Assembly: GCF_036884655.1 (NCBI RefSeq)
Contig: NC_088345.1
Location: forward strand, 28,065,501-28,129,500
Direction: 5' to 3'
DNA: 64,000 nucleotides
From: Musa acuminata AAA Group
Lineage: Eukaryota > Streptophyta > Magnoliopsida > Zingiberales > Musaceae
Shown here: positions 1-64,000 of the stretch, one piece after another
Numbering within the stretch: the stretch's first letter is position 1
How the letters are laid out: every line of letters starts with the position of its first letter
The notes under the pieces: generated by a model
Database searches by the model: none
What the model was told of the DNA's origin: nothing
Seen by the model: the letters and a program-made list of their open reading frames with translations, nothing else
Translations under genes and position numbers: made by a program

Positions 1-805
1 CCCGCTTAAGCATTTTGGTCCGTGGTTGAAGGACCCATGGTCAAACAAATATTTGTATTCTTTCAAAAACATGCATAATACCTTTGACCATTGATTCAGA
101 AGTTTTAGAATCATATTTAGTGATAGCATACACTCTGACATGGGCTGATGATTTATGAGGCAGTGACTCTTTCTTCTTGTTCAATGAGCAGTCTTTTATT
201 TTATAATCCAACTTTCCAAAAACAAAATATACTATAGTCACCCACAAACACAAACATGTTTCATAATTTAACTTGCAATTCACACATGATTAAGTCTTTT
301 GTGGTAACTTCTCATTTCAAATACAAATGTCTTGACCCTCTTGTTATTACTTTCTAATTCATTTCTAATCATATTTTTATTGATAAACTTATCCTAGCTA
401 TTCTTGTCCTTGATCTCCATAAATTCTTTTCATTGTTGCCATTAATAATCAGCCTCTACTTCCAATATAAGGTGGCAAAAGAAATCTTTCGATCATCAGA
501 ACAATTTTGTACATCAAATATCTTCTATGTTTGCATCATCCGTTTTTCTACCACCAATGAAATTAGGTTCACCATGCTTTCATTGCGCTACTCTGAATCG
601 ATATCCCCGATCAACCCTTGCATCCCACTTAATTAATCAGAAACAATTGAAATAGGAGGACCAAATTACCTCATCATCCTTGATTCCTAAAATACATCAA
701 AGAAAATTTCCATCAATCACTATAGTTCACTAGACCTTAATATATTTTGCATGTCAACATATCAAATAATCCAGTGATCCTCAAACCATGCTCTAATACC
801 ACCTC
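1..805 (-). pseudogene. Degenerate Ty3/gypsy gag and zinc-knuckle region
   Basis: This is the start (read leftwards) of a gypsy element whose LTR begins at 806. The minus-strand frame at 41-283 keeps a zinc-knuckle remnant (GKLDYKIKDCSLNKKKE) that matches, residue by residue in most places, the zinc knuckle of the complete gypsy element at 41.9 kb. Nucleotides 300-720 also follow that element's gag (42.1-42.9 kb) but with many gaps and stops, so no gag protein can be made. The rest of the element lies beyond the left edge of the window. It belongs to the same chromovirus-like family but is more decayed than the copy at 35.7-45.8 kb. Confidence 0.8.
790..801 (-). other. Degenerate primer binding site of the left gypsy element
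   Basis: On the minus strand this reads TGGTATTAGAGC, one base away from TGGTATCAGAGC, the standard initiator-methionine tRNA primer site of plant retrotransposons. It lies four bases inside the LTR end at 806, as expected. Confidence 0.8.
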
Positions 806-1469
806 TGTCACGCCCCTCAAAAATATCCATGATGTTTAAAATTTTTACAACACAACACAAATCCATCCAGGATCCAAACACACATTTGAGGACACTAAAA
901 AACGTTCTATCAAATTCACATCTATAAAAACTGTGCAGTTTATAATCATATATCACATCACTCGATAATTCATATTTATGGCAACCTAAGCCAACTTGTC
1001 AAACATGAACAACATTTATAAATCCACAAGCTAAATAAATTATACAATCAAAACTCCAACTATTCACCACAAGTTCATATCATCATACATTAAACTTATA
1101 CAAAATCCACAAATTTAGATTCATCGTCAACATTTCATTAGATGCAATGTGTGCTTATACAACAAAAACATATATATTAATAAAGATCTGCCCAAAATCT
1201 TTTAGCTTTCCACCGCCTCAGCCCAATCTTAACATTTAAGCAAACGACAAGTTATCCTAAAAAATTTATACAATAGCGGGGTGAGCATATAAAGCTCAGC
1301 AAGTGACTAACATATCCATGTCAAAAGAGGACAATTTCCAAAGAGATAAAGTTTCGAAATACAAGGCAGAATATAAGAATTCATAGACGTAATATCATTA
1401 GGTGCAGAATCACAATTGTCATTTCAATCAAACATATTTGGTTCATAATAGATGGGGCATAGAGTAATT

Positions 1470-2225
1470 GGAGCATATCAGTAACGAATGAAACGTTTTG
1501 GAGCATATCAATAACAAATAAAACATATCGGAGCTTATCAATGGCATATGAAATGTTCCGGAGCATATCAATGGCGTATGGAACATTTCAAAGCATATCA
1601 ATAACAAATAAAACATATCGGAGCTTATCAATGGCATATGAAATATTCCGGAGCATATCAATGGCGTATGGAACAATTCGAAGCATATCAATAACAAATG
1701 AAACATATCGGAGCTTATCAATGGCATATGAAATGTTCTGGAGCATATCAATGGCGTATGGAACATTTCAAAGCATATCAATAACAAATGAAACATATCG
1801 AAGCTTATCAATGGCATAAGAAATGTTCCGGAGCATATCAACGGCATATGGAACATTTCGAAGCATATCAACAATGAATGAAACATTTCGGAGTATATAA
1901 ATAACAAATGAAATGTTTCGGAGCCTATCAGTGGCGTATGAAATGTTCCGGAGCATATTAACGGTGTATGGAACATTTCGGAGCATATCAATAACAAATG
2001 AAACATATCGGAGCTTATCAATGGCATATGAAATGTTCCGCAGCATATCAACGGCGTATGGTATCAACGGCGTATGGAACATTTCAAAGCATATCAACAA
2101 TGAATGAAACATTTCGGAGCATATAAATAACAAATGAAATGTTTCGGAGCTTATCAGTAGCGTATGAAATGTTCTGGAGCATATCAATGGCATTTGGAAC
2201 ATTTCAGAGCATATCAATAACAAAT
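1470..2225. repeat. 30-bp tandem repeat inside the gypsy LTR
   Basis: About 25 imperfect 30-bp units of the pattern GGAGCATATCAATGGCGTAT plus about ten bases follow each other without spacers. Three unit types alternate, ending in ...AACAAATGA, ...GGCATATGA and ...GGCGTATGG, so a 90-bp higher-order period is also visible. The repeat keeps frames open on both strands, which explains long ORFs of repetitive peptide that are not genes. The equivalent place in the LTRs at 36.4 and 43.7 kb has only two or three units, so the array expanded in this copy. Confidence 0.85.
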
Positions 2226-3964
2226 ACCAAACAGAAGCTCAAACGTCGTCTTTGACGTTGCATTCATATCATTCTTATCCAAAGCATGTACAGAAACACA
2301 ACCAAAGCTCTGGATATCATATCAAACATACAGAAGGTGTAGTGGGACCACAGACTGAATGTGATTCATCCATTTCTGAATGACCATCAGATAGAAGTCT
2401 CCCACATCTGGGAGCTCCATCCACCCACGTCTAGGTGAAGTCAGAGGGGGCCGGCAGAGCATCGCAGGCTCTATGCATAACTCCCTTTACCATTTCTGGC
2501 AAAGGTTCACATTATCCCACAACACCAGAGTACAAAATGGTAGTATGAACAATAAATAGCATATATCGGAAGCACACGCGGAACAACAAAATGTACATGT
2601 GCCTTTACGAGTCAATATGATGCAAGCAACAATCTCTCACAAATGTATTCAGATTTGGAATGAAATGAGAGCATGAGTATACACGGATTCCAAGCAATCA
2701 TATATAGCTCAATTCAAATAAGAATGTTAGATGAATTTGATAACCAAAGGATTGAAACTAGAATAGGCACATATCGAAAGCAAATGCGGAACAATGGGAT
2801 ATACATGTGCCTACACGTGTCAATGCGATATAGCTTAAATGTTACACAAAATGTTTCAAGAATGTAAATAATTTATAGACAAGAGCAAACCAAAATTCAA
2901 GCACTAACATAAGCTTCAATTGAGTGAAGGGGACTGAACGAAATCTATTTCCAAACGAATGAAACAAAATACGCAAAATCGACCAAAACTCGATTTCTGG
3001 CAGAATTCAAGAGGCACATTGAACAAATGCTTCAGATTATCAATTATGCTCCAATACCCTCAAAAAGGCTATTATCGAAAGATATATCAATCTATTTTCT
3101 ATTGAAATAAGTTTCGTATGAATCATGATTTCCAACAAGGAGTTACCTTTGATTTGGTAACACAAGGTCAAAAACACAATCACTGTTCTGCAGAATTCAT
3201 AGGGCCGGATTCAACAGATAATAGGGTAGGCATTTGAATTCCAAATTTTTCAAACGATATGTCTAAAGAAAGGTCTACAAGTCTAGTTTCGAACGAAGCC
3301 AGTTTGTACAAATTAGAATTTCCAATAGGGACTTATAGGTATTTTAGTATTGAAAGGTCAGAAATTTTGATCCCTGTTCTGCAGCATCTATAGGCTCATT
3401 TGAAACAGATGTTTGGGTAAGTATTCGGTGTCCAAAATCTACAAAATTAGTGTCAAAAGAAAGATATAAGAGTCTAATTTCAAACGAATTATGTCCTGCC
3501 TGAATCCACATTTGGTGCTAAAAATTATAGCTGAAACAGTGTATAGGGGTCAGTTTACCGAAAAAATTTCAGATCCTTGGTTTTTTGTCCAAAGAGAGAA
3601 ATATCAGGTTCTAAGCATAAATCTTTCAAAATCAATATAGGAACATAGACTAATACTTCTATAGGATGGGGTTAGAACACTTGCCTTTGAGAATTTTGAC
3701 CCTAAATGAGAAGATTTGAGCAAAAAACCTCAAAGCCCCAATTTTTTTTTTCTTCTTCTTCTTCCCCCTTTTTCTTCTCTTCTTCTTTCTTTCTTTCTCC
3801 TGTGCTTCCATGTAGCTGCCTTCTCTGGTTCCTTATGAACGAAAGCAGAGAGGCTTAAACTGTAATATCCCTCGTTTTTAAAAAATTATTAATAAAGATT
3901 TATATGTAAATTGGAGGACCTATATGTAAATATAGAAATTACAAGGACTAAACTGCTAAGTTGC

Positions 3965-3966
3965 AA

Positions 3967-3998
<32 letters not shown>

Positions 3999-5250
3999 AA
4001 AAAGGGAAAACCGAAAATTCGGTATTATCCCACCGCCTCCCACGCACTCTGTTTCTTCCAGAAACAGAGAGAGCGGTGGGGCATGAGGATTGAAGAAAAG
4101 AAGAAGAAGAGGGAAAAGAAGAGAGGAGGAAGAAGAGAGGAAGAAGAGGGAGAAGAGAAGAGGAAGAAGAAGAAGAGGAGGTGGCTGCAGCGAGGGCTGC
4201 AGCGAGGAGCTGTGGGGCGTGGGGAGAAGAAGAGAGGAAGAAGAGGGAGAAGAGAAGAAGAAGAAGAAGAAGAAGAAGAAGAAGAAGAAGAAGAAGAAGA
4301 GAGGAGGATAGCTGCGGCAAGGCTGCAGCGAGGAGGTGTGTGGCTTTGGGGAGGAAAAGGGAAGAGGAGAAGAAGAGAAGGAGAAGAAGAGGGAAAAGAA
4401 AGGCAGCTGCAGCAGCCAGGGCTGCAGCACCTCTGTTTCCCGCAGGTGGAAACAGAGGAGAGGATGTGTGGGGCGTTGAGGAAGAAGAGGGAGAAGAGAA
4501 GAAGAAGAAGAAGAAGAAGAAGAAGAAGAAGAAGATAGCTGCGGCAAGGCTGCAGCGAGGAGATGTGTGGCCTTGGGGAGGAAAAGGGAAGAGGGGAAGA
4601 GGAGAAGAAGAAGAAGAGGAAGAGAAAGAGGTGTGATACCTCTGTTTCCTGCAGAGGAAACAGAGGAGAGGGTGTGTGTGACGCCGGGGAAGAAGGGGCT
4701 GCAGCTGCGGCGATGGCAGCTGCAGCTGGAAGAGAAGAAGAAGAGGAAGATGAGCAGGGGAGGAGGGAGAGGTTGCGGCCGTGGCTGCGGCCGCGACTGC
4801 AGCAGTTGCAGCGGGGAGAGAAGAAGAAGAAAGGAAGGAGAAGGAAGAGGAGAAGGGGCTGCGGCTGCGGCGATGGCAGCTGCAGCTGTGGCAGGGAAAG
4901 AGAAAAAGGAAAGGAAGAAGAAGAGAAAGGGAAGGAGAGGAAGAAGAGAGGAAGAGGAGAAGGGGCTGCGGCTGCGGCGATGGCAACTGCAGCTGTGGCA
5001 GGGAAAGAGAAAAAGGAAAGGAAGAAGAAGAGAAAGGGAAGGAGAGGAAGAAGAGAGGAAGAGGAGAAGGGGCTGCGGCTGCGGTGATGGCAGCTGCAGC
5101 TGTGGCTAGGAAAGAAGAGAAGGAAAGGAAGAAGAAGAGAAAGGGAAGGAGAGGAAGAAGAGAGGAAGAGGAGAAGGGGTGGCAGCTGCGGCAGTGGCAG
5201 CTGCAGTTGGAAGAGAAGTAGGAGAGGAAATAGAGTAGCAGAGGAAGAAG
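3965..5250. repeat. Purine-rich low-complexity block with GAA runs
   Basis: The plus strand is almost only A and G for long stretches: A runs at 3965-4003 and (GAA)n-type runs at about 4256-4302 and 4496-4534. These are interspersed with GGCTGCAGC-type GC-rich words. Frames on both strands stay open for hundreds of codons (poly-Ser/Leu or poly-Glu/Lys/Arg), but these are composition artefacts. Purine tracts of this length can adopt triplex DNA in principle; nothing in the sequence shows that they do. Confidence 0.85.
4855..5250. repeat. 107-bp minisatellite in the solo LTR
   Basis: Copies begin GGGGCTGCGGCTGCGG at 4855, 4962 and 5069, and a diverged copy begins at 5176. The spacing is exactly 107 bp. 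Each unit pairs a GC-rich half (GGCAGCTGCAGCTG) with a purine half rich in GGAAG. Confidence 0.85.
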
Positions 5251-6814
5251 AGGCTGCGGTTGTGGTGGCTGCGGCCATGGCTGCGACTGCGACTGCGGCA
5301 GTTGCAGCTGGGAAAGAAAGGAAAGGAAAGGGGGAAAAAGGGGCTGCGGACGGGATTGCGGTCGCAGCGGCAGCGACTGCGTATGCAGCAGTTATGTCTG
5401 CGAGAGAAGGGAGGAAGGAAGGTAGTGCGGTGGAAGGGGCTGCGATTGTGGCAGCGGCAGCGGCCGCGGTTGTGGCAGCTGCATTTGGGAAAGAAAAAGA
5501 AGGAATGAGAGTAAGAGAAAGCAGGTGACTGTGCCTCGATGTTCGACACGTGGTGTAGTTGCGAAGAAAGGAAGAAAACGGGAGCACAAAACGAAACAGA
5601 GAGAGGACACGGAGAAAAAGTAGAAGGATTTGGGCTGGCACCTTCTTTGGATCTTCGGATCGAAATCATTGAAAGGCAAGTTTTCCGCTTGTTTCAATCC
5701 TTTCTATTGCAAGTTCCCTGTTCGTTTCTCCTATAATTGCTCTGATATGCCTTATTGCAAGTTCCCTGATCGTTTTTCCTATAATTGCTCTTATATGTCT
5801 TATTGCAAGTATCCTGATCTTTCCCCACTGCCATTTTTATCTCTACATTTGCTTTGATTATGAGGAACTTTGAATTGTTCTAGCCTTGCATTTGTTATAT
5901 CTCCTGTTTAAACGTAACGATTCGAATCTGTGCAACTTTTGAGATTCTGACCTTTTGATACCGAGCTGCCTATAAGTCTTTGTTGGAAACTCTGATTTGT
6001 TCAAAACTGATTTCATTGGAAACTAGACTCGTAGACCTTTCTTTGATATATGGATTGAAAGATTTGGAATCCAAACACCTGCCCAGTTATCTGTTGAATC
6101 TGACATTATGAATTCTGCCAATAGAGATTTTGTTCTACGACACTTGCTTACCAAATTATTTGTAACTCTCTCTGTTGGACAGTTCAATTCCTATGAAGCC
6201 TGTCTTATCTGAAAGTATTATCCAATGATTATTTCTGAGTAAATTGGAGCACGATTGATAGTTTGAATCATTTGTTCAATGTGCCTTCTGTATTCTGCCA
6301 GAAATCGAGCTTTGGTCGATTTCTCATATTCTGGTTTCATTCCTTTGGAAATTGATATCCTTTAGCCTTCTTATTCAATTGAGCTTTATATTACTACTTT
6401 GAATTCTTGTATGCTCTTGTCCTTAAAATTATTGCATTCTTGAAAACTGTTGTGTAACGTTTATGCTATATCGTATTGACTCATATAGGCACATGTATAT
6501 CCTATTATTCCGCATTTGCTTTCGATATGTGCCTATTCCAGTTTCATTCCTTTGGACATTGAATTCATCAAATCTTCTTATTGAATTGAGTTATTTGTGA
6601 TTGCTTGGATTCCATATGTGCCCTTGCTTTCAATTCCCTTCAAATCTGAATATACTTGTGAAAGATTATTGCTTACTTCGGATTGACTCGTAAAGGCACA
6701 TGTACGTTTGTTGTTCCGCGTGTGCTTCCGATATATGCTACTTATTGTTGAAACTGTCCTTTTGTACTCTGGTGTATGGGATCGTCTGGACCTTTGCCAG
6801 AAATGGTAAAGGGT

Positions 6815-6915
6815 ATGCGCTGATTTGCCCGCTATGTGGGGTCCCGCTACGTGGGATATTCTGGTATGCGCTTATTTGCCCGCTTTGTGGGGTCCCGCTT
6901 TGTGGGATATTGCTG
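6815..6915. repeat. 51-bp direct duplication
   Basis: Two adjacent copies (6815-6865 and 6866-6915) start ATGCGCT(G/T)ATTTGCCCGCT and contain GTGGGGTCCCGCT. They lie in the part of the LTR that is single-copy in the oppositely oriented outer LTR (around 2450). Confidence 0.8.
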
Positions 6916-7146
6916 ACTAAGATCCCACTACACCTTCTGTATGTTTGATATGATATCCAGAGCTTTGGTTATGTGTTTCTGTACATGCTTTGGATAAGAT
7001 TGATATGTTTGCAACGTCAAAGACGACGTTTGAGCTTCTGTACGATATTTGTTTTCGATATGCTCTGAAATGCTTCATTCACTGATGATATGCTTCGAAA
7101 TGTTCCATATGCCGTTGATATGCTCCGGAACATTTCATATGCCATT

Positions 7147-7400
7147 GATATGCTCCAATTACTCTGTGCTCCATTTGCTATGAACTGATATGTTCTGAAA
7201 TGTCCTATCTACCATTGATATGTTCCAATTACTCTGTGCTCCATTTGCTATGAACAGATATGTTCTGAAATGTCCTATCTGCCATTGATATGTTCCAATT
7301 ACTCTGTGCTCCATTTGCTATGAACTGATATGTTCTGAAATGTCCTATCTGCCATTGCTATGTTCCAATTACTCTATGCCCCATTCGTTATGGATCAAAT
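7147..7400. repeat. 70-bp tandem repeat in the solo LTR
   Basis: About 3.5 copies of a 70-bp unit start at 7147, 7217, 7287 and 7357. Each contains CCAATTACTCTGTGCTCC and GAAATGTCCTATCT. They occupy the place of the 30-bp array of the opposite arm (1470-2225), so both copies of this LTR expanded repeats here but with different units. Confidence 0.8.
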
Positions 7401-8374
7401 ATGTTTTGAATGACATGATACGTATGATTTGGTATCTATTGAGATGGTATCCTTGAGAATTCTTGTATTCTGCCTTGCATTATGATACCTTACTCGTTTG
7501 AAACCGTTCCTTTTGTTCTGAATATGCTTTGTCACTTGCTGAGCCATTTTTGGCTCACTCCGTTGTTATATAAATCTTTCAGGTCAACTTGTCACTCTTC
7601 GAGATGTTTGATTTGGGCTGAGGCAGTGGATAGCTATTCAGAATAATGGGCAAGTCCGGTTGGTTATTACGATATTGTTGTATAAGTATGTCTTGTATGT
7701 AATGAAATGTTGTCGATGAACCGAAATGGATATACTGTGTCAAAGTGTTAGGAGATCTCTCTTATTTGGAATTTCAGAATGTTAAGTCTAATTTATGGTG
7801 ATACGAACTTGTGGTGAATAGTTGGAGTTCTGATTGTATAATTTATTTAGCTTGTGGATTTATAAATATTGTTCATGTTTGTCAAGTTGGCTTGGGTTGC
7901 CATAAATGTGAATTATCGAGTGATGTGATATATGATTATAAACTGCACAGGTTTTATGGATGTGAATATGAATAGAATGTTTTCAGTGTCCTCAAACGTT
8001 AGTTTGGATCCTGGATTGGTCTGTGATGAAGATTTTAAAAATCATGGTTATTTTGAGGGGCGTGACATAAACGGTGGGATTTGTATTTTTGTGCATTTTG
8101 CAGTTTAGTCCTTGTATTTATTATATTTATGATTAGGTCCTTATGGTTTACATATATGTCCTCAGATTTTTATTTTTTTAATAAATCCTCCAACTCTTAT
8201 GAATAAGTTTTCAGATTCACACTTTGACTTTTTATCAAATTTAAAATAGATATTTACAATACAATTAGAAACTTATACGAAAATTCAGAAATGAGGGATG
8301 TTACAATCATGAATACTTGCAACACGTCATTATGAACTCATGCATAGACTTATGCATATCATGTCATCAATATA

Positions 8375-8390
8375 CTTCTCCCCCTTTGTC
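8375..8390 (-). other. Sirevirus-type polypurine tract (first)
   Basis: On the minus strand this reads GACAAAGGGGGAGAAG, nearly the same as the tract in the 33-kb element at about 47328-47342. It marks the 3' end zone of copia element C, whose 3' LTR would lie left of the window or beyond the inserted gypsy. Confidence 0.7.
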
Positions 8391-9270
8391 ATCAACAAAA
8401 AGGAGCAGTACAACTATTCTTTGTGTTTGTAATATAAGTTCAACTCATTGCTTGAAAAACATAATATTAAGTTTTATCATCATGCAGTTTTGAAGCTAGA
8501 AAATTTAGCAAGTAATGCATCATGCTTAGGACATTCAAGCTATCAAGTTTTAGATATGCAAGTTTTATAGCATACAAGATATCACTTTTGGTAATGTTCA
8601 AGAAGCAAGTTCTACATCATGCAAGCTAGCAATATTGAGATGTTCAAGAAAGCAACTCTTGCTTCTTGAAATATGCAAATTTGTCAAGTTTTGCTAGTTG
8701 TGCAAGTTAGCATTTTTGCCTCTTAAGATAGGCAAGATAGCACATTTGCTTCTTTTGAGATAGCAACTTTTTGCTTCTCTTTAAACTACAAGCTAGCAAT
8801 TTTTACGATATGTAAGTTTCACAATATACAAGCTAGCAAAAATTTCGAAAGCAAATGCAAGATAGCTTTCTTGTGTAAGCTCATAATTCTTGCTTCCTAT
8901 TGCAATGTGCAAGTTGCAAGTTTTGCTTCTTGAGATAGGCAAGATAGCACTTTTGTAATTTTTGTTTCTTAAGATAGGCAAGCTTGTGATGTTCAAAATA
9001 ACAAGCTCTTTCTTCTAGAAGTGTCGTTTTTGCTTTCTTTGCAAAGTGTAAGCTAGCAAAATGTTTGAAAAAGTGATCAAGTTTTGCAACATACAAGCTA
9101 GCAAAAATGCCAAACTAGCAAGAGATAATGTTTTACATGAGGCAAGCAAACAATTTGGCAAATGTTACATTTGCATCTTCTCTTTTGAGAAGTGCAATTT
9201 TTGCTTTCATCTTGAATTGTGCAAGCTAGTTAGTTTGCCTCTTTTCATGATGTCCTCGCTAGAAATTCTT

Positions 9271-9284
9271 GCTCCCCCTTTGTC
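9271..9284 (-). other. Sirevirus-type polypurine tract (second)
   Basis: On the minus strand this reads GACAAAGGGGGAGC. Multiplied polypurine tracts upstream of the 3' LTR are a known hallmark of the Sirevirus genus, so two tracts 0.9 kb apart fit that family. Confidence 0.6.
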
Positions 9285-10985
9285 ATTGTAAAAAAGAAGG
9301 GAAGACCCTTATATCAATTTTCATATTATGACAAAGGTAAGTATCATTCTTATTTGTGCATCATTATATATTCAAATTAAAACATACACAATTTCAATAA
9401 CCTTATTTTTCATGCACTATACCGAAAAATAAATCAATCATCATTAATAAGCATATCATACATGATACTCAAACATTAAAATTTTTAATCATTTATCAAC
9501 ATGTTGATCATGATACCAAACATTCATCATTTAAAGCATTCATGATACACATCATATGCAATAAATACATCATGTACATCATTATAATAAGTATTGCATA
9601 CATCATTTTAACTTTATGAATATTTCATCATTACATGCATTATACCAAAACATTTCAAACCATGCAAGCCATAAATACAAAGAAATCATGTCATGAAGGA
9701 TAAAATCATTTGAATACCAGAAGACATGATTCATATAGTAAATATCTTCTTTAAATAAAATATCAAGAAAAATCATAGGAGTACAAAGAAGAGATCTTGT
9801 TTTAAAAGAAAATTCAAGTAATAACTCTAAGAACTCACAAGGAAAAATCATGATTCATTTAGAAAATCTCCTCTCAAAAGAATATCAAGTAAAATCGTAG
9901 AAGATCAATTAATGAGAAATTTTGATTTATAATAAAATCTCATATATCGAATGTCGAGAAATCAAAATGATGATTTATATAAAAAATATCACAAGTTATA
10001 TTCAAAAGAAAAATCATCATTCATTTTTAACTTATTCAATTTGTCATATCAATATTTCTTAGATATGCATGATACCAAAACATGGTTTTAAATCTTTAAC
10101 ATATAACATGCATAAATTGAAAGGAGAAGGGAACAATTCAAACGTACAAAGATTTCAACCATCTCATAAACAAATGTAAGACCAAGTCATGAATCCAAAA
10201 TTCCATGAATCAAAATGATCATCAAAGGTAATCTCATGTTATTCCAAGAAATCAATATCATGATTTTGATAAAACTCATTTCAAATTTAAATCATCAAAA
10301 TCATCAAAATATCAACATTACTTTCAAGAGATTCAAAATGGTATACATAGATTTATCATAATAAACATCAAGATCAATAGGATAGAGAAAAATAATTTTT
10401 CAATGAAAAAATATTTTCCTATTTTTAGTTGTTTCAATTCATATGATTTTATTTCACTTATACCAAATAAAAACATGTATAATGTTTAAAACCGAAAGTG
10501 TAAGATTTATTACAACAAATATTAATAAGGCACTTTCATTATGGTAAAAATCAATAATCCATAAATCACAAGATTCATATGCATAATTTCGAAATTTATT
10601 AAGCATGATCATTATGCATGACACTAAAACATGGTTTCAAAATGTTTAATATTTTCATTACATCATTATGCAATGGTTTCATTGAACATAATTTTGAATG
10701 ATTCTTATAGATAACTAAAACTTCTTTAATTTTAATTTATGTGATTGACTTTATATTAGCATGCTCAAGTTTTGTTCTTATGTCAAAAACATACATCATG
10801 TTTGAAAACCATGCATCATCATTGAAAGTTAATATGGAAATCATCAAAATACACATTCTTGCTTCACAAGCACATATATATGATTATTTAAATCTAACAT
10901 TTTATTCTATTAACATAAAACATACAATTTTCAAGAAAAATAATTATTCTAAAGAAAAGAGAAAATGCATCATGGAAAACATCAA

Positions 10986-11926
10986 GTAATTTCAAAATAA
11001 TTCAAGAGAGTTGAGTTACTTACCTTGTAGTCGAAGCCCGTCAAAGCCCAATTCTCCGTTTCACCTTTAGAAGTTCTTGATTCAACCTTGGGTGCCTTCC
11101 TTTTCTTTGGCCTTTTCCTCCGTTCAAGTTCATTGTTTATTTTAGATTTTTGTTTAATGAACTTATTAAGAGTTGGTGTTCGAAGTTCAAGTTCATCATT
11201 GTCCTCATCAATAGAGTCATCACTCAAGTGGTATTCATTTGTCTAGAGTTTCAAATCCTTTCTATTCTTTGGAAGGTGGTTCAAGTGTTCATTGTGTTCA
11301 TCATGTGCATTGCGCACCATTTCATATGTCATCAATGAGCCGATAAGTTCTTTAAGTGGAAAAATATTTAAATCTTTTGTTTCTTGTATTATCATTACTT
11401 TTGATTCCCAAGCTTTAGAAAGTGATCGTAAAACTTTACTAACAAGTTCAAAATTCGAGAAATATTTGCCAAGAGCTTGTAAACCATTGACGACATCCGT
11501 AAAACGGGTGTACATGTCAACAATGGTTTTGCTTGGCTTCATTCGAAAAAACTCGAAATCATGCATTAAAATGTTGATTTTCGAATCTTTAACTCTAGAA
11601 GTGCCTTTGTGTGTGATTTCAAGAATGTGCCATATGTCAAAAGCCGTTTCGCACAAAGAAACTAAATTGAACTCATTTTTGTCCAAAGAGCAAAATAAGG
11701 CATTCATAGCCTTTGCGTTTAAAGAAAACATCTACTTCTCCAAATCATTCCAATGGTTCATTGGAAGAGAAGACATTTCAAATCCATTTTCGACTATGTG
11801 CCATAAATTCAAATCCAAAGAAAGTAAGAAAACTCTCATTCGAGTTTTCCAATAAGTGTAGTCCGTCCCATTGAAAAAGGGAGGACAAATGAGAGAGTGA
11901 CCCTCTTGAAAGCCGTAAAAAGCCAT
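10986..11926 (-). pseudogene. Copia C gag, broken
   Basis: Minus-strand frames 11926-11732 and 11731-11243 are one gag interrupted by a single stop near residue 65, followed by a shifted frame at 11227-10982. The N-terminus (EGHSLICPPFFNGTDYTYWK) and later words (LNAKAMNALFC, PLKELIGSLMTYEM) align directly with the gag of the 33-kb element. The C-terminal part has the acidic stretch (DDSIDEDNDE) found before the zinc knuckle, but no CX2CX4HX4C knuckle is visible, and no protease, integrase or reverse transcriptase follows. Gag packages RNA into virus-like particles; this copy cannot make a full protein. Confidence 0.85.
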
Positions 11927-11962
11927 TTCTATTTGGGTGTTAAACCAAAGTAGAATAATGTG

Positions 11963-11974
11963 GCTCTGATACCA
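11963..11974 (-). other. Primer binding site of copia element C
   Basis: On the minus strand it reads TGGTATCAGAGC, a perfect initiator-methionine tRNA primer site. It lies two bases from the LTR end at 11977. Confidence 0.92.
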
Positions 11975-11976
11975 AT

Positions 11977-13606
11977 TGTTAGGATCGGAGCGGCACTAAG
12001 AGGGGGGGGAGGGTGAATTAGTGCAACGGTAAAGTGTGATAAACTTTTGACGATTTCAACACTTTCAAAATTTTCGTACGATAAAGGTAACGTTTTCGTT
12101 TGAAACTGTTTCGATTGTGTTTTAACTTGAAGAGATAAGTAAGACGGAGAGCAAGAAGTAGAGCATTAAAGTACAAATGGTTTGCAGTAATGTAAATGAC
12201 AATAAGTAAATGCAAACCAGAGATCACGTTGATTTTACAATGGTTCGGTCAAATGGCCTACATCCACTTGCGAGGCCCCTCTTCGATGAGGCTCCCACCT
12301 TCCACTAGCAAATCTCTTGAAATGGAAGGGCAAATACCCCTCTTACAACTTTTTACAAGCGGTTCACTCTCTTACAGATTTTCAGCAAGAAAGAAGGAGG
12401 TGAACACTAGCAAATTGAAAATAAGACTAGCAAAGATCTAAGACCTTTCTCTCAAACAATTGTTGCTCAAAAAGTTGTTATCTCAGTTGAGATTTGAGGG
12501 GTATTTATAGGCCTCAAGAGGATTCAAATTTGGGCTCCAAAATTTAAATTCTCTTTGGGTTCCCGATGCTAGCGGGGCCACCGCCTGTCAGTGGTAGTGC
12601 CACCGCCTGTCACTATCAGACATTGACAGTGCTGGGCAGTGCCATCGCCCAGTCAAGCGGTGCGACCGCCCAGCTCTCGGGTGCTGGGCGGTGCCACCGC
12701 CTAGGCCAATTCAGCTCACTGGTTGGGCTCCAAACTTGGCCCAAACCAGTCCGAACTCGGGCCCAATTGGCCCCTACTTCGGTTATAGGATTAATACCTA
12801 ATCCTAATCCTAATTAACATGCTAACTACGAATTTAAAGACATTTTCTAAGCTATTACAAAGTCCGTAAGTCAAGACTTCTTCCAGTGAGCTTTCGGCGA
12901 ACTTCCGGCGGTCTTCCGATAAACTCTCGGAAACCATTCTGCGGACTCCCGGCAAGCTCCTAGACTTCACGATTTGATCTTGGCGAGTTCCGATGAGCTT
13001 CTTCGGCAAGCTCCGTTCTTTCTCAGTGAGCTCCTCGAACTTCCAATAAACCTTCCAGCGAGCTTCCGAAAAACCCGTCGGTAAGCTCCCTACTCATTCT
13101 TAGCTAGTTCCGGCAGCATTCCCGACAAACCTTCGGACTTCCGTCGAACTCTCGAACTCGCAATGAATCCTTCGTGCTTGACTCCGACACTTTCTTTTGC
13201 TTTATGTCTTCATCGTTATCGTAGTTAATCCTACATACATAAGCAAAAACTCTACTCCGATCTAGACAATTATTATAAAGCGAATTGACATTCTGTTACC
13301 CGGCACGTCATTGGTTGGCGCTTCGTCCGATTCTTCGGCGCATCGTCCTCTCTTGCGGCTTGTTGCCCAATCGGCGGTTGACCTCCACAATGTCGATATC
13401 CTTGGCGCAATTCTGCTCTTGGCCCGATGCCCGACGTCCGAAGCCTTCTGCCATCCAATATCCTAACGTGATCTCCTCCGGCACAACGTCAATTCCTCCT
13501 ACCTTAATTGTCTAATCCTGATCGAGTAGACCTACATCACTCAAAATGCACTTAAACATAAACATAATTATCAATTGGTTTCATCATCAAAATACAAGAT
13601 TCAACA
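11977..13606 (-). mobile_element. 5' LTR of copia element C
   Basis: In plus reading it runs from TGTTAGGATCGGAGCGGCAC (11977) to AAGATTCAACA (13606). Reverse-complemented, this gives TGTTGAATCTTG...CCTAACA, the same ends as the LTRs at 15927 and 47759. It is 1630 bp, longer than those because of an extended CCGGCGA/CTTCCGGC-rich part (about 12850-13160). A TATA box (TATAAATA on the minus strand, 12502-12509) and imperfect GGCGGTGCCACCGCC hairpin motifs (12566-12710) are present. To its right the sequence switches at once to the chromovirus pol, so this element inserted into that pol. Confidence 0.88.
12502..12509 (-). promoter_or_regulatory. TATA box of the copia C LTR
   Basis: TATAAATA on the minus strand, in the context GAGGCCTATAAATACCCCTC, is shared with the LTRs of the 33-kb element. 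Confidence 0.7.
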
Positions 13607-15005
13607 GGAAGATCTAGAGACTAGTAAGATCATAAAAAAATTGGTGGAAGCACCAAGCTTCGTGGCTCATTACAATTGGGACTCAAAAGAATTACGTTAT
13701 AAGGGACGCATTGTGCTTGTGCCAAATTCTACTTGCATAAAGACCACCCTTAAAGAGATGCATTCCATACCTATTGTTGGGCACTCTAAGTTCCTTAGAA
13801 ACTATAAGAGAATTAAGCAAAATTTCTATTAAGTAGGGATGAAAAATATTGTTGCTAAATTTGTGGCACAATGTGATGTATGTCAACGACATAAAGGCGA
13901 GACAGTGGCAAGCCCCGGAAAGCTATAACCTCTACCCATCCCGGACTCAATATGGACTAATATATCAATGGACTTCATCGAAGGGCTTCCCTCATCATAA
14001 GAAAAAAGTACAATTCTTGTCGTGGTTGATCGTTTTACAAAGTATGCTCACTTTTGCGCTGTTCATAATCCCAACCCTGCTTCTAGTATTGCTCGAATCT
14101 TTATGGAGAATATTATAAAATTACATGGGATGCCGAGATCTATTGTAAGTGATCATGATAAGGTCTTCACAAATAAATTTTGGACAGAGTTATTCCAGAT
14201 GTAGGGCACTAAATTGAAAATGAGTATAGAATATTACTCATAAACCGACGGCCAGACTAAAGTGGTGAATAGGTGCTTGGAGATATACCTCAGATACTTC
14301 ACCAGTGACCAACCAAAAGAGTGGACAAAGTTGCTTCCCTAGGCCGAGTGGTGGTATAATACAACTTATTATTCATCTACAAAATGTACTCCCTTTGAGG
14401 CTATGTATGGTCGACCTCCCCCTGTGATCCCAAAATATGTGTTGGGAACCTCTAAAGTAGAACAAGTAGACAAGGAACTATAGGACAAAGATAAAATGCT
14501 GAAGTTACTAAAAGATAATCTCATTGTAGCCTAAGAAAGGATGAAACAATAATATGATAAACACAAAGGCAAAAGAGAATTTTCAGTAGGAGATTAGGTC
14601 TTCCTATGGCTCTAGCTATTCAAGCAAACATTAATCCAGACCGGTGCATCTATGAAGCTTTCACCTCGATTCTATGGATCCTACCAAATTTTAGAGCACA
14701 TTGGAGTAGTAGCATATAGATTAGACTTACCTGCTAGCTCCCGAATTCATCTAGTCTTCCATGTGTCATGTTTAAAGCTCAAGCTGGGACAAAACGAGAT
14801 AGCCCAAAGCCATCTACCAAATATGACTACCCAAGGAGAACTCCAGACCTAGCGGAGTGCCATTATTGATCGACGGATTGTGACTCAATGACGATGACCT
14901 ACTACTAAAGTGCTAATATAGTGGGCGAACCTACCAGCAGAAGATGCCACTTGGGAAACTATGACGACTTGAAGATCAAATTTTTAGAATTCATGGATCG
15001 TCAAC
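13607..15005 (+). pseudogene. Chromovirus pol 3' half: integrase and chromodomain, decayed
   Basis: The fragment starts inside the integrase zinc-binding region (13607-13832), runs through the core (DRFTKYAHFCAVH and IVSDHDKVFTNKFW at 14022-14204, and the region around [17 protein letters not shown]), then the C-terminal domain (KLSPRFYGSYQILEHIGVVA, from 14652). It ends in a chromodomain-like stretch (ANLPAEDATWE) near 14930-14965. About a dozen in-frame stops interrupt it, mostly where TAG or TAA replaces an expected Gln or Trp codon. Integrases of this type insert cDNA into the genome and the chromodomain biases target choice. The 5' part was displaced by insertion of copia element C and is not in the window. 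Confidence 0.85.
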
Positions 15006-15039
15006 CTCGAGAACAAGGCTGATTTGAGGAGAACGGGTA

Positions 15040-15416
15040 TGTTAGGACTCTAGCTATAAGTGTCCTAATTAAATTTTATTAAAAGGGGCATTCATGTAAA
15101 ACCTACCTAGCCGACCCCTATTAAAGAGATGAAGAGGTTGGCTAGGGTTAGGGTTAGTTAGGAGGTTGCTTCTTAGAGTAGGAGTCTTATTAAGAGTTGG
15201 TTAGAAGTAGTAGTCTTTAGTAGGAGTCCTATTACGAGTTAGGGTTTAGAAGCCCTATAAATAGTCATGTATTCATCCTCTTTTGACAAGCAATAGATGA
15301 ATCTTCTTAGTAGTCTTTCAGTAGTAATTTAGAGGAACGAACCCCTATAGAGTTGCAAAGAGGCCGATCCCCTAAAGAGATTAACCCCATGCTTAGAATC
15401 TGCTAGGGTTCTAACA
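15040..15416 (+). mobile_element. 3' LTR (377 bp) of the decayed chromovirus
   Basis: It starts TGTTAGGACTCTAGC just after a purine-rich tract (GAGGAGAACGGGTA) and ends GGGTTCTAACA. A TATA box (TATAAATAG, 15256-15264) lies about 215 bp in. The right edge at 15416 coincides exactly with the point where an unrelated minus-strand copia gag begins, which supports the boundary. Confidence 0.85.
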
Positions 15417-15790
15417 TTCTGAACCGGTGTCCCCTTAGTCATCTTGGGATAGAAGAGACACTTGGATATCTCATATCACTAAGTCATTCGTTGTTCCTCA
15501 AATAGTTTATGGAATTATAGGAGAATAGATTTGGCATCCATCTTTTCATGCTGCTTCTATAACTCAAGAGTCATGAAGCCCAACATATAACACTGAGTAA
15601 GAGTAGAGTCATTTATGTACTTCACGTAGCGAGTGATCACATCCTCGCTTGCCCCTTCATCGGGTATAGGCATCACTATATCAAGGACATATGCAATTTT
15701 CTCCACCGTGAGAACAATTCTTAAGTTGTGGAGCTAATCCATATAATTTGGACCAGTGAGGTAGTTGACATCAAGTATGCCATGTAAGGG
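15417..15790 (-). pseudogene. Copia B gag fragment
   Basis: This was found by reading the minus strand directly; no long ORF marks it. It encodes a recognisable Ty1/copia gag (UBN2-type) with words such as LTGPNYMD, LHNLRIVLTVEKIAYVLD, YVKYINDSTLTQCYMLGFMT and KQHEKMDAKSILL. It has several in-frame stops, most at positions where this family usually has Trp or Gln. It is cut at 15416 by the chromovirus LTR. It is probably the continuation of copia element B, whose 5' LTR and leader lie at 49018-51333 on the other side of the 33-kb insertion. Confidence 0.75.
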
Positions 15791-16469
15791 ATTTGAAAGT
15801 GATATTTTCATAAAATAAAGATGCAGCATAAATAAATAACATGTAAATTTCATAGAAAAATAAATAAATAAAATATGAACATCTACCTTAAATAAATAAA
15901 GTGACATTATTTTTCTAGTGAGTCACTATTGAATCTCGGATTTTGATGATAAAATCAATTGATGAGTTAATTGATCTAATCCATATTATTGAGTTAAGTA
16001 TGCAGGATTAACTATGATAACCAGAAAACATAAAGCAAGAATACTGGAGTCAAGTTTGATGGATGTTTAAGAGTCCGAAGAATCATCGGAGATGCTGCCG
16101 GAACCAACCGAGAAGAAATCGGGAACATGTCGGAATTTTTGGAAGTTCACTGAAGAGATCGTCGGAGGTTCGTGAAGATCACCGAGAAGGCTCAGCTACT
16201 CGTTGAAGTCATCACAAGATCGGGAGCTTGCAGGGAGTCTGTCGGAAGAAATCCGAGGGCATATCGGAAGTTCGCCGGAAGTTCGTCGGAAAGCTCGCCG
16301 GAACAAGACTCGACGTTCGCGGTTGAAAACTTGCTTGGGATGTTTTTAGTTATGTAGTTCACATGTAATTAGGATTAGGATTAAAAGATAATCCTATATC
16401 CTGGTTAGGGGCCAACTAGGCCCAAAATTAGACTTGGTTTGGACTGAACTTAAAGCCCAACCTATGAAC

Positions 16470-16665
16470 CGAAGGGTCTGGCGGTGGCACCGCCCAGCAC
16501 CCGAGAGCCAAGCAGTGGCACCGTCTGGTTGGGCGGTGGCACCGCCCAGCACCCGAGAGCCAGGCGGTGGCACCGCTTGGCTGGGCGGTGGCATCGCCAG
16601 TACACTATCAGCGTCAAACACTAACAGGAGGTGGCACCGCCACTAACAGGCGATAGCACCGCCAG
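16470..16665 (+). repeat. GGCGGTGGCACCGCC hairpin-motif cluster in the LTR
   Basis: Five or six perfect or near-perfect copies of GGCGGTG-G-CACCGCC (7-bp inverted arms, 1-bp centre) lie within 200 bp upstream of the TATA box, mixed with CAGCACCCGAGAGCCAGG words. The same cluster recurs in every array unit, in the 3' LTR (about 48311-48445), in the copia C LTR and in the pol-env spacer (35510-35660). Confidence 0.85.
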
Positions 16666-16725
16666 CATCGGGAACCAAAGAGAATTCAAATTTTGGAGCC
16701 CAAATTTAAATCCTCTTGAGGCCTA

Positions 16726-16733
16726 TAAATATC
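16726..16733 (+). promoter_or_regulatory. LTR TATA box
   Basis: TATAAATA in the context GAGGCCTATAAATATCTCGC lies downstream of the hairpin cluster and about 500 bp before the primer site. It is repeated at the same offset (unit start + 424) in all nine array units. Confidence 0.7.
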
Positions 16734-17233
16734 TCGCAATTCTCAACTGAGATTACAACTTTTTAAGAAGCAATTGATTGAGAGAAAAGTCTTAGAAAAG
16801 TCTTAGCAAGTCTTGTTTTCAATTTGCTAGAGTGCTCACCTCCTTCTTTCTTGCTAAAAATTTGTAAGAGTGTGAACCGCTTGTAAAAAGTTATAAGAAG
16901 GGTATTTGCCCTTCCCCTTCTAGAGATTTGCTAGTGGAAGGTGGGAGCCTTATCGAAGAGGGCCTCGCAAGTGGATGTAGGTCATTTGACCGAACCACTT
17001 TAAAATCGGCATGATCTCTGGTTTGCATTTCATTATTGCTATTTACATTACTGCAAACATTCTTAAGTGCTTTATTTCCTCATTACCTTTGTTGCATACC
17101 TTTACGAACACGCGTTCAAGTTAAGCTTTTCGAGTTTGATTTTTATTGTATCAAAGATTTGTTGAAACTAAAATTTTAATCCGTTGCACTAATTCACCCC
17201 CCCTCCTCTTAGTGCCGCTCCGATCCTAACAAT

Positions 17234-17245
17234 TGGTATCAGAGC
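17234..17245 (+). other. Primer binding site (initiator Met tRNA)
   Basis: TGGTATCAGAGC lies two bases after the LTR end. The same site recurs at unit start + 932 in the repeats (for example 18897). Confidence 0.95.
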
Positions 17246-17283
17246 TAGGCTCACTCTCATATTTGGTTTAATACCCAAGAGAG

Positions 17284-18012
17284 ATGGCTTACTCCAGCAT
17301 ACATGAGGGTCATTCTATCACACGTCCACCCATGTTTAATAGGTCGGATTATACTTATTGGAAGACTTGTATAAGGATCTTTCTTATTTCCATGGATTTC
17401 GAGCTTTGGACTATTGACGAAAATGGATTTCAAAAATCTTCTCTTCCGATCAGCGAATGGAATGAATCAGAGAAGAAGGTTTTTGCTTTAAACGCAAAGG
17501 CTATGAATGCCTTGTTTTGTGCACTAGACAAAAATGAATTTAATCGTGTTTCAATTTATGATTCGGCTTTTGATATTTGGAGAACTCTTGAGGTCACTCA
17601 TGAAGGCACTAGCCAGGTGAAAGAGTCCAAAATCAACAGCCTTGTGCACTCTTACAAACTCTTCCGAATGAAACCAAGTGAGTCCATCGGAGATATGTAT
17701 ACCCGATTAATGGATGTCATCAATGGATTCAAAGCTTTTGGTAAAGATTTTACTAACTTTGAACTAAGAACTAAAATCTTAAGATCCCGCCCTAAAAGTT
17801 GGGATCCAAAAGTTACGGTCATTCAAGAGGCCAAAGACCTTAAAACATTCCCTCTTGAAGAACTTATTGGATCTCTAATGACCTACGAAATCACATGTCA
17901 AGCTCATGACGAGCTCGAGAACCCTCTTTTCCAAAAAATAGGAAGGATATGGCACTCACATCACAACAAGACTCGACGTTCGCGGTTGAAAACTTGCTTG
18001 GGATGTTTTTAG
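17284..18012 (+). pseudogene. gag copy 1 (array unit 1), frameshifted
   Basis: This is the first gag after the true 5' LTR. The N-terminal Sirevirus-type gag (UBN2-like, YTYWKTCIRIF near residue 24) is open. Two extra T residues after the ENPL codons (about 17926) shift the frame, and the reading then runs through the junction into LTR sequence and stops at 18012. Private changes are Asp45 (Val elsewhere) and Gln111 (Arg elsewhere); Met143/Phe149/Phe152 are shared with units 4 and 5. Because of the array, this copy is cut off from the downstream gag zinc knuckle. Confidence 0.85.
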
Positions 18013-18946
18013 TTATGTAGTTCACATGTAATTAGGATTAGGATTAAAAGATAATCCTATATCCTGGTTAGGGGCCAACTAGGCCCAAAATTAGACTTGG
18101 TTTGGACTGAACTTAAAGCCCAACCTATGAACCGAAGGGTCTGGCGGTGGCACCGACCAGCACCCGAGAGCCAGGCAGTGGCACCGTCTGGTTGGGCGGT
18201 GGCACCGCCCAGCACCCGAGAGCCAGGCGGTGGCACCGCTTGGCTGGGCGGTGGCATCGCCAGTACACTATCAGTGTCAAACACTAACAGGAGGTGGCAC
18301 CGCCACTAACAGGCGATAGCACCGCCAGCATCGGGAACCAAAGAGAATTCAAATTTTGGAGCCCAAATTTAAATCCTCTTGAGGCCTATAAATATCTCGC
18401 AATTCTCAACTGAGATTACAACTTTTTGAGAAGCAATTGATTGAGAGAAAAGTCTTAGAAAAGTCTTAGCAAGTCTTGTTTTCAATTTGCTAGAGTGCTC
18501 ACCTCCTTCTTTCTTGCTAAAAATTTGTAAGAGTGTGAACCGCTTGTAAAAAGTTATAAGAAGGGTATTTGCCCTTCCCCTTCTAGAGATTTGCTAGTGG
18601 AATGTGGGAGCCTTATCGAAGAGGGCCTCGCAAGTGGATGTAGGTCATTTGACCGAACCACTTTAAAATCGGCATGATCTCTGGTTTGCATTTCATTATT
18701 GCTATTTACATTACTGCAAACATTCTTAAGTGCTTTATTTCCTCATTACCTTTGCTGCATACCTTTACGAACACGCGTTCAAGTTAAGCTTTTCGAGTTT
18801 GATTTTTATTGTATCAAAGATTTGTTGAAACTAAAATTTTAATCCGTTGCACTAATTCACCCCCCCTCCTCTTTGTGCCGCTCTGATCCTAACAATTGGT
18901 ATCAGAGCTAGGCTCACTCTCATATTTGGTTTAATACCCAAGAGAG

Positions 18947-19681
18947 ATGGCTTACTCCGGCATACATGAGGGTCATTCTATCACACGTCCACCCATGTTT
19001 AATAGGTCGGATTATACTTATTGGAAGACTTGTATAAGGATCTTTCTTATTTCCATGGATTTCGAGCTTAGGACTATTGTCGAAAATGGATTTCAAAAAT
19101 CTTCTCTTCCGATCAGCGAATGGAATGAATCGGAGAAGAAGGTTTTTGTTTTAAACGCAAAGGCTATGAATGCCTTGTTTTGTGCACTAGACAAAAATGA
19201 ATTTAATCGTGTTTCAATTTATGATTCGGCTTTTGATATTTGGAGAACTCTTGAGGTCACTCATGAAGGCACTAGCCGAGTGAAAGAGTCCAAAATCAAC
19301 AGCCTTGTGCACTCTTACAAACTCTTCCGAATGAAACCAAGTGAGTCCATCGGAGATATGTATACCCGATTAACGGATGTCATCAATGGACTCAAAGCTC
19401 TTGGTAAAGATTTTACTAACTTTGAACTAAGAACTAAAATCTTAAGATCCCCCCCTAAAAGTTGGGATCCAAAAGTTACGGTCATTCAAGAGGCCAAAGA
19501 CCTTAAAACATTCCCTCTTGAAGAACTTATTGGGTCTCTAAAGACCTACGAAATCACATGTCAAGCTCATGACGAGCTCGAGAACCCTCTTCCAAAAAAC
19601 AGGAAGGATATGGCACTCACATCACAACAAGACTCGACGTTCGCGGTTGAAAACTTGCTTGGGATGTTTTTAGTTATGTAG
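18947..19681 (+). pseudogene. gag copy 2 (array unit 2), fused to LTR
   Basis: A 244-codon frame: gag residues 1-226, then about 17 codons read from LTR sequence (tail ending NLLGMFLVM). It lacks the zinc knuckle. Arg42 and Val68 are shared only with unit 3; Pro169 and Lys199 are private. The leader and primer site upstream (18897) are intact. Confidence 0.85.
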
Positions 19682-20607
19682 TTCACATGTAATTAGGATT
19701 AGGATTAAAAGATAATCCTATATCCTGGTTAGGGGCCAACTGGGCCCAAAATTAGACTTGGTTTGGACTGAACTTAAAGCCTAACCTATGAACCGAAGGG
19801 TCTGGCGGTGGCACCGCCCAGCATCCGAGAGCTAGGCAGTGGCACCGTCTGGTTGGGCGGTGGCACCGCCCAGCACCCGAGAGCCAGGCGGTGGCACCGC
19901 TTGGCTGGGCGGTGGCATCGCCAGTACACTATCAGTGTCAAACACTAACAGGAGGTGGCACCGCCACTAACAGGCGATAGCACCGCCAGCATCGGGAACC
20001 AAAGAGAATTCAAATTTTGGAGCCCAAATTTAAATCCTCTTGAGGCCTATAAATATCTCGCAATTCTCAACTGAGATTACAACTTTTTGAGAAGCAATTG
20101 ATTGAGAGAAAAGTCTTAGAAAAGTCTTAGCAAGTCTTGTTTTCAATTTGCTAGAGTGCTCACCTCCTTCTTTCTTGCTAAAAATTTGTAAGAGTGTGAA
20201 CCGCTTGTAAAAAGTTATAAGAAGGGTATTTGCCCTTCCCCTTCTAGAGATTTGCTAGTGGAAGGTGGGAGCCTTATCGAAGAGGGCCTCGCAAGTGGAT
20301 GTAGGTCATTTGACCGAACCACTTTAAAATCGGCATGATCTCTGGTTTGCATTTCATTATTGCTATTTACATTACTGCAAACATTCTTAAGTGCTTTATT
20401 TCCTCATTACCTTTGCTGCATACCTTTACGAACACGCGTTCAAGTTAAGCTTTTCGAGTTTGATTTTTATTGTATCAAAGATTTGTTGAAACTAAAATTT
20501 TAATCCGTTGCACTAATTCACCCCCCCTCCTCTTAGTGCCGCTCTGATCCTAACAATTGGTATCAGAGCTAGGCTCACTCTCATATTTGGTTTAATACCC
20601 AAGAGAG

Positions 20608-21342
20608 ATGGCTTACTCCGGCATACATGAGGGTCATTCTATCACACGTCCACCCATGTTTAATAGGTCGGATTATACTTATTGGAAGACTTGTATAAGG
20701 ATCTTTCTTATTTCCATGGATTTCGAGCTTAGGACTATTGTCGAAAATGGATTTCAAAAATCTTCTCTTCCGATCAGCGAATGGAATGAATCGGAGAAGA
20801 AGGTTTTTGTTTTAAACGCAAAGGCTATGAATGCCTTGTTTTGTGCACTAGACAAAAATGAATTTAATCGTGTTTCAATTTATGATTCGGCTTTTGATAT
20901 TTGGAGAACTCTTGAGGTCACTCATGAAGGCACTAGCCGAGTGAAAGAGTCCAAAATCAACAGCCTTGTGCACTCTTACAAACTCTTCCGAATGAAACCA
21001 AGTGAGTCCATCGGAGATATGTATACCCGATTAACGGATGTCATCAATGGACTCAAAGCTCTTGGTAAAGATTTTACTAACTTTGAACTAAGAACTAAAA
21101 TCATAAGATCCCGCCCTAAAAGTTGGGATCCAAAAGTTACGGTCATTCAAGAGGCCAAAGACCTTAAAACATTCCCTCTTGAAGAACTTATTGGGTCTCT
21201 AATGACCTACGAAATCACATGTCAAGCTCATGACGAGCTCGAGAACCCTCTTCCAAAAAACAGGAAGGATATGGCACTCACATCACTACAAGACTCGACG
21301 TTCGCGGTTGAAAACTTGCTTGGGATGTTTTTAGTTATGTAG
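20608..21342 (+). pseudogene. gag copy 3 (array unit 3), fused to LTR
   Basis: The same 244-codon gag-LTR fusion as unit 2, with Arg42 and Val68 in common and Ile166 private. Its junction has TACAAG instead of AACAAG (Leu in place of Gln), the only base change seen at any junction. Confidence 0.85.
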
Positions 21343-22255
21343 TTCACATGTAATTAGGATTAGGATTAAAAGATAATCCTATATCCTGGTTAGGGGCCAA
21401 CTGGGCCCAAAATTAGACTTGGTTTGGACTGAACTTAAAGCCCAACCTATGAACCGAAGGGTCTGGCGGTGGCACCGCCCAGCACCCGAGAGCTAGGCAG
21501 TGGCACCGTCTGGTTGGGCGGTGGCACCGCCCAGCACCCGAGAGCCAGGCGGTGGCACCGCTTGGCTGGGCGGTGGCATCGCCAGTACACTATCAGTGTC
21601 AAACACTAACAGGAGGTGGCACCGCCACTAACAGGCGATAGCACCGCCAGCATCGGGAACCAAAGAGAATTCAAATTTTGGAGCCCAAATTTAAATCCTC
21701 TTGAGGCCTATAAATATCTCGCAATTCTCAACTGAGATTACAACTTTTTGAGAAGCAATTGATTGAGAGAAAAGTCTTAAAAAAGTCTTAGCAAGTCTTG
21801 TTTTCAATTTGCTAGAGTGCTCACCTCCTTCTTTCTTGCTAAAAATTTGTAAGAGTGTGAACCGCTTGTAAAAAGTTATAAGAAGGGTATTTGCCCTTCC
21901 CCTTCTAGAGATTTGCTAGTGGAAGGTGGGAGCCTTATCGAAGAGGGCCTCGCAAGTGGATGTAGGTCATTTGATCGAACCACTTTAAAATCTGCATGAT
22001 CTCTGGTTTGCATTTCATTATTGCTATTTACATTACTGCAAACATTCTTAAGTGCTTTATTTCCTCATTACCTTTACGAACACGCGTTCAAGTTAAGCTT
22101 TTCGAGTTTGATTTTTATTGTATCAAAGATTTGTTGAAACTAAAATTTTAATCCGTTGCACTAATTCACCCCCCCTCCTCTTAGTGCCGCTCCGATCCTA
22201 ACAATTGGTATCAGAGCTAGGCTCACTCTCATATTTGGTTTAATACCCAAGAGAG

Positions 22256-22990
22256 ATGGCTTACTCCGGCATACATGAGGGTCATTCTATCACACGTCCA
22301 CCCATGTTTAATAGGTCGGATTATACTTATTGGAAGACTTGTATAAGGATCTTTCTTATTTCCATGGATTTCGAGCTTTGGACTATTGTCGAAAATGGAT
22401 TTCAAAAATCTTCTCTTCCGATCAGCGAATGGAATGAATCGGAGAAGAAGGTTTTTGCTTTAAACGCAAAGGCTATGAATGCCTTGTTTTGTGCACTAGA
22501 CAAAATTGAATTTAATCGTGTTTCAATTTATGATTCGGCTTTTGATATTTGGAGAACTCTTGAGGTCACTCATGAAGGCACTAGCCGAGTGAAAGAGTCC
22601 AAAATCAACAGCCTTGTGCACTCTTACAAACTCTTCCGAATGAAACCAAGTGAGTCCATCGGAGATATGTATACCCGATTAATGGATGTCATCAATGGAT
22701 TCAAAGCTTTTGGTAAAGATTTTACTAACTTTGAACTAAGAACTAAAATCTTAAGATCCCGCCCTAAAAGTTGGGATCCAAAAGTTACGGTCATTCAAGA
22801 GGCCAAAGACCTTAAAACATTCCCTGTTGAAGAACTTATTGGATCTCTAATGACCTACGAAATCACATGTCAAGCTCATGACGAGCTCGAGAACCCTCTT
22901 CCAAAAAATAGGAAGGATATGGCACTCACATCACAACAAGACTCGACGTTCGCGGTTGAAAACTTGCTTGGGATGTTTTTAGTTATGTAG
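22256..22990 (+). pseudogene. gag copy 4 (array unit 4), fused to LTR
   Basis: A 244-codon gag-LTR fusion. Ile84 and Val191 are private; Met143/Phe149/Phe152 link it to units 1 and 5. The unit is 13 bp short: one ACCTTT-flanked segment in the leader-side LTR (about 22070) was deleted between short direct repeats, which does not touch gag. Confidence 0.85.
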
Positions 22991-23916
22991 TTCACATGTA
23001 ATTAGGATTAGGATTAAAAGATAATCCTATATCCTGGTTAGGGGCCAACTGGGCCCAAAATTAGACTTGGTTTGGACTGAACTTAAAGCCCAACCTATGA
23101 ACCGAAGGGTCTGGCGGTGGCACCGCCCAGCACTCGAGAGCCAGGCAGTGGCACCGTCTGGTTGGGCGGTGGCACCGCCCAGCACCCGAGAGCCAGGCGG
23201 TGGCACCGCTTGGCTGGGCGGTGGCATCGCCAGTACACTATCAGTGTCAAACACTAACAGGAGGTGGCACCGCCACTAACAGGCGATAGCACCGCCAGCA
23301 TCGGGAACCAAAGAGAATTCAAATTTTGGAGCCCAAATTTAAATCCTCTTGAGGCCTATAAATATCTCGCAATTCTCAACTGAGATTACAACTTTTTGAG
23401 AAGCAATTGATTGAGAGAAAAGTCTTAGAAAAGTCTTAGCAAGTCTTGTTTTCAATTTGCTAGAGTGCTCACCTCCTTCTTTCTTGCTAAAAATTTGTAA
23501 GAGTGTGAACCGCTTGTAAAAAGTTATAAGAAGGGTATTTGCCCTTCCCCTTCTAGAGATTTGCTAGTGGAAGGTGGGAGCCTTATCGAAGAGGGCCTCG
23601 CAAGTGGATGTAGGTCATTTGATCGAACCACTTTAAAATCGGCATGATCTCTGGTTTGCATTTCATTATTGCTATTTACATTACTGCAAACATTCTTAAG
23701 TGCTTTATTTCCTCATTACCTTTGCTGCATACCTTTACGAACACGCGTTCAAGTTAAGCTTTTCGAGTTTGATTTTTATTGTATCAAAGATTTGTTGAAA
23801 CTAAAATTTTAATCCGTTGCACTAATTCACCCCCCCTCCTCTTAGTGCCGCTCCGATCCTAACAATTGGTATCAGAGCTAGGCTCACTCTCATATTTGGT
23901 TTAATACCCAAGAGAG

Positions 23917-24651
23917 ATGGCTTACTCCGGCATACATGAGGGTCATTCTATCACACGTCCACCCATGTTTAATAGGTCGGATTATACTTATTGGAAGACT
24001 TGTATAAGGATCTTTCTTATTTCCATGGATTTCGAGCTTTGGACTATTGTCGAAAATGGATTTCAAAAATCTTCTCTTCCGATCAGCGAATGGAATGAAT
24101 CGGAGAAGAAGGTTTTTGCTTTAAACGCAAAGGCTATGAATGCCTTGTTTTGTGCACTAGACAAAAATGAATTTAATCGTGTTTCAATTTATGATTCGGC
24201 TTTTGATATTTGGAGAACTCTTGAGGTCACTCATGAAGGCACTAGCCGAGTGAAAGAGTCCAAAATCAACAGCCTTGTGCACTCTTACAAACTCTTCCGA
24301 ATGAAACCAAGTGAGTCCATCGGAGATATGTATACCCGATTAATGGATGTCATCAATGGATTCAAAGCTTTTGGTAAAGATTTTACTAACTTTGAACTAA
24401 GAACTAAAATCTTAAGATCCCGCCCTAAAAGTTGGGATCCAAAAGTTACGGTCATTCAAGAGGCCAAAGACCTTAAAACATTCCCTCTTGAAGAACTTAT
24501 TGGATCTCTAATGACCTACGAAATCACATGTCAAGCTCATGACGAGCTCGAGAACCCTCTTCCAAAAAATAGGAAGGATATGGCACTCACATCACAACAA
24601 GACTCGACGTTCGCGGTTGAAAACTTGCTTGGGATGTTTTTAGTTATGTAG
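23917..24651 (+). pseudogene. gag copy 5 (array unit 5), fused to LTR
   Basis: A 244-codon gag-LTR fusion, nearly identical to unit 4 but without its private changes and without the 13-bp deletion. It carries the Met143/Phe149/Phe152 haplotype. Confidence 0.85.
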
Positions 24652-25577
24652 TTCACATGTAATTAGGATTAGGATTAAAAGATAATCCTATATCCTGGTT
24701 AGGGGCCAACTGGGCCCAAAATTAGACTTGGTTTGGACTGAACTTAAAGCCCAACCTATGAACCGAAGGGTCTGGCGGTGGCACCGCCCAGCACCCGAGA
24801 GCCAGGCAGTGGCACCGTCTGGTTGGGCGGTGGCACCGCCCAGCACCCGAGAGCCAGGCGGTGGCACCGCTTGGCTGGGCGGTGGCATCGCCAGTACACT
24901 ATCAGTGTCAAACACTAACAGGAGGTGGCACCGCCACTAACAGGCGATAGCACCGCCAGCATCGGGAACCAAAGAGAATTCAAATTTTGGAGCCCAAATT
25001 TAAATCCTCTTGAGGCCTATAAATATCTCGCAATTCTCAACTGAGATTACAACTTTTTGAGAAGCAATTGATTGAGAGAAAAGTCTTAGAAAAGTCTTAG
25101 CAAGTCTTGTTTTCAATTTGCTAGAGTGCTCACCTCCTTCTTTCTTGCTAAAAATTTGTAAGAGTGTGAACCGCTTGTAAAAAGTTATAAGAAGGGTATT
25201 TGCCCTTCCCCTTCTAGAGATTTGCTAGTGGAAGGTGGGAGCCTTATCGAAGAGGGCCTCGCAAGTGGATGTAGGTCATTTGATCGAACCACTTTAAAAT
25301 CGGCATGATCTCTGGTTTGCATTTCATTATTGCTTTTTACATTACTGCAAACATTCTTAAGTGCTTTATTTCCTCATTACCTTTGCTGCATACCTTTATG
25401 AACACGCGTTCAAGTTAAGCTTTTCGAGTTTGATTTTTATTGTATCAAAGATTTGTTGAAACTAAAATTTTAATCCGTTGCACTAATTCACCCCCCCTCC
25501 TCTTAGTGCCGCTCCGATCCTAACAATTGGTATCAGAGCTAGGCTCACTCTCATATTTGGTTTAATACCCAAGAGAG

Positions 25578-26120
25578 ATGGCTTACTCCGGCATACATGA
25601 GGGTCATTCTATCACACGTCCACCCATGTTTAATAGGTCGGATTATACTTATTGGAAGACTTGTATAAGGATCTTTCTTATTTCCATGGATTTCGAGCTT
25701 TGGACTATTGTCGAAAATGGATTTCAAAAATCTTCTCTTCCGATCAGCGAATGGAATGAATTGGAGAAGAAGGTTTTTGCTTTAAACGCAAAGGCTATGA
25801 ATGACTTGTTTTGTGCACTAGACAAAAATGAATTTAATCGTGTTTCAATTTATGATTCGGCTTTTGATATTTGGAGAACTCTTGAGGTCACTCATGAAGG
25901 CACTAGCCGAGTGAAAGAGTCCAAAATCAACATCCTTGTGCACTCTTACAAACTCTTCCGAATGAAACCAAGTGAGTCCATCGGAGATATGTATACCCGA
26001 TTAACGGATGTCATCAATGGACTCAAAGCTCTTGGTAAAGATTTTACTAACTTTGAACTAAGAACTAAAATCTTAAGATCCCGCCCTAAAAGTTGGGATC
26101 CAAAAGTTACGGTCATTTAA
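25578..26120 (+). pseudogene. gag copy 6 (array unit 6), early stop
   Basis: The frame ends at codon 181, where TAA replaces the CAA (Gln) of units 1-5 and 9. Private changes are Leu62 and Asp76. It shares Ile119 with units 7-9. The remaining gag sequence and junction after the stop are still present and otherwise open. Confidence 0.85.
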
Positions 26121-27238
26121 GAGGCCAAAGACCTTAAAACATTCCCTCTTGAAGAACTTATTGGGTCTCTAATGACCTACGAAATCACATGTCAAGCTCA
26201 TGACGAGCTCGAGAACCCTCTTCCAAAAAACAGGAAGGATATGGCACTCACATCACAACAAGACTCGACGTTCGCGGTTGAAAACTTGCTTGGGATGTTT
26301 TTAGTTATGTAGTTCACATGTAATTAGGATTAGGATTAAAAGATAATCCTATATCCTGGTTAGGGGCCAACTGGGCCCAAAATTAGACTTGGTTTGGACT
26401 GAACTTAAAGCCCAACCTATGAACCGAAGGGTCTGGCGGTGGCACCGCCCAGCACCCGAGAGCCAGGCAGTGGCACCGTCTGGTTGGGCGGTGGCACCGC
26501 CCAGCACCCGAGAGCCAGGCGGTGGCACCGCTTGGCTGGGCGGTGGCATCGCCAGTACACTATCAGTGTCAAACACTAACAGGAGGTGGCACCGCCACTA
26601 ACAGGCGATAGCACCGCCAGCATCGGGAACCAAAGAGAATTCAAATTTTGGAGCCCAAATTTAAATCCTCTTGAGGCCTATAAATATCTCGCAATTCTCA
26701 ACTGAGATTACAACTTTTTGAGAAGCAATTGATTGAGAGAAAAGTCTTAAAAAAGTCTTAGCAAGTCTTGTTTTCAATTTGCTAGAGTGCTCACCTCCTT
26801 CTTTCTTGCTAAAAATTTGTAAGAGTGTGAACCGCTTGTAAAAAGTTATAAGAAGGGTATTTGCCCTTCCCCTTCTAGAGATTTGCTAGTGGAAGGTGGG
26901 AGCCTTATCGAAGAGGGCCTCGCAAGTGGATGTAGGTCATTTGATCGAACCACTTTAAAATCGGCATGATCTCTGGTTTGCATTTCATTATTGCTATTTA
27001 CATTACTGCAAACATTCTTAAGTGCTTTATTTCCTCATTACCTTTGCTGCATACCTTTACGAACACGCGTTCAAGTTAAGCTTTTCGAGTTTGATTTTTA
27101 TTGTATCAAAGATTTGTTGAAACTAAAATTTTAATCCGTTGCACTAATTCACCCCCCCTCCTCTTAGTGCCGCTCCGATCCTAACAATTGGTATCAGAGC
27201 TAGGCTCACTCTCATATTTGGTTTAATACCCAAGAGAG

Positions 27239-27781
27239 ATGGCTTACTCCGGCATACATGAGGGTCATTCTATCACACGTCCACCCATGTTTAATAGGTC
27301 GGATTATACTTATTGGAAGACTTGTATAAGGATCTTTCTTATTTCCATGGATTTCGAGCTTTGGACTATTGTCGAAAATGGATTTCAAAAATCTTCTCTT
27401 CCGATCAGCGAATGGAATGAATCGGAGAAGAAGGTTTTTGCTTTAAACGCAAAGGCTATGAATGCCTTGTTTTGTGCACTAGACAAAAATGAATTTAATC
27501 GTGTTTCAATTTATGATTCGGCTTTTGATATTTGGAGAACTCTTGAGGTCACTCATGAAGGCACTAGCCGAGTGAAAGAGTCCAAAATCAACATCCTTGT
27601 GCACTCTTACAAACTCTTCCGAATGAAACCAAGTGAGTCCATCGGAGATATGTATACCCGATTAACGGATGTCATCAATGGACTCAAAGCTCTTGGTAAA
27701 GATTTTACTAACTTTGAACTAAGAACTAAAATCTTAAGATCCCGCCCTAAAAGTTGGGATCCAAAAGTTACGGTCATTTAA
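27239..27781 (+). pseudogene. gag copy 7 (array unit 7), early stop
   Basis: The same TAA at codon 181 as units 6 and 8. After the stop, codon 196 reads AGG (Arg) in place of GGG. Otherwise it matches unit 8. Confidence 0.85.
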
Positions 27782-28899
27782 GAGGCCAAAGACCTTAAAA
27801 CATTCCCTCTTGAAGAACTTATTAGGTCTCTAATGACCTACGAAATCACATGTCAAGCTCATGACGAGCTCGAGAACCCTCTTCCAAAAAACAGGAAGGA
27901 TATGGCACTCACATCACAACAAGACTCGACGTTCGCGGTTGAAAACTTGCTTGGGATGTTTTTAGTTATGTAGTTCACATGTAATTAGGATTAGGATTAA
28001 AAGATAATCCTATATCCTGGTTAGGGGCCAACTGGGCCCAAAATTAGACTTGGTTTGGACTGAACTTAAAGCCCAACCTATGAACCGAAGGGTCTGGCGG
28101 TGGCACCGCCCAGCACCCGAGAGCCAGGCAGTGGCACCGTCTGGTTGGGCGGTGGCACCGCCCAGCACCCGAGAGCCAGGCGGTGGCACCGCTTGGCTGG
28201 GCGGTGGCATCGCCAGTACACTATCAGTGTCAAACACTAACAGGAGGTGGCACCGCCACTAACAGGCGATAGCACCGCCAGCATCGGGAACCAAAGAGAA
28301 TTCAAATTTTGGAGCCCAAATTTAAATCCTCTTGAGGCCTATAAATATCTCGCAATTCTCAACTGAGATTACAACTTTTTGAGAAGCAATTGATTGAGAG
28401 AAAAGTCTTAAAAAAGTCTTAGCAAGTCTTGTTTTCAATTTGCTAGAGTGCTCACCTCCTTCTTTCTTGCTAAAAATTTGTAAGAGTGTGAACCGCTTGT
28501 AAAAAGTTATAAGAAGGGTATTTGCCCTTCCCCTTCTAGAGATTTGCTAGTGGAAGGTGGGAGCCTTATCGAAGAGGGCCTCGCAAGTGGATGTAGGTCA
28601 TTTGATCGAACCACTTTAAAATCGGCATGATCTCTGGTTTGCATTTCATTATTGCTATTTACATTACTGCAAACATTCTTAAGTGCTTTATTTCCTCATT
28701 ACCTTTGCTGCATACCTTTACGAACACGCGTTCAAGTTAAGCTTTTCGAGTTTGATTTTTATTGTATCAAAGATTTGTTGAAACTAAAATTTTAATCCGT
28801 TGCACTAATTCACCCCCCCTCCTCTTAGTGCCGCTCCGATCCTAACAATTGGTATCAGAGCTAGGCTCACTCTCATATTTGGTTTAATACCCAAGAGAG

Positions 28900-29442
28900 A
28901 TGGCTTACTCCGGCATACATGAGGGTCATTCTATCACACGTCCACCCATGTTTAATAGGTCGGATTATACTTATTGGAAGACTTGTATAAGGATCTTTCT
29001 TATTTCCATGGATTTCGAGCTTTGGACTATTGTCGAAAATGGATTTCAAAAATCTTCTCTTCCGATCAGCGAATGGAATGAATCGGAGAAGAAGGTTTTT
29101 GCTTTAAACGCAAAGGCTATGAATGCCTTGTTTTGTGCACTAGACAAAAATGAATTTAATCGTGTTTCAATTTATGATTCGGCTTTTGATATTTGGAGAA
29201 CTCTTGAGGTCACTCATGAAGGCACTAGCCGAGTGAAAGAGTCCAAAATCAACATCCTTGTGCACTCTTACAAACTCTTCCGAATGAAACCAAGTGAGTC
29301 CATCGGAGATATGTATACCCGATTAACGGATGTCATCAATGGACTCAAAGCTCTTGGTAAAGATTTTACTAACTTTGAACTAAGAACTAAAATCTTAAGA
29401 TCCCGCCCTAAAAGTTGGGATCCAAAAGTTACGGTCATTTAA
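28900..29442 (+). pseudogene. gag copy 8 (array unit 8), early stop
   Basis: The same TAA at codon 181. No private amino-acid change was seen before the stop, so it is closest to the common ancestor of units 6-8. Confidence 0.85.
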
Positions 29443-30560
29443 GAGGCCAAAGACCTTAAAACATTCCCTCTTGAAGAACTTATTGGGTCTCTAATGACCT
29501 ACGAAATCACATGTCAAGCTCATGACGAGCTCGAGAACCCTCTTCCAAAAAACAGGAAGGATATGGCACTCACATCACAACAAGACTCGACGTTCGCGGT
29601 TGAAAACTTGCTTGGGATGTTTTTAGTTATGTAGTTCACATGTAATTAGGATTAGGATTAAAAGATAATCCTATATCCTGGTTAGGGGCCAACTGGGCCC
29701 AAAATTAGACTTGGTTTGGACTGAACTTAAAGCCCAACCTATGAACCGAAGGGTCTGGCGGTGGCACCGCCCAGCACCCGAGAGCCAGGCAGTGGCACCG
29801 TCTGGTTGGGCGGTGGCACCGCCCAGCACCCGAGAGCCAGGCGGTGGCACCGCTTGGCTAGGCGGTGGCATCGCCAGTACACTATCAGTGTCAAACACTA
29901 ACAGGAGGTGGCACCGCCACTAACAGGCGATAGCACCGCCAGCATCGGGAACCAAAGAGAATTCAAATTTTGGAGCCCAAATTTAAATCCTCTTGAGGCC
30001 TATAAATATCTCGCAATTCTCAACTGAGATTACAACTTTTTGAGAAGCAATTGATTGAGAGAAAAGTCTTAAAAAAGTCTTAGCAAGTCTTGTTTTCAAT
30101 TTGCTAGAGTGCTCACCTCCTTCTTTCTTGCTAAAAATTTGTAAGAGTGTGAACCGCTTGTAAAAAGTTATAAGAAGGGTATTTGCCCTTCCCCTTCTAG
30201 AGATTTGCTAGTGGAAGGTGGGAGCCTTATCGAAGAGGGCCTCGCAAGTGGATGTAGGTCATTTGATCGAACCACTTTAAAATCGGCATGATCTCTGGTT
30301 TGCATTTCATTATTGCTATTTACATTACTGCAAACATTCTTAAGTGCTTTATTTCCTCATTACCTTTGCTGCATACCTTTACGAACACGCGTTCAAGTTA
30401 AGCTTTTCGAGTTTGATTTTTATTGTATCAAAGATTTGTTGAAACTAAAATTTTAATCCGTTGCACTAATTCACCCCCCCTCCTCTTAGTGCCGCTCCGA
30501 TCCTAACAATTGGTATCAGAGCTAGGCTCACTCTCATATTTGGTTTAATACCCAAGAGAG

Positions 30561-31676
30561 ATGGCTTACTCCGGCATACATGAGGGTCATTCTATCACAC
30601 GTCCACCCATGTTTAATAGGTCGGATTATACTTATTGGAAGACTTGTATAAGGATCTTTCTTATTTCCATGGATTTCGAGCTTTGGACTATTGTCGAAAA
30701 TGGATTTCAAAAATCTTCTCTTCCGATCAGCGAATGGAATGAATCGGAGAAGAAGGTTTTTGCTTTAAACGCAAAGGCTATGAATGCCTTGTTTTGTGCA
30801 CTAGACAAAAATGAATTTAATCGTGTTTCAATTTATGATTCGGCTTTTGATATTTGGAGAACTCTTGAGGTCACTCATGAAGGCACTAGCCGAGTGAAAG
30901 AGTCCAAAATCAACATCCTTGTGCACTCTTACAAACTCTTCCGAATGAAACCAAGTGAGTCCATCGGAGATATGTATACCCGATTAACGGATGTCATCAA
31001 TGGACTCAAAGCTCTTGGTAAAGATTTTACTAACTTTGAACTAAGAACTAAAATCTTAAGATCCCGCCCTAAAAGTTGGGATCCAAAAGTTACGGTCATT
31101 CAAGAGGCCAAAGACCTTAAAACATTCCCTCTTGAAGAACTTATTGGGTCTCTAATGACCTACGAAATCACATGTCAAGCTCATGACGAGCTCGAGAACC
31201 CTCTTCCAAAAAACAGGAAGGATATGGCACTCACATCACAAGAAGATCACTTGAAAGGAACATCAAGTGATGAGGACAGTGACAATGACATTGCACTTTT
31301 GACTCAAAATTTTAAAAAATATTTAAGAAAGAACAAATTTAAAAATAATACAAAAAATAAATTTGAACACAAGAAGGACCAAGTGATTTGCTATGAGTGT
31401 AAAAAATCGGGACACTACAAGAACGATTGCCCTCAAGCCAAAAAGAGAACAACAAAAAAGAAGTCGCTCAAGGCAACGTGGGATGATTCAAGCGCGTCCG
31501 AAGAAGAGGAGTCTAACACCAAGCAAGGTTCTCATTACGCCCTAATGGCCATCGGAGAAGAGGTAATGGATTTAATTGATGCAGATTTACCATATCATGA
31601 ATTATTAAATGCCTTCCATGAGTTATTTGATGAATGTAAGACAATTAGTAGAAAATATAAATTGTTAAAAAATTAG
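30561..31676 (+). CDS. gag: Sirevirus-like gag, longest copy (array unit 9)
   Basis: 371 codons from ATG to TAG. Gag forms the virus-like particle and binds the element's RNA. Residues 1-225 are the UBN2-type capsid-like part. An acidic stretch near residues 233-242 (DEDSDNDIA) and a basic stretch follow, then a zinc knuckle CYECKKSGHYKNDC (residues 277-290; pattern CX2CX4HX4C). Codon 181 is CAA (Gln), unlike the stop in units 6-8. The TAG at 31674 is probably a mutation, because gag/pol homology continues in the same frame to a second zinc knuckle. The nearest promoter is the LTR fragment within the same array unit. Confidence 0.85.
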   Translation: MAYSGIHEGHSITRPPMFNRSDYTYWKTCIRIFLISMDFELWTIVENGFQKSSLPISEWNESEKKVFALNAKAMNALFCALDKNEFNRVSIYDSAFDIWRTLEVTHEGTSRVKESKINILVHSYKLFRMKPSESIGDMYTRLTDVINGLKALGKDFTNFELRTKILRSRPKSWDPKVTVIQEAKDLKTFPLEELIGSLMTYEITCQAHDELENPLPKNRKDMALTSQEDHLKGTSSDEDSDNDIALLTQNFKKYLRKNKFKNNTKNKFEHKKDQVICYECKKSGHYKNDCPQAKKRTTKKKSLKATWDDSSASEEEESNTKQGSHYALMAIGEEVMDLIDADLPYHELLNAFHELFDECKTISRKYKLLKN

Positions 31677-32638
31677 CATGATAGTCTCACTTGTAATTTT
31701 GATAAACTAAAAACTGAATATCATGATAGTTTAGCTCCATGTATAAAATGCCATGATCTAGAAACTCTCCAAAAGGAGAACTTGCTACAGAAGGACACCT
31801 TGAAGAAATTCGAGGTTGGTAGTAAGTCTTTGAACATGATCCTTACAAATAAGGGTCATGTTCCTAAAAGAAGTAGAATCGGATTTGTGAGAAGTCCTCA
31901 CCAAAATCCAACCACCTTCATTAAAGGCTCTATCTTACATGTTCGGCACCAAAGCAATTGCAACTTTTGTTGCAAATATGGACATAAAACTTATAAATGT
32001 CCATTGAAGAAAATTAGTCTGAACAAACTAATTTGGGTTCCTAAAGGAACCATGATCAATTCTATGCAATATGATGAATAAGTCAAATCAGTTTTTAAGG
32101 CACCCAAAAGAAAATGGGTACCTAAAAATAATCCTTTCTTTTAGAAACATACACAATCACAAGCTAGGAGCAAGAGATGGTATCTAGATAGTGGATGCTC
32201 AAGACATATGACTGGAGATCCATCTCATTTCTCTATGCTCACTAGCAAAGAAGAAGGGTACATCACCTTCGAAGACAACAACAAAGGCAAAATCATTGGT
32301 AAGGGAACCATAGGTAACAAATTAAAATTTTCTATTGATGATGTCTTACTAGTTGATGGATTGAAACATAATCTCTTGAGTGTTAGTCAATTATACGATA
32401 AAGGTTATATCGTTAGATTTGAATCAAATGTGTGTATGATTGAAAAACCAAACCATAACATAACTATGATTGCATTAAAACAAAATAATGTCTACACCAT
32501 TAACCTTGATGAACTAAGTAATGAAATGTGCTTCTCCGCTTTAAATGATGATGCTTGGCTTTGGCATAGGAGACTAGGCCATGCAAGCATGAAACTAATA
32601 TCTAAGATCTCATCTAGAGAATTAGTATGAGGAATTCC
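31677..32638 (+). pseudogene. Sirevirus-like gag end, protease and pre-integrase region
   Basis: It continues the gag frame after the TAG. The 99-codon frame at 31782-32081 has a second zinc knuckle (CNFCCKYGHKTYKC, about 31960-32001). A protease core follows at about 32176-32214 (WYLDSGCSRHMTGD; the catalytic Asp is in DSG), then the 140-codon frame at 32208-32630 with the pre-integrase motif LWHRRLGHASMKLI. Stops fall near 32080, 32143 and 32628. Aspartic proteases of this type cut the polyprotein; this copy could not be made as one chain. Confidence 0.85.
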
Positions 32639-33680
32639 AAATATGAAGTTTATTAAGGACAAAGTATGCGATGCATGTCAACTAGGTAAACAAATAAAAA
32701 ACTAGTTTCAAACCAAAAATTCAAATTAGCACCACTAGACCATTACAATTGATTCATTTGGACTTATTTGGACCAATTGACACGACAAGTCTAGGAGGAA
32801 GCAAATATGCGTTTGTAATTGTGGATGACTATACTAGATACACTTGGACTTATTTCTTAGCACCACTAGACTATTACAATTGATTCATTTGGACTTATTT
32901 GGACCAATTGACACGACAAGTCTAGGAGGAAGCAAATATGCGTTTGTAATTGTGGGTGACTATACTAGATACACTTGGACTTATTTCTTAGCTCACAAAA
33001 GTGATTGTTTCAAGTGTTTCTCTAAATTTTGTAAACTCACTCAAATCGAAAAAGGCTTCATGATTTCATCAATTCGGAGTGTTCACGGTGGTGAATTTCA
33101 AAACCGTGACTTTCAAAATTTTTATGAAGTTAATGGATACAATCACAACTTCTCCACTCCGAGGAATCCTCAACAAAATTGAGTAGTTGAAAGAAAAAAT
33201 AGAAACCTACAAGAAATTGCAAGAACGATGTTAAATGAACATAGTCTACCCAAGTATTTTTGGGCCGAAGCCATGAATACCACTTGCTACATCATGAATA
33301 GGGTTCTAATAAGACCGTCCATATCAAAAACTCCCTATGAATTATGGAATAACAAAAAACCAAATATTTCCTATTTTAAAGTTTTCGGTTGTAAATGCTT
33401 TATTTTGAATGAAAGGGATGCCTTAGGAAAATTTGATGCTAAATCCGATGAAGGCATCTTTCTTGGTTACTCTTCCATTTCTAAGGCTTTTTGGGTTTTT
33501 AACAAAAGAACCTTAGTAATAGAAGAATCTATTCATGTAGTTTTTAATGAAATTTCTGATTTAAAGAAAAATGATTTTGATGATGATCTTGGTTTTGATA
33601 ATTTGAACTTAAATGAACCCCCTCCTCAAAATAGCAACTTGGATGCACCTTCTTCCGAAATGTCCTTACCCAAGGAATGA
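32639..33680 (+). pseudogene. Sirevirus-like integrase, broken by duplication and stops
   Basis: The zinc-binding end (VCDACQLGKQ) is followed by the catalytic core: LIHLDLFGPID (first Asp), a diverged second-Asp region (IRSVHGGEF, where copia integrases usually have a DRGGEF-like motif, so the Asp appears to be His here) and VVERKNR (Glu). A 131-bp direct duplication (32726-32987) shifts the frame in the core, and a TGA replaces the Gly codon before VVERKNR at 33181. The frame 33228-33680 is the C-terminal part. At least two required residues or frames are lost, so it is not functional. Confidence 0.85.
32726..32987 (+). repeat. 131-bp tandem duplication in integrase
   Basis: Copies 32726-32856 and 32857-32987 both start TTAGCACCACTAGAC and end ACTTATTTC. 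They differ at two or three bases. The duplicated part starts and ends at TTAGC, suggesting slippage or microhomology. 131 is not a multiple of three, so the frame is broken. Confidence 0.9.
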
Positions 33681-34382
33681 AAGTATATAGATGCTCATCC
33701 ATAGGAGCTAATTATAGGAGAAACATTAAAAGGGGTTCAAACTCGTTCCTCTTTCAAGAATTTTTGTGCTAACACCGCCTTCCTTTCTCAAATCGAACCT
33801 AAATGCATTGACAAGGCCTTAAAAGATGTTTTTTGGGTTATTGCAATGCAAGAGGAATTAAATCAATTTGAGAGAAATAAGATATGGAAGCTTGTTCCTA
33901 GACCCAGTGACCATTTAGTCATTAGTACAAAATGGGTATTTAGAAACAAGCAAGACGAAAATGGTATCGTGGTTAGAAACAAGGCTAGATTAGTGGCCAA
34001 AGGTTTCAACCAAGAAGAACGTATCGACTACGAAGAAACCTTCGCTCCTATGGCAAGATTAGAAGCCATTAGGATGCTCCTTGCCTATGCTAGTAGTAAT
34101 AATTTTAAATTGTTTCAAATGGATGTCAAAAGTGCCTTCTTGAATGGTTTTATTTCCGAAGAAGTATATGTCGAACAACCTCCCGGATTTGAAAATTCTC
34201 TTCTTCCTAATCATGTATTCAAATTGACTAAGGCTCTCTATGGCTTGAAACAGGCTCCTAGAGCTTGGTATGAAAGGCTTAGTTCCTTTCTTATTTTAAA
34301 TAATTTTACCAAAGGCAAGGTTGATACTACATTGTTTATCAAACATTTAAAAAAAAAATTTTATTGTGCAAATTTATGTTGA
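33681..34382 (+). pseudogene. Sirevirus-like reverse transcriptase, first part
   Basis: The frame 33846-34382 carries typical copia RT blocks: [51 protein letters not shown] and [16 protein letters not shown]. The stretch before it (33681-33845) has several stops. A run of A near 34349-34357 shifts the frame just before the YVDD-type active site, which is read in another frame at about 34376-34390. Confidence 0.88.
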
Positions 34383-35319
34383 CGATATTATTTTTGGCTC
34401 TTCGGATGAATCACTATGTGAATCATTTGCCAAATGTATGAGTCATGAATTTGAAATGAGTTTAATGGGTGAATTAACTTTCTTTTTAGGATTACAAATC
34501 AAACAACTTAGTGATGGTATATTTCTTAACTAATCTAAATATACATTAGAATTGTTAAAACGATTTAACATGGATAATTCAAAAGCAATAAGTACCCCTA
34601 TGAGTACTTCGACTAAGTTAGATATAGATGAAAATAGTAAAAATTTCGATCAAAAAACATATAGGGGAATGATAGTTAGTCTACTCTACCTCACCATGAC
34701 TAGACTGGATATTATGTTTAGTATAGGACTTTGTGCTAGGTTTCAATCTAATCCTAAATTATCTCATCTTAAGAGTGTTAAAAGAATATTTAGGTATTTT
34801 AAAGAAACTCCAAATTTAGGATTATGGTATCCAAAATCTGAAAAATTCGATTTAATAGCTTATGCAGATGCCGATTTTGGCGGATGCAGGATAGATAGAA
34901 AAAGTACATCCGGAACATGCCAATTTTTCGGACATGCACTTGTTTCTTGGACTTCCAAGAAACAAAATTCAGTTGCACTATCTACGGCGGAAGCTGAATA
35001 CATTGCTGCAAGTGCATGCTGTGCACAAGTTGTTTGGATGAAAAATACATTAGAAGATTATGGAATTCACTTCAAAAACATTCCCATAAAATGTGATAAT
35101 ACTAGTGTCATATGTCTTACTAAAAATCCAATTCAGCACTTTAGAACTAAACACATCTACGTTAGGCATCATTTCATACGTGATCATGTCCTTAACAATA
35201 ATGTTGTTTTAGAATTTATTAACACAAAGCATCAATTGGCAGATATTTTTACAAAAGCCTTAAATGAAGACCAATTTGAATTCATTAGAAGGGAACTAGG
35301 CATGTTAAATTATTCCTGA
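34383..35319 (+). pseudogene. Sirevirus-like reverse transcriptase end and RNase H
   Basis: DDIIFGSSDES and FFLGLQIKQLSDG continue the reverse transcriptase, with one TAA near 34531. The 255-codon frame 34552-35319 covers the connection and RNase H: AYADADFGG (first Asp), SWTSKKQNSVALSTAEAEYIA (Glu), IKCDN (Asp), ending KHQLADIFTKAL and ELGMLNYS. This part is open and well preserved, although the upstream breaks would stop it from being made. Confidence 0.88.
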
Positions 35320-35661
35320 AAATAAGCTTGTTTGAATATATTTTCCGAAAAATGTCTCATCCTTTTCCGTTCTTCTATGGATTTGACTTCATCATTCTCT
35401 TTCGATTCAAAATGACATATTGAAGTACAACTCATTATCTTAACCTATCTTGAGTCAAACATCTCTGAAAAACAAAAGAGGGAAGAAAGGATTTTTTTTT
35501 TCTTCTTCTGCGCTAGCGGTGGCACTGCCAAAACCGGCGGTAGCACCACTTGAGCGCTCGGGCGCCAGGCGGTGGCATCGCTCGGTTTGGCGGTGGCACC
35601 GCCCGAGACACCCTTTAAATACCGAAGGGTTAGGGCCAACGGTGACACCGCCCCCAACCCG
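35320..35661 (+). promoter_or_regulatory. pol-env spacer with hairpin motifs and TATA-like box
   Basis: No frame is supported here. From 35510 it carries the same motif family as the LTRs, including a perfect GGCGGTGGCACCGCC at 35589-35603, followed by TTTAAATA (35614-35621). This repeats the LTR layout (hairpin cluster, then TATA), so it may be an internal promoter for the env-like gene; that is inference. The gypsy element is inserted directly after it (duplication TGAAG at 35662-35666), separating it from that gene by 10 kb. Confidence 0.45.
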
Positions 35662-35666
35662 TGAAG

Positions 35667-38407
35667 TGTCACGCCCTCCCGAATTTAATTCTCATTTAGG
35701 AGGTGTGAACCTAACTCAAGATTAATAATATTATGATTCAACAAACAATCTAGGATCCAATCACACATTTGAGGTCACTAAGAAAAATATTCAAGTCATT
35801 CATCTCTACAATCCACAATTCACATAACCTGTGCAGTTTATAATCATACATCATGTCACTAGAAGATTCTTAAAATCCAAAAGCAACTTAACTAAACCAT
35901 AACTATATCATAAATCCAAAAGCGCGGCAATTAATGCAATCACAAAACCAACATGTACTACATGTTTATATCAATACATAGTTTAGACTTAACATTTCCA
36001 AAATCCTGACAAGATACATCAATCTAGATTTGTCATTGATATTTCATTAACACCCAAAAATAACTTATACAACATCAACCTATCAAGTACAAAATATTTG
36101 CCCCAAAATCTTCTAGTCTTCCACTACCTTAACCCAATTTACACATTTTAGTGAGCGATAAGCTATCCTGAAAAATTTATATAGCAACGGGGTGAGCATA
36201 TAAAGCTCAGCAAATGACTAACATATCCATAGCAAAGAGGACAGTTTTCAAACAAATGAGGTATCAAAATACAAAGCAAAGATACAAGTTGAACAGTAGC
36301 ATGTTTTGTTTGAATGCAGAATTACAATATCATATCGTTCGAAGCACGTTTTATTCATACAATCGAGGAAAGGTAATTGGAGCATATCATTGGCATAAGG
36401 AGCATATCGATGACATATGGTAGCTTTCAAGGTATAACAAAGACTTATAACATTTCGGAAATATATCAAAGAACAAAACATGAATAGAAGCTCAAATGTC
36501 ACATAACGATGTATTCATTTCATTCTTATCCAAAGCATGCATAGAAACATAGCCAAAGCTTTGGATATCATATCAAACACATCGAAGGTGAAGTGGAATC
36601 ATAACATAATATGGTCCATCCATTTCTGAATGACCAACAAACATAAGTCTCCCACGTTTGGGAGCTCCATCCACCCACGTCTGAGTGAAGTCATAGGGGG
36701 CCGGCAGAGCATCGCGGGCTCTAAGCATAACTCCCATTACCATTTCTGGTAAAGGTTCACATGTATCCCACAAACACCGGAGTACAAAGGGATAGTATGA
36801 ACAATAAAATTAGCATATATTGGAAGCACATGTGGAACAATGAAATGTACATTTGCCTTTCGAGTCAATACGATACAACATAATCTTTCACAATGTATTC
36901 AGATTTGAAAGGAAACAAAAGCAAGTGCATACAAGGATTCCAAGAAACCATATATAGCTCAATTGAAATAAGAAAGTTAGATAAGTTCAATGTCCAAAGA
37001 AATGAAACTGGAAGAGGCACATATCGAAAGCAAATGCGGAACAATGGGATGCATGTGCCGAATCATTACGATGCAAACATGATCTTTAGATGATAGCTGT
37101 AGATGTACAAATAAATAAAAGACAAAAGTATACAGGAATTTAAGGTAATAATGTAAAGCTTAAATGAAGTAAGAGTTTTTGTCAAAATCGATTTCCAAAG
37201 AGAAGAAACAAGGAAAGCCGAAATCGACCAAAGCTCGATTCTAGCAGAATTTGATAGGAACATTGTATGAACTATTTGGATAACCGATTATACTCCAATT
37301 TATACAAAATAATTGTCATTAGAAAGGTCTATCAATCTAGTTTTAGGAAAATCAAGCTTAATAAGAATTGGAATTTACAACAGGGAGTTACAGATAATTT
37401 TGTAGCATAAGGTCTGAAAATATTAGCTTTGTTTTACTGAATCCATAGGGTCGATGAAAGCAGATGTTTCAATTAGTAATTGTACTTCAAAAATTTCAAA
37501 TCAGGTACATAGAGAAAGAATTTTGAGTCTAGCTTCAAATAAATTATACTTTGTATGAATCTAAGTTCACAGCAAAAAGTTGTAAGTTGTTAAGCAACAA
37601 GAGGTCAGAAATTTTGGTCCCTGTTTTACAGAATCTGTAGGGTTAATTTAAATAGAAGTCTTAGTAGGCATTTAAACTCCAAATCGTTCGATCTTAGTAT
37701 CCAAATAAATATTTTTTTGTCTACTTTCAAATGGATCAAGTTTTGTCTAAATCAGAGTTTATTACAAAATGTTTTGACCGAAACATTGCATAGAGGTCAG
37801 ATTACCGAAAAATTACAGATTCATAGCTTTATATCAAAATGAAAGGAGGTCTGGTTCTCAGTTGAAATCTTTCAAATTTTGCAGAATAAAAATGGAAACA
37901 GAGATTAAGGTTACTGTGGGATGGGGTTAGAACACTTGCCTTAAAATTATTTGAATCCCAAATGTGAGAAAATTGATGAAAAACCTCATGCTCTTCTTCT
38001 TCTTCTGCTTCTTCTTCTTCTTCTTCTCTCAAACTCACGTTGGCTGCAACTCTTCAGGTTTGTTTTCTTTAAACTTTCATCTAATTATTTAGGTTTTGGC
38101 TAATGCAAAAATTGCAAGGTGTCATGCATGCATGAAAGGGGCTAGGTGTCATCTTTAGATAAAAGATAAGTGGCACCAACCTTAGGTTAGCTAGTCACAT
38201 ATGTCCACTATATTTTTTTTTTTGTTTTTTTGTTTTTAACTTAAATCTGAATCTTTCATAAATTATATCAAACTTCTAATATTTACTCTTAGGTCCCTAG
38301 CCATAAACTTTTAATATAATATCATTGAATAAAAAAATAATTATTAAATAATTCTTATTTTTATAAACAAACCTTTTACTAAATTTTTAAAAATGGGGGA
38401 TGTTACA
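35667..38407 (-). mobile_element. 3' LTR of the nested chromovirus
   Basis: 2741 bp with TG...CA ends on the minus strand. It lacks the purine block and the long 30-bp arrays of the solo LTR at 3861-8067; only two or three GGAGCATATC units are present near 36375. Short ORFs on either strand match equivalent ones in the other LTR, as expected of duplicates, and are not genes. Confidence 0.92.
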
Positions 38408-38420
38408 CTCTCCCCACCTT
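38408..38420 (-). other. Polypurine tract of the nested chromovirus
   Basis: On the minus strand it reads AAGGTGGGGAGAG, directly next to the 3' LTR. It would prime plus-strand DNA synthesis. Confidence 0.85.
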
Positions 38421-38454
38421 AAAGAAAAATTTAGTCCTCTAAATTTATCATACC

Positions 38455-39498
38455 TCATTCGACGAAAAGATGGGGATAAGCTTTCATCATTTCTTCCTCA
38501 AGCTCCCAAGTTGTTTCCTCTCCAGAATGATATTTCCATATCACTTTAACTAGAGGGATAACCCGATTCCTCAAGATCTTTTCTTTTTTATTAACAATCT
38601 GAGTGGGCTCTTCTACATAAGACAAGTCTTTATCAATCACCATCGGCTCATACTTAATGATATGAGAGGGATCATGTATATGCTTTCTGATCATTGAAAC
38701 ATGAAATATATCATGGATATGGCACAATGATGGTGGCAAGGCAATCCTGTAAGCGACAGACCCAACCCTCTCAAGAATCTCAAAAGGTCCAATAAATCTT
38801 GGGCTTAACTTTCCTTTCTTCCTAAATCTTACAATGCCTTTAGAAGGGGAGACCTTCAGGAATACAAAATCCCCAATTTGAAACTCAATATTTCGCCTTC
38901 TATTATCAGCATAACTCTTTTGACGACTCTGAGCAGTCTTTAACCTTTTTCTTATAAGTTGAATTTTCTCAGTAATTTTTTGTACTTTTTCTGGTGCTAA
39001 TAACTTTCTGTCGCCAATTTCTTCCCAACATATAGGCATCCTGCACTTTCGCCCATATAAAGCTTCATAAGGAGCCATCTGAATACTTGAATGATAACTA
39101 TTATTGTAAGTGAACTCAATAAGAGAGATATCTTTATCCCATTCACCTTTCCAATCCATAACATAGGCTCGAAGCAAATCCTCAAGTGTTTGAATGGTTC
39201 TTTCTGATTGACCATCAGTTTGAGGGTGATAAGCAGTGCTAAACTTGACTTTAGTGCCAATAGATTCCTATAACCTTCTCCAAAATCTAGATAGAAATCT
39301 GGAGTCTCTGTCAGAGATTATCTCCTTTGAAACACCATGAAGTCTTACTATTTTATTTATATATAAATCTGCAAGCCTATCAAGAGAATAAATCATATTG
39401 ATCGGTAGAAAATATGCAGATTTTATTAACCTATCAATGATAACCCAAATAGCATCATGCTTTCTAGAAGTTCGGGGTAGTCCTGAAATAAAGTCCAT
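38455..39498 (-). pseudogene. Chromovirus integrase core, C-terminal domain and chromodomain
   Basis: Two frames separated by one stop near 39267: 39498-39268 (MDFISGLPRTSRKHDAIWV, first Asp region; EIISDRDSRFLSRFW, second Asp) and 39260/39177-38455 (Glu region, then YNNSYHSSIQMAPYEALYGR, the GPF-type domain KLSPRFIGPFEILERVGSVA, and a chromodomain ending GEETTWELEEEMMKAYPHLF). The 240-codon end is intact. The stop is TAG where this family usually has Gln. Confidence 0.88.
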
Positions 39499-39510
39499 GG
39501 TAATACATTC

Positions 39511-39921
39511 CTATTTCCATTTAGGAATATCTAAAGGTTGCAACAAACCTCCAGGTCTTTGGTGTTCTGCTTTGATTTGCTGACAAGTCAAATACTTTGA
39601 AACATATATTGCAATCTCCTTCTTCATGCCTTCCCACCAATAATGACTTTGGAGATCTCTATACATCTTAGTGCTACCAGGATGCATGGTGTACTTTGAA
39701 TTATGACCATCCCTCAGGATTTGATCTTTGATATCTGAGTCATTTGGAACACATATTCTATCCTTAAATCTCAATAGGCCATCCTCTGAAACTCGAAAAT
39801 TCACTTTCAATCCCTTTTCTACTTCATTCCTTAAGCAGATCAAGCGTCGATCTTGTAGTTGTCCTCCTTTAATTTGTTGAATGAGATCGGATTGCACTTG
39901 GATGGAGGCCATTAATATCAT
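39511..39921 (-). pseudogene. Chromovirus RNase H-integrase linker and zinc-binding domain
   Basis: A 136-codon frame with the integrase zinc finger of H2C2 type: HNSKYTMHPGSTKMYRDLQS, then WWEGMKKEIAIYVSKYLTCQQIKAEHQ. The second Cys of the pair is present (TC); the first looks substituted. One stop separates it from each neighbouring piece of pol. Confidence 0.82.
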
Positions 39922-39927
39922 TGAGTC

Positions 39928-40407
39928 TTACCCTTTTCTCATAACATTTGAATCATAATTCTCTTCTAATAACTTCATTTGCTTCACAACCAAAGTCGCC
40001 ATAAAACTTGTAGATTTTCTATTAAGGGCATCTGCTACGACATTAGCTTTACCCGGGTGATAACGAATGGTACAATCATAATCCTTTAGAAGTTCTATCC
40101 ATCTCCGTTGTCTCATGTTTAACTCTTTTTGAGTAAAAATATACTTTAAACTCTTATGATCAGTAAAGATTTCAAATGTTCGTCCATACAAGTAATGCCT
40201 CCAAATCTTTAGAGCAAAAACAATTGCTGCCAATTCCAAATCATGAGTTGGATAATTCAGTTCATAACTCTTTAGTTGTCTAGAAGCATATGCAATCACT
40301 TTCCCTTCTTGCATCAAAACACATCCAAGGCCCTTTCTTGAGGCATTAGTGTAAACCATAAATCCCTCATCACCACTTGGAATAGTGAGAATAGGGGCAC
40401 TAGTCAA
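39928..40407 (-). pseudogene. Chromovirus RNase H
   Basis: A 159-codon frame: [59 protein letters not shown] and [16 protein letters not shown]. The first catalytic Asp (normally D in the block before AS.KGLG) reads Asn here, which would be expected to abolish RNA cleavage. A frame shift separates it from the reverse transcriptase. Confidence 0.87.
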
Positions 40408-41131
40408 TCTCCTTTTTTAACTCTTGAAAACTTTGCTCACAATCATCACCCCATACAAATTTCACATTCTTTTGAGTGAGTTTGGTGAGAGGTTGAGCGA
40501 TTCGAGAAAATCCCTCCACAAATCTCCTATAATAACCTGCCATGCCCAAGAAGCTTCTAACTTCTGTCACGTTTGTTGGTACTTCCCACTTAACAATAAC
40601 TTCCACTTTCTTTGGATCAATAGATATACCCTTCCCTGAAATCACATGGCCTAAGAAAGCAATTTCATTCAACCAAAATTCATATTTGCTTAACTTTGCA
40701 TACAACTTCTTTTCTCTTAGTATGGATAATATATTTCTCAAGTGTTCCTCATGCTCTTGATTACTCCTTGAATATACTAATATGACATCAATGAATACAA
40801 TCATACAATCGTCCAAGAATGGCTGAAATATCCTATTCATCAATTCCATAAAAGCTGCAGGGGCATTAGTTAAACCGAAAGGCATCACTAAGAATTCATA
40901 GTGACCATATCGAGTTCTAAAAGCTGTTTTTGGAATATCCTCCTTCATGATCTTCAACTGATAGTAACCTGACCTTAAATCAATCTTGGAGAATACTTGT
41001 GCACCCTGCAATTGATCAAACAAATCATCAATTCTGGGTAGGGGATACTTGTTTTTGATGGTCACCTGATTCAATTGTCTATAATCAATACAAAGCCTTA
41101 ACGTTCCATCCTTTTTCTTAACTAATAGCAC
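40400..41131 (-). pseudogene. Chromovirus reverse transcriptase
   Basis: A 243-codon open frame with typical blocks: [55 protein letters not shown] and the thumb/connection GHVISGKGI. The catalytic motif reads FIDVILVYS near residue 117, where the family has FIDD: the second catalytic Asp is Val (GTC). DNA synthesis by this copy is therefore unlikely even though the frame is open. Confidence 0.9.
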
Positions 41132-41185
41132 CGGAGCACCCCATGGTGAAACACTGGGTCGAATAAAACCCTTATCTAATAGTTC

Positions 41186-42220
41186 TTATAGTTGCTTTTT
41201 CAATTCCTCTAGCTCGAGTGGTGCCATCCTGTAAGAAGGCATAGATATTGGGGTTGTCCCAGGGACCAAATCAATAGTAAATTCACCCTCTCTATCTGAA
41301 GATAAACCAGGCAAGTCATCTGGAAATACATCAGGGAACTCTTTGACCACTATAATTTCATTTAGGTGAGTTTCTTGATTTGAATGCTCCTTTACACACA
41401 CCATATAACAAAAACAACCCTTCTGCATAAAATGATAAGCTTGAAGTGCTGATATCAAGCAAGGAGGCAAATCATGCCTAATACCCTCAAAGTAAAATAT
41501 AAGCTGATCTAGTAAGCAGAAAGTAATTATTTTGATATAGCAATCAACACTAGCATGGTAGGAAGATAGCCAATCCATGCCAAGTATAATATCAAAACCC
41601 TGGATCTCTAGGAGAATCAAATCAGCAAGAAGTTCACATTCTCCGATAAAAATCAAACAAGATGGATAAACCAAGTTTGTTGTCAAATAATCCCCAACAG
41701 CAGTAGTTACATATAACATATAATCCAAGGGTCTAGGTTCAATGCCCAAGTAACAAGCAAAGTGTTGTGAAACAAAAGATAAGTTGGAACCAGGATCAAA
41801 CAAAACTTTTGCATTTCTTTTAGAAACATGAAGAATACCTTCAACCACTGATTTAGAGGCTCTGGAATCTTGTTCAGTAATAGCATATACTCTAGCATGG
41901 GCTGTTGACTTAGGAGGCAGTGGCTCTTTCTTCTTGTTCAATGGGCAATCTCTTACTTGATGATCTAATTTCCCGCAAGCAAAACAAGCTTCAGTCATCC
42001 GAAAACATTGACTTGTTTCATGATTTAATCCACATTTAGCACATGAATGAGTCCTCTGTGGTGGTTTTTCTTTCTCAAATCTGGACATCTTGACCCTCTT
42101 ATAACTTGTTTCAGATTCATTCCCTCTCTTACTTTTGCTGATAAACTTCTTATCTTTCTTGTCCCTGATTTCTTGAATTTCCTCCAAGTCTCTTTCAATT
42201 ATCAAAGCCCTTTCGACCAC
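41186..42220 (-). pseudogene. Chromovirus gag C-terminus, zinc knuckle and protease
   Basis: A 344-codon frame with a zinc knuckle (CFACGKLDHQVRDC) preceded by a second Cys/His cluster (CAKCGLNHETSQC). The retropepsin domain follows, with VLFDPGSNLSFVS (usual motif D[TS]G) and its partner FDIILGMDWLSSYHASVDC. The N-terminal part is out of frame with the upstream gag. The frame ends in a TAA just before the reverse transcriptase. Confidence 0.87.
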
Positions 42221-42273
42221 ATCGGCATAAGCTTGGAGTTTTAATTCTAATATTCGAGTTCTTATAGCTGGCC

Positions 42274-42789
42274 TTAGACCCCTTTCAAATTTTTTGCTTT
42301 TCTAATTTCATCATCAGTTATATGAGTGGCAAATCTAGAGAGCTCAGTGAATTTGGATTCATACTTTGCAACTGTCAAATTTCCCTGGATGAGATCCAAG
42401 AACTCCAATTCTTTTTGCTCTCTAATACAATCTGGAAAATATTTATCGTTGAACTTTTCTATGAATGCCTTCCATGTGATTGGCTCATGTTTGATTTTAG
42501 AAATCCTTTTAATCATTCTCCACCAGTGCTCGGCCTCTCCTTCCAACATAAAGGCTGGAAGAGGAACCTTTTGGTCTTCAGGGCAATTTAAGACATCAAA
42601 TATTTTTTCTATCTGCATCATCCATCGTTCTGCTATCATTGGATCAGGCTCACCACTAAAACTAGGAGGACTAAGCTTCTTAAACTGTTCAATTCCCAAC
42701 CCAGTATGGTTTGATGCTCCCGTTCTATTATTTCCTCCTTGTTGGACTTGTTGTTGCATCACTTGTGTCATAGTCTCCAAAGTTCTCAT
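42274..42789 (-). pseudogene. Chromovirus gag N-terminal part
   Basis: 171 codons matching the retrotransposon gag domain: FKKLSPPSFSGEPDPMIAER, WMMQIEKIFDVLNC, AEHWWRMIKR, WKAFIEKFNDKYFPDCIREQ and LTVAKYESKFTELSRFA. It ends by a frame shift near 42290, after which gag continues in the next frame (42220 downwards). Confidence 0.88.
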
Positions 42790-42987
42790 AATTACACTTA
42801 ATTAATCAGCAGTAGATGCAATAGGAGAACCAGATGTCCTCGTCATCCTTGCTTCCTAAAAACAACAAAAGAGAAAATTTTTTTTTTAATCAATCTCTAA
42901 ATAAAATTCACTAAACCACCAAATTCTTTTTGTGTATCTAGCATAACAAAATAATAATAATAATAATCTTAGTGATCCTCAAATCAT

Positions 42988-42999
42988 GCTCTGATACCA
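42988..42999 (-). other. Primer binding site of the nested chromovirus
   Basis: On the minus strand it reads TGGTATCAGAGC, three bases from the 5' LTR boundary at 43003; this is an initiator-methionine tRNA site. Confidence 0.93.
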
Positions 43000-43002
43000 C
43001 TC

Positions 43003-45754
43003 TGTCACGCCCTCCCGAATTTAATTCTCATTTAGGTGGTGTGAACCTAACTCAAGATTAATAATATTATGATTCAACAAACAATCCAGGATCCAATCAC
43101 ACATTTGAGGTCACTAAGAAAAATATTCAAGTCATTCATCTCTACAATCCACAATTCACATAACCTGTGCAGTTTATAATCATACATCATGTCACTAGAA
43201 GATTCTTAAAATCCAAAAGCAACTTAACTAAATCATAACTATATCATAAATCCATAAGCGCGGCAATTAATGCAATCACAAAACCAACATGTACTACATG
43301 TTTATATCAGTACACAGTTTAGACTTAACATTTCCAAAATCCTGACGTAAGAGGTACTTTTCAAATATTTACAAGATACATCAATCTAGATTTGTCATTG
43401 ATATTTCATTAACACCCAAAAAGAACTTATACAACATCAACCTATCAAGTACAAAATATTTGCCCCAAAATCTTCTAGTCTTCCACTACCTCAACCCAAT
43501 TTACACATTTTAGTGAGCGATAAGCTATCCTGAAAAATTTATATAGCAACGGGGTGAGCATATAAAGTTCAGCAAATGACTAACATATCCATAGCAAAGA
43601 GGACAGTTTTCAAACAAATGAGGTATCAAAATACAAAGCAGAGATACAAGTTAAAATAGTAGCATGTTTTGTTTGAATGCAGAATTACAATATCATATCG
43701 TTCGAAGCACGTTTTATTCATACAATCGAGGAAAGGTAATTGGAGCATATCATTGGCATAAGGAGCATATCGATGACATATGGTAGCTTTCAAGGTATAA
43801 CAAAGACTTATAACATTTCGAAAATATATCAAAGAACAAAACATGAATAGAAGCTCAAATGTCACATAACGATGCATTCATTTCATTCTTATCCAAAGCA
43901 TGCATAGAAACATAGCCAAAGCTTTGGATATCATATCAAACACATAGGACGTGAAGTGGGATCATAACATAATATGGTCCATCCATTTCTGAATGACCAA
44001 CAAACATAAGTCTCCCACGTCTGGGAGCTCCATCCACCCACGTCTAAGTGAAGTCATAAGGGGCCGGCAGAGCATCGCGGGCTCTAAGCATAACTCCCTT
44101 TACCATTTCTGGCAAAGGTTCACATTTATCCCACAAACACCAGAGTACAAAGGGACAGTATGAATAATAAAATTAGCATTTATTGGAAGCACATGCAGAA
44201 TAATGAAATGTACATATGCCTTTCGAATCAATACGATACAACATAATCTTTCACAATGTATTCAGATTTGAAAGGAAACAAAAGCAAGAGCATACAAGGA
44301 TTTCAAGAAACCATATATAGCTCAATTGAAATAAGAAAGTTAGATAAGTTCAATGTCCAAAGAAATGAAACTGGAAGAGGCACATATCGAAAGCAAATGC
44401 GGAACAATGGGATGCATGTGCCGAATCATTACGATGCAAACATGATCTTTAGATGATAGCTGCAGATGTACAAATAAATAAAGGACAAAAGTATACAGGA
44501 ATTTAAGGTAATAATGTAAAGCTTAAATGAAGTAAGAGTTTTTGCCAAAATCGATTTCCAAAGTGAAGAAACAAGGAAAGCCGAAATCGACCAAAGCTCG
44601 ATTCTGGCAGAATTTGATAGGAACATTGTATGAACTATTTGGATAACCAATTATGCTCTAATTTATACAAAATAGGTTTCATTAGAAAGATTTATCAATC
44701 TAGTTTTAGGAAAATCAAGTTTAACAATAATTGGAATTTACAATAGGGAGTTACAGATAATTTTGTAGCGTAAGGTCTGAAAATATTAGCTCTGTTTTAC
44801 TGAATCCATAGGGTCGATGAAAGCAGATGTTTCAGTTAGTAATTGTACTCCAAAAATTTCAAATCAGGTACATACAGAAAGAATTTTGAGTTTAGCTTCG
44901 AATAAATCATACTTTGTATGAATCTGATTTCACAGCAGAAAGTTATTAGTAGTTAAGCAACAAGAGGTCAGAAATTTCGGTCCCTATTTTACAGAATCTA
45001 TAGAGTTAATTTAAACAAAAGTCTTAGTAGGCATTTAAAATCCAAATCATTCGATCCTAGTATCCAAATAAAGATTTTTTTGTCTACTTTCAAATGGAAT
45101 AGGTTTTGTCTAAATCAGAGTTTATTACAAAATGTTATGATCGAAACATTGTATAGAGGTCAGATTACCGAAAAATTACAACTTCATAGCTTTATATCAA
45201 AACGAAAGGAGGTCTGGTTCTCAGTTGAAATATTTCAAATTTTGCAGAATAAAAATGGAAACAGAGATTAAGGTTACTATGGGATGGGGTTAGAAAACTT
45301 GCCTTAAAATTATTTGAATCCCAAATGTGAGAAAATTGATGAAAAACCTCAAGCTCTTCTTCTTCTTCTCTCAAACTCACGTTGGCCGCAACTCTTCAGA
45401 TTTGTTTTCTTTAACCTTTCATCTAATTATTTAGGTTTTGGCTAATGCAAAAGTTGCAAGGTGTCATGCATGCATGAAAGGGGCTAGGTGTCATCTTTAG
45501 ATAAAAGATAAGTGGCACCAACCTTAGGTTAGCTAGTGACACATGTCCACTATATTTTTTTGTTTTGTTTTTTTTTTTTTTTTGAACTTAAATCTGAATC
45601 TTTCATAAATTATATCAAACTTCTAATATTTACTCTGAGGTCCCTAGCCATAAACTTTTAATATAATATCATTGAATAAAAAAATAATTATTAAATAATC
45701 CTTATTTTTATAAACAAACCTTTTACTAAATTTTTAAAAATGGGGGATGTTACA
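43003..45754 (-). mobile_element. 5' LTR of the nested chromovirus
   Basis: 2752 bp, almost the same as the copy at 35667-38407. It carries an extra piece near 43350 (GTAAGAGGTACTTTTCAAAT) and scattered single-base changes. It ends TGTAACATCC on the minus strand, followed on the plus strand by the duplication TGAAG. Confidence 0.92.
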
Positions 45755-45759
45755 TGAAG

Positions 45760-45953
45760 GCCTCCGTCAAACTCTCCCAAAAACCTTCCTAACTCTCATT
45801 CTAACCTCTAGAAGTCTTGGAGAGGGATTCTTATTGGTCCAAGCTCTCCATCCTCCAAGAATCACTCCATAAGGTAAAATCTTTCCTTCCTCTTCTTGTT
45901 TTACCTACTCATTACAATTTCATTTTTTTTCTTCCTATCATCTTGTCTAGATA
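45760..45953 (+). other. Leader of the env-like gene with a likely 77-nt intron
   Basis: The segment continues the pol-env spacer after the gypsy insertion. It contains a good plant donor (AAG|GTAAAA, intron start 45874), a long T-rich tract with TTTTTTTTCTTCC, and an acceptor (TTGTCTAG, ending 45950) three bases before the ATG at 45954. A 77-nt intron is short but within the plant range. This prediction is from motifs only. Confidence 0.5.
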
Positions 45954-47069
45954 ATGGCTCCTAAGAGATCAAAAGAGGAAAGGATTGAAGGAGATTCATA
46001 TAACCATGATCTTTTTAGATCCAAAGAAGAGGCCCTTAGGTTTCCAAAATTTGAAACAAGATGTATCCATAAGGGTAAACACGTTGATCTCGATAAACTA
46101 GGAGACTTAGAACCCATTAGGTGGTTTGCTCGTCTAGAGGCCCTACCTCTCCTACAAATAGATGAACCAATTTATCCTAGGTTAGTTAGGCTCTTTTATA
46201 CAAACCTATGGGTAGATAACGATAGCCTAAGTACTTACCTTTTAGGAACACAAATTAGGATTTCTGATAATACTATTTGTGAACTAATTGGAATCACTGA
46301 AAAAGATAGGGGCTGCTATTTTAGAGGTAAATGGGATGTTAATATAATCGGAGCAACTTATACCGAAGCTGTCAAAACTATTTTTGTAAACTCAGACCTC
46401 GGAATAATACCCAAGAGTAGCGAACACTTACTACCTTTTAACTCTAAGATTCTTCATCATATCATAACAAGCATACTATTCCCTAAGCAATTTCATCTTG
46501 ATGAAATGAGTCTAATAGAGATAAGCACCATGTATTGGATTATGACCGGTCAACATAACTATTTTGGATACTCAATATGGCAACACATGCAGGATATTAC
46601 AGCTAAAGATACTATGTTGCCATATGGGGGGTTAATCACTAGATTTCTTCTTGCCTATGACATTTGTATCCCACTCGATGAAGAAACAATTCAAAGTGAT
46701 AGATATAACATCATCAATAAAAATCTACTAAAAAGACTTAGGTGCATATTTAACAATGAAATATGGGTAAGGCAACCTAGAAGGACTGATCCTATTCCTC
46801 CACCAGTAGAACAACCAGAAACAACAATTTTTAGGGGAAATGAATCTCCTTCTCCTAGTCCCTTTGGCGCAACACCTTCAGCTCCTGTTTCATCCTCTAA
46901 AGGACTCATTATGGTAGAACTGTCTCGGATCAAATTCCAACAAGACCAACTCAAATCGCAGCAAGAACAAATTCAACTCCAGCAAATTGAAATTTTGAAG
47001 GAACTACGACAAATGAATCAAAAAATAGATGTTATGTATCAGCACTATGGATTACCTCCTAAGGATTAA
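45954..47069 (+). CDS. Env-like / putative plant transposon protein, intact frame
   Basis: 371 codons in the position where Sireviruses carry an extra, so-called envelope-like gene, between RNase H and the polypurine tracts. Residues about 55-215 (for example FARLEALPLLQI, YPRLVRLFYTNLWVDNDSLS, ICELIGITEKDRG, SLIEISTMYWIMTGQHNYFG) resemble the domain annotated in plants as 'putative plant transposon protein'. A Pro/Ser-rich linker (about 280-310) leads to a Gln-rich probable coiled coil (FQQDQLKSQQEQIQLQQIEI, about 325-365). I see no signal peptide or membrane segment, so a true envelope role is doubtful. The frame has no stop or shift while the pol of the same element is badly broken. Function unknown. 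Confidence 0.75.
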   Translation: MAPKRSKEERIEGDSYNHDLFRSKEEALRFPKFETRCIHKGKHVDLDKLGDLEPIRWFARLEALPLLQIDEPIYPRLVRLFYTNLWVDNDSLSTYLLGTQIRISDNTICELIGITEKDRGCYFRGKWDVNIIGATYTEAVKTIFVNSDLGIIPKSSEHLLPFNSKILHHIITSILFPKQFHLDEMSLIEISTMYWIMTGQHNYFGYSIWQHMQDITAKDTMLPYGGLITRFLLAYDICIPLDEETIQSDRYNIINKNLLKRLRCIFNNEIWVRQPRRTDPIPPPVEQPETTIFRGNESPSPSPFGATPSAPVSSSKGLIMVELSRIKFQQDQLKSQQEQIQLQQIEILKELRQMNQKIDVMYQHYGLPPKD

Positions 47070-47758
47070 TTGATGTATCTTTTATTCTGTTCTGTTGACT
47101 CTTAATATCAAGTTCGAAGCTTGTCATCTTTTGAACAAAAACTGAACCTTTCTTTTAGATGTATTTTTTAAAAATTCTGGATATATGCTAATTTTTTTTT
47201 CTTTTGATGAATTCTGGATAAATATTTTTGGCAAATTTGAATGATTAATCTTAATGCTGAATTGTTTCTCTAATGATTTTATGATCACAAATTATGTGCT
47301 TCAAAGTCTCATCTCCTTTTTGTTGATGAGAAAGGGGGAGAAAAGTGATGACTTGTACCATTTTGATAGCATGACTTATTTGAATTACAAAAGCTTGTGT
47401 GATATGAATGTCTTATATGCCTTGCAAAATCTTTGAGAATATCGCAAGATTGATTGATCATATTGAAAGCATGCATTACATCTATATCATGAAATTCATG
47501 TTGAAAATCTTTATCTGCTGTCGTAGTAAAAATTGTCACTTATCATTTGACTTGAAAATGATTTTCATCGAATTTTCATATTTACTATTGCTTAATGATA
47601 ATAACGATAAGTTCTATGGTTAGAACTTATCGGTTTATGCATGAATTCAATGGGATGGAATTCAAGTGTTTTTATCTTCTCATAATATGGCATATAGATA
47701 GGGGGACTTATGTTCAACTCCGTCATCAATTGATTGTCAAATTCAAAAATGGGGAGAT
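47070..47758 (+). other. 3' non-coding region with multiple polypurine tracts
   Basis: Purine tracts lie at about 47328-47345 (AGAAAGGGGGAGAAAAG), 47698-47706 (GATAGGGGG) and 47745-47757 (AAAAATGGGGAGA, directly before the LTR). Multiplied tracts are a Sirevirus hallmark. Small ORFs here have no recognisable product. Confidence 0.75.
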
Positions 47759-49012
47759 TGTTGAATCTCGATTTTTGATGATAAAATCAATTGATGGGTT
47801 AATTGATCTAATCCATATTATTGAGTTAAGTGTGCAGGATTAACTATGATAACCATAAAACATAAAGCAAGAATACTGGAGTCAAGTTCGATGGATGTTT
47901 AAGAGTCCGAAGAATCATCGGAGATGCTGCCGGAACCAACCGAGAAGAAATCGGGAACTTGTCGAATTTTTTGGAAGTTCGCCGAAGAGATCGTCGGAGG
48001 TTTGTGGAGATCACCGAGAAGGCTCGCCTACTCGTTGAAGTCGTCACAAGATCGGGAGCTTGCAGGGAGTCCGTCGGAAGAAATCCGAGGGCATATCGGA
48101 AGTCCGTTGGAAGTTCGTCGGAAAGCTCGCTGGAACAAGACTCGATGTTCGCGGTTGAAAACTTGCTTGGGATGTTTTTAGTTATGTAGTTCACATGTAA
48201 TTAGGATTAGGATTAAAAGATAATCCTATATCCTGGTTAGGGGCCAACTCGGCCCAAAATTAGACTTGGTTTGGGCTGAACTTAAAGCCCAACCTGTGAA
48301 CCGAAGGGTCTGGCGGTGGCACAGCCCAGCACCCGAGAGCCAGGTGGTGGTACCGCTTGGCTGGGCGGTGGCACCGCTAGTACATTCTCAGTGTCAAACA
48401 CTGACAGGCGGTGGCACCGCCACTAACAAGCGGTGGCACCGCCAGCATCGAGAACCAAAGAGAATTCAAATTTTGGAGCCCAAATTTGAATCCTCTTGAG
48501 GCCTATAAATACCCCTCAATTCTCAGCTGAGATTACAACTTTTTGAGAAGCAATTGATTGAGAGAAAGGTCTTACAAAAGTCTTAGCAAGTCTTGTTTTC
48601 ATTTTACTAGAGTGTTCACCTCTTTCTTTCTTGCTGAAAATTTGTAAGAGTGTGAACCGCTTGTAAAAAGTTGTAAGAGGGGTCTTTGCCCTTCCCCTTC
48701 AAGAGATTTTGCTAGTGGAAGGTGGGAGCCTCATCGAAGAGGGCCTCGCAAGTGGATGTAGATCATTTGACCGAACCACTTTAAAATCGGTGTGATCTTT
48801 GGTTTGCATTTCATTATTGCTATTTAAATTACTACAAACCTTCTTACGTGCTTTATTTCCTCATTACCTTTGCTGCATATCTTTACGAACATGTGTTCAA
48901 GTTAAGCTTTTTAAGTTCGGTTTTTATTGTATCAAAAGATTTGTCGAAACCAAAATTTTAATTTGCTGCACTAATTCAGCCCCCCCTTCTTAGTGCCGCT
49001 CCGATCCTAACA
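47759..49012 (+). mobile_element. 3' LTR of the Sirevirus-like element
   Basis: 1254 bp, TGTTGAATCTCG...CCTAACA, followed by the target duplication GTCAC. It has one fewer hairpin block than the 5' LTR. It is clearly more diverged from the array units than they are from each other: for example TATAAATACCCC replaces TATAAATATCTC and CCCCCCCTTCT replaces the CTCCTCTT context. The array is thus younger than the LTR pair. Confidence 0.9.
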
Positions 49013-49017
49013 GTCAC

Positions 49018-49508
49018 GTGATCACTAGAAATCTCCGGCAGACTTCTAGTGGGGATCGGGATCCAATCAGTGTCTTAGCGTAACCTCGAGGGACTAGACC
49101 AATCACACTAAGCCCAAAAGGTAGGCAACTCTTGTCGATCATAATCCTTGTGATTCATATCCTATTCTACCATCGAACCACCATGGTGTCAAGGGACTTG
49201 ACCAGCCATGATGTTTGGTTAAGTCAACACTATTATTATATGATGAGTTTGATTCGATGATATATCCATGAGGGATTCGACCAAGCATATCATGTCCTTA
49301 GGTTACTGGTGACATCGCTATGTCGTAGGCAAGATAGCGAATCACGATATAGGTGAGTCTCGAGGGACTCGACCAACTCAACCTATATCGAGAATCGATC
49401 CCTACCTACAACAATGGAAGGCCACGTGGGTCAATCTAATTGCTTCATGTTTACCGTCTTAATATTATCGGGAGAGGGAATTTTGATTTGATTTCCTAAT
49501 ATGACATG

Positions 49509-49542
<34 letters not shown>

Positions 49543-50656
49543 ACATCGCATATAAATATATATACATATCTAGTAGGTGTACAAGCAATTACACATCACA
49601 TGAGTAATTACATCAGATGATCATGGACTATAGCCTAATTTGATCAGGCCTGAGCCAATGAGCCTAATCACTCACATCAAGATCTATATGTGTAGTAGTA
49701 CATCTTCATGACCTATGATCGTTTATCTCATCCTCGTAAGTTTTGTCGGTATCTCGACATATCACCATGCATCGTGATCCTCTGTCTCATCCTCATGGGT
49801 CCCGCTATCGCTTCCACGCACCCAATATGCCTCCTCGTGTGATTATAACTTAATCATATGCATGCAAGCTCGACAATAAGCGAGATATAATATGGAGACT
49901 CGCAGGTCCTAATGATAATAATAATCATAAGTATACACATATCGCACGATCTATGATCATCCGTCTACATAGTACATCATATGTAAATATCATTATATAG
50001 GACTACCAAATAATAATAATAATTAATTAAACTTTAATTAATTAATTTTTTGAAATTGGGGACATGCACAAAATTTTTTGAATTATGAGAGGTATTTTGG
50101 TAATTTGGATAGAAATGACAAAAATAAAAAAAATTTCAAATTTCAAGGGTAAAAATGTCTTTTGCTCAATAACCCTAGTTCCCCTCACTACCTCCTACAT
50201 TGTGGGCCGTTGCCTTTGCCCGTGGGCGGTGTGCCTACGGGTGGCGCCGCCCCTACACGCGTGCACCCCTACAAGAAAGTGTGCCCGCGGGCGGTGTTAC
50301 CCCTTGGGCTGGTGCCCCTGTAGGTGGCTGCCCTTATGGGTGCTGTCCCCATAGGCGCCTCGCCCATTGGCGACAGTTGCCCCTTGCGGGTGGCGCCCAC
50401 AAGGGGGCTCACCCGCGGACCCAACGCCCACAAGTGCTACCCTCGTGCGTGGGCATATTGCCCACGTGTAGGTGGCTTGCTTGTGGGCAGCCTACCTGCG
50501 GGTGGACGACACCCCCTACAAGCAACCTTAGCCAACTTGTGAGGGCAGCAATAGTTGCTGCCCTCTCTTACCTTTTGCATTAATGATTTTAACGATAAAA
50601 TCTACCTAAAACATAACATACGCAGTTCAAAACCAATTTATCGCACAAACAATCTG
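49018..50656 (-). other. Leader / non-coding interior of copia element B
   Basis: No supported gene. Contents: four spaced copies of a GAGGGACTCGACCAA-like motif (49086, 49191, 49270, 49361), a TA microsatellite (49510-49540), AT-rich sequence to 50150, and a GC-rich stretch (50200-50583) of repeated GTGGGC/GCCCAC words whose open frames are compositional. It ends at the primer site 50657. I infer that it is the leader of copia element B, with gag resuming at 15790 beyond the 33-kb insertion. Confidence 0.55.
49510..49540. repeat. (TA)15 microsatellite
   Basis: Thirty-one bases of uninterrupted TA alternation, followed by further ATATA words to about 49575. Confidence 0.95.
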
Positions 50657-50668
50657 GCTCTGATACCA
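50657..50668 (-). other. Primer binding site of copia element B
   Basis: On the minus strand it reads TGGTATCAGAGC, one base from the LTR end at 50670. Confidence 0.9.
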
Positions 50669-50669
50669 C

Positions 50670-51333
50670 TGTAGGGAATTCTAGGGGCGATATCACATGC
50701 ACAGTAGAAGAACATAAAACAAAAATCCCTAAATTTTCCAATTATGTATTTGTCATCGTGCGAAGATTGGTGTGCAAAATCCATAAAAACAAAAACTGCA
50801 TATATGTAATAGATTATGTTTTACCTAAGGAGATTGTATATCCATGAATCTCTATAGATCTATAGGAGAGAATGAAGGAAGTCAAGCATCCTCCTCTCTA
50901 GCGATGATCCACACAGTAGGGCTGCAATAATGCTCCTTAAACCTCTAGACCTACTATTTGAAGAGAAGAAGGGGAAAGAAGAATAAGAGGTGGCAACCAA
51001 AAACCTCTAGCCTATGGGTGTTTGGTTCCCTCCTATTTACAAAGGCCCCCTATCAATTTAACCCTAATGGATCTTGCCCTTTTGGGTATTAGATCTCCAT
51101 CCAACTATCGAAGCCTCTTAGATTATTGGATCTCATCCATAGGATTTAATAATTTTGAGGCTTACTGGATATCCAATAAGATAGGGGCTCCGATGGATAT
51201 CTCATATCCGAACATCTACTTGTCGCAATGCCTACCATATGTATGTAACCCTCTAGGCCCAAAAAATCTGTAGGTAGAGTCCACGGGAAATGAACATAAA
51301 ATTCAACCTACGTAGAGGGTTTATATCCCAACA
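50670..51333 (-). mobile_element. 5' LTR (664 bp) of copia element B
   Basis: On the minus strand it runs from TGTTGGGATATAAACCC to GGAATTCCCTACA, followed by the primer site. It is the rightmost part of the retroelement cluster, and its outer edge is about 310 bp from the WRKY stop codon. The partner LTR is not in the window. Confidence 0.82.
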
Positions 51334-51642
51334 GAGTTATTGTAATGAAACTACGTCAAAATGATATAAAAAAGTACAATTCATATATCAATACACCTTT
51401 GATGCATCAAAAAGTAAGTTACCTGTGTGAGGCGTGAGGCCTATTTAGCTTATAGTAAGTACTATGAAGTAGTGATGAAGTAGCAAGAGGGAACGGAAGT
51501 AATTCTAAAAGGCTTCCTAAGACCACAGCTGACATATAGACACAACGTAGATGTTAGTAGTTTTGCTGTGACCGGGGAGTAACTTCTTCATCATCTTCTC
51601 ATGGAGAGCGTAAGATGAAAATTGTTGGGTGATGGTATGGAT
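51334..51642 (-). other. 3' flank of the WRKY gene
   Basis: 309 bp between the WRKY stop codon and the copia B LTR. It presumably contains the 3' untranslated region. I see no exact AATAAA on the minus strand, so the polyadenylation site is not placed. Confidence 0.5.
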
Positions 51643-53948
51643 TCATGTTATAAATGGGTGATGAGGAGCTGCTGCGTCAGGGTCACAAGCAGCAAAGTTC
51701 ATTGTTCTAGCCGGCATCTCATGAGTGTGCTTCCCCTCATACGTAGTGACAAAGTAACCTGAATCATCTGAAGCCCTCTCGACGTACTTACGCACATTGC
51801 ATTTGGGGTCGGTGCATCGGTAGTAACTTCTGCAAGAACAACTTTATTCCGTAATGTTGTACTGTGGAGATGCATTAGAACATCCACAAAAATACAACAA
51901 TATGATACTGAAGAAAAATAACTCAATAAATTAAACAAAATGAGTTTTCGAGTGAGTTTCTGGCAGGATTTACCTTGGATAAGTATTTCCTTTCACCACT
52001 TTCTGTCCGTACTTTCTCCAGTGATAGCCATCTCCAGAGATTTCAGATTCCGTGGAGGTATTCATCCCCGAGTGACGTTCTGCGACACCTTCTGCAGCAC
52101 CGTTCACTCCACTAACTTGATCATCATTCTTCCTAGGACAGGTACTTCAGAATTTATCAGGTGAAAAAAAAAAAAAATCGTAGCAGATGTACGCTTAATA
52201 AATATCATAATTTCTAGAAGCAGATAAGATTTTATAATATAACCAAATTCAAGCCTAATTCCAAGCGTGACATATCATAACAAAATATCACTGGTCCTTG
52301 TGTTATCTGTTTGACTACAGTGCCACCAGACTATCACACTAATCCAAGTTTATTCTCATTTTAATTTTTCTATACGAAATGTACAATTCCAAATGGGTAA
52401 AAGGTGTGGCAAGATCATAGCTTCATAACACCTAAGATGTTATTTTTTCAGAAGAAACTATTTTCTGGAGAAAAAAAAAATGAAGAAACTATTATCATAT
52501 AAACTTTCAGATCATCTGGATGTTCTTCCATTTCTTTCTGTATGCAAAGGTTTTTACTGCTTCCGTTCACAAATTTTATCCATTTTTCCAGTTATATATC
52601 ACCAGGATATCCATGGATGTGGATTTAAACATACCTTCTCTTGCAATCAAGCTTCTGATGATCCACACTAAGTGCTCTGCTTCCGGCTCTGCCAACTTGC
52701 GAGCTAGCGGCATGAGGATCATGGGAAAACGTCATCTGCCCTGGATAGGTAAGAATCCCACACAAACTGACTTCGTTAAGGTTATCCATACTTCCAGTGG
52801 ACACACTCATTTCTAACACACAATTACTCCATAATGATTTGAGAGTCTCACTCCCATACTCTTCGGCGACGAAGACCTGCTCTTGTGGACCTGATGACTG
52901 TCGCTTGGGAGGTTGAGGCTTTGGATGATTGTGCTCACCCTTGTAGACTATTTCGGCTATTTGTCCTTCAAATGATCTCTCCACTTTCTTCTTGACAGGA
53001 CATGTAGGGTTTGTGCATTTGTAGTAGCTTCTCGAGTACTCGCTACCTTTGACTTGCTTCTGCCCATACTTTCTCCAATTGTAACCATCGTAAGACGGCC
53101 GATCTCCACTACCTATGGATTGCTGAGTCCTCATATCAGGTTCCATGTTCTGAGGCACCAAGTTTGAAGGCTCGTAAGTCTGCTTCGTATCAAACTGCGA
53201 AGGTGAAATCCGCTGACGGCTGTAGGTAGGATGGTAATTGTAATTTGGTTTTACTTTCTCTAGAACTTGAACTGGGAGTTGATTATTCGCAGCAGGCTGT
53301 TGATGAACGGCATCTACGTTTCTCTGATCAAAGGAAATACAAGATAACATTTTTCCGAAAAGTATTTGTGTTCTTGTGAGTCTAAAAATGCACGAGAAGA
53401 TCATATTAATTTGACTTGCTACGGCCGGCTAAATACTACCTACACAAGGGAAAAATATAGTAGAAGACATACTGACCAGATTCGCCAAGAGAGAAGCAGT
53501 GGCCCTCGAAATAAATTTTGCAGTAGGTTTGTATAAAACATTTGATTCAAACTCTGCTCTCATGGTTGTCACAGATACCTTCTCCGACAAACGAGAGGGA
53601 ACTGATTCTGATTCATCATCCTGCAAGTGTTTTCATTATGAGTCAAGTGTGAAGTATCAACAAATATTTCCTGCTGATCGATTACAAAGCAAAAGCCGCC
53701 AGAAACAACAAAATCTACTACTGCATCATTATAATTAAACTCACGGCTGGAGAAACAACTCTAGCTGCAGAATCATGTGATGAGGATTTAAGTCTCGTAG
53801 TCTTTGGTTTGATGGCAACTGTTTCCTCAGGAAAAGAAGATGCAGGAGGAGAACTTGCGCCTCTTGCAAGGAGGTCGGGGATGGATCTGAATTTGGAAGG
53901 CCTTGCTGCCATAGGTTTAGCGATCTCAATCTTCTTTGCATCTTGCAT
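51643..53948 (-). CDS. WRKY44: Group I WRKY transcription factor, WRKY44/TTG2-like, five exons
   Basis: Coding exons: 53948-53745, 53620-53477, 53323-52635, 52132-51974 and 51829-51643; all introns are GT-AG and the frame joins to 460 residues. Two WRKY domains make it group I: N-terminal WRKYGQK at 199-205 with zinc ligands C219, C224, H247 and H249; C-terminal WRKYGQK at 384-390 with C404, C409, H433 and H435. The last intron interrupts the C-terminal domain at the conserved Arg after YP, as in plant WRKY genes. The N-terminus ([12 protein letters not shown]...LLARG) and [20 protein letters not shown] (about 97-116) resemble Arabidopsis WRKY44/TTG2, which acts in trichome, seed-coat tannin and mucilage development. 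WRKY proteins bind W-boxes (TTGAC) in the nucleus. No lesion was seen. The subgroup is likely; orthology is not proven. Confidence 0.9.
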
Positions 53949-56489
53949 TTTTCACCTGAACATATCACCAAACACCATTTAGATCCAGGAGAACCCGATC
54001 AAGAAGAGACTTCAGCTACTCTACAACTGATGGTATTCTGAAACATGGGAAGGTTAATGTCAGAAGAAATGAAAATTAGGATGATAGTTAGCTACCAAAC
54101 CCTGTCTCTCATAGAGAAAATAAATTACCAGGAAATAATTATATTGTTGGACAATAAGCTTGCAATAAAAAATTATCTTGCAATGAAACAAAACAGCAAA
54201 AGTAGACACCATCACCAGAGAACACACTTATTTATTCTTTTGATATGAACCTTGCACCGCCCAGCAATGCTTGTTGTTTTCCTCTTCTGCTGGACTCGTC
54301 CTGACCGGCAGTAACTTGGGAAAGTTACTCCCTTGGTTCACGAGCTTAATTTGTAACCAATAGCATAGACCTTTTTTATTGTCAAGCAGCCTTTCTTTGT
54401 TCTCGTCAAGTTTTCCTCTGCCTACATCCAGTGCTGATATTTGGGACAAACTTTGTCGAGTTTACGCGGATTGAGGTTCAATCACAAGTTCAATTTTTGT
54501 GGATAAAACTGAATACTATATTTTAATATATGCCGCATTGTTAACTTTTAATATGTGACCAGCGAAATGGCTGTCACGTTGATACATATTATCGATATGT
54601 CGTTTGCCTAAGGTCACATCTACCACATGCGGTCAACAAGTGACAAATGATTTGGAGAGCACACTAGCGCTACATGAATACGCATGGCCGACCACCCGAG
54701 GCCACATCAATCACATGTGACTAATGCCACGTATCTCCAACTTAGAATGAGCCAATCAAATAATGCTCTGAATTCGATAGACACAATGACACTATCTTGA
54801 TTCGGCTCCAAAACACAATCACCCCTATTACTCTCGATGATTCCTAGAGTAATGACTATTAGAGCTACCTATAAAATGGATTTTTTCAATTGCGTTCTCC
54901 ACAAAATGAAAATTTTCCACAAGAGAGCTATCCAAGTAATCTGAATAGTCCAAAGTTGAAATCAATTTGATCATCCGAGAGGCATTCGTCGAGAACACTC
55001 TCGACTTATTTTCATAGGTTCTATTCTTTTAAGCAATGACTTGAACTGAGATTGACACAAGAAGGATTTCAGTTAGATATGAAACCAATTTGAACTCAGA
55101 CAATCAGAATCAATACTAATAACTTCATATAAACAGGAAGAAAAAGAAGATTGATGATGATGATAATATGAAATACTAGCACTGATGACTACAAAAGATC
55201 ACAACCTCTAGAGTTATTATCTTATGTAACCAAAGAAGTAGAAGATGTTGCATAATCTCATAGTAATTAAAATCTTACTATAATTTCATCTGACATTCAC
55301 ATAATTTATTATTCTTAATTTTCTCTTAACACTTATTTTGGGATTTTTTTCTCATAATATTTTGCATTATTCCAAAAAAATCAAGATTGCCCGAGTAGGA
55401 TGACCAACAAAAGTCAATAGTATTTATTCCGCACTCGGGCAGCTTTCAAAAACAAATCTTCTCTACGATTGTCGTTTGTCATAACATGTGGAACATGTTG
55501 CAAATTATGGACCATGCATTGTTCAAACAATATGACTCTAGGAATCAACTCGAACACTAATGATGTTTTTTCACTTCGATAGCCATAAATCAGATTGTAT
55601 GGAAAGGACCAAAAATGTGAAGTTACCAATATATTCAAGTTTTTCACGTTTATTACTTTAGAAGCTCATACAATTGATAGCGTTCCCTAACCAAAAAGGA
55701 CTCCAATAAAAGAAAGAACGAAATATACAAATATATAGAACAGGAGCAATCAGCAAACGCATTACCTACCGAAGCAACTTTCTCAGACCTTTTTCCTAGA
55801 AAAGCTTATCAAATATTTAAGATGACAACAAGAATTGAGAAGTTGCAGAAAGTGAGAACAGGAATATGAATTTGTCTGCCCATCGCATAAAGTTGGTAAA
55901 CGCAATTATGCCAAGAATGAAAGAGATACAAAAGTGTTTAGCTTTAGTTAAATTCTTTCGAGAGACAGATAGGGATAAAATGACGGAAAAGGGAAGAGAG
56001 ACTGGAAGTGGGGAGTAGACTTGTAGTTTTAATGGGGTGGCAGACTGACGATAGAAACAGCCGAAGAAAGAGACAAGATCTGTATGAGACTTCGGGAATG
56101 AGGAGCGTTAGGCTTGAAAGGAGTATCATCAAAACTTTGGGAACACCTATGCTTTTCCACGTAACGTGACGTCTCTATAAAGAGCGTACCGTATATTAGA
56201 ATCTAGAATATGGGATGGATTTATTCATCCGATAATTTGATAGATATGCAGCCACGTGGTGCAACATGTTCATGATATCAGGACATCACCCAACTTCTAA
56301 TTTAGATTTTTACTCACTAAAGTGATATGAGATTAAATTAGAGTATTATAGTTACTCCTAAAGATTCATATTAATATAGCACAAAATCAAACCTTATATG
56401 GTGCATGGTGATATCTAATTCAATGATGATTTCATATTGCAATATGTCTCTAAGTTTATTCATAAGAAATCCTATCACACTTGGCCTAT
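53949..56489. other. WRKY upstream region
   Basis: No coding frame is supported in these 2.5 kb. The sequence just before the ATG (TTCAG|GTGAAAA) looks like a splice acceptor, so the leader may contain an intron and transcription may start further up. Pyrimidine-rich minus-strand sequence at about 55940-56110 could be a first untranslated exon. An ACGT cluster lies at 56159-56172. The region between 54.5 and 55.9 kb is AT-rich with nothing recognised. Confidence 0.45.
56159..56172. promoter_or_regulatory. Triple ACGT-core cluster
   Basis: ACGTAACGTGACGT contains three ACGT cores starting at 56159, 56164 and 56169, spaced five bases apart. ACGT is the core of G-box, ABRE and C-box sites bound by plant bZIP factors. 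It is followed by CTATAAAG (56175-56182), a TATA-like word in plus orientation. It lies about 2.2 kb upstream of the WRKY ATG. Confidence 0.45.
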
Positions 56490-56494
56490 GATCA

Positions 56495-56993
56495 TGTTGG
56501 AAAAAGATACGACAAAGAAGAGGATAGAAAACACTATGGAGACAAATAACAAACACAAGATCAAGAATACTTTAGGAAAGATATTTAGACTTGAAACGTG
56601 TATAAACACTTTCCTAAAAATGATATTTGAACCATCTTCTCAATAAGATTGCTCTGGGTTTGATGCAAATAGTTTTAATGGATATGACAAGCCTTTAGAA
56701 GATCTGTATTGAACAAACAATAAAGAATCTTTAGAGAGGAATTAGAGAATGTCTAACTCAATCACTTGGAGAGTAAAGAAAAAAGCATGAAAGAGTTATG
56801 TCTGTAATTTACCCCCAAATAGCTATTTATAGATATTTTCTCAAAAGACACAACCTTTGAAAATTAACTATTTTCTCAAAAGACACAACCTTTGAAAATT
56901 ATAACTATTTTCTCAAAAGACATGACCTTTGAAAAATAACTACCAAAAAATAAAAGAAAACACATTTTCAAATAATTTGAACAATTTATAACA
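56495..56993 (-). mobile_element. 3' LTR of the Tork-like element
   Basis: 499 bp. It contains a short tandem repeat (AACTATTTTCTCAAAAGACA units at about 56830-56930) also present in the other LTR. Confidence 0.92.
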
Positions 56994-57562
56994 ATCCCCC
57001 ACTTGTTCAAATTTAAAATTTTCTCCAAGTGATTAAATAGTATTTATGAATAAAGTAATATATCTTTCGATTTGAATATTACCTTAGTGTAAGCATTACA
57101 AAGTGAAGTCGAAATCCCAAATAGCATAGAAGCTTTGAATTTGTTATTCCTAATGACAACACCAGTGATACCACACACATAAATACAATATTCTTGTATT
57201 CCTCATAAAATCTCGCTTAGCCCTAATATGGCCTTGGGCTCATCCAAGTTCATGAACTTTTATGAGAGAAACTCCAACTCTCAATCGAAGCGGCACCACT
57301 TCTAAGTTCATATAGGTGAAGTTCTTACAGTATCTTTGTCACTCTTTGAGATACTTGTCCTAACTTGACTGAACTTCATTAAGAGTATAATTAACTCAAC
57401 CCTCATTCGGTGACAACCAGCACTTTAACATCTTTAGATGGGACTCATAAAATATTTCAAAGTGTTGAACCACTCCACATATCAATGACTTGTTCTTACC
57501 CTTTGAACTCTTCATTACTCATTTCATAATGTTGAGTAGGGTTGCTATCATTGGTGGATCTT

Positions 57563-58531
57563 TTATTCAAGGAGTTTTAGCCCCATCCATTTTGATGTTG
57601 ATCTTATAACTTCTCTTGTAAGAGGTTTGGTGAATGGATCAGCCAAATTCTCACTTATTTTCACAAATGTGAGTGAAATAATCCCATTCTTGATTAATTT
57701 CCTCACATAATCATGTCTCAGACTTATATGTCTTGACTTTCCATTATATATTTCACTATATGCACGAGCTAAAGTGGCTTGACTATCACAAAGTATAGAA
57801 ATTGAATTCACACTCTTAGAAGTCAATAGAATTTCTAATAGAAAGTCCCTCAACCATTCAGCCTCCTTTCCTGCATCTGCTAGAGCAACAAATTCTGATT
57901 CCATAGTTGAGTGAGTTATACACGTTTGTTTCTTGCTCTTCCAAGAAACAGCGCCACCTCCCAAGGTGAACACCCAACCAGTAGTGGATTTGTTATCTCC
58001 AAAACTCGATATCCAACTTGCGTCAGTATATCCTTCTAAAATAGCAGGAAATTTTGAGTATTGTAGGCCATAATCTTTGGTTCGTTTAAGGTACCCAAGA
58101 ACTCTTTCAATAGCCTTCCAATGCTCTATATTTGGATTGTTAGTAAATCTACTCAATTTACTAACTGCAAATGCTATATTAGGTCTTGTGCACTGCGTTG
58201 CATACATAAGACTTCCTATAGCACTTGAATATTCTAATTGAGCCACTATTCTTCCAACATTCTTGACTAATTTGATACTTGGGTTAAATAGGGTATTTGC
58301 ATCTTTGATTTTTAAGTGACTGAATTTCTCCAATACTTTCTCTATGTAATGAGTTTGACTCAAAACATATCCCCCACTATTTCTTTTTACCTTGATACCT
58401 AGTATAGTATCAACTTGCCCAAGATCTTTCATCTTAAATGTTGAAGATAGAAACCTCTTTGTTTCTACAATACCTTTTATGTTGTTGCTCACTATTAGCA
58501 TATCATCAACATAAAGGCAAACTATCACCAT
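57563..58531 (-). pseudogene. Tork-like pol: reverse transcriptase active site, RNase H
   Basis: A 322-codon frame that is the direct in-frame continuation of the 976-codon frame upstream after a single TAG (58637-58639). It carries the RT active site [13 protein letters not shown], the connection ([20 protein letters not shown]) and RNase H with [19 protein letters not shown] (Asp), [20 protein letters not shown] (Glu), [10 protein letters not shown] (Asp) and HDYVRKLIK. All expected RNase H residues are visible. It ends at the normal C-terminus. Confidence 0.92.
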
Positions 58532-58636
58532 ATAGTCATCACAAGTTTTGAGATAAACACATTTATCTGCAATATTATGAACAAATCCATTAGAAAGAAT
58601 TATTGCATCAAATTTCTCATGCCATTGTTTTGGACC

Positions 58637-61567
58637 CTACTTTAAACCATACAATGACTTAATAAGTTTACACACTTTATGTTCATTTTCCGGTAGAACA
58701 AAACCTTCGGGTTGTTCCATATATACCTCCTCATCGAGGTCTCCATTTAGAAATGCTGTTTTGACATCCATTTGATGAACATAAAGATCAAAAATTGATG
58801 CTAAAGCAAAAATAATTCTAATAGATGTGATCCTAGCCACAGGAGCATATGTGTCAAAATAATCTATTCCTTCCTTTTGTCGAAATCCTTTAGCAACTAA
58901 CCTTGCTTTGAACGTTTGGAGAGTACCATTTGTATGATACTTCCTACAAAATATCCATCTACAACTAATAAGTTTTGAGGCAAAAGGTAAATCGACAAGT
59001 TCCCAAGTATGGTTTGACATAATAGAATTCATCTCATCATTAATAGCATCTTTCCAAAAAGCAGCATCACGAGAAGCCATAGCTTCTTTAAATGTTTTAG
59101 GATCATCTTCCACTTGTAAAACAAGAGGAATTGTTTTTAATACTCTCTCATTAGTTCCTTCTACAAGGTAAAAAGAAATACTTTGAGAATCAATCTCATC
59201 TGATCTTAATATTTTTGCTTTTCGTACACCAGTGCTTCTCCTTAATTCATAAGATTGCTCTCCAACCTCTTGTGAACTTGATTGATGTCCAATCAAAGGA
59301 ATTTTAGGTTGCTCACCAACCTTTTGAGATTTCTTCACTAGTGACTCTTTACTAGTTGGAGGATGAACATTATTACTAGAAGTCAATAAATATTCAAAGA
59401 ACTCCACATCTCGAGATTCTATTATGATATTAGACTCCAAATTGAGAAGTCTATATGCTTTGCTATTTGAAGCATAGGCTATAAATGCGCATTTGATTCC
59501 TCTAGGTCCCAATTTTGTCCTTTGAGGATCATTATTTTTACAATATACAAGACACACCCACACTTTAAAATAACCAATGTTAGGTCGTCTTCCTTTCCAT
59601 AACTCATATGGAGAGATCTTATTCTTTTTAGAGGGAATTCTATTTAAGATATGACATGCAGCCAATAAAGCTTCTCCCCACAAATTATAAGATAGTTTAG
59701 CATGCAACAACATAGCATTAATCATCTCTAGATAAGTTCTATTTTTTCTTTCTGCTAATCCATTTTGCTCAGGTGTTCTAGGTGCTGAACATTCATGAAT
59801 TATGCCATGTTGTTCACAAAACAAGTTAAATTCATTAGGAAAGTATTCTCCTCCTCTATCACTTCTTAAAGCTTTAATTTTCTTCACCAATTGATTTTCA
59901 ACTTCTACTTTATATACCTTAAAAGCATTAAAAGCATCATTTTTATGTTTCAATAAGTACACATATGTGAATATAGACATATCATCTATAAAAGTAATAA
60001 AATATCTATTACCTCCTCTCGTTAATATGTCATTTAATTCACATATATCATAATGTATTAAATCTAACAAATTAGTATATCTTTCAACACTTTTGAAGGG
60101 TTTCTTAATCATCTTTGATTTAACACAAATTTCACATTTATTAAGATCATCAAAATGACAATTTATTAAGCCACACTTAACCATTCTTCTAATCATGCTA
60201 ATTTCAATATGTGCTAATCTATCATGCCATAATGAATAAGAATCAACAATATAAATAGAAGCAACATCTTTATTAACTTTAGAATCATTGTCAACAATAG
60301 ATAGTTTGACCATTCCCTCAGCGGAATAGCCTTTTCCAACAAAAGTTCCATTAGGGGATAGAATTAACTTCTCGGATTCAAAAACAAATTTAATTCCAGG
60401 TTTGCTAAGGAGATTCCCACTCACTAAATTTCTACTCATATTCGGTACATGAAGAACATTAGTAAGAGTGACTTTCTTACCTGAAGTGAAAGTGAGTTCC
60501 ACATTTCCTTTACCAATCACCTTAGAACGAACTTCATTTCCCATTTGAATCTCTTGCCCTTCTGTGACTTCTTTGTAAGTCTTGAAGAGCCCCTTATCAT
60601 AGCAAACATGGACGGTAGCACAAGTATCGTACCACCAACCAAAAACCTTGCCAAATATGGCATTCACTTTGCTCACCGTAGCGATTATATTATCATCTCC
60701 CTCAACGGAGTTGACTCTTGGTTTCTGGCCTTTTTTAAATCTGCAATCCCTAGCAAAATGACCAGGTTTTCCACAAACAAAACAGCCTCCACTCTGTGGC
60801 TTCTTAAATTTTCTTTGATCCCTTTTAGGGCCAAAATGATTCTCCTTGTTTTGTTTGCTTTTGTTGGAATTCTTAGGCTGATTTACAACATTTGCTTTTA
60901 TATTGCAAAAAGAGTTCTCACTCTTATCTCTCATCCTCAATTCCTCCTCGATTCGAAGATGTTTTTGAATTTGCTCCAAAGTGATATCCTTGGAGTCATG
61001 CAAAATCTTCTTCCTATACCCTTTCCAAGATGAAGGCAACTTGGCTATTACAGCCCCTACTTGAAAAGGTTCAGAAAGTTCAATTTTTTCAGCCTTCAAT
61101 TGATTAACAATGACCTGCAACTCATGTACTTGTGCCAAGATTGGCTTGCCATCCACAAACTTGTAATCAAAATATTTAGAAATTAAAAATTTCTTTATAC
61201 CTTCTTCCTCGGCATGATATTTGAATTCCAAAGCATTCCAAATTGCTTTTGCAAATGGTTCCATCGTATAAAGATCATAAAACCGGTCCGAAAGAGCATT
61301 GAGAATGTGTCCTCTACACATGACTTCATCTTCGTTTCTTTTCTTTTGTTCAGCCTTGATTTCATCGGTGTCATCGTCGGTTGGATCAGGAATTGGTTGA
61401 AGATTTGGATCAAGCACATAGAAGATCTTCAAAGCAGTCAACATGAATTTCATCTTGTCTTGCCAACGGGTAAAATTTGTTCCATCAAAATGATCCAAAT
61501 GAACAAAATCTTGATTCAATAATTTGATGGTATTTGTAGCCTCCATAGTGGATTTGTATAAACTCAC
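58637..61567 (-). pseudogene. Tork-like gag-pol: gag, protease, integrase, RT start
   Basis: A 976-codon frame ended by one TAG where SLYGLK is normally followed by Gln; the original protein was about 1,334 residues. Domains: gag (FDGTNFTRWQDKMKFML near 27), zinc knuckle CFVCGKPGHFARDC (262-275), protease at about 310-322 with DTC in place of the usual D[ST]G, pre-integrase LWHDRLAH (446-453), zinc-binding CEICVKSK, integrase core Asp507, Asp570 (RSDRGGEY) and Glu606, then RT ([40 protein letters not shown]). The start could also be the Met at residue 8 (61546). It is the best-preserved retroelement coding region in the window. Confidence 0.93.
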
Positions 61568-61585
61568 AAGATATCGTTTTTAGAT

Positions 61586-62084
61586 TGTTGGAAAAAGATA
61601 CGACAAAGAAGAGGATAGAAAACACTATAGAAACAAATAACAAACACAAGATCAAGAATACTTTAGGAAAGATATTTAGACTTGAAACGTGTATAAACAC
61701 TTTCCTAAAAACGATATTTGCACCATCTTCTCAATAAGATTGCTCTGGGTTTGATGCAAATAGTTTTAGTGGATATGATAAGCCTTTAGAAGATCTGTAT
61801 TGAGCAAATAATAAAGAATCTTTAGAGAGGAATTGGAGAATGTCTAACTCAATCACTTGGAGAGTAAAGAAAAAAGCATGAAAGAGTTATGTCAGTAATT
61901 TACCCCCAAATAGCTATTTATAGATATTTTCTCAAAAGACACAACCTTTGAAAATTAACTATTTTCTCAAAAGACACAACCTTTGAAAATTATAACTATT
62001 TTCTCAAAAGACATGACCTTTGAAAAATAACTACCAAAAAATAAAAGAAAACACCTTTTCAAATAATTTGAACAATTTATAACA
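61586..62084 (-). mobile_element. 5' LTR of the Tork-like element
   Basis: 499 bp with the same ends as the copy at 56495. On the minus strand it is followed by ATCTAAAAACGATATCTTG, which would be the primer site; I cannot name the tRNA. Confidence 0.92.
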
Positions 62085-62690
62085 GATCATGCCAAATGCT
62101 AAGTTGCTTATTATATTTTTTATAATATCGTTTGATAAGATAATGATAAAACCATGTAACTTAAATAATTAATCTCAATTTAGTAATAACATACTCGTAA
62201 AGTCATATTCATCCATTCTTAACCATGGAGTCTTATATCATAGAATTTGCCTGGCACTATGGATTACTAACATAGAGGTCATTGTTGAATTATGTTGGGC
62301 TTTGATACTATTTTGTTGAGGAATAAATCTTAAAGATCAATAATAAAAAAATATATCAAAAAATTAACCTGATATAATAATGCTTTGCCTAATAGAAATA
62401 TTTATATGTGTGAGATGAAAAGTGATATCTTGAGAAGATAGTCTCATGTCATTAATGATTAGAAGAGTTAGACTATATATATAGTAGGTTTGGCTCATAA
62501 AATGATTTGGACTTATCATTATAAAGTGCTATAATATTTTTGACAATACTGAACCGCATGTACACATAATTTGCGCTCATCATTATAAAATATTACAAAA
62601 TTTTTTATACCTATTAACACATGAAAATTATTGATTAGTGAGTCAGCCTAGTTGGTCTACTACCAAAAGTGCATATCCTTCGTGATGATT
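62085..62690. other. AT-rich sequence, nothing recognised
   Basis: After the target duplication GATCA there are about 600 bp of AT-rich DNA with no coding frame above about 60 codons and no repeat that I can name. Confidence 0.6.
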
Positions 62691-63482
62691 CCTCCTTGCT
62701 GACACAAGGGGTTGGCATAGCGATCTTCTATGGGGACCCTGTTAGGGGAGGTGGTTTGCCAAGGGTGGTCCAACCCTCGTATAGTGGAGTTGGGTTAGAA
62801 AGCTGAGTCATCCTTATTGTTGGGTCACCTCCTAGCTATGTCTCTGGATGGCACCGGAGGTCCTGCACAATAGGTCTGTGCCGGGGGCATCCCAGCTCAG
62901 TCTCTATGATGCTTAAGTCAAAGAAATAGAGAGTGAAGTTAATAATGTAAGTGAGAGAGTGAAGAGCTCTTACCTGCTTGCCCCTATTTGGCCCAAGGCT
63001 CAACTTTTATACTTGAGCGCTTGGTGGCATGGACAGGTGCTCGTGAAGCGCCCCACCAACCCCCCCCGCCCCCCCCCCACCTCAGCATGGCAGAGGTATT
63101 TAATGAGGGTGGCTTATCGGCATATGCCCCCAAGGGCGTCGCTTGGTGTGGACTATCGAGGTGGCTCCTCCGGTATGACCCCCTTGCTCTTTTGGGTCAA
63201 ATAGGGAATGGTCCCTCTATTAGCAATCCGGAAGGGAAGGCTCATCGAGCCAAGCTATGCCACTAACCATTAATGAGGGGGCATGGTCCCCTTCTCGGTT
63301 GTAGTACTAGTGAGGAGAGGGTCTTGTGAGCCCATTTTAGGAGGTCGGGATAGGCATCGTGATCTCCTGCTGGCAGTTGCAGGGAGTAGATGGCTCCCAT
63401 GTTGGTGCTTAGGTGCGGCTTCCTTGGCCTACATAGTAGGGGGGAGTTGATAGTGCTAGGATTATCCTTATTATTTGCGCCA

Positions 63483-63511
<29 letters not shown>
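63483..63511. repeat. Uninterrupted run of 29 C
   Basis: C29 on the plus strand (G29 on the minus strand). Similar shorter runs end other copies of the phrase GCGCCACCCCC (63576 onwards) and TCCACCCCC (63665 onwards), so these are related repeat units with length-variable C tracts. Confidence 0.9.
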
Positions 63512-63513
<2 letters not shown>

Positions 63514-63540
63514 ATATCAAGGATAATAAGGATAATCCTT

Positions 63541-63568
63541 AATAAGGATAATAAGGATTATCCTTATT
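63541..63568. repeat. Perfect 12-bp inverted repeat
   Basis: Arms AATAAGGATAAT (63541-63552) and ATTATCCTTATT (63557-63568) with the 4-base loop AAGG. Further AAGGATAATAAGGATAATCC words precede it, so the block around 63518-63570 can fold in more than one way. Confidence 0.85.
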
Positions 63569-64000
63569 ATTTGCGCCACCCCCCCCCATTCCTTGGTGTA
63601 CGTGGTAAGGGGGAGCTGGTGGGGAGCTGGTAGTGCTAGGAGTATCACCATCATTCATCTCCTCCACCCCCCCCCCCAAAATAAAGACATTATTCGAAGC
63701 TTCGAACAGAGGTCTAGAAGGACATCATTTGTCATGTATCCCTACGTGTTTATGCAAGCATTGTTTTGGTGGCTAGTTTATTATTGAGGCTATGGTGGAT
63801 GTTGTGAGATTTGGTGAGGCGGGTTGTGCTCTCTTACTAGGGTGATCTCTACTTTGTCGGTAGACATATATTGTCCTAAGGGACCCTCTCTTCTTTCTCT
63901 CTCTCTATCTTTGTTCTCCCCTTTCCACATAGGAGTTCATTCTCTCTCATTTTTCAACCTCCCCCTTCTTCTCAAGGAGGTTTTCTTCTTCATTTTTACC

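What the first reader, a model, noticed from the sequence alone, without database searches (positions are those of the whole stretch)
16302..31239. Nascent satellite: nine tandem copies of LTR, primer site and gag start inside one retrotransposon
Directly visible: nine units, mostly exactly 1661 bp, each joining gag codon 226 to the interior of the LTR, with only AA shared at the breakpoint. The whole array lies between one pair of LTRs with a GTCAC target duplication. Tandem repeats derived from retrotransposons are known (for example arrays from maize centromeric CRM elements and LTR-derived satellites in Solanum). Here the array is caught at an early stage, still attached to its parent element and with a unit that spans promoter, primer site and coding sequence. 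Either unequal crossing-over or re-insertion of 1.66-kb circles would explain it; choosing between them is inference.
Basis: partly seen in the sequence, partly recalled or inferred. Interest (0 to 1): 0.88.

Follow-up and report, generated by a model that had tools for sequence, protein, structure and literature searches.

The report
Tandem array inside dead plant retrotransposon
Inside one long-dead jumping gene of a plant, probably of the banana family, a 1.66-kb piece carrying its promoter and the start of its first gene stands nine times in a row; sequence differences suggest that it multiplied in place, late in the element's life, a readable early example of a known route from jumping gene to repeat array.

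Summary
Nine head-to-tail units (16302-31239; 1663, 1661 x7, 1648 bp) each run from position 376 of a 5' LTR through TATA box, primer site and gag codon 226. The array lies inside one Ty1/copia element of Sirevirus type with TSD GTCAC (15922-49017), which also holds a nested gypsy element (35667-45754).

Mechanism: the resident 5' LTR differs from the 3' LTR at 59 aligned sites. At 54 the other eight units share the 5' state; at three, scattered, they share the 3' state and unit 1 alone differs. Pol and the 3' LTR survive. So the array is a duplication of the 5' end, not the deletion product proposed for maize CRM1TR. K2P is 0.068 between host LTRs, 0.038 between nested gypsy LTRs, at most 0.0134 between units. 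So the units' common ancestor postdates both insertions: DNA-level growth or turnover in situ. Shared mutations reject a single-burst concatemer; mosaic, neighbour-biased patterns point to unequal exchange or conversion.

Kind: retrotransposon-derived tandem repeat, closest to maize CRM4TR. 'Nascent satellite' is not shown: the own-genome search did not complete (ten tries). Copy number needs long reads.

The parts
15922..15926 (.). target-site duplication GTCAC, left copy
15927..17231 (+). 5' LTR, 1305 bp; its last 930 bp are the LTR part of unit 1
16302..17964 (+). unit 1 (resident), 1663 bp; 2-bp insertion near the gag breakpoint
17965..19625 (+). unit 2, 1661 bp
19626..21286 (+). unit 3, 1661 bp
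21287..22934 (+). unit 4, 1648 bp (13-bp deletion); junction word with one change
22935..24595 (+). unit 5, 1661 bp
24596..26256 (+). unit 6, 1661 bp; gag stop at codon 181
26257..27917 (+). unit 7, 1661 bp; gag stop at codon 181
27918..29578 (+). unit 8, 1661 bp; gag stop at codon 181
29579..31239 (+). unit 9, 1661 bp, continuing into the native gag
30561..31676 (+). native gag frame from its ATG (Retrotran_gag_2, zinc knuckle), 371 codons, ends at a stop at 31676
31677..35319 (+). pol remnants in several separate frames (Pol_BBD, gag_pre-integrs, RVT_2)
32726..32992 (+). 131-bp tandem duplication within pol
35667..45754 (-). nested gypsy-type element, LTRs of 2.74 and 2.75 kb, TSD TGAAG; LTR K2P 0.038
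45951..47069 (+). extra ORF of the host element in env position, PF20167
47759..49012 (+). 3' LTR, 1254 bp
49013..49017 (.). target-site duplication GTCAC, right copy

Best explanation
A Sirevirus-type copia element inserted once (TSD GTCAC), decayed, and took in a gypsy element. Later the stretch from LTR position 376 to gag codon 226 was duplicated in tandem in the chromosome by an illegitimate (non-homologous) join. Once two copies stood head to tail, unequal exchange and/or gene conversion between misaligned copies raised the number to nine and shuffled variants between neighbours. Shown: anatomy, origin from the 5' LTR, relative age of the units' common ancestor, shared and mosaic variants. 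Inferred: that the first duplication too is late, the kind of first break and join, and the balance of crossing-over against conversion. No function is proposed for the array: its gag copies drift, three carry a stop and one a frameshift.
For: Order of events: host LTRs K2P 0.068 (95% 0.054-0.083), the 375 bp outside the array 0.062 (0.038-0.089), nested gypsy LTRs 0.038 (0.031-0.046); the most distant of the 36 unit pairs 0.0134 (0.008-0.019). Origin: unit 1 and the 3' LTR differ at 59 of 877 aligned sites; at 54 of them units 2-9 all carry the state of unit 1, at two (117, 494) the units vary but none carries the 3' base, at three see 'against'. The unit LTR parts stand as far from the 3' LTR (6.5-6.8%) as the unduplicated 375 bp of the 5' LTR do (5.9%). 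Growth: 14 of 41 variable ungapped sites are shared by two or more units; a single-burst star model with recurrent mutation gave at most 11 in 9 settings of 3,000 runs each. 30 of 91 pairs of those 14 sites fail the four-gamete test, so units are mosaics. Neighbours are more alike than in shuffled orders (neighbour sum p=0.0055; Mantel r=0.34, p=0.036); units 7, 8 and 9 differ by 1-3 bases.
Against: Concerted evolution can make an old array look young: the measured age is that of the units' common ancestor, not of the first duplication. At three sites (unit positions 311, 464, 791) units 2-9 (unit 4 is deleted at 791) carry the 3'-LTR base and unit 1 does not. Each lies between close sites of 5' type (306/322, 445/487, 765/798), so private changes in unit 1 are the simplest reading. 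Raw reads were not available, so unit number and order rest on the assembly. The adjacency signal is moderate (Mantel p 0.036). LTRs of two different elements are compared as clocks, and rates may differ. The interval of the 375-bp stretch overlaps that of the gypsy LTRs. In the LTR part only about one transversion separates units on average, and the ratio of ages there (864 gap-free columns, the 52-bp subrepeat left out) is 0.09 with a wide interval, 0.035-0.17. The block at unit positions 1410-1638 shared by units 1, 4 and 5 has mixed polarity against the one outgroup, so conversion from another element is possible for it.
Confidence: 0.75

Rival explanations
1. The array was made during reverse transcription (template switching or a multimeric template), came in with the insertion, and was later homogenised.
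For: Tandem LTR elements within one TSD pair are known in rice; the authors link one locus to a single insertion, though their discussion leaves insertion and recombination both open (PMC11899658; abstract, discussion and one results section read). Homogenisation could erase the age difference.
Against: Units differ by at most 1.3% while the LTRs of the same insertion differ by 6.5%, so nearly all variation in eight extra copies would have to be erased while the flanks were not. A carried-in array would also have to be read through eight internal LTRs (inference).
Confidence: 0.12
2. A 1.66-kb circle formed by joining gag codon 226 to the LTR, and circles re-integrated by homology at the parent element, one by one or as a rolling-circle concatemer.
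For: The resulting junction is identical. Circles of LTR elements are known (PMC9324142, listing and start of abstract only).
Against: A one-step concatemer predicts a star of private mutations and is rejected as the only process. Stepwise circle return needs more events than exchange in place and is not separable by sequence.
Confidence: 0.15
3. Deletion model proposed for CRM1TR and CRM4TR: UTR joined to a downstream LTR by deletion within one element or between nested elements, then growth by conversion.
For: Proposed for a very similar unit in maize (PMC3648361). Three scattered sites where units 2-9 carry the 3'-LTR base.
Against: Here pol remnants, the extra ORF and the 3' LTR are still present, and units 2-9 follow the 5' LTR at 54 of 59 sites. 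A version starting from a tandem of two full elements (my extension) would need its crossover inside the first 375 bp of the LTR, or later homogenisation.
Confidence: 0.05
4. Assembly artefact: fewer or more units than shown, or false repetition.
For: 14.9 kb of about 99% identical units is hard to assemble; units 7 and 8 differ at one base. Raw reads could not be seen.
Against: Units carry 41 ungapped variable sites with private and shared changes and only two indels. Artefactual copies would be expected to be identical.
Confidence: 0.1

Closest known systems
CRM4TR (and CRM1TR), tandem repeats from maize centromeric retrotransposons (PMC3648361; parts 1 and 3 of 6 and passages read)
   Same: Unit starts inside the LTR. 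CRM4TR starts in U3 about 395 nt upstream of the TATA box (here 421) and covers about 1370 nt of LTR and UTR. Local homogenisation and conversion.
   Different: Parent is Ty3/gypsy CRM; its unit ends in the UTR, not in gag; many copies at pericentromeric loci; in the parts read no intact parent around the arrays is described; a deletion origin was proposed. Here the parent, its TSD, pol remnants and 3' LTR surround the array.
Potato centromeric repeats derived from LTR elements, some LTR-gag-LTR (as reported in the introduction of PMC12596083)
   Same: LTR plus truncated internal region with gag forms the repeat.
   Different: Centromeric repeats; the original papers were not read here.
Tandem LTR-RTs in rice and other plants (PMC11899658)
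   Same: Array within one TSD pair.
   Different: Those alternate LTRs and internal regions; here the repeat joins gag to the LTR interior by a non-homologous junction.
Tandem subrepeats in Ogre 3'UTRs that expand to satellites in Lathyrus (PMC7004042, passages)
   Same: Satellite-like repeats starting inside an LTR element.
   Different: Arrays lie downstream of gag-pol in many dispersed elements; here a 1.66-kb unit at the 5' end of one element as far as seen.

Membership tests
Retrotransposon-derived tandem repeat (CRM4TR-like) | Head-to-tail copies of a contiguous LTR-plus-downstream segment of one element | tested here: met
Retrotransposon-derived tandem repeat (CRM4TR-like) | Local homogenisation or exchange between units | tested here: met
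   14 of 41 variable sites shared; 30 of 91 pairs of those sites incompatible
Satellite DNA | Long arrays free of the parent element at this locus | tested here: not met
   In the window: nine units inside the parent
Satellite DNA | Arrays of the same unit at other loci | not testable with these tools
   The genome search unanswered
Tandem LTR-RT (shared-LTR) structure | Complete internal regions alternate with complete LTRs | tested here: not met
   Units hold a partial LTR and 226 gag codons
Sirevirus (Ty1/copia) | Copia domain set | tested here: met
   PF14223, PF22936, PF13976, PF07727 in order along the + strand (the integrase core was not among the pieces sent)
Sirevirus (Ty1/copia) | Palindromic repeated motif with CGG-CCG core, clustered upstream of the TATA box in the LTR and before the ENV-position ORF | tested here: met
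   GGCGGTGGCACCGCC with at most 2 mismatches, + strand: 70 hits in the window, of which 6 in the 5' LTR, 7 in each of units 2-9, 4 in the 3' LTR, 3 at 35515-35603, 1 at 12687; 0 in three single-base shuffles; definition from PMC2829016 (passages)
Sirevirus (Ty1/copia) | Several polypurine-tract copies clustered upstream of the 3' LTR | tested here: inconclusive
   Besides the terminal tract, one near-match (purine run at 47328) in 45760-47758; the nested element splits the linker
Sirevirus (Ty1/copia) | ENV-like ORF between pol and 3' LTR (present in many, not all) | tested here: inconclusive
   372-codon ORF in the right place; matches PF20167 (plant transposon protein), not an envelope model
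Sirevirus (Ty1/copia) | Placement in the Sirevirus clade of an RT tree | not tested
   no reference set was used

The most novel reading that the evidence does not exclude
The stretch from LTR promoter to gag start is a recurrent cradle of plant satellites (CRM4TR, potato repeats, this array), and Sirevirus LTRs, here with seven G+C-rich palindromes and 52-bp subrepeats per copy, break or stall often enough to seed such arrays in place; related plants then hold further arrays with this or similar junctions at other Sirevirus copies.
Probability: 0.15. Interest if true: 0.65.

Novelty: new member of a known kind. Interest (0 to 1): 0.42.

Why it matters
Arrays derived from retrotransposons are often met away from an intact parent, so origin models are hard to test. 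Here parent, 3' LTR and a nested insertion survive and act as internal clocks and allele markers. The case speaks against the simple deletion model for itself and places the units' common ancestor after the insertion and after the nested element. Long reads of relatives would turn it into a direct test of how the first duplication and its growth happen.

Tried and rejected
Carried by retrotransposition: disfavoured on relative ages, not excluded if homogenisation was strong. Simple deletion to the 3' LTR: rejected on 54 of 59 sites and on the survival of pol remnants and the 3' LTR. Single-burst rolling-circle concatemer with no later exchange: rejected. A coding role for the truncated gag: not supported; unit 1 is frameshifted and reads 242 aa, units 2-5 read 244 aa into the LTR, units 6-8 stop at codon 181, unit 9 runs on in the native gag to 371 codons.

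Does the junction occur elsewhere: 0 matches for a 28-base junction word in viral contigs. No relatives of the 226-codon gag piece in viral contigs (3 stretches matched a pattern, none confirmed) or in genome contigs (25 matched, none confirmed). These collections are viral and prokaryotic, so this says little. Gag homologues: 281 proteins, 120 listed; none of those 120 holds the junction peptides looked for; the other 161 were not seen.

A 226-aa hit ending exactly at the breakpoint codon on a 1664-bp contig (P0002) looked like a unit-length contig. Ends of hits are not piled up there: 2 of 120 end at 226 (P0002 and P0006, the latter on a Musa textilis chromosome), while other positions reach 3 to 7. 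The contig cannot be fetched, so it stays a lead.

Literature: ten searches were sent and nine answered (one search was an input error). Among the titles listed there and the passages I read, I saw none on such an array in a Sirevirus. Most subscription journals are not held.

Confidence in the best explanation was lowered from 0.78 to 0.75 and the carried-in rival raised from 0.10 to 0.12, because three sites go against the plain count and because the age is that of the common ancestor.
Full report
Observation. The window holds nine head-to-tail units between 16302 and 31239: one of 1663 bp, seven of 1661 and one of 1648. Unit 1 is the resident 5' LTR from position 376 on, plus leader and gag to codon 226; eight more copies follow, and the last runs on into the native gag. 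The junction word is exact at 7 of 8 junctions. All nine units have the TATA word, the primer site TGGTATCAGAGC and the gag start. One TSD pair, GTCAC, flanks the whole.

What the host is. Copia domains in order (PF14223 and zinc knuckle, PF22936, PF13976, PF07727), LTRs of 1305 and 1254 bp, and an extra 372-codon ORF with PF20167 between pol and the 3' LTR. A palindromic word GGCGGTGGCACCGCC is clustered upstream of the TATA box (6 copies in the 5' LTR, 7 in each of units 2-9, 4 in the 3' LTR) and again before the extra ORF (3 copies). That matches the repeated motifs described for Sireviruses (PMC2829016, passages read). Another Sirevirus trait, several polypurine tracts before the 3' LTR, is inconclusive: one near-match besides the terminal tract. 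I call it Sirevirus-type; an RT tree was not made. The element is dead: its pol lies in several separate frames, and a gypsy-type element with its own TSD TGAAG sits in its linker.

Which plant. The plant is probably of the banana family; this is inference. In Musa the SIRE/Maximus family is the most represented LTR family in most assemblies studied and abundant around centromeres (PMC11754795, passages). Musaceae repeat surveys that I searched in passages name other tandem repeats (CL18, CL33, TR01, Egcen) and in those passages no such array (PMC11754795, PMC9055855, PMC2956553).

When. K2P is 0.068 between host LTRs (0.062 for the 375 bp outside the array), 0.038 between the nested gypsy LTRs and at most 0.0134 among the 36 unit pairs. 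The 95% intervals of the whole host LTRs, the gypsy LTRs and the units do not overlap; that of the 375-bp stretch (0.038-0.089) overlaps the gypsy one. On 864 gap-free LTR columns the ratio of unit divergence (unit 1 against the rest) to LTR divergence is 0.09 (0.035-0.17). So the common ancestor of the units postdates both insertions, if the two elements' LTRs change at similar rates. Because units exchange sequence, this is a lower limit for the age of the first duplication. No rates in years are used.

From what. Unit 1 and the 3' LTR differ at 59 of 877 aligned sites. At 54 of them units 2-9 all carry the state of unit 1 (a gap in unit 4 set aside); at positions 117 and 494 the units vary but none has the 3' base; at 311, 464 and 791 units 2-9 carry the 3' base. 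The last three are isolated between sites of 5' type and read best as changes private to unit 1. The array is thus made of the resident 5' end. A deletion joining gag to the downstream LTR, as proposed for maize (PMC3648361, parts 1 and 3 of 6 and passages read), would leave no pol and would bring in 3'-LTR alleles. Only AA is shared at the breakpoint, which does not identify a repair pathway.

How it grew. 41 ungapped sites vary: 27 private, 14 shared. Units 4-9 share one change, units 2-3 three, units 1, 4 and 5 a block of five sites, and units 6-8 a gag stop. At one shared site (1338) the outgroup has the base of units 6-9, so there the change lies in units 1-5. A star burst gave at most 11 shared sites in 27,000 simulated sets. 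30 of 91 pairs of the 14 sites fail the four-gamete test. Neighbouring units are more alike than in shuffled orders (p=0.0055; Mantel p=0.036). This is the mark of stepwise, local exchange. Crossing-over and conversion are not separable here, and homologous return of single circles is not excluded.

Comparison. CRM4TR of maize starts in U3 and spans TATA box, LTR end and UTR, so the kind is known. Reviews list LTR and gag parts among satellite sources (PMC12628747, PMC9659126, passages), and LTR-gag-LTR repeats are reported for potato (introduction of PMC12596083). Long arrays of whole Cassandra elements are a further relative (PMC7215508, passages). Different here: copia Sirevirus-type parent, parent still around the array, and internal clocks. 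'Satellite' is not met on present evidence: one locus, nine units, and the search of the own genome did not complete in ten tries.

Limits. Copy number and order rest on the assembly. The outgroup for gag is one diverged copy (11319-12960, minus strand). The contig behind P0002 (1664 bp, gag ending at codon 226) could not be read.

Noticed in passing
window 1154-2811 against 36064-37059: A relative of the nested gypsy LTR seems to carry a 30-bp minisatellite (1470-2225, about 25 copies) where the nested copy has only a 20-bp repeat twice: a second tandem expansion inside an LTR in the same window.
   Followed up: partly
window 11319-12960, minus strand: Diverged relative of the host element (75-87% identity) in inverted orientation 3-5 kb upstream; used as outgroup.
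   Followed up: partly
window 32726-32992: 131-bp tandem duplication in pol at 98.5% identity, another recent duplication in the same element.
   Followed up: no
window 16480-16598 and 48312-48377: 52-bp subrepeat of the LTR is present 2.3 times in the 5' LTR and in each unit and is shorter in the 3' LTR.
   Followed up: partly
window 56495-62088, minus strand: Another copia element with 0.5-kb LTRs (K2P 0.022) and open frames of 980 and 357 codons.
   Followed up: partly
window 52628-53428, minus strand: Frame with a WRKY DNA-binding domain about 3.6 kb from the host element's 3' LTR.
   Followed up: no
P0002: 226-aa gag relative ending exactly at the breakpoint codon, on an ENA contig of 1664 bp, close to the 1661-bp unit; could be a unit-length contig of a similar array or chance.
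   Followed up: partly
window 3889-5665: Long overlapping open frames in a GAA/GAG-rich low-complexity stretch with a 107-bp tandem repeat.
   Followed up: no
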